The translations under genes were made by a program, and so were the position numbers. Source: a virus. From it: a stretch of 29,669 nt of DNA. Position 1 is the stretch's first letter, and every line of letters begins with the position of its first letter. Positions 1 through 29,669 of this stretch are shown here, in pieces. Below the pieces are notes generated by a model. It did no database searches. It was not told where the DNA came from and worked only from the letters and a program-made list of their open reading frames with translations. Where the stretch lies: IMG/VR virus record IMGVR_UViG_3300009314_000065, positions 1 through 29,669 of that record; one strand, given 5' to 3'.

Positions 1-830
1 TCGGCTTCTATTTGGATAGCATCTGTGTCACTTACAGAACCAATATAGCGAGCATCGCCTATTATAAGATCATTTATCGTAGCATTGCCAGTAGTAACAA
101 TATTATCACTATCGTCTATCGTAACTCCAGTAGGCTGTGTAGTTACCCCATCAGTTCCGTCAAAGGCAGGTATGGAGTTATCAACAACAGTTCCGGCGTC
201 AATCAAGAAACCTGATACACTACTACCTGTATGGGTATGTCCTGGGTCTGCACCGGAGGTTACGTTAGCTCCGAGGATAGTTGCCCCTGTTACAGTTCCG
301 TCGGCTTGGAAATTGCCGTTGCTATCCATGTTCCCAACGTTATTGCTATCCGAATCAAGAAAGTTCACATAATTGGCGCCAGCGTTATCGGACATTTTAA
401 GGTTTAGATCTGTCGCAGGAGCGATCTGCAAATTCCCAGCGTTGCTGCCAGCGACAGTCGAAATTTCTGTAAACCATGTGCTAAAGTTGCTCCCTAAATG
501 CAATTTGACTTGAGTGGCAGGAGCGTTAGGATTCACAATGACATCTGGGGGTAGCGTAACATTGCTGCCATCCCAGGAAGATCCGGGGATTCCAGCAAAA
601 GATCCATTGTCATTATATTGTATCTGCGTATCAGATCCACCGGGGGATGTTCCTGCTACCGTAACGGTTGTCCTTATGCCACTATGAGTTGCAGCAACAC
701 CAGCGCCAACATAATCGACATCAGAAGCGTACCCTTTATGTGTCCCCTCATCTCTCGTCCTGTGAGTTGCAAAAACCAGCGAAGGGAACAGAAACAAACA
801 GGCCACAAATAACACAAATCTTTTCTTCAT
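1..830 (-). CDS. Tail-fibre-like protein with N-terminal signal peptide (3' end outside window)
   Basis: The reading frame is open from ATG at 830 to the window edge, giving 276 codons without a stop. AGGAGA lies 5-10 bases upstream of the ATG. Residues 1-21 look like a classical Sec signal peptide: KKR, then the hydrophobic stretch FVLFVACLFLFPSLVFA, with likely cleavage after VFA. The rest is rich in G, S, T, N and D and includes SDTQIQYNDNGSFAG, a pattern I associate with phage tail-fibre and baseplate-appendage proteins. It follows the 315-aa gene by 14 bases in the same direction. A fibre or other virion appendage is most likely. The signal peptide is odd for such a protein and could instead mean an exported host-surface protein. 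The C-terminus is not visible, so the specific role is open. Confidence 0.7.
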   Translation of the reverse strand, partial: MKKRFVLFVACLFLFPSLVFATHRTRDEGTHKGYASDVDYVGAGVAATHSGIRTTVTVAGTSPGGSDTQIQYNDNGSFAGIPGSSWDGSNVTLPPDVIVNPNAPATQVKLHLGSNFSTWFTEISTVAGSNAGNLQIAPATDLNLKMSDNAGANYVNFLDSDSNNVGNMDSNGNFQADGTVTGATILGANVTSGADPGHTHTGSSVSGFLIDAGTVVDNSIPAFDGTDGVTTQPTGVTIDDSDNIVTTGNATINDLIIGDARYIGSVSDTDAIQIEA

Positions 831-844
831 CCTATTCTCCTGTT

Positions 845-1792
845 TTAACTAAAGTGAGTTACGCAGATAGCTTCTCCGTTAACTATCGAATCTACATACA
901 ATTTATTGAGATTGTCTATTTCAAATCTGACAGGGACATTCCCAGGGATTATAACAGTCCCTCTTTGAGAAGAAGCCGCAGCAACAACATTAGAATCCCC
1001 AACAACTAAGAGATCCGTATTTCCAGTATCCCCACAGATCAAACAATATTTGATAGATGTCGATGTAGAGGTTACCTGCTCTTTTGTACCCGCAGTCGTA
1101 ACAGCCTTTCTCAAAGTGCCTACTGCCCCACATATATCAGGAGCCACGCTTTTGTAAGCTGACTTCCATTCAGCAGATGTCATTCCTCCAGCAGCAAAAG
1201 CCCTTACAACCTTATCGCTTACTGTCTTGAGAGCCGAAATGAAGCGCTTACCATCGGAAAGGCGCACTGATAAGGGTTTTGTTGCTTTATCTGATAAAAA
1301 TCTAAGGGGTTCCAGGGCAGCCAGAAGCTCTGAGAAGTCTAAATCGATCTCTGGATTGACGGTAATATGAGGCTCAGGGACGTTTATATTGGGTATCTTA
1401 ATTTTCGGCACCTTGATCTCAGACGCCTTTATCTCCGGTACTTTGACATCGATCTCCGGGATCTGGACATCAAACGTAGGAGTAAAGTCTATCTTGGCTA
1501 TTGCTTCTTGTAAGGTTTTAATGGTTGAGATTAATGTAGGAAACTCGTCCGCCTTGAGGACATCCGGGATCTTGATGGAAGCAATGTATTCGCCGATCTT
1601 CTTTGCTAATAAGGTAAGTTCGTTTCTAAGATGTAATTTGATCTCATCAAAATTATTAACGGAGATTTCTTTCTGATTTTCCTCTTCAAATAGTATGCCC
1701 AGGTTGCGAATAGCCTCATTGATTTCGCCCAAGGTCGCGAGTTCCTTGCCTGTCCTTTTTGGTCGTTGGGTTGTTTCAAAAAGTCCACTCAT
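845..1792 (-). CDS. Putative virion appendage protein with VPxI repeats
   Basis: This is a 315-aa protein. The N-terminal ~90 residues are charged and helical. Residues ~105-155 carry short alternating repeats built on hydrophobic-x-hydrophobic-P (IPEIDVKVPEI, IKVPKIKIPNI, NVPEPHI), which suggest an extended beta-strand shaft. The C-terminal ~60 residues (GDSNVVAAA, RGTVIIPGNVPVRFEIDNL, NKLYVDS) resemble a small beta-sandwich ending often seen in phage structural proteins. AAGGGGAAG precedes the ATG. It sits between the signal-peptide fibre gene and the plus-strand island. No enzymatic motif is visible. Function as a fibre or baseplate part is inferred from composition and position only. Confidence 0.6.
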   Translation of the reverse strand: MSGLFETTQRPKRTGKELATLGEINEAIRNLGILFEEENQKEISVNNFDEIKLHLRNELTLLAKKIGEYIASIKIPDVLKADEFPTLISTIKTLQEAIAKIDFTPTFDVQIPEIDVKVPEIKASEIKVPKIKIPNINVPEPHITVNPEIDLDFSELLAALEPLRFLSDKATKPLSVRLSDGKRFISALKTVSDKVVRAFAAGGMTSAEWKSAYKSVAPDICGAVGTLRKAVTTAGTKEQVTSTSTSIKYCLICGDTGNTDLLVVGDSNVVAAASSQRGTVIIPGNVPVRFEIDNLNKLYVDSIVNGEAICVTHFS

Positions 1793-1809
1793 ATCTTCCC
1801 CTTATTTTC

Positions 1810-1838
1810 TTGACACGATAGCCTTAGATGGCTATACT
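1810..1838 (+). promoter_or_regulatory. Consensus sigma-70 promoter on the plus strand
   Basis: TTGACA at 1810-1815 and TATACT at 1833-1838 are separated by exactly 17 bases. The expected start of transcription is about 1845, some 24 bases before the ATG of the plus-strand ORF at 1869. The same hexamers, spacing and GC before the -10 element occur in the minus-strand promoter at 27614-27642. It points against the direction of all surrounding virion genes. Confidence 0.75.
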
Positions 1839-1868
1839 CAAAATGACGATGATCGATGATGTGCCATT

Positions 1869-2042
1869 ATGATAAAAAACTCCACAGAACTACCTGATAA
1901 ACACCCCAGGAAACAAAGCAATGAGCATTTAGTTGATTGGCTCATGCGAGACCAAACGAATAATGTTCCGTTAGGCGAATTAACAAGACGAAACATTGAC
2001 GCCATAAACAAGTTTAACCGAACAAGTTCCCGTTTGGCTTGA
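1869..2042 (+). CDS. Small plus-strand protein, with in-frame TGA before a transmembrane tail
   Basis: A 57-aa ORF begins MIKNSTELPDKHPRKQ and has a polar, charged body (VDWLMRDQ, GELTRRNIDAINKFN). It ends at TGA 2040-2042. Directly after this stop, in the same frame, comes AVIILAITAIIISILK and then TAG at 2091-2093. With the TGA read through, the product would be about 74 aa with a C-terminal membrane anchor. The gene lies just downstream of a perfect promoter. A mini-ORF (MTMIDDVPL) ends in TGA overlapping this ATG, but no clear Shine-Dalgarno site is visible. Possible readings are a decayed tail-anchored protein, stop-codon readthrough giving soluble and membrane forms, or a sequence error. 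I do not recognise a family. Confidence 0.45.
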   Translation: MIKNSTELPDKHPRKQSNEHLVDWLMRDQTNNVPLGELTRRNIDAINKFNRTSSRLA

Positions 2043-2078
2043 GCTGTGATTATCCTCGCGATAACAGCCATAATAATC

Positions 2079-2381
2079 TCAATCCTTAAATAGATTAACT
2101 TTATCTATAAGAATTATATTGTCAAAAAGACTTTCAATATCTGCGAAGAAAAACACCCCTCCGCACGTAAAACAAACTGCTTTAAAATACTTCTTGCCAT
2201 TCAGTTCGATTATTTCCACATCTTTGCCCATACCCCGATGCTTACAGGCTATGGGTTGCTTTTTGAATATATTCATGTTTTTCCTCCATTGTTTACCGAC
2301 TTTGCGTCCAAAGGATTCTTTACGAAGTGATGAAAATAACCATAACATTATTAAATTTAGCTGCGTTTCAAGGTCGCCCAT
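2079..2381 (-). CDS. Small zinc-ribbon-like protein with two possible in-frame starts
   Basis: From ATG 2381 the product is 100 aa; AGGAGG sits 7 bases upstream. A second in-frame ATG at 2276 also has a strong GGAGG site (2283-2287) and would give 65 aa. The C-terminal part has CKH near its start and CFTCG, suggesting one metal-binding knuckle (C-x-H plus C-x-x-C), then a hydrophobic tail. The N-terminal 25 residues (GDLETQLNLIMLWLF) resemble the start of the fibre protein at 9846-10673 (DLEGQLDLIITWLM). Its 3' end overlaps the readthrough extension of the convergent plus-strand ORF. Function unknown; the presence of two good ribosome sites suggests either two products or a fusion of a fibre-gene N-terminus to an older small gene. 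Confidence 0.55.
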   Translation of the reverse strand: MGDLETQLNLIMLWLFSSLRKESFGRKVGKQWRKNMNIFKKQPIACKHRGMGKDVEIIELNGKKYFKAVCFTCGGVFFFADIESLFDNIILIDKVNLFKD

Positions 2382-2402
2382 CTTAAAACCTCCTGGTTCT
2401 TC

Positions 2403-2436
2403 TTGACAAAAATCCATATTAATGTTACCTTATAAT
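2403..2436 (+). promoter_or_regulatory. Promoter-like elements with abnormal spacing
   Basis: Perfect TTGACA (2403-2408) and perfect TATAAT (2431-2436) are present but 22 bases apart, beyond the usual 16-18. A poorer -10 (TACCTT at 2426-2431) would give 17-base spacing. They lie upstream of the plus-strand membrane protein at 2491. A weak, possibly activator-dependent promoter is possible. Confidence 0.3.
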
Positions 2437-2490
2437 CATGAAAAACAAATACTTAAAATCAATCTGCGATCATTCGCGATGCAACAAACA

Positions 2491-2652
2491 ATGAAAAAAG
2501 TAAAATTTATAATATCAATATTATCTAGTGCTATAATAGTTATTTATCTAATCTTATGGACATTACAAACCCTTAATATTATCCCATCCTTTTCAGCCTT
2601 TAACGACGATGAGCAATTCTCCACAGATAATTTTCCACCCATGACACCCTAA
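2491..2652 (+). CDS. Small plus-strand protein with one N-terminal transmembrane helix
   Basis: This is a 53-aa product from ATG 2491. KKVK is followed by a strongly hydrophobic segment (FIISILSSAIIVIYLILW), then a polar acidic tail (FNDDEQFSTDNFPP). The topology is that of a type II (N-in) single-span protein. An upstream mini-ORF from 2438 (MKNKYLKSICDHSRCNKQ) ends in TGA overlapping this ATG, which could couple translation; no good Shine-Dalgarno site is visible. An in-frame ATG at 2479 would add four residues. Its TAA overlaps the TAG of the convergent 889-aa gene. Holin, spanin-type or superinfection-exclusion roles are all possible, and none is supported by a motif. Confidence 0.45.
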   Translation: MKKVKFIISILSSAIIVIYLILWTLQTLNIIPSFSAFNDDEQFSTDNFPPMTP

Positions 2653-5318
2653 TATCCTTTTATTTCTTTCATAAGTTTTTTTAATTGATTATATGTTTCT
2701 TTTATTCGCACACCTTCTCGCGTTCTCTCATATCTTTTGGCCCAGAATTTACCTCTTTTTAAATCTTCTATTTTTTTCTCCACATTTCTTAATCCCCTGT
2801 CCCGAAGATCTTTAAGATTAACTTTATATATGGACGATAAAGTTTGTGCAAGAGTTTGCTCCCCAGCTGTCAACTCTTCCTTTCTCATCTGCTTTTTAAC
2901 AATTTTATTTATTTCGTTAAGCAATCGTGCTTGTGGTAATACTGATACAGCTGTATATTTTAACTTAACTGGTATATCCATACGTAAAAGTTCTTGTGTC
3001 TCGTTAGGATATTTTTGTATCTCTGACTCAAAATAAAAACTTTTATTCATTCCAAGCTCAATAGGCGCTCTTAAATAAGGAGTAAGTAATTCTACAAACA
3101 ATTCTTGCGGTCTTACCATTTTTGCCAAATCGCCAGCAGGGATTACACCCTCCAGTGGCATATAAGTAACTGTATCAACAGTTCTTCCTATTTCTATAGG
3201 CAGCCGTTCATATAAATCTGGTCTTGCATATTTCAAACGTAGTAAGTCTTGCTCATCCCGCGATCTTAGTGCTGGGCTAAGAACCATATATTTTTCAGGT
3301 TGTTGCCACAATTGTTGTGCTTGTAGTGGTACGTTCTTGCGTGTCCATGTATAAAACGGAAAAAGCCTTTTCATTATTTGCTTCTCGAATGCTGTCAAAT
3401 CTTGGTAATCAAACAAAAACTTTTTAACTGACTTTGCCGCAGTAAAGGCGTCATCTCCTTTTTCTATCTTATCCAAAAAGTGTGCCAGGCGAGCATTGTT
3501 TTCTATAGTGGCACCAAATGCCATTCCCTTCCCTATCAGTCCATCGCCTTGAATTGCTCTTTGAATACCTGTTTCAATGTCAGCCGCATACCACCCATGT
3601 CCCAAAACACCTGTTTTTTCGGCTTGAATAATTATATCGTCAGCCATCTGTGTCGTTATGCCAAATCTCTTTAGGTTTTCCAAGGCAACTCTATTTTTAA
3701 TTCCAGTTGAAGTTTTATATTTTCTATACATTTGTATAGCTTGCGCTCTTGGATAATGTCTTGGATTGACATTAGCCAAGTAGTTATTCCACATATTGCC
3801 CACCATGTTCCTCAAATGGTATTTGGGGAATGGGGCTAATGTCCACTTCTTCCAGATGTTTTGGACTGCATCAAATGATTTTACGAATAATTTGGCTTCG
3901 TTTGGATTGAAGTATGACGTTGTGACACGTGTGATCTCTGACATAACTTCTGGATCAAACTTGAGACCTTTTAGAGAAGGATTCAAGTTGGTAACACTAT
4001 CGGGTAATTCTTGCCAAAATGCTGGGGCTTCTGTCTTTCCAAATGTTTTAGCAACATCATCGAGAAATTGAGCTGATGTTACTGCTTTTGCTGATTTTGT
4101 TCCTCTGACAGCAACTGCATAAGCTGGATGCTTAATAAAAAATTCTTCCACAGACCGCCCACCTAAACTTTTAAGTCCGTGCTCCGCAGCAAATGCGTTA
4201 AATTCATCTAACGTAAAATCTCCAGTTTTTCTTCGTAACGCATTATCCAGCTTGGTATTCCAGATCTTTGAATTACCTATCTTTGCTTGCTTAAAATACT
4301 CTCTCGCTTCTTTTGTGGTTATGCGCGGAAAATATTGAATATGCCGTGCATTCTCTGACAATGCCGTTATTGATACACCCGCCTTCATCTCTTTTGTTAA
4401 TATGTTAGACAGATGCGATTTGATGGTATTTGCCAAGACTTTTGTTTCCGTTGCCGCATCCCCTATTGCCATATTGGGCTGTTCAATTAAATTAACTATT
4501 TGCTTTTCTATGTCATCGACGGATTGCTTTGTTTTTGCTGAAATATTTTGGATGACAGTTCTTATCTTTACTCCAAATTTCAATTCCTTCCCCTTGAGAT
4601 ATTCTCGATTGAGCAAATGCTTATCTATTAAATCACCCAACTTGCCTATTCCAGTTTTTGTGATAAAGATTTCTTTTAGTCCATGTGCAACTGGTTGAAT
4701 CTTTGCACCTAATATAGTTGTAGCTTTTGACACACCAGGTATCGCTTTTATGCCCCCGCTAACAAGGCTCGTTCCTTTACTAATAGTTTTTGTGATTAAC
4801 TTATACCCCGCGCCTCCAAACCACATTAACGGATCTGTCGCTATCTCTGTGGCAAATCCCAAAAATGGTATACCCTTTATACCTACTTCATCCCACAATG
4901 CGTTTGCCTGGATTCGTTCTTTGCCAGATAAGCCTCTCCATGTAGCTTCTAATAACCCTTTAATATTTTCTCCCTTTTGTCCCAGTGCCTCCATAGCCTC
5001 TGGCGGTAAATTCTCAACATCAGCTAATGAGTTTATTGGATAACCAGCATTCTTTAACGCATTGAGACTGTCTTGCCGTTGTTGATTAAGAATGGATTTG
5101 ATCGCATAACCAGGTCTCCCTAAAATGTCTAACACCTTGCCGAACTTAGACATCTGGGAAAAACGATCTTCCTCTCTTGAAATGCTTAAAGGTTTGATAT
5201 TGAGTCCCACGGGTTTAAGTTGTAAATCAACTTTTTCTTCCTTCGCCTTCAAATTGAGCTTAGGTTCAACTGGTCTAAGGTGCAATTCTTCATCAACAGG
5301 CTTTAGATTAAGTGACAT
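2649..5318 (-). CDS. Very large internal virion / DNA-ejection-type protein
   Basis: This is an 889-aa protein. Residues 1-45 hold imperfect repeats of LxLKPV (LNLKPV, LHLRPV, LNLKA, LQLKPV, LNIKPL). The body is long and helical with hydrophobic glycine-rich patches near 150-200 (KGIPFLGFATEIATDPLMW). A conserved-looking core lies near 500-680: KYHLRNMVGNMWNNYLA, then FDYQDLTAFEKQIMKRLFPF and YTWTRKN. I associate the latter with large phage proteins injected or packed with DNA, and with polyvalent-protein-associated regions. The last ~120 residues are basic. It follows the coiled-coil gene directly (stop at 5319, start at 5318), with AAAGGTGA as ribosome site. No peptidoglycan-hydrolase motif is evident. 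Assignment as an ejection protein is inferred from size, position and the core motif. Confidence 0.6.
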   Translation of the reverse strand: MSLNLKPVDEELHLRPVEPKLNLKAKEEKVDLQLKPVGLNIKPLSISREEDRFSQMSKFGKVLDILGRPGYAIKSILNQQRQDSLNALKNAGYPINSLADVENLPPEAMEALGQKGENIKGLLEATWRGLSGKERIQANALWDEVGIKGIPFLGFATEIATDPLMWFGGAGYKLITKTISKGTSLVSGGIKAIPGVSKATTILGAKIQPVAHGLKEIFITKTGIGKLGDLIDKHLLNREYLKGKELKFGVKIRTVIQNISAKTKQSVDDIEKQIVNLIEQPNMAIGDAATETKVLANTIKSHLSNILTKEMKAGVSITALSENARHIQYFPRITTKEAREYFKQAKIGNSKIWNTKLDNALRRKTGDFTLDEFNAFAAEHGLKSLGGRSVEEFFIKHPAYAVAVRGTKSAKAVTSAQFLDDVAKTFGKTEAPAFWQELPDSVTNLNPSLKGLKFDPEVMSEITRVTTSYFNPNEAKLFVKSFDAVQNIWKKWTLAPFPKYHLRNMVGNMWNNYLANVNPRHYPRAQAIQMYRKYKTSTGIKNRVALENLKRFGITTQMADDIIIQAEKTGVLGHGWYAADIETGIQRAIQGDGLIGKGMAFGATIENNARLAHFLDKIEKGDDAFTAAKSVKKFLFDYQDLTAFEKQIMKRLFPFYTWTRKNVPLQAQQLWQQPEKYMVLSPALRSRDEQDLLRLKYARPDLYERLPIEIGRTVDTVTYMPLEGVIPAGDLAKMVRPQELFVELLTPYLRAPIELGMNKSFYFESEIQKYPNETQELLRMDIPVKLKYTAVSVLPQARLLNEINKIVKKQMRKEELTAGEQTLAQTLSSIYKVNLKDLRDRGLRNVEKKIEDLKRGKFWAKRYERTREGVRIKETYNQLKKLMKEIKGY

Positions 5319-6017
5319 TTATTTCACCTTTGTATATCCTTCTTTTAGAGCTTGTTCTAATTGATAAGCTGGAATAAGCCAGGGCTTGCCCCTCTTATCC
5401 TGAATGGTTATTTCTTCATATCGACTAAGTTCTTCTTCAAATAGTGTTGGATCGAGCTTGGCTTCAGTTATAGCACTTAAAGCCTCATCCATAGTTTTTG
5501 GTTCGTAAACTGATGGTTCACCCCATTCCTTTCCCAAAACTATCTTCCCTCTCTTTAAGCCACTTCTTATAGCTTCTATTTTCTGTTCTTGCCCCCAAGA
5601 TGGGGTTTTTTCTTTTTCTTTCTGTTTTAACATAACGTCATTTTTGTATTTTTCTTCTTCTGATGTCAACTCTATTCCGTCAAGTAACTTTTGTTTGATA
5701 ATGTTCTCTCGAATCTTTATTGTTGCAGTTGCCCCTTTACTTTTATCTTCCAATATATCCAATTGATTACGCAAACTGTCGTCGCGGACAATTTGTCCAC
5801 CCTCTCTGCGCATACCGATTTTTGCCAAACTTATCTCTCTTTGGCTTTTTCTCTCTCCCAACAAGTCCTCTCTTTCCTGTCTTTTAAGTTTCATCAATTC
5901 GCGAATTTGACGTTGTTGCAAATACTTATCAGTTGCATTGATAATCGACATTGCACGTCGCTGATCTCTTTCATCTTCCAAAGCTTTGTACTTTATGATA
6001 TGCCCAAGAATTGACAT
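5319..6017 (-). CDS. Coiled-coil virion-associated protein
   Basis: This is a 232-aa, very charged protein. Residues ~10-130 are predicted-looking coiled coil (DERDQRRAMSIIN, LQQRQIRELMKLKRQEREDL), and the C-terminal 80 residues are more globular (MDEALSAITEAKLDPTLFEEEL, DKRGKPWLIPAYQLEQAL, GYTKVK). GGAGG lies 6 bases before the ATG, inside the 3' end of the upstream HNH gene. It abuts the 889-aa gene and probably acts with it as an internal or tail-associated virion component. No family recognised. Confidence 0.6.
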   Translation of the reverse strand: MSILGHIIKYKALEDERDQRRAMSIINATDKYLQQRQIRELMKLKRQEREDLLGERKSQREISLAKIGMRREGGQIVRDDSLRNQLDILEDKSKGATATIKIRENIIKQKLLDGIELTSEEEKYKNDVMLKQKEKEKTPSWGQEQKIEAIRSGLKRGKIVLGKEWGEPSVYEPKTMDEALSAITEAKLDPTLFEEELSRYEEITIQDKRGKPWLIPAYQLEQALKEGYTKVK

Positions 6018-6769
6018 GATTTTCCTCCTATCATATTTTTAAAATATTGGCTCCAGTAGTCGCGATTGAAGTTAGTTTTGCAGTGGCAGCTATTACACAA
6101 CGATATTAAATTACTTAAATTTAAATTTTCCTTATTATAGTCGATGTGATGAATATGTAATTGTCTTTCGCATTCAAGCTGTGGCACTCCGCAGAGCTGG
6201 CACTTACAGTTGTCTCTGATTCTAATTTGCTTCCTGAGCTCTTTCCTCCATGTCAGAGGATATGGTTCAAAGGATTTGCCACCTCGCCAAGCTGGATTTT
6301 GTTCTCCGACTAATAAACCTTTAAGTTTTTCGCTTATTTTTTTACATGCTTTTTTTGAGCAATGCGCTTTAATCATTTTCCTACGATTTTCGTCTGATAT
6401 ACTATGATGTTTACCTCTTCTGGATTTGCTGCTTTTATCTATATGTTCTTGAGAAAGTTTGCGTCCTAAAAAATAATAGGGATTTGATCTACTTTTTACA
6501 TTCATCTTTCTTAATGCATACCAAATTGATGCTTGATGAACATTGAATAATTTAGCAATTTCATTCATTGACTTGCCAGATAAATATTTATTTGCAACAG
6601 ACTGAAAATTTAGTTTTCGATGATTCTGGCGAGGAACTTTATGCTTTTTTAATATATAAAAAATTAAACTAATAGCACAATGAAACTCTTTTGCGATTTC
6701 TGTCATGCTCCTACCTTGAAGATACAGATTCTTTATCTCCTCTTGAGGTAATTTCTTTTTTGCGCTCAT
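5993..6769 (-). CDS. HNH homing endonuclease with two helix-turn-helix repeats
   Basis: This is a 258-aa protein. Two N-terminal DNA-binding repeats are visible: IKNLYLQGRSMTEIAKEF (about 12-29) and VANKYLSGKSMNEIAKLFNV (about 57-76), each of the resolvase-like helix-turn-helix kind. A NUMOD3-like stretch follows (GRKLSQEHIDKSSKSRRGK). The C-terminal nuclease has CQLCGVP, then QLHIHHIDYNKENLN, then LCNSCHCKTN, which are the paired CxxC zinc knuckles and the HH...N core of HNH enzymes. ATG at 6769 has AGGAGGAGG upstream. It overlaps the next gene by 25 bases and likely was inserted at the junction between two virion genes. Confidence 0.85.
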   Translation of the reverse strand: MSAKKKLPQEEIKNLYLQGRSMTEIAKEFHCAISLIFYILKKHKVPRQNHRKLNFQSVANKYLSGKSMNEIAKLFNVHQASIWYALRKMNVKSRSNPYYFLGRKLSQEHIDKSSKSRRGKHHSISDENRRKMIKAHCSKKACKKISEKLKGLLVGEQNPAWRGGKSFEPYPLTWRKELRKQIRIRDNCKCQLCGVPQLECERQLHIHHIDYNKENLNLSNLISLCNSCHCKTNFNRDYWSQYFKNMIGGKSCQFLGIS

Positions 6770-6793
6770 TTACCTCCTCCTCTTTTTCTTCTT

Positions 6794-6814
6794 AGGGGTT
6801 CTCTATGAACCCCT
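6794..6814 (-). other. Perfect 8-bp hairpin at the end of the winged-helix gene
   Basis: AGGGGTTC (6794-6801) and GAACCCCT (6807-6814) form a perfect stem with a 5-base loop. The stop codon of the winged-helix gene begins in the loop. On the mRNA the stem is followed by an A/G-rich stretch, not a U run, so it is not a canonical terminator. It sits 25 bases before the HNH start and could affect mRNA stability or HNH expression. Confidence 0.45.
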
Positions 6815-7267
6815 TTGTATAGCTGCAATAGTTTTTGCTTTCCAGTTCTTCGGAACCTTAACTCTATTCTTAACTCTTTCTTTACTCTTATATAGGTGTC
6901 CGCTTTTTGCGGAGTTAAAGGGTTGATTTTGCGGATACCCTGTCCGCTTTTTGCGGATACCCCCACAGTCTATTTGAGGCAAAAGAACAGTGCCAAGCAT
7001 TGTATATTCTGTAACACTGGAACCTTTGCCAGCGCTATATAAAATAAGTCCTCTAACCTTCAATATTTTTCTGGCTCTCCACAATGTATCTTGCGAAATT
7101 CCCAAATGATTAATGATTAACTTGTCTCTCCAAGTAAATGTGGGTCTCTGAAACCTGCAATACAGCCCTCTCAAATAGATATAGAGCAATTGAGGTATTC
7201 TCTTAATCTGCCTATCTTGGCACAACTGAAAGAAGTTGTTTTCTAAGTACTGATACCCGTTTTTCAT
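6803..7267 (-). CDS. Winged-helix DNA-binding protein (HTH_36-like, replication- or regulator-type)
   Basis: This is a 154-aa product from ATG 7267, chosen because AAGGGAAG lies just upstream; a GTG at 7297 would add ten residues. Residues ~30-90 read as a winged helix: TFTWRDKLIINHLGISQDT (helix-turn-helix), LWRARKILKVRGLILYS (recognition helix and wing). Such domains occur in plasmid and phage replication initiators and in regulators. The DNA encoding the C-terminal third holds inverted-repeat units (see 6899-6957) that could be the protein's own binding sites. It sits among ejection-protein genes, an unusual place for a replication gene. Role unresolved between replication initiator, late regulator and selfish passenger. 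Confidence 0.55.
   Translation of the reverse strand: MKNGYQYLENNFFQLCQDRQIKRIPQLLYIYLRGLYCRFQRPTFTWRDKLIINHLGISQDTLWRARKILKVRGLILYSAGKGSSVTEYTMLGTVLLPQIDCGGIRKKRTGYPQNQPFNSAKSGHLYKSKERVKNRVKVPKNWKAKTIAAIQRGS
6899..6957. repeat. Inverted-repeat iterons inside the winged-helix gene
   Basis: TCCGCTTTTTGCGGA occurs at 6899-6913 and 6943-6957: TCCGC and GCGGA arms around five T. A half-copy, TTTTGCGGATAC, lies between them at 6927-6938, and the third unit is also followed by GGATAC. Start-to-start distance of the full copies is 44 bases. The pattern is typical of a binding-site cluster (iteron or operator). Confidence 0.6.
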
Positions 7268-7284
7268 ATTTCTTCCCTTCTTAA

Positions 7285-8244
7285 TTAATTCCACCAATCT
7301 TCATATAGGTTTCTATCATATAAACCTGCATTAGGATCTACGGCAAACAAGTCATCTGATGCTGTTCTACCTGGCACGCCTCTTCTTGAGCCTATGTCTG
7401 AAGCGCCAAACATCGTAGCCCCTGATGAAAGCAAGGACTCGCCTGCACCCCGTGGTGAAAAGTAGCCGGCTGCCCCACCTGCTGTGCCTCCTATGGTTGC
7501 TCCTACTGCTGTACCTATACCAGGCAGGATCATGGATCCAATGGCAGCTCCTGTGCCAGCCCCGCCAAGAGCTCCTGTAAGACCACCCCACAAGCCGCCC
7601 TTGGTGTCTTGCTCGGCTAAGGTCTTGCCTACCCGATTCTCATAATCAAGCTGCGTTGATTCTACATCCATACCATGTCTTTTTAGATCTAAGCCATATT
7701 CCTCAAGACCGAGCCCATATTTGGATAGACCAAACTGGTTACGCCTTGCCTCAGCCTGCCCGGCCATCCCAGTTGCTGTACCCATAGTGTTTAATCCAGT
7801 CCCGAATAGACCGATCCGGTTGCGCATGGCGCGATCTATATCAGCGAGTCCGAATTGTGTCCCGGCTGCAATATACTTCTTCTGGAGGTCAGACTCTAAG
7901 GTAGCCAGGCGATTCGCGGTAGTGGAACTCTGAAGCTGGTTATTAGCAGCCAATTGATTGACTGTCTGCTGCCTGACATCTCGGAAGATAGGATCCAGCT
8001 CCGCCTTCAGACCTTGTAAGAACATCTGAGTTGTGCGGGGGCTTGTTGAGATCGTATCCATAAGCGGAGACATCTCACCTGTAAAATCAAAGGATGTTAG
8101 ACGTTCTCCCATACCAAACAGACTTTCCATCCCCCTCTGATAAAATGGATCCTCTTGGTATGTTGGAGCCACACCTCTAAATTCAGGTGCCTTATCAAAC
8201 TGCGGCGTTGCTGGTAGTTGGGGACTTTTGTTCTTCAATCCCAT
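7285..8244 (-). CDS. Internal virion protein with glycine-zipper membrane segment
   Basis: This is a 319-aa protein. The N-terminal 40 residues are proline-rich. The middle is helical with repeated YGLGLEEYGLDLKRHG-type heptads. Residues ~215-262 form a long glycine-zipper region (GGLTGALGGAGTGAAIG, LPGIGTAVGATIGGTAGG) of the kind that can oligomerise in membranes. AGGAGGGAAAG precedes the ATG. The start lies within the end of the GNAT-like gene (50-base overlap). By analogy with short-tailed phages, such a protein may help form the channel through which DNA passes the cell envelope. This is inference from the zipper and the neighbourhood. Confidence 0.6.
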   Translation of the reverse strand: MGLKNKSPQLPATPQFDKAPEFRGVAPTYQEDPFYQRGMESLFGMGERLTSFDFTGEMSPLMDTISTSPRTTQMFLQGLKAELDPIFRDVRQQTVNQLAANNQLQSSTTANRLATLESDLQKKYIAAGTQFGLADIDRAMRNRIGLFGTGLNTMGTATGMAGQAEARRNQFGLSKYGLGLEEYGLDLKRHGMDVESTQLDYENRVGKTLAEQDTKGGLWGGLTGALGGAGTGAAIGSMILPGIGTAVGATIGGTAGGAAGYFSPRGAGESLLSSGATMFGASDIGSRRGVPGRTASDDLFAVDPNAGLYDRNLYEDWWN

Positions 8245-8650
8245 TCTTTCCCTCCTTATGACGTTTAAAAATCTTTAACTTTTCTTTCTTTGACTGATCA
8301 GCCCAGTCGTAAAAAGCAACTTCTTCGACCTCCGGACACTTCTCAAGGTACTGCGTAAGCATCCTCTTGGGGATCATGCGATCGCCTGCGACTGATGCCA
8401 TCCAGGGTACATATAGAATCTTTCCGCTTTCCTTCTCAGGAAAACGCTCTAATGTTTTGGGTTCCAAATCGGGGACACGATAAGCACAAGCAACTACGGC
8501 AACACGATTATCCTCAACGGACACCCACAAATAACCCTTCTTGTGAGTAAAGAGAAGGATCTTAATCCAGTCTCTTATCGGTGTATCGGGACAACAATTT
8601 GATTTAACAATTAAATTAAAAGCTTGAATCAGTACTTGAGCTTGAGTCAT
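8195..8650 (-). CDS. GNAT-like phage protein
   Basis: This is a 151-aa protein. The order of elements fits an N-acetyltransferase-like fold: an N-terminal helix (MTQAQVLIQAFNLIV), strands GYLWVSVEDNRVAVVACAY, then GKILYVPWMASVAGDRMIP followed by a helix, and EVEEVAFYDWADQSKKEK near the C-terminus. The canonical Q/R-x-x-G-x-G/A acetyl-CoA loop is not clearly present, so it may not be catalytic. It begins two bases after the HNH gene's TAG (TAGATG arrangement) and overlaps the glycine-zipper gene. Related small proteins accompany ejection proteins in some short-tailed phages, as far as I recall. Confidence 0.4.
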   Translation of the reverse strand: MTQAQVLIQAFNLIVKSNCCPDTPIRDWIKILLFTHKKGYLWVSVEDNRVAVVACAYRVPDLEPKTLERFPEKESGKILYVPWMASVAGDRMIPKRMLTQYLEKCPEVEEVAFYDWADQSKKEKLKIFKRHKEGKNGIEEQKSPTTSNAAV

Positions 8651-9199
8651 CTAATTGCTCCCATCAAAAATTATATTTTTGGAATCTATCTTTTTTCCAG
8701 CCTCAAACTCGATGTGTGTTTTTTGATTCCTAAAAGCCATTAGATTCTGTGGCTTGTTGTTGTTTTTAATACCATTTATATGGTGTGCAACTTCCCATCG
8801 ATGCAAATAGCGACCTATCTGTTTTTCTACGATAAGACGGTGTTCGTAAACATAGCCAGATTTGTCAGCAAAAGGATGCTTAGGAACTAATCTGCGAATA
8901 TAACCCGAGCTATGTTTACGTATTCCCTTTGCAGAAAGAAGATGCTTGCCTTTTTTTGCTTTGCTTATCTTTTCTTTAGATATATCGGAATGGCATTTGC
9001 CATAAAAAGAATTGTTTTTCCCTTTCGAAGAACATGCTTTACATCTTTTTGCTTGATAAGCTATCTCTTTGCCACAATCAGGGCATTCAGGCTTGCCACC
9101 TTTCCACTGCGAGCTTTCCATTCCCATAAATCTATTTTTTAAACTGTCGCTAATTTTTTTCTTATGATATTCTGTTCGTGGGTAAATTCCTGTTGGCAT
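8651..9199 (-). CDS. HNH homing endonuclease with NUMOD3 motifs and zinc ribbon
   Basis: This is a 182-aa protein. The N-terminus (MPTGIYPRTEYHKKKIS) and SKEKISKAKKGKH are NUMOD3-like DNA-binding pieces. CPDCGKEIAYQAKRCKAC (about 39-56) is a zinc ribbon. The nuclease core is EHRLIVEKQIGRYLHR, then WEVAHHINGIKNNN and NLMAFRNQKTH, the HH...N...H arrangement of phage HNH enzymes. It is a paralogue of the endonuclease at 15991-16437 and shares 40 identical bases with it. It lies between a small fibre-tip gene and the GNAT-like gene, with only a few bases either side, as expected for an inserted free-standing homing gene. Confidence 0.85.
   Translation of the reverse strand: MPTGIYPRTEYHKKKISDSLKNRFMGMESSQWKGGKPECPDCGKEIAYQAKRCKACSSKGKNNSFYGKCHSDISKEKISKAKKGKHLLSAKGIRKHSSGYIRRLVPKHPFADKSGYVYEHRLIVEKQIGRYLHRWEVAHHINGIKNNNKPQNLMAFRNQKTHIEFEAGKKIDSKNIIFDGSN
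8797..8836 (-). repeat. 40-base exact repeat, copy 1 (inside HNH gene)
   Basis: The stretch is identical base for base to 16143-16182. It encodes the nuclease-core segment around LIVEKQIGRYLHR in both HNH genes. Identity at every third position indicates recent common ancestry or gene conversion. Confidence 0.85.
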
Positions 9200-9207
9200 A
9201 TTATCTC

Positions 9208-9471
9208 CTACTTTGCAATCCAGCCAGTGGCAGTATTATTCCCGCTTTCCTTAACATAAAGAGTTGTGTTCGCTCCCCCATCCTTACGGAAAAAGATGGA
9301 TCCTACCTTCGCAACGATAGCACCTTCCGGAGTAGCATAACCAATATAGACCTTCACCTTGTTGCCATCGCTTGATATGTGATCGAAGAGCATCCTCAGC
9401 ATATTGTTGAGCTCATTTATGCCCTCATACGTCTTTAATTTCTCATATGTCAACTCTACATAGCCATCCAT
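9208..9471 (-). CDS. Small fibre-tip / virion decoration-like protein
   Basis: This is an 87-aa protein: helical N-terminus (LTYEKLKTYEGINELNNML), then beta-rich glycine turns (EGAIVAKVGSIFFRKDGG, TTLYVKESGNN, TGWIAK). The G-S-I...G...T-x-L-Y-V-K-E-S-G...T-G-W ending is common at the C-termini of phage fibre and decoration proteins. Its ATG overlaps the previous gene's TAA (TAATG), so the two are probably translated together. Role as a minor fibre or decoration protein is inferred. Confidence 0.5.
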   Translation of the reverse strand: MDGYVELTYEKLKTYEGINELNNMLRMLFDHISSDGNKVKVYIGYATPEGAIVAKVGSIFFRKDGGANTTLYVKESGNNTATGWIAK

Positions 9472-9821
9472 TATGAAATCAACCCCTTGTCTTTTAAGCT
9501 CTTCTCAGCAAGCTTGTCTTTCTCGTTCTCTATCAGACGCTTGCGTTCTGTAGCGTCTTTTCTTTGTTTGGCTTTCTCCTGATTAACACTTACACCCTTC
9601 CCCTTCTCGCCTTCCCAAGCATTTCTATCTTCTCTTGTTGCGGGAAGCTCGGAAGAATCAATATCATCATAAGGCAACCCCTTTAATTCCTCTTGCATCG
9701 CTTTTGTAAATACCCTATCTAACCATTGATCTTCCGTTTCATTTGGACATCTTGACTTGGGTGCTGGATGTATTACAGCTACTGCTTTATCAGGCTTGTA
9801 AACAACTCGGATTTTACTCAT
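9471..9821 (-). CDS. Conserved hypothetical phage protein
   Basis: This is a 116-aa protein. A beta-rich start (SKIRVVYKPDKAVAVIHPAP) is followed by a charged helical tail (QEKAKQRKDATERKRLIENE). ETEDQWLDRVF and YDDIDSSELP are the most distinctive motifs. AGGAG lies a few bases upstream of the ATG. It sits between fibre genes and is probably a virion assembly or fibre-associated protein; no catalytic residues are evident. Confidence 0.5.
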   Translation of the reverse strand: MSKIRVVYKPDKAVAVIHPAPKSRCPNETEDQWLDRVFTKAMQEELKGLPYDDIDSSELPATREDRNAWEGEKGKGVSVNQEKAKQRKDATERKRLIENEKDKLAEKSLKDKGLIS

Positions 9822-9845
9822 GGGTTTCTCCTATTTTTTTTGTTT

Positions 9846-10673
9846 TTATTGATCTCCAATCGCCATCACTGTAATAGTGTCTACATCTGTATGGGCAGAG
9901 GTGTAAAGCCTAGTATTTACCTGGACAGAACCAACAGCATAAGTATCAGGCGTAAGAAATGTTGCACTTCCTGCATTGTCTCCTCCGGATCCCACAGCAG
10001 CATAGTCATCGTTTGCAAAATCAGTATCCCAATTTATTGTGTATCGACCCACTGCATTATCAACTATGGATGACACATTGTAGCTGTCTCTGATTGCTAT
10101 TCCTCCTGTACCATTGAAATTGATCCAACCTTTGACAACACGTTCTTTCACGGCCGAAGCAAACTTGGCATAGGTTACGTTTGCGTCTTTGATCTTAGCG
10201 GTTTCTACAGCATCAGAGGCAATATGCTCTGCATCGATAGACCCGGCTGCGTAGTGCTCCGAGTCTATGGTGTCATCGGCTATCTTCGCACCAGTAACAG
10301 CATCGGCTGCTATTTTGGCTGTCTCGACACACAAAGCTGCTAAATGTTCTGGATCAATGCCGCCAGCCGCAAGGTGCTCTGAATCTACGGAATCGTCGGC
10401 AATTTTAGTACCATCTACTGCATCAGCTGCAAGTTTTGCAGTAGTAACGTTGAGATTCTTTATTATCGCCGTCTCCACTGCATCATTAGCCAAGCCGCCA
10501 ACCAAGATCTTCGGCGCCTCGTTCTCAGTTGCATCATGCTTATGCCCTGTCGTCTCGTTCATTGCGGCCATAAGCCAGGTGATTATGAGATCAAGCTGAC
10601 CCTCAAGATCTGCGTCGGTCAACACCTCTGTTCCCCAATTCTTAGTTCGTGCTAAATCAGACGGATATGCCAT
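9846..10673 (-). CDS. Tail fibre with repeated KIADD/SEHLA motifs
   Basis: This is a 275-aa protein. The N-terminal ~45 residues (NWGTEVLTDADLEGQLDLI) probably attach to the virion. Residues ~55-170 hold about eight imperfect ~11-residue repeats of the types TAKLAADAVDGTKIADD and DSEHLAAGGID, typical of a trimeric fibre shaft. The C-terminal ~100 residues form a beta-rich head (GWINFNGTGGIAIRDSYNVSS, YTINWDTDFANDDY, TVMAIGDQ). Its ATG directly follows the nozzle gene's TAG. It most likely binds or positions a receptor-binding domain. Confidence 0.75.
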   Translation of the reverse strand: MAYPSDLARTKNWGTEVLTDADLEGQLDLIITWLMAAMNETTGHKHDATENEAPKILVGGLANDAVETAIIKNLNVTTAKLAADAVDGTKIADDSVDSEHLAAGGIDPEHLAALCVETAKIAADAVTGAKIADDTIDSEHYAAGSIDAEHIASDAVETAKIKDANVTYAKFASAVKERVVKGWINFNGTGGIAIRDSYNVSSIVDNAVGRYTINWDTDFANDDYAAVGSGGDNAGSATFLTPDTYAVGSVQVNTRLYTSAHTDVDTITVMAIGDQ

Positions 10674-12245
10674 CTAATCCTCCTCGTATGCTATTGCGTG
10701 AATTTTTATCTTCTTTATCTTAGGTCTGGTACTCGCTCCATCATGAAGCACTTGAAAGCTAAAGCGCCTCCCGACCATATTAGACTTCCATGTTTTCGTT
10801 ACGGTTTTCTCAGGCGGTTCTGAGACTATTTGAGAAGTATTAACAATAAAAGTTGTATTGATCAAATCTCCTTCCGCCGTAAGAGAGAAAGTCTGCGATG
10901 CGCTTTGGTTCCCGCGATCGGCACTTGCCAATATCGAAAAGGAGCCTGATGTACCGTAAAAGGTTATAGTTACCTTTGTTAGTTTCATCCGGACATCATC
11001 AATGGGGAATCGGCTACCTCCATGAGCCAGCTTAAAGTCTCGCGAAGAAAAGTCCTTAGTCTCATATTTCGCCTGCGTATCCTCGCTATTGTCTGAGAAG
11101 GTAGCACTACCAACCTCATATATTTTGTCCTGTTGTGCGGATCCTGCGTATAGCTCGTTACTGCTGTATGTCAGGAGTGCCGGATACCCTAAGGTATCGC
11201 TCACAGCTGAATTGATAGGTCTTTTCATCCACCTGCCCAGCTTCGCGTTGTAGATCCGGTGCACATTCGGATAGCCTACGGTTCCGTCGCTATAAAACAG
11301 ATGATATTCATCGTTCTTATAGATGCCGAATATCCTGTTTGAAAAGCTAATGTCCTCCGGGAAGTCATGGAATGTCGTTAGGTTAATCCAGCTCGCACCA
11401 TTCCATAAGAATACTCCAAGCGTCGGATACCTGGAGACAAAGTAGACCCCTTCGTTCCCGACCGCTATTGAGAGCGGCGCTGAGCATCCATGAGACCCTA
11501 CAATCGGACGATAGCCTACGTCTGGCATGTTAAATAATTCATACGCCTCGAACTCATCAAAGATAGTAAACTGATTTCTGAAATTAGGCACGCATCCCTT
11601 TGTCGGTCGCGGCATAGTCTGATTCCAGGCATCATTAGCCAGGCTGAAGCCATCAGCTGCATCAAAGTTCCCATGACCAGCCCTGGATCCATATACCACA
11701 TTTCCCCCACCCTCAGCTACCAGACGGCTTTTATAGTAGTAAAGACGTTCCCTGGCAGCTGCTGGAGGATCAGTAAGGGCTGCGATCGCGACACCAATCG
11801 TCTTTTTCTTTATATTGTCGGTCGAGTTCGTGATATAAAGCACACTCCCTACTGATACCCCATGACAAAGAGCATCCCCGGTGAAGGCACCGTCATCCTC
11901 CTGGTTAATGTTAGCCCCACTTTTAATAACGAGATCTCCAGCCCCATCACCAGCCTTAATGACACCATACAGGGCACTCGATCCGTTCTCGTCATGCTGT
12001 ATAAGAAGGTCAAGCGGGTTTGAGTACGTTGCGCCACCAGAGGAAACTTCGGTAACGCCTTTTGATCGGATCATACCTCCGAGCAGAATAGAGTCCCAGT
12101 TTTCTATGATTCGAGCCTCATTCGCCTTTACCTCCTGGTCAGCACCTACCTTGTTCTCGCCACCGGAGAAGGAGAAAAGCTCCAAGACCAGTTCTCTTGG
12201 ATCCCTTTTGTCTAATACGGCTCTGTTACTAAGTTTTCGGCTCAT
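10674..12245 (-). CDS. Tail nozzle / tail tubular protein B-like
   Basis: This is a 523-aa beta-rich protein. Near the N-terminus FSGGENKVGADQEVKANEARIIEN and later GGMIRSKGVTEV match the start pattern of podoviral nozzle or stabilisation proteins (P22 gp10 / T7 gp12 type): a short hydrophobic start, a GG, then EA...EN and a GxxxRxGxT-like turn. The middle has repeated aromatic beta-blades (GVYFVSRYPTLGVFLWNG, NRIFGIYKNDEYHLFYSDG, YNAKLGRWMKRP), suggesting a propeller. It lies between the adaptor and fibre genes, the expected position for the nozzle. AAGGTGAT precedes the ATG. Family naming is by pattern memory. Confidence 0.65.
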   Translation of the reverse strand: MSRKLSNRAVLDKRDPRELVLELFSFSGGENKVGADQEVKANEARIIENWDSILLGGMIRSKGVTEVSSGGATYSNPLDLLIQHDENGSSALYGVIKAGDGAGDLVIKSGANINQEDDGAFTGDALCHGVSVGSVLYITNSTDNIKKKTIGVAIAALTDPPAAARERLYYYKSRLVAEGGGNVVYGSRAGHGNFDAADGFSLANDAWNQTMPRPTKGCVPNFRNQFTIFDEFEAYELFNMPDVGYRPIVGSHGCSAPLSIAVGNEGVYFVSRYPTLGVFLWNGASWINLTTFHDFPEDISFSNRIFGIYKNDEYHLFYSDGTVGYPNVHRIYNAKLGRWMKRPINSAVSDTLGYPALLTYSSNELYAGSAQQDKIYEVGSATFSDNSEDTQAKYETKDFSSRDFKLAHGGSRFPIDDVRMKLTKVTITFYGTSGSFSILASADRGNQSASQTFSLTAEGDLINTTFIVNTSQIVSEPPEKTVTKTWKSNMVGRRFSFQVLHDGASTRPKIKKIKIHAIAYEED

Positions 12246-12254
12246 AGAATCACC

Positions 12255-12944
12255 TTATCCCCACTTATGTCCCTGGCCTTGCCTGTCTGTCTCAGATAGC
12301 ACATCTTCTACGCCCATATCCGGGACAGGGGATGTATCCTTCATAAATTCCTTCTCTGAGCGCTCTCTTGCTTTATTTACTAAATCGCTATATGTGGCGA
12401 GGCACTCAGCAGCTCTTGTATTCTGGCCTATCGATCTCAGGAGTCTGTGCGCTGCATAATAGACAGATGCCTTCCTAAACTCCTTCGGGATAATCGATTC
12501 ATCAGCATCTATGTCCAAATCTGTCGTAGGATGCTTGAAGTAAAAAAGTTTATACGTCTTGCCGTTGAATCCACTCCCGGCCAGAAACTTCATCTTCTTC
12601 GTCCCGCTAAACTCCCACATATAGAAGTAGCCCTGATCCTCTGTGGCGTTCTGGTAATACCATCGCCACTTATGTAACGGGATCTCGCGGTCTTTCGTGA
12701 TCACATAGTCATTGATGATAAGGCAATGCAGTGCAAGGTAATCACTGGGGACGTCTAACTCAAGACTCGCAATGGTACCTGTTGCATATTCCTTCACACA
12801 TAGGGAGTCGGCGCAAAATTGGATCTCTCCGGCATTGAGTGCTTCCTTCCTCTTTGCCGTCGGAAACGCATCATCAGTCCCCTCGTTAGGATCACCTAAG
12901 AGATCGTCGAGTAATGCTTGTTGTTCCCCGAAATTCCAGTCCAT
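12255..12944 (-). CDS. Head-tail adaptor / tail tubular protein A-like
   Basis: This is a 229-aa protein. The pattern DDAFPTAKRKEALNAGEIQF near the start, a beta-rich middle (LDVPSDYLALHCLIIND, KWRWYYQN, YKLFYFKHP) and helical C-terminal part (IIPKEFRKASVYYAAHRLL, AECLATYSDLVNKARERSE) fits the adaptors that join portal and tail (T7 gp11 / P22 gp4 group). It starts behind GGAGGTGTAA, overlapping the stop region of the GT4 gene, and precedes the nozzle gene by 9 bases. Function inferred from order and fold-like pattern. Confidence 0.6.
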   Translation of the reverse strand: MDWNFGEQQALLDDLLGDPNEGTDDAFPTAKRKEALNAGEIQFCADSLCVKEYATGTIASLELDVPSDYLALHCLIINDYVITKDREIPLHKWRWYYQNATEDQGYFYMWEFSGTKKMKFLAGSGFNGKTYKLFYFKHPTTDLDIDADESIIPKEFRKASVYYAAHRLLRSIGQNTRAAECLATYSDLVNKARERSEKEFMKDTSPVPDMGVEDVLSETDRQGQGHKWG

Positions 12945-14090
12945 TTACACCTCCACCATTTCGGTTATGTCTTTCTTCAATAAACCCTCAAATGCCTCTG
13001 CCCATAGATGTACTTTTTTGTCGGCGTTATGGTTCTCGTAGACGTTATCGTATGCCCTCTCTGCCAATCTCTTCCTTAGCCCCCTGGTTAGCCCCCTGGA
13101 CTCAATAAGCTCTACCATCTGGTTGTACCAGGCATTCTTCGTATTCTCGACCAGAACGCCATCTTGTCCGTTTGTGATTACTGGCGTATAAGGTGGAATA
13201 TTCGAGGCTATTGTGGGGATCCTCATAGCTGAGTATTCAAAGTATTTGATAGCCGACTTCTTCCTATTGAAATCTGTATCTGTAAGTGGGCATAACCCTA
13301 TGTCCAGGTTGAGACACGCCAGCTTGTACGGGTACGCAGCATGAGATACCCAAGAGTGCCATTCAAGTTGCGCTTGAGGTATATCCTTAAAAAGACCATG
13401 AAAGCGCACATCACCAAAGTACACAAACTTGACATTCTTGTATTGCTTGGCAATTCGTTTTATGACAGGCGCTACCATGAAGAGATCCTCGTAATGGCTA
13501 CCCCCGCCCTGCCATCCGATCCGGATCTCCTTTTTAACCATCTCAACTTTTGGAAAGATGCTAAAGTCTATAACATTCGGCAGTACAACGGTGTTCTTAT
13601 TGAGCTTCTTGAATGTCTCGGCCAAGAGTGGCGTGGTGGTAGATACCATGTCCACCTTCTTGAATGACGCCTTGAAATAGTTATGCCTGCTGATATTCTT
13701 CTCAATATGAAAGTTATCCTCGCCATCGCGCCAAAGAGGGATGACATCACCCTCTTCTGTCTCGCGGAATTGCTCCTCAGTGCCCCAGTATCTATAAGAC
13801 TCGTTCCAAGGGCTCACATTAAAGGGATCGTCATCGTAGTCAGCGACTATGAGCTTACCGTGCTTCCTGGCCGTTTTAATAAAGTTAAGCCATGCTGCAT
13901 CAGCCGGGCGCTGGAATACTATGATCTCGGATTCCATGATCTTCTGGTTGACAAACTCCAAATCCACCACATTATCCGGATGTATAGTCAGAATGTTCGC
14001 CTTCTCATGCTGGAGTAGCTTATAAAGCGGTTGTACGATCCGGTAATGGTTACATGCCCCACGATTACGTTCAAACCCCAGTATGCGCAT
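12945..14090 (-). CDS. GT-B glycosyltransferase (GT4-like)
   Basis: This is a 381-aa product; ATG 14090 was chosen because AGAGGAGG lies just upstream, whereas the longer ORF start ten codons earlier has no such site. The N-terminal Rossmann half begins MRILGFERNRGACNHYRI. The second half opens with EIRIGWQGGGSHYEDL and has KSAIKYFEYSAMRIPTIAS, the E-x7-type donor-binding motif of retaining GT-B enzymes, then NGQDGVLVENT. Expected activity is sugar transfer from a nucleotide sugar, with substrates unknown. The gene overlaps the kinase-fusion gene by 20 bases and is the last member of the carbohydrate cassette before the connector. Confidence 0.8.
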   Translation of the reverse strand: MRILGFERNRGACNHYRIVQPLYKLLQHEKANILTIHPDNVVDLEFVNQKIMESEIIVFQRPADAAWLNFIKTARKHGKLIVADYDDDPFNVSPWNESYRYWGTEEQFRETEEGDVIPLWRDGEDNFHIEKNISRHNYFKASFKKVDMVSTTTPLLAETFKKLNKNTVVLPNVIDFSIFPKVEMVKKEIRIGWQGGGSHYEDLFMVAPVIKRIAKQYKNVKFVYFGDVRFHGLFKDIPQAQLEWHSWVSHAAYPYKLACLNLDIGLCPLTDTDFNRKKSAIKYFEYSAMRIPTIASNIPPYTPVITNGQDGVLVENTKNAWYNQMVELIESRGLTRGLRKRLAERAYDNVYENHNADKKVHLWAEAFEGLLKKDITEMVEV

Positions 14091-15093
14091 ATTGTTCTGC
14101 CTCCTCTGCTTGGTATTCAAACTCCTTAATTACCTTTTTCATGCTAAAGTTGTCATCCCATCCCCAGCTTGCCTTATAAGGTTCACCCAGGCACATTGGC
14201 GGCCTATCTGGGGGATCATCCTTGAGGCGTGCCCAGCCAAAGTCGATCAGCTTTATTACGCCATCCTTGACCATAAGGTTGTTAGGAGTTATGTCTCTGT
14301 GCTCTACGGCATGAGCGCGTAGATCCTGAATTATCTCGACGAGCTGTTTTCTCCAGTCCGGAGGTAACTTTTGAGCCGTTACCATCTCACCACAGTCCTC
14401 AATTTCAAGATGCTCCATCTTGCAATCTTGATGATTGAACTTTACTTGCGGGAAATGCCTGGAGCTGCACTTTGACAGGATCCTACACTCATTCTCGATA
14501 AGGCTATAATCAGAATAGGCCGTTTGCTTCTTTATGACCTTGCCGTTCTTCCTTTCAACAGTAGACGTCGCACCTTTGAAATATTGATTGAAGCGACCCA
14601 CCGTAGGATCCACTGGCTCCACCCAGCCCACGCCTGAGTCCTTTAGGGCGCTTAGGAGATCTTCGATGGAGGCATCCCCAAGCCAGCGCTTGTAGTCATC
14701 GGAGACATAGTTCTTGTGATGTACCGCATGATACCCCAGCGCTATCAGGAAAAGCTCCTTTGCTGGTATATAAAACCCTTTCGGTGTCTCCTGGCGTGTC
14801 TCAAGGATTGCTTCCTGGAAGGCTCTCGGATAATAGCGATCACCTATGGAGCGCACATCTACATAAATATAGGTCTTGCCGATGGGTAGCTTGAACTGCA
14901 CACGCGGGGAGGGATATGTCCGCGTGGCATTGGGGAAGATCTCCGTCCAATGGTCTAAGCTATAGACCAGGAGGTCGAGGTCGGAGTGCTCTCCCAACTG
15001 AACCCCGTCCGGCAGGTTTTCCCAGTTGCGTAACACGACATACGGAAAATCCACGTCATTCATAAATTGAAAGAATTGCTTTAGACTCTGCAT
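14071..15093 (-). CDS. Nucleotidyltransferase-kinase fusion protein
   Basis: This is a 340-aa protein. Residues ~15-85 look like a nucleotidyltransferase-fold domain: YVVLRNWENLPDG, GEHSDLDLLV with the metal-binding pair D38/D40, and IYVDV with a third acid near D79. Residues ~185-290 look like a small protein- or lipopolysaccharide-kinase-like domain: VIKKQT (possible ATP lysine), EHRDITPNNLMV (HRD 265-267, N271) and IKLIDFGWA (DFG 284-286). The HRD, N and DFG motifs are all intact, so the kinase half could be active. A sugar, lipid or protein could be the acceptor. Neighbouring glycosyltransferases favour a role in glycan or lipopolysaccharide chemistry. AAAGGG precedes the ATG. Confidence 0.7.
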   Translation of the reverse strand: MQSLKQFFQFMNDVDFPYVVLRNWENLPDGVQLGEHSDLDLLVYSLDHWTEIFPNATRTYPSPRVQFKLPIGKTYIYVDVRSIGDRYYPRAFQEAILETRQETPKGFYIPAKELFLIALGYHAVHHKNYVSDDYKRWLGDASIEDLLSALKDSGVGWVEPVDPTVGRFNQYFKGATSTVERKNGKVIKKQTAYSDYSLIENECRILSKCSSRHFPQVKFNHQDCKMEHLEIEDCGEMVTAQKLPPDWRKQLVEIIQDLRAHAVEHRDITPNNLMVKDGVIKLIDFGWARLKDDPPDRPPMCLGEPYKASWGWDDNFSMKKVIKEFEYQAEEAEQYAHTGV

Positions 15094-15101
15094 GGTGCCC
15101 T

Positions 15102-15293
15102 TTATTTTTTGTTTTCGTCGAGCTTATGATCTCCACACCAATCATTAGGGAATACGACCGGATAACCATTCATAGTAGGAGCATGGCGCCGGCAGCGTCC
15201 CAGTTTTGTCTCTCCCTTTTCATTCTTTTTTGCCACATACCACATGCACGTCGAGCAACTCATACCTTTACTGCGATGTACCCAGGGATCCAT
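15102..15293 (-). CDS. Small four-cysteine zinc-binding-like protein
   Basis: This is a 63-aa protein with CSTCMWY (13-19 region), GRCRRHAP and WCGDH: four cysteines plus histidines in a C-x2-C...C...C-x2-H pattern that suggests a metal site. GGAGG lies 5 bases before ATG 15293, inside the end of the previous gene (26-base overlap). Small proteins of this pattern are common in phages; I know no function. Confidence 0.6.
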   Translation of the reverse strand: MDPWVHRSKGMSCSTCMWYVAKKNEKGETKLGRCRRHAPTMNGYPVVFPNDWCGDHKLDENKK

Positions 15294-15459
15294 GTTTTCC
15301 TCCTTTTTCTATTCTGCAACGCATAACACCTATCGCAAATTTAAGACGTTTCCAAAAGCTCGCGTTTGCAAGGATCTCTTTAAGCAGGCGCTCCGTGTTT
15401 TTGCGTGCTTCCTGCCTGGCTTCCTTCTTCATCTTTCTTGCCAGCTTCTTGTATTTCAC
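15268..15459 (-). CDS. Small basic helical protein with GTG start
   Basis: This is a 63-aa protein. The start is GTG at 15459, with AGGAG 8 bases upstream. It is very basic and helical (KYKKLARKMKKEARQEARKN), followed by an amphipathic segment (ASFWKRLKFAIGVMRCRI). It overlaps the WbqC-like gene by 80 bases and the next gene by 26. The dense overlaps are typical of real phage genes; nucleic-acid or membrane binding is possible. Confidence 0.5.
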   Translation of the reverse strand: MKYKKLARKMKKEARQEARKNTERLLKEILANASFWKRLKFAIGVMRCRIEKGGKHGSLGTSQ

Positions 15460-15994
15460 TCTTTTTAACTCCTGCGTTAAGTATGTTCGTAGTTTTCTCT
15501 ATACCGAACTCGTTAAACATCTCAAAAACGCTCTTTCTGTGGTTGCTCTTAAAAGGCACAAACTTAATACCGTTTTCCTCAAGCGCTTTGAGATCCAAAT
15601 AGCGCTCCGGCGCCTTATGGTCTGCCAGGTACTCATCGGCCTCGTAGAACTTCAAGATCTCGATCAGCCGGGCTGTGGACTTAGCATCTGTCTGAGGAGG
15701 AGGTTCAAACCGAATCTTGGCCGGGTTTACCCCCAACGTCTTTGCAATCGCGACAATCCAGCCCAGATTGACATCAACCAAATTCTGCCCATCCGCGTAA
15801 TATTTGTCCAAGATCGCAGTCATGCCATGCCGAATAGGCTTAGTCCACCACTTGCCATTGACTTGACATCGGTTTGTAAATCCATTTTTTTCGTATTGGC
15901 AATCCACTAAAAGAATAAACAAATCACATTGTGCCATTTTTTCGAAGAAACAAAACCAAGGTATAAAATTTGGTTGGTGAATAGCAACCCTCAT
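15380..15994 (-). CDS. WbqC-like family protein
   Basis: This is a 204-aa protein. The start (MRVAIHQPNFIPWFCFFEKM, then CDLFILLVDCQYEKNGFTNR) matches the hallmark of the WbqC family: the VAIHQPN-x-x-PW signature followed by an F-x-KM-x-x-D-x-F block. WbqC-like proteins are found in O-antigen and amino-sugar biosynthesis loci, with a role in nucleotide-sugar or glycolipid modification that is not settled. Length is a little short against the usual ~220-240. The C-terminal 35 residues are charged and low-complexity. Its ATG overlaps the HNH gene's TGA (ATGA), which implies coupled translation. Confidence 0.8.
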   Translation of the reverse strand: MRVAIHQPNFIPWFCFFEKMAQCDLFILLVDCQYEKNGFTNRCQVNGKWWTKPIRHGMTAILDKYYADGQNLVDVNLGWIVAIAKTLGVNPAKIRFEPPPQTDAKSTARLIEILKFYEADEYLADHKAPERYLDLKALEENGIKFVPFKSNHRKSVFEMFNEFGIEKTTNILNAGVKKSEIQEAGKKDEEGSQAGSTQKHGAPA

Positions 15995-16437
15995 GTCTTT
16001 CCTCTCCCGTCAAAAACTATATCTGTTAATCTTGTTCTTTTGCCTGCTTCAAATTTACGATGAATCGATTGGTTTTTGAACGCCATAAGATTGTGAGGGC
16101 GATTATCGTTGGTAACTTTATTGATATGATGACATACCTCAAATCGATGCAAATAGCGACCTATCTGTTTTTCTACGATAAGGCGATGCTCACGTACATA
16201 ACCGTCTCGGTTATGAGGATGATTTCGTTTAAGGATTAAAATATATCCATCTTTATCCTTGATTTCGCCATTCTTATAGTGGGGTGAAGTTTCTCCCAAT
16301 AAATGTACTCCATAAAAATGATTATTCTTTCCAGTCATATCTGGTCTCTTTTTTCCTTGTAGCTTCTTTCCTATGTCAGGTCTTTTTTTACCAGCCCAAT
16401 ATCCCGGCTTCGTGCGCTCGTAAACTCCTTTAGGCAT
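15991..16437 (-). CDS. HNH homing endonuclease (paralogue)
   Basis: This is a 148-aa protein. The N-terminus PKGVYERTKPGYWAGKKRP and GKNNHFYG are NUMOD3-like. The core is EHRLIVEKQIGRYLHR, EVCHHINKVTNDN and NLMAFKNQSIH, the same HH...N...H layout as the gene at 8651-9199, but without that gene's zinc ribbon. It starts at TAATG overlapping the acyltransferase stop, with AGGAGGAAAAG upstream, and ends in ATGA overlapping the WbqC-like start. It therefore sits within the glycan operon without breaking either neighbour. Confidence 0.85.
   Translation of the reverse strand: MPKGVYERTKPGYWAGKKRPDIGKKLQGKKRPDMTGKNNHFYGVHLLGETSPHYKNGEIKDKDGYILILKRNHPHNRDGYVREHRLIVEKQIGRYLHRFEVCHHINKVTNDNRPHNLMAFKNQSIHRKFEAGKRTRLTDIVFDGRGKT
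16143..16182 (-). repeat. 40-base exact repeat, copy 2 (inside HNH gene)
   Basis: Identical to 8797-8836. The surrounding code diverges quickly on both sides, so the identity is confined to the nuclease core. Confidence 0.85.
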
Positions 16438-16919
16438 TATCTTTTCCTCCTAAACTTGGCCGGATTGCCACACCAGACCTCATTTTCGCCAATATCGTGC
16501 GTTACAACGCTACCAGCGCCTATTAGAGCCCCTTTCTTTATCCGAACACCGGGAAGTATGGTACTTCCGGCACCAATAGCCACGTCATCCTCTATTACAG
16601 TGTGTTTCCAGTTTGGTTTCCCGCTTGGCGGATACTTGTCATTTGTAAAGGTAACTCGCGGAGCAATAAAACAGTTGCTCCCGATGCTCACACATTCCGG
16701 AATAAAACAGTGCGCCCCGATCCGGTTATAATCCCCTATCTCAACACCATCCCCTATCTCGGTGTAGGATCCTATGGAGTTACACCTACCGATCCTGGCA
16801 GTCGGGTATATGTTTGTGAAATACCAGATCTGGTTACAAGCCCGCAGGGATAACCTGGCTTTTAAGGTCTTTATTAAGAGCCAGTATTTCCCGAAGATGT
16901 TTTCCCACAAATTGTTCAT
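16437..16919 (-). CDS. Left-handed beta-helix acyltransferase
   Basis: This is a 160-aa protein. Hexapeptide repeats run from about residue 38 to 140: ARIGRCNSIG, TEIGDGVEIGDYNRIG, VSIGSNCFIAP, VAIGAGSTILPG, GALIGAGSVVTHDI, ending in WCGNPAKF. FTNDKYPP in the inserted loop resembles the UDP-amino-sugar N-acetyltransferases of the WlbB/WbpD group. Expected role is acetylation of an amino group on a nucleotide-linked sugar, in trimers. The first ~35 residues are unrelated (NLWENIFGKYWLLIK). It overlaps the dehydrogenase-like gene by 86 bases. Substrate is a guess; transfer-fold assignment is firm. Confidence 0.85.
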   Translation of the reverse strand: MNNLWENIFGKYWLLIKTLKARLSLRACNQIWYFTNIYPTARIGRCNSIGSYTEIGDGVEIGDYNRIGAHCFIPECVSIGSNCFIAPRVTFTNDKYPPSGKPNWKHTVIEDDVAIGAGSTILPGVRIKKGALIGAGSVVTHDIGENEVWCGNPAKFRRKR

Positions 16920-17607
16920 TCATGATCTCCATTGCTGGGAGCACGCAGTGCCCGCCAATCGCTCCCTTTGGAGGATCCAGTACCATCTGCATATGGTCTG
17001 TGCCCTCCATCTCTTTGACCGTTTTGTTAAGCGTACGGAGGTACGTCTTGAGGTCGTTGTACTTAACCCCCATGAGGTCGCAACAGGTCTGGGCGTACCT
17101 GGCAAATTCTATATTCATGCCATATTGCACCAAACTCAGGAGTTTCAGGAGCTCCGTCGTCGTAGTGGATGCAAAGAATCCGAATCTCAAACCTGTCCTG
17201 TTCAAATAGTTCTTTACCGTAACCCAGTCCTTGCAGTCATCAAAGCCTATGAATAACTTATAGTTCGCAATGCACTCCGCCATGTGTCTGTGTGTCCCCA
17301 GGATCGGGACATGTACGATATGCGAGCGGATCGTCCCATTCCAGAGCGACGTCCTCAGCTTATTGGTTGTCCCCACGGGGCAGGTTGTATGGATCATTAC
17401 CAGCTCTGGATCATAGTCGTTCATATACTCAAGTGTTTTAGTATGGAACGTGGTACTGTAAGGATAACAGACGTGCATGACATCGACCTTATATGGTGTC
17501 TCTCCCTCTACGTCTTTGGTATCTATGCCAGGATAATATTTATTGAATACTTTATAGACGGCTCTGCCAATCTCACCCATTCCTATAACGATAACCTTCA
17601 GTCCCAT
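16834..17607 (-). CDS. UDP-sugar dehydrogenase-like protein, shortened
   Basis: This is a 257-aa protein. VIVIGMGEIGRAVYKVF is an NAD-binding GxGxxG Rossmann motif. IHTTCPVGTTNKL and TTTTELLKLLSLVQYGMNIEF follow the middle region of UDP-glucose / UDP-ManNAc dehydrogenases, and GAIGGHCVLPAM contains the GGHC motif with the catalytic cysteine. Family members are usually ~420 aa; the entire C-terminal UDP-binding domain is missing here. It may have changed substrate, use a partner for the missing domain, or be non-oxidising. GGAAGGGG precedes the ATG. It overlaps the GT2 gene by 10 bases. Confidence 0.7.
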   Translation of the reverse strand: MGLKVIVIGMGEIGRAVYKVFNKYYPGIDTKDVEGETPYKVDVMHVCYPYSTTFHTKTLEYMNDYDPELVMIHTTCPVGTTNKLRTSLWNGTIRSHIVHVPILGTHRHMAECIANYKLFIGFDDCKDWVTVKNYLNRTGLRFGFFASTTTTELLKLLSLVQYGMNIEFARYAQTCCDLMGVKYNDLKTYLRTLNKTVKEMEGTDHMQMVLDPPKGAIGGHCVLPAMEIMNEQFVGKHLREILALNKDLKSQVIPAGL

Positions 17608-18347
17608 TTAATACCCCTTCCTACTTCAGCGTAATATTGTCGATGATTTTCTGTCTTTATATGATCCGGATGAAGCCCTGACCAGTGCCCTATATCCTGA
17701 GCCATGATTGTCGGCACCCATCCTATTATCGGATCCTTCTCGATCTTAATCTGCTCCATAAGATTAGCGCCGCCCTTGATACCCACCAAGTTGTAGCGCT
17801 CAAACTCCAGATCAGAAATGAGATCAGCATACATAAGCCATAGCCCTACAATGTGCGTGGCCGGAAGAAAACCCCAGCCTTCCTTGTCCGGGAGCCCAAA
17901 GCGCCTGGCCGGACGCGACGGTACATAGTCAGGTGAGAGTACCTGAGCCGGAGAATTAGCGAAGATCTTGAGCATATTATTAAGCCAGTTTCGAGGCATA
18001 CGCACATCATTACCTATGATCCCGATCATGTCTAACCTGAGTGCCTCAGACTTCTCAAATGACCTTACCCAGTCAAAGAAGTCTATGACTGTCCGTCTCA
18101 AGCCTTGATTCAAGCGATTCAGAATCGTGTATTTCATGCCGTACTTCCCCCCGGATCCCAGCTTACAGTCCCTCAAAAACTGTATTGTCCCATCATGAGA
18201 AGCGTCATCTACCATTACGAAAGTTACGTCCCTGTAATCTTGTGCCTGCTCAAGAGCGTGGACGCACTGTTTCGTATATTCGATTCTCTTGTAACAGGGT
18301 AGCAGTATCGCTATTTTTAAGTTTTCTATCGGCTTCTTTGAACGCAC
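17598..18347 (-). CDS. GT-A glycosyltransferase (GT2-like)
   Basis: This is a 249-aa protein. LKIAILLPCYKRIEYTKQCV starts the nucleotide-binding fold, FVMVDDASHDGTIQFL is the GT2 motif, and GIIGNDVRMP supplies the acidic metal-binding site. HIVGLWLMYADL and GIKGGANL fall in the acceptor half. Start is GTG 18347 behind GAGGTGG, inside the previous gene (98-base overlap). It probably transfers a sugar in the same pathway as the other cassette enzymes. Confidence 0.8.
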   Translation of the reverse strand: MRSKKPIENLKIAILLPCYKRIEYTKQCVHALEQAQDYRDVTFVMVDDASHDGTIQFLRDCKLGSGGKYGMKYTILNRLNQGLRRTVIDFFDWVRSFEKSEALRLDMIGIIGNDVRMPRNWLNNMLKIFANSPAQVLSPDYVPSRPARRFGLPDKEGWGFLPATHIVGLWLMYADLISDLEFERYNLVGIKGGANLMEQIKIEKDPIIGWVPTIMAQDIGHWSGLHPDHIKTENHRQYYAEVGRGIKWD

Positions 18348-18768
18348 TCGATACCACCTCGTAATCGTCTATGCTTAGTTCGATCCTGAGATCTCTGATC
18401 TTCAAGTGTATATAGTATTGATCCCTTATGTCGGCACCCTCAGAGAAGATCTTGTCTTTGTTGAAATTGTAGAGGTTCCGGTTTAGGTTGATCTGTACGT
18501 TGTCGTTTACCGGATCCATAGCAACCTTCTTACGGCAGAGCTCGATATGCTGTCCCGGCTTGGCCTCAGGGGATCCCCGCTGCTGCCAGCGCTGGAAAGC
18601 AGCAATCATGCCCCTGGCAAACTCCATGAAATCGCCTCTTGATAAACTGATCCTCAGATTGCGATAATGGACGTGCATCTTCTCGCAGACCTCGACCACC
18701 AGCCTGTTGTTGAATACCGACTTCTCGGAGATTTCCTTACCCGCTAATTTTTTCAGTGTTTGTCCCAT
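18250..18768 (-). CDS. Unknown protein with duplicated H-x-R-x-LRI motif
   Basis: This is a 172-aa protein. Two copies of one motif are visible: HVHYRNLRISLSRGDFMEF (about 32-50) and YIHLKIRDLRIELSIDDYEV (about 119-138), i.e. [VI]H-x-x-x-R-x-LRI-x-LS-x-x-D-[FY]. This suggests a tandem domain duplication. Between them lies a polar linker with two cysteines or so. GGGAG precedes ATG 18768. I do not recognise a family; similar sequences seem to accompany polysaccharide genes, so a glycan role is plausible. Confidence 0.55.
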   Translation of the reverse strand: MGQTLKKLAGKEISEKSVFNNRLVVEVCEKMHVHYRNLRISLSRGDFMEFARGMIAAFQRWQQRGSPEAKPGQHIELCRKKVAMDPVNDNVQINLNRNLYNFNKDKIFSEGADIRDQYYIHLKIRDLRIELSIDDYEVVSSAFKEADRKLKNSDTATLLQENRIYETVRPRS

Positions 18769-18802
18769 GCTTACTCCCGATACTATCCATCACCCATTTT
18801 CC

Positions 18803-18976
18803 TTATGCTATTTTGTATTTGGCTATGATCCTATCGTAGATGTCCTTATACCTTACAGCGTTGACATCCGTGTTGCCCCACTTTCCAGTTGTCGCATCAG
18901 CAAACCCTCTGACAACTGCCCAAAGCAAAAACTTGGGAGGCAGTTTCCATACAATAAACATGATAAACTTTTCCAT
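18803..18976 (-). CDS. Small protein with hydrophobic N-terminus
   Basis: This is a 57-aa protein starting MEKFIMFIVWKLPPKFLLWA, a possible membrane-associated helix, followed by a polar tail (ATTGKWGNTDVNAVRYK, DIYDRIIAKYKIA). GAGGAGG lies 5-6 bases before ATG 18976, an excellent ribosome site. It fills the gap between two hypothetical genes. Function unknown. Confidence 0.6.
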   Translation of the reverse strand: MEKFIMFIVWKLPPKFLLWAVVRGFADATTGKWGNTDVNAVRYKDIYDRIIAKYKIA

Positions 18977-18985
18977 CGTTCCTCC

Positions 18986-19507
18986 TCACTTCATGTTGAT
19001 AAGCTCTTTTACGCCCTGGTAGTGCACTATGACCTTATTTAAGAGCCCTTGCGGATCGTCCCCGCGCATAATGCCCTTCATGAATGAGCGCCAGATCTTC
19101 TCGTTCTTCTCAGCCCAAAACTCGCGATATACCATGTTAGTCATAAACATATAGAGCTCACGCGGTATGTCGTAGTCCACCATCATCGTCTTGTTGTTTG
19201 ACCAACCCTTCTCATTCCCCATAGCCCTGAGCTCTTTACGCTTGAGCCAGTTGACTCTTCTTGTCTCTTGGCATAGCTTGGGAAAGTTATGGAGCTTGGA
19301 CTGTACAAATTTATCCGCGACCCGGCGTATAAATAGCTCTGTATTCTGTAATGGGCTCTCAGAGTGAGTCTTTAAGACCTCCTGGACTGCGTGAGTACGG
19401 ATGTCCTCATCCGAGGTGTTCTGCTTCCTATACGCCTCTTCGCCCGCAACCTTCTTCGTTGCTGACAGCCCCTCATCCCGTTTAAACTTGGTATCGGCTT
19501 TATTCAT
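18986..19507 (-). CDS. Hypothetical protein of the glycan cassette
   Basis: This is a 173-aa, charged, mostly helical protein (DEDIRTHAVQEVLKTHSES, RREFWAEKNEK-like segments). The ATG overlaps the methyltransferase stop (ATGA). No membrane segment, cysteine cluster or catalytic motif is apparent. It is transcribed with the capsid gene upstream and glycan genes downstream, so it could belong to either module. Confidence 0.55.
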   Translation of the reverse strand: MNKADTKFKRDEGLSATKKVAGEEAYRKQNTSDEDIRTHAVQEVLKTHSESPLQNTELFIRRVADKFVQSKLHNFPKLCQETRRVNWLKRKELRAMGNEKGWSNNKTMMVDYDIPRELYMFMTNMVYREFWAEKNEKIWRSFMKGIMRGDDPQGLLNKVIVHYQGVKELINMK

Positions 19508-20061
19508 CGTCTCACGCCTTTACAGAAAAACCACTCCGGGTAATACCTGAGATTCAGGCATATATCTACTTTCAAAAGATTGAAGTACCTATTTAAGATG
19601 TCGGTCTGCAACGGGAAGGCTCTGATGTGCCCCTCGCACATGAAGCGCGGTACACTGAATATGACTGTGGCGCCCTGTTTTATATTATTTATGACTGCAA
19701 AATCGTTCTTGATATGCTCCAGGACTTCGAGCAATATCGCCACATTGTAGTCGTGTTTATAGCACTTGGGATCCAGCGCATCCCCTACAAAGAAATGCTG
19801 AGGAGTGAGCTTAGTCGCGATAGCAACAGCCTCTCGTGAGAAGTCGAATCCATGATAATTCCGTACCCCTTTGTCGTATAGGTAGTGCCCCATTTGTCCG
19901 GCGCCAGAACCGATCTCAAGGACTTTGGGCTCTTCGATGGCTTTAACGTGTTTAACGACATGCTGCATGATCCGGTAGAACGGGAGCGTCCGGTAGTGCG
20001 CATGATATATCGCCTCCTTCTTATAGACCTCATCATAATCTTTTGCTATCAGTGTTTTCAT
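19504..20061 (-). CDS. SAM-dependent methyltransferase
   Basis: This is a 185-aa product from ATG 20061. VLEIGSGAGQMGHYLYDKG (motif I, SAM-binding glycines), YHGFDFSREAVAIA (acidic motif II), FVGDALDP and VAILLEVLEHIKND (motif IV/post-I region) identify a class I methyltransferase. The longer open frame to 20166 would run back through the hairpin into the capsid gene, so I prefer the internal start. There is no strong ribosome site at 20061. It opens the carbohydrate cassette after the capsid gene, and probably methylates a sugar or glycolipid. Confidence 0.8.
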   Translation of the reverse strand: MKTLIAKDYDEVYKKEAIYHAHYRTLPFYRIMQHVVKHVKAIEEPKVLEIGSGAGQMGHYLYDKGVRNYHGFDFSREAVAIATKLTPQHFFVGDALDPKCYKHDYNVAILLEVLEHIKNDFAVINNIKQGATVIFSVPRFMCEGHIRAFPLQTDILNRYFNLLKVDICLNLRYYPEWFFCKGVRR

Positions 20062-20073
20062 ATGAAAGGGGTG

Positions 20074-20094
20074 GGAGGGGTGGTTAGCCCCTCC
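20074..20094 (-). terminator. GC-rich hairpin after the capsid gene
   Basis: GGAGGGG (20074-20080) and CCCCTCC (20088-20094) form a perfect 7-bp stem with a 7-base loop, 17 bases after the capsid stop. On the mRNA it is followed by CACCCCTTTC with only a short U tract. It could reduce transcription into the glycan cassette or protect the abundant capsid mRNA. Confidence 0.5.
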
Positions 20095-20110
20095 GTTCCC
20101 GTCCTTTCGG

Positions 20111-21037
20111 TTAGCTGATAGCTCCAGAGCTATCCAACTGTGCCTGCTCAGCGTGTGCCTTCTCATTACCGAATTGTAGAGTCATCTCGCCCTCTACCCA
20201 GCCCTTGACCGAAGATGCGGTCGGCGCACCCTTGTAACTCTGGATGTCGCGCAACACTGCGACCTTGATCTGTTCTGGCGTGGTAATGGCTAAACGGGCA
20301 ACTGGTATGTGCCTGTTCGGTATAATATCAACAGTACCAAAGGCACCTTCGTACTTGTTGATATTGGCAATCGCTTGCCTGGTCGAGGCTTCGATGTTGA
20401 AGGTGAAGCCTGTTTTTGCGGAGAAATTCTTAGAGATTACTCTCTTCTGGTAGCCTCCGCAAATGAGCGCCCTGGGATCTCCCCCGGCGTCCCAGACCTC
20501 CTGGAGCCTGGCATTGACAATATCCTCAGTGAGCTGGGAAATAGCTGCACCTGAGGCACCGTCCGTACCGAGTCCGGTGTTGGTCTTGATGGCCTTCAGC
20601 AAGCCCATCGCTGTACGAGCCGTGTTCGATGCACCAACCGCTGTGGTTCCGGTATTGACAAATATCTTCTCAAAGTCTGTGCCGAGCTCTTTGAGCGCCT
20701 TCATCAGTTCCCTTGCCACATCGTCCTTGATACCTGCTGTGGTTACTGCCATCTGGGTGAATGACACATCCCAATTCCTAAGACGGATATGCGTGTAGTT
20801 CATCCGCCTCGTCCTGACGGCTCTGGCTGAATACGATAATGCTGCGCCTTCCACGATGCCAGTTGTTGCAGCACTGGCGAGGTTATCAACCTGCCATTCG
20901 TGCTTCGTGGAAATCGACTTGATCTTCCTGCTCATGGACAACAATGGCGTGTCGTCCGCAAAAAGATCGGCTACTACGTTAGTGAGACCTTCTCGGTTCC
21001 CTATGGTTACATAGGTATCGAGATAGGTGTTTGCCAT
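20111..21037 (-). CDS. Major capsid protein (SU10/DUF5309-like)
   Basis: This is a 308-aa protein. GNREGLTNVVADLFADDTPLL, then SISTKHEWQVDNL and EGAALS, follow the N-terminal pattern of the DUF5309 / SU10-type HK97-fold capsid proteins. The middle (ARELMKALKELGTDFEKIFV) is the long spine helix, and SQLTEDIVNARLQEVWDAGG with PRALICGGYQKRVIS fits the P domain. AAAGGAG precedes the ATG. It directly follows the scaffold-like gene by 18 bases, the classic head-gene order. Confidence 0.85.
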   Translation of the reverse strand: MANTYLDTYVTIGNREGLTNVVADLFADDTPLLSMSRKIKSISTKHEWQVDNLASAATTGIVEGAALSYSARAVRTRRMNYTHIRLRNWDVSFTQMAVTTAGIKDDVARELMKALKELGTDFEKIFVNTGTTAVGASNTARTAMGLLKAIKTNTGLGTDGASGAAISQLTEDIVNARLQEVWDAGGDPRALICGGYQKRVISKNFSAKTGFTFNIEASTRQAIANINKYEGAFGTVDIIPNRHIPVARLAITTPEQIKVAVLRDIQSYKGAPTASSVKGWVEGEMTLQFGNEKAHAEQAQLDSSGAIS

Positions 21038-21055
21038 GTGTTAGCTCCTTTCGGT

Positions 21056-22150
21056 TTATTGTTCTTTAAGCTCCTCAGGAATAAACTTATCTACACCGAA
21101 CGCAGGATCATTCTTGATAAGCTCTGCCTTATCGGTGAGATCGCCTCCACGGAAAGCCTTGCTCCTAAGATCCTTCAACTTCTGGCTCGGAGTCTCGTCT
21201 TTGCTCCGCTTGAATTTGTTGGTGTCCAAGTTCGTCTTGCGCTTAAACTTGTTCACCTTCTGCTTCAAGTAGCGGGTCTTTTTGGTCGAGCTCTTGGCCT
21301 GACCCAAGAGTTTATACTTCTCGATGGCGTACTCTATCGCCATCGCCTGCCCATCGACCAAACCTTGCAAGCTCTTCTTCGACTGGAAGATTTGCTTTGC
21401 GATCGCGATGATCTCCGGCTCTGCTGCTTCCGGATCCTCAATTTCATCATCATCGTGAATCTCCTCCAGCTTCTCCTGCATCAAGACTGCCTGCTGTCTG
21501 TGGAACTTAGCAGGGGCGTCCCTCCTGACCTGCTCGATCTGCTCTTCGAGTTCGAGCATATCCTCAAGTTCAGTCTCGCCCTTCTCATCGCCCTTGTCGA
21601 TCTTCGACTGAGCTTTGAGCTGTGCCTTCCGGCACTTGCGCTTGGCAGCCATCAGCTCTGAATCAGACATTTTCTCCAGCCTGGCTATTACCGGATCGGC
21701 CGCAGGAGCGTCATGCTTTGCAGTCTTTGCCTTGCGCGTCTCAGACTTAATGCGCCTTTCGAGCTTCTTGACGATCTTCTCATGCTTAGATTTAGGGATC
21801 AGCTGCTCCTCTTCTTCCTCCTCATCCCCCTTCTTCTTAGCCTTAGAAGGATCCTCCTCAAGCTCTCGCTTGCGGGCTATGCCTTCTTCGGTTAAGTCCT
21901 CATCGGGGATGTCGAGTAGCTCTTCATCGCTGACATCGGCTTCGATGACCTCTTCTTCCTTACCCTTCTTCTTAGCACCCTCCTTGCCCTCTTCTTCGCT
22001 TTCCTTACCCTTCTTTGGCTTATCCTTGTCATCGACAGGGAATTCCATAGAGGCGAGGAGCGCGTTGGCCGCGTTCCTCTTCCGGGTCTCGACTTCACGA
22101 GTCTCGGCGTTTTTTTCCTCAGCAGTCTGTGTCTTTTCTTCTACCGCCAT
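21056..22150 (-). CDS. Capsid scaffolding-like protein
   Basis: This is a 364-aa, extremely charged protein. The first 130 residues have lysine/glutamate runs (KDKPKKGKESEEEGKEG, EVIEADVSDEELLDIPDED). The centre is coiled coil (EDMLELEEQIEQVRRDA), and the C-terminus is basic, then ends PAFGVDKFIPEELKEQ. Charge, length and position just before the capsid gene fit a scaffold with a basic capsid-binding end. TAGGAGGG precedes the ATG. No protease motif is visible. Confidence 0.65.
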   Translation of the reverse strand: MAVEEKTQTAEEKNAETREVETRKRNAANALLASMEFPVDDKDKPKKGKESEEEGKEGAKKKGKEEEVIEADVSDEELLDIPDEDLTEEGIARKRELEEDPSKAKKKGDEEEEEEQLIPKSKHEKIVKKLERRIKSETRKAKTAKHDAPAADPVIARLEKMSDSELMAAKRKCRKAQLKAQSKIDKGDEKGETELEDMLELEEQIEQVRRDAPAKFHRQQAVLMQEKLEEIHDDDEIEDPEAAEPEIIAIAKQIFQSKKSLQGLVDGQAMAIEYAIEKYKLLGQAKSSTKKTRYLKQKVNKFKRKTNLDTNKFKRSKDETPSQKLKDLRSKAFRGGDLTDKAELIKNDPAFGVDKFIPEELKEQ

Positions 22151-22179
22151 CTTGCCCTCCTACTTTCTCTCGCATTTAT

Positions 22180-22266
22180 AGGCTTGGGAGCCTGCTCAAG
22201 CGGTTTTTTCTCGCATTTAACGTCTTGGGAGACGGTGCGGTTATAGAGTCGCACTCTCGCTTGAGC
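22180..22266 (-). ncRNA. Structured mRNA element with duplicated CCCA-loop hairpins before the scaffold gene
   Basis: Within the 118-base gap between genes are three small perfect hairpins and a long-range stem. Hairpin A is 22180-22193 (AGGCT/AGCCT), hairpin B is 22221-22234 (CGTCT/AGACG), both with the same 4-base loop (CCCA in mRNA), and each is followed in the mRNA by AAATGCGAGA. Hairpin C is 22245-22257 (AGAGT/ACTCT). GCTCAAGCG (22194-22202) pairs perfectly with CGCTTGAGC (22258-22266), enclosing B and C. A and B have different stem bases but keep pairing, which argues for function as RNA. Confidence 0.55.
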
Positions 22267-22268
22267 GT

Positions 22269-22592
22269 TTATACTTCTACGCCTCCGCCCGCCCCGCCGG
22301 GACTCCCGGTAGTTTGAGCTTCGGCTTTCTTCTCTGCCACCAGCTGATTCTTTATGTCAACGCACTGGTCTATGCGTTCAGTCAATAGATCCAGCCCGAT
22401 TAAAATGCCTAATGCCTCCTCAGCCGAGTATGATGTATCACTTACTTTGCGCATCTTGGCTTCTTTCTCTATCCCGGCAATAAGCATCTTTAGTAATTCG
22501 CCCTGGTTGCCCTGTGCAAGACCTTCGGCGACCAAGCCTATTTCGATCTGATCCTCATTACTATTCCGTTTCATCCTCTCTTCAAGCCTCAT
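22269..22592 (-). CDS. Hypothetical head-region protein
   Basis: This is a 107-aa helical protein (LAQGNQGELLKMLIAGIEKE, EEALGILIGLDLLTERIDQC) ending in a glycine-rich tail (GSPGGAGGGVEV). GAAGGAG precedes the ATG. It overlaps the previous gene by 11 bases. Position between portal and scaffold suggests an assembly role; no motif confirms it. Confidence 0.55.
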   Translation of the reverse strand: MRLEERMKRNSNEDQIEIGLVAEGLAQGNQGELLKMLIAGIEKEAKMRKVSDTSYSAEEALGILIGLDLLTERIDQCVDIKNQLVAEKKAEAQTTGSPGGAGGGVEV

Positions 22593-22935
22593 ATTCTGCG
22601 CTCCTTCGCTTATGCTCTACGAACTCGGCTATTGTATCGCTCATATGATTCCTCATATCAGCCATGCCCTCCATCCGGGCTGAGACCAATTCTTTCTCAT
22701 ACTTGGACTTGAAACACCCGGCCATGATCGTGTACTTCCAGTGGATAAAGGCGCGGATGACCATATTAAACGGCATGGGATGACAAAGCATGTGCATCCC
22801 GTAACTATCTCGCCAGGTAACACCATAGCCGGGCGGAACAGGTGCTCCCTCAGGGAGTAGGATCCCGATGACCATCTTCCCATTCAGAATCTCAGTCAGA
22901 CTCTTCTTTCTTGGCTTCTTTTTCGTCAGGTGCAT
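22582..22935 (-). CDS. Hypothetical protein overlapping the portal gene
   Basis: This is a 117-aa product from ATG 22935, chosen because GGAGG lies directly upstream; an ATG four codons earlier is less well placed. KKKPRKKSLTEILNGKMVIG starts it, with GYGVTWRDSYGMHMLCHPM and a helical C-terminus (MEGMADMRNHMSDTIAEFVE). The first 44 bases overlap the portal gene's 3' end. Function unknown. Confidence 0.55.
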   Translation of the reverse strand: MHLTKKKPRKKSLTEILNGKMVIGILLPEGAPVPPGYGVTWRDSYGMHMLCHPMPFNMVIRAFIHWKYTIMAGCFKSKYEKELVSARMEGMADMRNHMSDTIAEFVEHKRRSAEYEA

Positions 22936-24910
22936 ACTTCCTCCCATGTATTCTTGCTATGATCTCTTCTTTGTAGAGATCAAGGAAAGTATCGATCTGC
23001 TTAAGCTCTATGCCCTCAGCGACCGCAGCCTCCTTCATGTCATTCATGAGCTTCTTCTGGTACTCACCGATCATCTTCTTCTCTTTATCGGTATAAAGGA
23101 GCCTCTGCCCAGCCTTAGGATCATAGTCATCCAGGAACATCCTCTTGAGCTCGGCCTGCTTGACATCCGGATCCCCGGTGAATGTCCTGAGAAGGTTCCA
23201 TGACTTCGTTGCCCTCAAGACCGGATTCGTGTTATCCAACCTGCCGTTCGGCACGATATTCCACTTCCCTTGGATCTCGCGCCTCTTGACCTTGACAGGT
23301 TTTCTGCCTGTCATCAGCATTTCCTCTTCCTCATCACCGTACTGCTCATACAAAGCATCGATCTGATAATAGACCTTCGCCATCTGGACTTGGAATACAG
23401 CAAGGTCAAACTCTTCATTGAGCCCTAAGTCCTGGGCTGTGTCCACGATCTCAGCCTTAGTCTTTTTACCCCCTCTGCCCATGCCCGGCAGGTTCATGTC
23501 CATTGACTGCTTAGCGCTTATGGACTTAACCCGGTTATCAGACCAGCTCTTTAAGTACTGCGCGAACTGGAAGAGTAGGGGCTGTGAGATATTCCCCATC
23601 TGCCTGATCTGGTAGTCATCCGGAGAGCCCTGGGTCTCAACTGTCTCCCCTGGGATGTAGCGTCTGCTTTTGATGTTCGTAACTGTATTGCGCCTCATGA
23701 CCACAACAGGCTTATTCGTGATCGTGCCGTTGTCCTCAGCCTGGTTGATCGCTGTAGATATACCTATCTGGTAATCCTCCTCCAACTGTGGAATCCCGCG
23801 CGACGCGTATAGGTGCATGTCAATAAGTTCACGCCTGACGTCTGCATACGGAAAGAGGCCGTGATCGTAAGGCACTTCGATAAACCTCAGGACATCCTGC
23901 GGGGTATTGACCGGGTATGTGGCAATGCAGCGCTCCTTGATACCGTCATCATTGACGTCATACCAGCAGCAGGTCTCGCTAAGATCTATGATCTCATCCA
24001 CCTCTTCGCCCGAAGGCACCCCCTTCTTCTCCTTTGTACCCCAGGCCGCTATCTCGTTATCGGTATATTTTTGATACTTCTCATCCCGCATGGCCAACTT
24101 GATCTGCGTGAAGGTGCGGGAGAATGGGTTAGCAATAAACCTTGCCCACTGGAGGTCAGTAGTATCCCAGGGAATCACAAGATCATCCTTGAGGTCGCAG
24201 GCCACAACATCAGCCTTGTTATTCTCGATCTCAATGAGCTTGAGATCAAACTTGGTCTTGCCTTCCCGAAACTTCCCGACTGCCTTCTCGCACTCCTCGA
24301 TATTCTCCTCAAAGGAGTCATCAACCGAGAACTCCTCCAAGATGATCCTCAAGAGCATATCATCCGTTGTCCTGGGGTCTGTCAGAGCTTCTATTGTTTT
24401 CTGGTCATAATCATCCAGATCAAACTCCTCGGTATAGTTCCGGGTGGAGTAATCCCATACTGTCTTAAACACGACTCCGCCGCGCTGGAGACACTTGTCT
24501 ATACCAATGAGGTATTGAGGCACGAAGTTCATCTTTTTCCTGACTCTCCAGTCAAAGAGCTGCTCGCGCTTACGAGCTGGGGCTATATCTTCTCCACCAT
24601 AGGGATCAAACGTACATATAGGCGAGGCTTTGATAAGACTTGCGTAGGAAGGCTTGAGTTCGGTGATCTTGGAATCAATGACCGGAATTGAGTAATTCGC
24701 TGCATTTTCCCAAGGTGAGGTCTTAGGTGTTGTACGGATCCCATGTCTTAAATTATGCCACCTGTCTTGGTTGTAGTCCCAGCGCTGACGGTTCCCTCTC
24801 TCGGTCTCTACATCCTTTGACAGGTTCGATACAAAGTTGCGTATCTCATCGGTGATTTCAAGCGCGTTAACCTCTTGTAGCCCCTCAGGGTGAGTAGTCT
24901 TTCTCGGCAT
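22892..24910 (-). CDS. Portal protein (P22-like)
   Basis: This is a 672-aa protein. The N-terminal pattern WDYNQDRWHNLRHG, SPWENAANYSIPVIDSKITE, SYASLIKASPICTFDPYG fits large P22-type portals. The centre has LVIPWDTTDLQWARFIANPF and IEVPYDHGLFPYADVRREL, the clip/wing region, and the C-terminal half is helical with EEDYQIGISTAINQAEDN (crown/stem side). The charged tail (KEAKKEESD) is usual. GGAGG lies just upstream. It follows the terminase and two small cysteine-rich genes, consistent with head gene order. Confidence 0.85.
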   Translation of the reverse strand: MPRKTTHPEGLQEVNALEITDEIRNFVSNLSKDVETERGNRQRWDYNQDRWHNLRHGIRTTPKTSPWENAANYSIPVIDSKITELKPSYASLIKASPICTFDPYGGEDIAPARKREQLFDWRVRKKMNFVPQYLIGIDKCLQRGGVVFKTVWDYSTRNYTEEFDLDDYDQKTIEALTDPRTTDDMLLRIILEEFSVDDSFEENIEECEKAVGKFREGKTKFDLKLIEIENNKADVVACDLKDDLVIPWDTTDLQWARFIANPFSRTFTQIKLAMRDEKYQKYTDNEIAAWGTKEKKGVPSGEEVDEIIDLSETCCWYDVNDDGIKERCIATYPVNTPQDVLRFIEVPYDHGLFPYADVRRELIDMHLYASRGIPQLEEDYQIGISTAINQAEDNGTITNKPVVVMRRNTVTNIKSRRYIPGETVETQGSPDDYQIRQMGNISQPLLFQFAQYLKSWSDNRVKSISAKQSMDMNLPGMGRGGKKTKAEIVDTAQDLGLNEEFDLAVFQVQMAKVYYQIDALYEQYGDEEEEMLMTGRKPVKVKRREIQGKWNIVPNGRLDNTNPVLRATKSWNLLRTFTGDPDVKQAELKRMFLDDYDPKAGQRLLYTDKEKKMIGEYQKKLMNDMKEAAVAEGIELKQIDTFLDLYKEEIIARIHGRKYAPDEKEAKKEESD

Positions 24911-24913
24911 CAG

Positions 24914-25087
24914 TTATCCTCCGTAAAACTTTCGGTAGACTTCGCGATATGCGTCTTTCAACGCTCTTACATAGTTAATGTAGTGGATCTTCTTACACGA
25001 TATGCTACAAAACCCGCCTTCTCTACCCCCATGATCGTATTCTATGCAGCAGCATCGGCACTTCTTGCTGATAACTTGGGTACTCAT
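24914..25087 (-). CDS. Tiny cysteine-rich protein (zinc-ribbon-like)
   Basis: This is a 57-aa protein: KKCRCCCIEYDHGG and GFCSISCKK give five to six cysteines in a C-x-C-C-C...C-x3-C pattern, then a basic helical tail (INYVRALKDAYREVYRKFYG). GGAGAGG precedes ATG 25087, and its ATGA overlaps the previous stop. The tail contains the portal's ribosome site. Probably metal-binding; function unknown. Confidence 0.6.
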   Translation of the reverse strand: MSTQVISKKCRCCCIEYDHGGREGGFCSISCKKIHYINYVRALKDAYREVYRKFYGG

Positions 25088-25221
25088 GACGCCTCTCCTT
25101 CTCTGACAGGCTTTTTCTCGACAAATTGGCTAAACTTATAGCACGTCCTGCACTTCTTGTCCCGGTTCGCACAGCTCCTGATGCAAAAGCTCTGATGATT
25201 CGTTCTCGACTTGTAGCTCAT
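25084..25221 (-). CDS. Tiny cysteine-rich protein after terminase
   Basis: This is a 45-aa protein: SFCIRSCANRDKKCRTCYKF carries four cysteines as C-x3-C...C-x2-C, a likely zinc site. The ATG overlaps the terminase TGA (TGATG), and the end overlaps the next gene by 4 bases, so it depends on coupled translation. No family recognised. Confidence 0.55.
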   Translation of the reverse strand: MSYKSRTNHQSFCIRSCANRDKKCRTCYKFSQFVEKKPVREGEAS

Positions 25222-26753
25222 CAATACCCCGTCGCAACTGGCTCAGGAGCAATCTCACCGGACTCAGTGATAGGTATGCCTTGCCCCTGGCGATCTACTC
25301 CCACTTCTCTCTCAATCTCTGGCTTCTCATAGTTCTGCAAGAAACCCCACTGCAACATAATCCAGGCATCCCCTCTATTTGGGGATCTACCCAGCCTGTC
25401 CTTAATATCGTCCTTGTCCTCGATGGCCACCCTGCCCCTATTATTCTCGAAATACTGGGGCTCTCCGAGATCGTCCTTGAGCTCTTCATCCTCCGGGATA
25501 GAGGCCAAGCCTTGCTTAGCAGCCTCTGCGACCTCAAAGTGAGCCTTAGCCCTGAGGTTCTCATACTGCGGCCGATCCCTCATCTTCGGGTCGAGTTCCT
25601 TCTCTTTAGCGGAGCCATGATACTTAATGACAAGATACTTTTTGGATTCCTCGCGCCGCATAATCTCCTGCCATGTACCTATGCCAACACCATCACAGTC
25701 AACCATGATAAAGGCTGCATTAAGCTCATCAGCCATATTGAGTGCATCGATCGCATTGAGCCCTGGCGCCTGATTGCGTTTGACTATCATCTTGGAGACA
25801 TTGCCGTTCTTGCCACCCATAATCACGTTGTCATCAATGCCTTCCCCGGCCGAGTCAACAGAGACACCCACATTGTTTTTGAAAGAAACAACTGGACGCT
25901 TCATTTGCTCAAGGATCTCAGGCGGGAAGAGTGTATTGATAGACTTCTTCGGGATCTGGCCGCGCACCCTGCCATCCCAGCGGGGATCATCCTCGCCCCA
26001 CTTCGTGCGCATAGCCTCAACCCACTCGTATGAGGCCAAGCCAGGGATAATGGTCTTTCTGTGCTTATAGTTCGGGTTGTCCCGGCAGTCAAAGTTGAAT
26101 ACGATGTTATCTGTCTTGTTGCGCAACCCCTTTGCGAATCGCCCAGTTGCCCTGGTGGGGTTGCCTATGAATATGACAAGGGTATTCTCGGATGTCGTGA
26201 TACCATCGATCTGATCGTAGATTGTATCTTCAACGGCCTGTGCCTCTGAGACTATGACGCAGACATTCGGAGCATGAAAGCCTTGAAACTTGCCCCCTTC
26301 GGCCTCTTTGGAGGCGCCTGTCTCCTTTGTCGTGAACCCGAGCAGATACCAGTCCTCTGGCCGGATCTCAATATACGGCTGCCTGTAAGCTGTACCACCG
26401 AAAGCGGGGTCTCTCCTATGCCAATGGCCTAAGGTCTCACCCCACATGATTTTCTTGACCTGGCGGTCGGTGGGGGCTGTCTCAACCACGATAGAGGGCT
26501 TGAAACAGTCCAAGAACCATAACGCAATACCAGCGCACATATAGTCCTTGCCTAAGGAGTGCCCGGATCCTATGTAGATATGCTTACGCTCTTTCATGGC
26601 GCGCGGAAGGGCAGACAATAGCTCATCCTGGAGCTTCCAGATCTTCTCAACCTGGAGCACGTCCCTCATGTAGATCTGAGGGTGTTCGCGCCAGCTATTC
26701 AACAACGAGTAGGCTTTCGCGGACTCTATTTGCGGGCTTACTGCCGTTTCCAT
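25221..26753 (-). CDS. terL: Terminase large subunit
   Basis: This is a 510-aa product from ATG 26753, with GGAG 10 bases upstream; a TTG three codons earlier is also possible. The ATPase half has IGSGHSLGKDYM at about 61-72, a Walker A variant with aspartate after GK, VCVIVSEAQAVED at about 164-176 (Walker B with S-E instead of D-E) and IFIGNPT (motif III). The nuclease half has GVSVDSAGEG, IMVDCDGVGIG and GDAWIMLQW, supplying the acidic RNase-H-fold residues. It cuts and pumps concatemeric DNA into the prohead through the portal. It overlaps the small-subunit gene by 59 bases. Confidence 0.9.
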   Translation of the reverse strand: METAVSPQIESAKAYSLLNSWREHPQIYMRDVLQVEKIWKLQDELLSALPRAMKERKHIYIGSGHSLGKDYMCAGIALWFLDCFKPSIVVETAPTDRQVKKIMWGETLGHWHRRDPAFGGTAYRQPYIEIRPEDWYLLGFTTKETGASKEAEGGKFQGFHAPNVCVIVSEAQAVEDTIYDQIDGITTSENTLVIFIGNPTRATGRFAKGLRNKTDNIVFNFDCRDNPNYKHRKTIIPGLASYEWVEAMRTKWGEDDPRWDGRVRGQIPKKSINTLFPPEILEQMKRPVVSFKNNVGVSVDSAGEGIDDNVIMGGKNGNVSKMIVKRNQAPGLNAIDALNMADELNAAFIMVDCDGVGIGTWQEIMRREESKKYLVIKYHGSAKEKELDPKMRDRPQYENLRAKAHFEVAEAAKQGLASIPEDEELKDDLGEPQYFENNRGRVAIEDKDDIKDRLGRSPNRGDAWIMLQWGFLQNYEKPEIEREVGVDRQGQGIPITESGEIAPEPVATGY

Positions 26754-27285
26754 CCTTCTCAATCTCCTTCTTGTGCTCCTCAGCCTTAGTGTGTAGTTGA
26801 TTGACTATGTTGATATTGGCATTAACCGAGATCTGCTGAGCTGTGGTCTTTTTACCTTCAAGCTCCTCTTGTGCCTTATCAAGCGAGGAGATCGCTGCTC
26901 CCAGCTTCGTCTCATAGATCCTATCGCCGAACGGAGTCCTGCTCTTTAGCTGGGGTGTCATTGCCTTCTTGTATATAGTCTCATAACGCAACATACGGAT
27001 CGCCTGATGAGTTATGGGGACGCGCATGATATTATCGAGTAGCCTTCTCTGGAGGTATCGGATGATTGATCTCCAGCGCGTTCTCTTAGAGAATTGATGG
27101 GCAGACTGGCGGGAATATGTGCCAACTTCCGGGTAGTATTTCAAGACAAGATCGGCCACTTCTTGAGGAGTTCGCATTTCTGCAAACCACATGCACATAC
27201 GCAGATAGCGCTCTCTGGCAGCTCTCTTCTCAGTAGATCTATCCTTCGCAGGGTAATTCATCTGGGGTGTTCTTGTCAGTTCCAT
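26695..27285 (-). CDS. terS: Terminase small subunit-like DNA-binding protein
   Basis: This is a 196-aa protein. TPQEVADLVLKYYPEVGTYS, then RQSAHQFSKRTRWRSIIRYL, reads as an N-terminal helix-turn-helix for packaging-site recognition. The middle is helical (KAMTPQLKSRTPF, GAAISSLDKAQEELEGKK) and the C-terminus is charged. Position directly before the large subunit, with overlap, supports the call. GGGGAG precedes the ATG. The family itself is not recognised with certainty, so the name rests mainly on synteny. Confidence 0.65.
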   Translation of the reverse strand: MELTRTPQMNYPAKDRSTEKRAARERYLRMCMWFAEMRTPQEVADLVLKYYPEVGTYSRQSAHQFSKRTRWRSIIRYLQRRLLDNIMRVPITHQAIRMLRYETIYKKAMTPQLKSRTPFGDRIYETKLGAAISSLDKAQEELEGKKTTAQQISVNANINIVNQLHTKAEEHKKEIEKDGNGSKPANRVRESLLVVE

Positions 27286-27484
27286 GTAAAGGCTCCCCGG
27301 TTAGCGGCGTCATTCTAAGCTCAAATAGACATTCTTTGAATTGCGCGAATGATTTTAGCAGGTTCGCAAGCTGCGTGGCATCAAGGGTAACTGTCATAGT
27401 AGATTGTCCCTGACCGTCAACGCCAATGCACTTGCGGTTTTGATCGAAGCTACCGATTATGACTATCTCTTCATTCTCACTCAT
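27239..27484 (-). CDS. Small hypothetical protein, first gene of the packaging operon
   Basis: This is an 81-aa protein: beta-rich N-terminus (NEEIVIIGSFDQNRKCIG), GQGQSTMTVTLDATQLANLL and a helical patch. It is the first gene after the leader region. ATG 27484 follows a T run with no proper ribosome site; a seven-codon mini-ORF (MLNCSFL) ends in ATGA overlapping it, which could couple translation. It overlaps the small-terminase gene by 47 bases. Function unknown. Confidence 0.5.
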   Translation of the reverse strand: MSENEEIVIIGSFDQNRKCIGVDGQGQSTMTVTLDATQLANLLKSFAQFKECLFELRMTPLTGEPLHGTDKNTPDELPCEG

Positions 27485-27531
27485 AAAAAAGAGCAGTTCA
27501 ACATCCTATCAATATCGGACATCAAACTGCT
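27485..27531 (-). terminator. Second terminator-like hairpin, just before the first packaging gene
   Basis: On the mRNA AGCAGTT (from 27531 to 27525) pairs with AACTGCT (27498 to 27492), a 7-bp stem with a long 26-base loop, then C and six U before the ATG at 27484. The large loop makes it weaker than the upstream hairpin. Confidence 0.35.
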
Positions 27532-27547
27532 TCGTTAGACTTCGTTA
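27530..27547 (-). repeat. Tandem 8-bp repeat in the leader
   Basis: TAACGAAG occurs twice, at 27540-27547 and 27530-27537, exactly 10 bases apart (one helical turn). It lies between the two terminator-like hairpins and could be a regulator or antitermination site. Confidence 0.4.
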
Positions 27548-27602
27548 AAATAAAAAAAGACAAGCCGTGTAAACAGTGTCAGACATCGTTTTGCACAACT
27601 TG
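27547..27602 (-). terminator. Intrinsic terminator-like hairpin directly after the late promoter
   Basis: CAAGUUGUG (from 27602 down to 27594) pairs with CACGGCUUG (27569 down to 27561): nine pairs including two G-U. After one mismatch, three more A-U pairs extend it. The 3' arm is followed at once by UC, seven U, A and four U. This is the shape of a rho-independent terminator. It begins about five bases after the predicted start of transcription from 27614-27642, so it acts on the leader of the packaging operon. Confidence 0.6.
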
Positions 27603-27613
27603 CCTATGTTTAA

Positions 27614-27642
27614 AGTATAGCTTCTATTTTGCGGTCTGTCAA
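27614..27642 (-). promoter_or_regulatory. Consensus sigma-70 promoter for the packaging/head operon
   Basis: On the minus strand TTGACA (27642-27637) and TATACT (27619-27614) are 17 bases apart. An A/T-rich stretch (27643-27658) upstream could be an UP element. Expected transcription start is near 27607. It lies in the only long non-coding gap on this strand, ahead of the terminase genes. Confidence 0.8.
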
Positions 27643-27678
27643 ATAATTTTTTAAATTAAAGCTGCTGAATACGATTGT

Positions 27679-27755
27679 TTACCTCATTTCTTTAGGGTCT
27701 AAAACGTATCCGCACTGACCGCAATAGTATTTGTCGCCTTCGAATAGTGCGTCAT
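27679..27755 (-). pseudogene. Zinc-ribbon fragment without a start codon
   Basis: In one minus frame the bases read DALFEGDKYYCGQCGYVLD and then PKEMR, ending in TAA at 27679-27681. CGQCGY is a zinc knuckle. The frame has no ATG, GTG or TTG before the next upstream stop. One extra base after the ATG at 27755 (which has GGGAG upstream) would put it in frame. Either a decayed gene, a sequence error, or chance. Confidence 0.3.
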
Positions 27756-27964
27756 CCCTTTGTCTGCTCCCTTAAAGACATCTTCATCTTATCCGCGCCC
27801 CATTCCAGCAAGCCAAGAACTTGAGTCTTGCCTCCGCCAAAGTCCATGTGTAAGCTGTCGCTTTTACCGTCTAGATTTTTCACCCCTATAAAAATAAACC
27901 CGTCATACCTCTTTTTGATTTCCTCGCAGATGTCATCCCACAAGACCAATGAGAGGTCAGACAT
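27752..27964 (-). CDS. Small hypothetical protein
   Basis: This is a 70-aa product from ATG 27964, chosen because AAGGAGGGG sits just upstream. It reads MSDLSLVLWDDICEEIKKRY, then FIFIGVKNLDGKSDSLHMDF and GLLEWGADKMKMSL: alternating helix and beta, no motif. Overlaps the upstream gene by 8 bases. Function unknown; it is the last gene before the late promoter. Confidence 0.6.
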   Translation of the reverse strand: MSDLSLVLWDDICEEIKKRYDGFIFIGVKNLDGKSDSLHMDFGGGKTQVLGLLEWGADKMKMSLREQTKG

Positions 27965-28289
27965 CACCCCTCCTTCCTTCTTTGTCGCGCTTGGCCTGCC
28001 TATTCTTTTGGAGAAAATACCGGATTGCATCATACTTACAACAGGCAGACGTTGTGCCCTGGTATCCATAAGGGTCTGGTAAGTAAACGCTGTAATGGCT
28101 ATCATTTTCTCGATGGTCTATAAATATATCACGCAAGCGAATCTTGAGCATCTTACTTAACCTTGTGCACTCTCCCCTGCAACACGAATGGTTACCCATC
28201 ATGCTTTCTCTTTCAACCTCATTACCAGCGGCCTTGCCCAATTCCGTGCGGTCGGGCATACCCTTGAACTCCTTTTGCTTATTAACCAT
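27957..28289 (-). CDS. Small hypothetical protein with cysteine pair motifs
   Basis: This is a 110-aa protein. HSCCRGECTRLSKMLKIRLR and SACCKYDAIRYFLQ contain C-C-x3-C and C-C elements. The ends are strongly basic. GGAGGGAGGAGGG precedes ATG 28289. No family recognised. Confidence 0.55.
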   Translation of the reverse strand: MVNKQKEFKGMPDRTELGKAAGNEVERESMMGNHSCCRGECTRLSKMLKIRLRDIFIDHRENDSHYSVYLPDPYGYQGTTSACCKYDAIRYFLQKNRQAKRDKEGRRGDV

Positions 28290-28494
28290 GACACCCTCCT
28301 CCCTCCCACCAGTGAGTTACTTTATTCAACGCCTTCATCAAGCCAGCAGATGGCTTACCTAGCTTTTTTAAAGTTCCCAGGATCTTCTCCAGCTCCTCTT
28401 TCGTAAATGGAGCATCAGTGGCGGCTCTCTCAAACCCACAGAACCTTCCTATTTCTTGATGAAGCTCTCCCTTTCTTTTTTGTTCGGCTCCCAT
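28282..28494 (-). CDS. Small hypothetical helical protein
   Basis: This is a 70-aa product from ATG 28494, preferred because AAGGAGA lies just upstream; ATG 28512 would add six residues. It has a charged helix (FTKEELEKILGTLKKLGKP) and ends THWWEGGGCHG. It overlaps the next gene by 8 bases. Confidence 0.55.
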   Translation of the reverse strand: MGAEQKRKGELHQEIGRFCGFERAATDAPFTKEELEKILGTLKKLGKPSAGLMKALNKVTHWWEGGGCHG

Positions 28495-28511
28495 CTTATC
28501 TTCTCCTTGCA

Positions 28512-28748
28512 TCAGCCATGTGCTCGGATAGCATCCGCTATCTCTCCCAACACATCAATCATCCTCTCAAGAACGCCATACTGGTTTTCTGGTAATCTCA
28601 AAATATGCTTCGTCTGATAGGCTACCCTTGTCGCCCTTGCCTTTGCTGCTGCCAGGGCTTCCTCTTCTGTTTTCGCCTGTACTTCAATCTGAATTTTTCT
28701 CAAGCCCCCGTCATGTGCCTCTATGATATACAAATAAGCATCTTGCAT
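28512..28748 (-). CDS. Small hypothetical protein
   Basis: This is a 78-aa protein. An N-terminal strand (DAYLYIIEAHDGGLRKIQIE) is followed by an alanine-rich helix (KTEEEALAAAKARATRV) and an amphipathic C-terminal helix (LERMIDVLGEIADAIRAHG). GGAGG lies 5 bases before ATG 28748, which overlaps the preceding stop by one base. Function unknown. Confidence 0.6.
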   Translation of the reverse strand: MQDAYLYIIEAHDGGLRKIQIEVQAKTEEEALAAAKARATRVAYQTKHILRLPENQYGVLERMIDVLGEIADAIRAHG

Positions 28749-28933
28749 CACTGCCTCCTTTTTTTACGCCATTTACTCGCATCAGGGCAAGTAGCGAAAT
28801 GGCTCATCATAGTATCTGGATCAAATATCTCTGCCCCTGCATCCGCAACGGTATCCGCGTCAACGGGTATGTTCTTGCCCGCACTTGTTTTGAGCCATAC
28901 AATTTCAGCTCCGCAACTTCGACATTCACTCAT
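28748..28933 (-). CDS. Small zinc-ribbon protein
   Basis: This is a 61-aa protein. MSECRSCGAEIVWLKTSAGK carries CxxCG; with HFATCPDA later it forms a C-x2-C...H-x3-C metal site. PVDAD in the middle is typical of small phage zinc-ribbon proteins. ATGA overlaps the previous gene; AGGAGGG lies upstream. Confidence 0.7.
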   Translation of the reverse strand: MSECRSCGAEIVWLKTSAGKNIPVDADTVADAGAEIFDPDTMMSHFATCPDASKWRKKRRQ

Positions 28934-29616
28934 GCAACCCTCCTAAAACTTATAACCCACACCCAGGGATTATTCTCCCACTTAAAACCTTTCTTAGCGA
29001 GGGAGTTCCAGAGGTCTATAAACCATCTTTTTGGTGTTGGAATTACATCTATTTTTGCTCTACTTCTTTCTTTTAACGTTCCATAAGGATAGCCTTCTAA
29101 AAAAGCCTCATTATCGCTTATCTCCCGCAACCTCTTTACTCTTATGTCGGTGATTTCTAAAGTGATACGAGACGCCCAGCGGGGCATAAAGAGAGGGCTT
29201 ACCCAATAGAAAGTTTCAGGACAATCACTCATGTCAGCTGTGTGCCACTCGTAACACTTCTGACACGCATACACGGGTACACCGTATTCGTATTTTATTA
29301 CGCTTCTTTCTGCTGGTTTTTTGGGAACAGATACTTGCTCAAACTCTATATGCCCAGTATTGTAACTTTCAAAACGCTCAAAGTATGCGAATGTCTCCCT
29401 TACCCACAACCTATCTCCGACTTTGCCGTAAGGACATTTAGAGTAAATGTCGTGCTTTCCTTCATTATCGCAATTTTCGTCCCATTGATTAAATGGCTTA
29501 TGACAAAACGAGCATTTTGTTGGCTGTGGCTTCACTACCCGCCTTGTTTGAGATTTCCGCCCCTCAAGGATAGCTTTGACCATTTCGCTTGAGAAGATTA
29601 TGGGTCGTTCCTTCAT
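28930..29616 (-). CDS. ASCH/PUA-like phage protein
   Basis: This is a 228-aa protein. RPIIFSSEMVKAILEGRKSQ and TRRVVKPQP start the fold; YGKVGDRLWVRETFAYF, PRWASRITLEITDIRVKRL and WVWVISFRRV are the hallmark blocks of the ASC-1-homology (ASCH) fold in phages, related to PUA RNA-binding domains. A zinc-ribbon-like insertion (CSFCHK, CQKCYEW) is also present. Probable role in RNA or modified-base recognition, e.g. during takeover of the host; not proven. TAAGGAGGGG precedes the ATG. Confidence 0.75.
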   Translation of the reverse strand: MKERPIIFSSEMVKAILEGRKSQTRRVVKPQPTKCSFCHKPFNQWDENCDNEGKHDIYSKCPYGKVGDRLWVRETFAYFERFESYNTGHIEFEQVSVPKKPAERSVIKYEYGVPVYACQKCYEWHTADMSDCPETFYWVSPLFMPRWASRITLEITDIRVKRLREISDNEAFLEGYPYGTLKERSRAKIDVIPTPKRWFIDLWNSLAKKGFKWENNPWVWVISFRRVA

Positions 29617-29625
29617 TTCCCCTCC

Positions 29626-29669
29626 TTACAGCGTGAACCAGTCATGTTCCTTAGTGATATATAGAATCG
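29626..29669 (-). CDS. C-terminal end of an upstream gene (cut by window)
   Basis: Open frame from the window edge reads ...ILYITKEHDWFTL and stops at TAA 29626-29628. It abuts the ASCH-like gene's ribosome site. Too short to name. Confidence 0.4.
   Translation of the reverse strand, partial: ILYITKEHDWFTL

Follow-up and report, generated by a model that had tools for sequence, protein, structure and literature searches.

The window analyzed here, a 29,669-nucleotide stretch of DNA, covers most of one uncultivated tailed phage, for which a 39.8-kb record also exists (L002/L010). On its minus strand, a promoter and two predicted terminators precede a series of co-directional late genes. In the order of transcription, the features are as follows.

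27637-27642, minus strand: -35 element, TTGACA, kept in relatives by position and sequence
27614-27619, minus strand: -10 element, TATACT, with a 17-nt spacer to the -35 element
27607, minus strand: predicted transcription start, the 7th base past the -10 element by sigma-70 spacing rules
27558-27605, minus strand: terminator hairpin T1, folded as a 12-bp lower stem and an upper stem of 5+3 pairs, -18.3 kcal/mol
27546-27557, minus strand: U-rich run after T1, where a predicted RNA of ~57 nt would end
27530-27547, minus strand: direct repeats, two copies of TAACGAAG, between T1 and T2
27492-27531, minus strand: terminator hairpin T2, folded as 15 uninterrupted pairs, -18.6 kcal/mol
27485-27490, minus strand: U-run of T2, TTTTTT, directly abutting the ATG at 27484; predicted end of a second RNA of ~120 nt
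27239-27484, minus strand: first late gene, 81 aa
26695-27285, minus strand: probable small terminase subunit (terS), 196 aa, from a weak DUF2280 match and its position before terL
25221-26762, minus strand: large terminase subunit (terL; PHROG 2, E = 4e-20)
22892-24910, minus strand: portal protein (PHROG 1216, E = 2.5e-16)
20111-21037, minus strand: major capsid protein (PHROG 1328, E = 1.3e-67)

Homologues of the 81-aa gene directly follow the leader terminator in three relatives (L066, L084, and L085). Therefore, we conclude from this comparison that the 81-aa gene is real. Searches of Pfam, PHROGs, and cultured phages gave no match to its product, and its predicted structure (pLDDT 62) was too poor for a fold search. 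A small conserved family with the pattern xxGSLNPxRKCIxIDGxGxxxI (window 27239-27484, minus strand) occupies the first position of the late operon in several relatives. Inside the late genes, the sense strand had no strong compact terminator comparable to T1 or T2. Between the capsid and tail genes is a block of the sugar/surface-modification type (12945-20166, minus strand), with two glycosyltransferases, a WbqC-like protein, a hexapeptide acyltransferase, a kinase-like protein, and a methyltransferase. The late region is also interrupted by three free-standing HNH-type (homing-like) genes (5993-6769, 8651-9199, and 15991-16437, minus strand); two have Pfam support, and the third was assigned by sequence appearance alone. 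Outside the window, the same phage encodes an acyl carrier protein (PF00550, E = 7e-13; L029 3640-3909, minus strand), which is unusual in a phage.

The promoter TTGACA-17-TATACT (27642-27614) is of the sigma-70 type, matches the consensus at 11 of 12 positions, and scored highest among the sigma-70 sites on either strand of the 14.7 kb scanned. It stands in front of the late operon, with two predicted intrinsic terminators between it and the first late gene, and both of these are features by which a Q-type leader is recognized. A second TTGACA-17-TATACT promoter is found at the opposite end of the window, on the other strand and antisense to the late genes (1810-1838, plus strand).

T1 lies 9 nt past the -10 element and T2 lies 83 nt past it. 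A preliminary description of this DNA had placed a hairpin and U-run about 5 bases after the start; they are indeed present, with T1 beginning 2-3 nt downstream (at ~+3) and spanning +3 to +50. It had also reported two repeats at 10-base spacing, which are the TAACGAAG copies at 27540-27547 and 27530-27537, 10 nt apart. Its coordinates and leader elements were correct on re-reading, with one exception. The second hairpin had been called weaker, but T2 has 15 uninterrupted pairs, six T's, and a folding energy of -18.6 kcal/mol, versus 12 + 5 + 3 pairs and -18.3 kcal/mol for T1. Neither stem is weak (both about -18.5 kcal/mol). The entire leader RNA (27607-27485) has a folding energy of -38.1 kcal/mol, compared with -23.3 +/- 3.3 kcal/mol for its dinucleotide shuffles (z = -4.5; 0 of 200). 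For a shuffled window, only 0.003 cases per strand are expected of a promoter that matches at least 11 of 12 positions and precedes a hairpin (-13 kcal/mol or better) with a U-run.

We gathered relatives with terminase, portal, and capsid profiles. Cultured phages provided only distant terminase or capsid relatives, and a search for prophage relatives in genomes gave just two matches, one of them a MAG scaffold labelled 'viral' in its isolate name, so that no host emerged. The whole plan recurs in L066. It has the same hexamers and nearly the same spacing, its hairpins begin 8 and 84 nt past the -10 element, a U-run lies directly against an ATG, and a homologous small gene follows that overlaps terS. 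Its tandem terminators have folding energies of -24 and -22 kcal/mol. In nine other relatives, the terminase genes are preceded by a promoter and then by a terminator or a pair of them (L003, L012, L081, L085, L084, L092, L113, L023, and L090), and five have the same layout with weaker promoters (L070, L080, L082, L073, and L088). Tandem terminators are also present in L081 and L070. In 13 relatives, the leader folded better than its shuffles (z = -2.5 to -7.7). Some of the promoter-terminator pairs among relatives are weak hits (L069 and L077). The preliminary description had made its reading depend on finding the hairpin in related phages; the hairpin recurs in many of them but is missing in L208, L016, L007, and L008. 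Because these four have a promoter without a terminator, the comparison indicates that promoter-terminator control is common in the family and not universal.

We also scanned 103 loci uniformly, including that of the window's phage, covering up to 1.5 kb upstream of terL (146 kb). There were 17 promoter-then-terminator pairs, in 14 of the 103 loci, compared with 0.85 expected from the remainder of the same contigs (same strand, 5 pairs) and from the other strand (6 pairs). This is an approximately 20-fold enrichment. Intergenic regions are by nature rich in promoters and terminators, so we tested the order of the two elements separately. Twelve loci had only promoter-then-terminator pairs and one had only the reverse (p = 0.003); at other thresholds, the counts were 14:2 and 7:0.

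The order bears on a simpler explanation, in which the terminators insulate the late operon from upstream transcription and a fixed small leak from a constitutive promoter feeds the terminase genes, with no antiterminator. In its favor, terminators are a natural way to separate the late operon from the genes upstream, in some relatives no terminator follows the promoter, and our antiterminator searches (below) found no match. However, an insulator is expected upstream of the promoter, and the 12:1 order is the reverse of that arrangement. Also, tandem terminators of about -18 kcal/mol, or -24 and -22 kcal/mol in L066, would let very little transcript through to the whole head and tail operon. 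We consider this explanation unlikely. Instead, the order and its recurrence in relatives argue that the purpose of the arrangement is to terminate the promoter's own transcript.

What recurs across relatives is restricted to the promoter, the stem, and the U-run, concentrated just before terminase. Conservation did not extend to the hairpin sequences, to the small open reading frames within the hairpins, or to the TAACGAAG repeats. Because hairpin sequences differ between phages, selection appears to act on the form of the terminator and not on the sequence of the RNA. This pattern makes it extremely unlikely that the locus is a small RNA gene, encoding a functional RNA of ~57 or ~120 nt unrelated to late control. 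Exactly such RNAs are the predicted early products, but their sequences are unrelated between relatives, while promoter, stem, and U-run are kept in front of terminase.

Attenuation by RNA alone would be another use for such a leader, through a riboswitch, a leader peptide, or a put-like RNA of the HK022 type. Each hairpin contains a 13-codon ATG open reading frame (MSDTVYTACLFLF and MSDIDRMLNCSFL), and the second ends in ATGA at the start of the next gene. However, hairpin T1 begins at ~+3, so there is no upstream RNA that could form an alternative antiterminator fold, as a riboswitch-type attenuator would need. Leader peptides inside the hairpins were rejected because L066 shares this architecture but lacks the open reading frames. 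An Rfam search with the leader also gave no match above chance. We regard control by RNA alone as very unlikely.

The TAACGAAG repeats were not found near other leaders. We considered them as a conserved operator and rejected this: 18 contigs contain the pattern, but only in this phage does it accompany a promoter and terminators arranged in this way. We also rejected a loop common to T1 and T2. The two hairpins have a 9-nt block in common in the window (GATGTCTGA/GATGTCCGA), which is not significant (p = 0.13), and in L066 (GTCGGAAAC, p = 0.011), but there is none in L081 or L070.

Such a block could be a recognition site if release depended on an RNA site, as with lambda N, or the terminators could be overcome by a general RNA polymerase modifier, such as P7 of phage Xp10. 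In either case no promoter-loaded factor would be involved, which agrees with the lack of a conserved promoter-spacer element. Even so, the block likeness is not significant in the window and does not extend to L081 and L070, and a fixed RNA-binding site is unlikely because the hairpin sequences vary freely. Also, if polymerases arriving from upstream were already modified, a promoter immediately before the terminators would be superfluous. Release of either kind is, in our judgment, decidedly unlikely.

With RNA-only, small-RNA, and fixed RNA-site readings all unlikely, a protein that makes polymerase resistant to termination is the remaining simple reading. Q families are mutually nonhomologous, and sequence similarity is often lacking among antitermination factors of this kind. 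No Q-family gene (PF03589, PF06530, or PF06323) was found in the window, in this phage's 39.8-kb record, or in 18 related contigs; the PF06323 control was silent, which makes this a weak negative. Pfam scans of the upstream proteins had no Q-family match either. This excludes only known sequence families, because the Q families lack homology to one another and the record may be incomplete. The predicted structure of a 110-aa upstream protein (pLDDT 51) was too poor for a fold search. In several relatives, a weakly conserved small protein family is encoded 5-984 nt upstream of the late promoter and is a possible candidate regulator (L090 5065-5316, L091 4846-5175, L080 910-1221, L084 1634-1900, and L007 1018-1302). 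The small upstream families common to these five had no detectable homologue in the window.

The promoters themselves were also searched. There was no shared factor-binding motif (QBE/ABE) in the promoter spacers of 20 aligned leaders, and each known factor has its own site. In the spacer and initial transcript together, only the -35 and -10 elements recurred. The candidate for a -10-like pause element in the window, AAACAT at -4 to +2, is weak (3 of 6 matches) and could be due to chance in AT-rich DNA.

On balance, we favor the reading that this is a leader for late-gene control, with a constitutive promoter, two terminators, and protein-mediated read-through loaded at or near the promoter. 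The sigma-70 promoter would be continuously active and produce short RNAs of ~57 and ~120 nt, because T1 (+3 to +50) and T2 (against the first gene) are predicted to release RNA polymerase. Transcripts coming from upstream genes should be halted by T1 and T2 as well. Late in infection, a phage protein would engage polymerase at or near the promoter, before ~+50, presumably in a Q-like manner, and make it resistant to termination. The resistant polymerase could then pass T1 and T2 and transcribe the small gene, terS, terL, and the portal, capsid, and tail genes. The locus is therefore read as probably a late-gene switch of the lambda-Q-like kind, by analogy. The preliminary description had proposed a late-gene switch, and this part is well supported by the promoter-then-terminator order that recurs before terminase and by the same spacing in L066, whereas release by Q is an analogy only.

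More tentatively, these phages might represent a lineage of uncultivated tailed phages with ultrashort late leaders, often with a doubled hairpin within a few bases of the start, that are released by an antiterminator family unrelated to Q, AlpA, GafZ, or P7. How termination and antitermination near a promoter control late genes has been studied in detail in a few cultured systems. The present sequences allow such control to be read, against a defined set of relatives, in phages known solely through metagenomics, and the main new fact is that the architecture recurs from one uncultivated phage to another. If our reading is true, then L002, L003, L012, L066, L081, L084, L085, L113, and others are a search space for new antitermination factors. 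The same set would also provide minimal leaders of natural origin in which to test how early a factor has to be loaded.

The leader can be compared with four known systems. In lambda pR'-tR'/Q, as here, a sigma-70 promoter is followed by an intrinsic terminator with all of the late genes beyond it, and the same detector, run on lambda as a control, recovered both promoter and terminator. However, lambda tR' is single and starts 141 nt past the -10 element, whereas T1 starts at 9 nt and is in tandem with T2. The Q gene is directly upstream of pR', whereas the window's phage has no Q homologue that we found, and lysis genes come first in lambda, unlike the small gene and terminase here. The specific proposal of a pR'-tR' unit released by Q is an analogy: our searches recovered no Q-family gene and no shared Q-binding element, and the leader is far shorter (9 versus 141 nt). 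The model for the phage 21 Q (21Q) leader is also promoter-embedded loading and then a terminator (PMC6606751). 21Q requires a direct repeat, TGAGCA, between the -35 and -10 elements and a -10-like pause element (PMC6606751), but neither is clearly present here, and the TAACGAAG repeats are downstream of T1. In the AlpA/PalpB-tB system of Pseudomonas aeruginosa, a promoter and a downstream intrinsic terminator are bypassed by a promoter-loading protein (PMC9371919). AlpA differs in controlling host lysis genes, and the promoter spacer here lacks its binding element, GGGACG. No sequence homology links AlpA to 21Q (PMC9371919), so such factors can be unrecognizable by sequence. In the Caulobacter gene transfer agent, GafZ acts together with IHF and an activator, GafY, and the mapped terminator is after the first gene instead of in the leader (PMC11150451). 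Like the factor proposed here, GafZ serves the promoter of a phage-like structural cluster, as an antiterminator bound between the -35 and -10 elements (PMC11150451). By analogy, our leader probably works like a Q leader; membership in a Q system cannot be assigned. A promoter of its own, placed immediately ahead of the terminators, is consistent with a factor that is loaded there, as Q, AlpA, and GafZ are.
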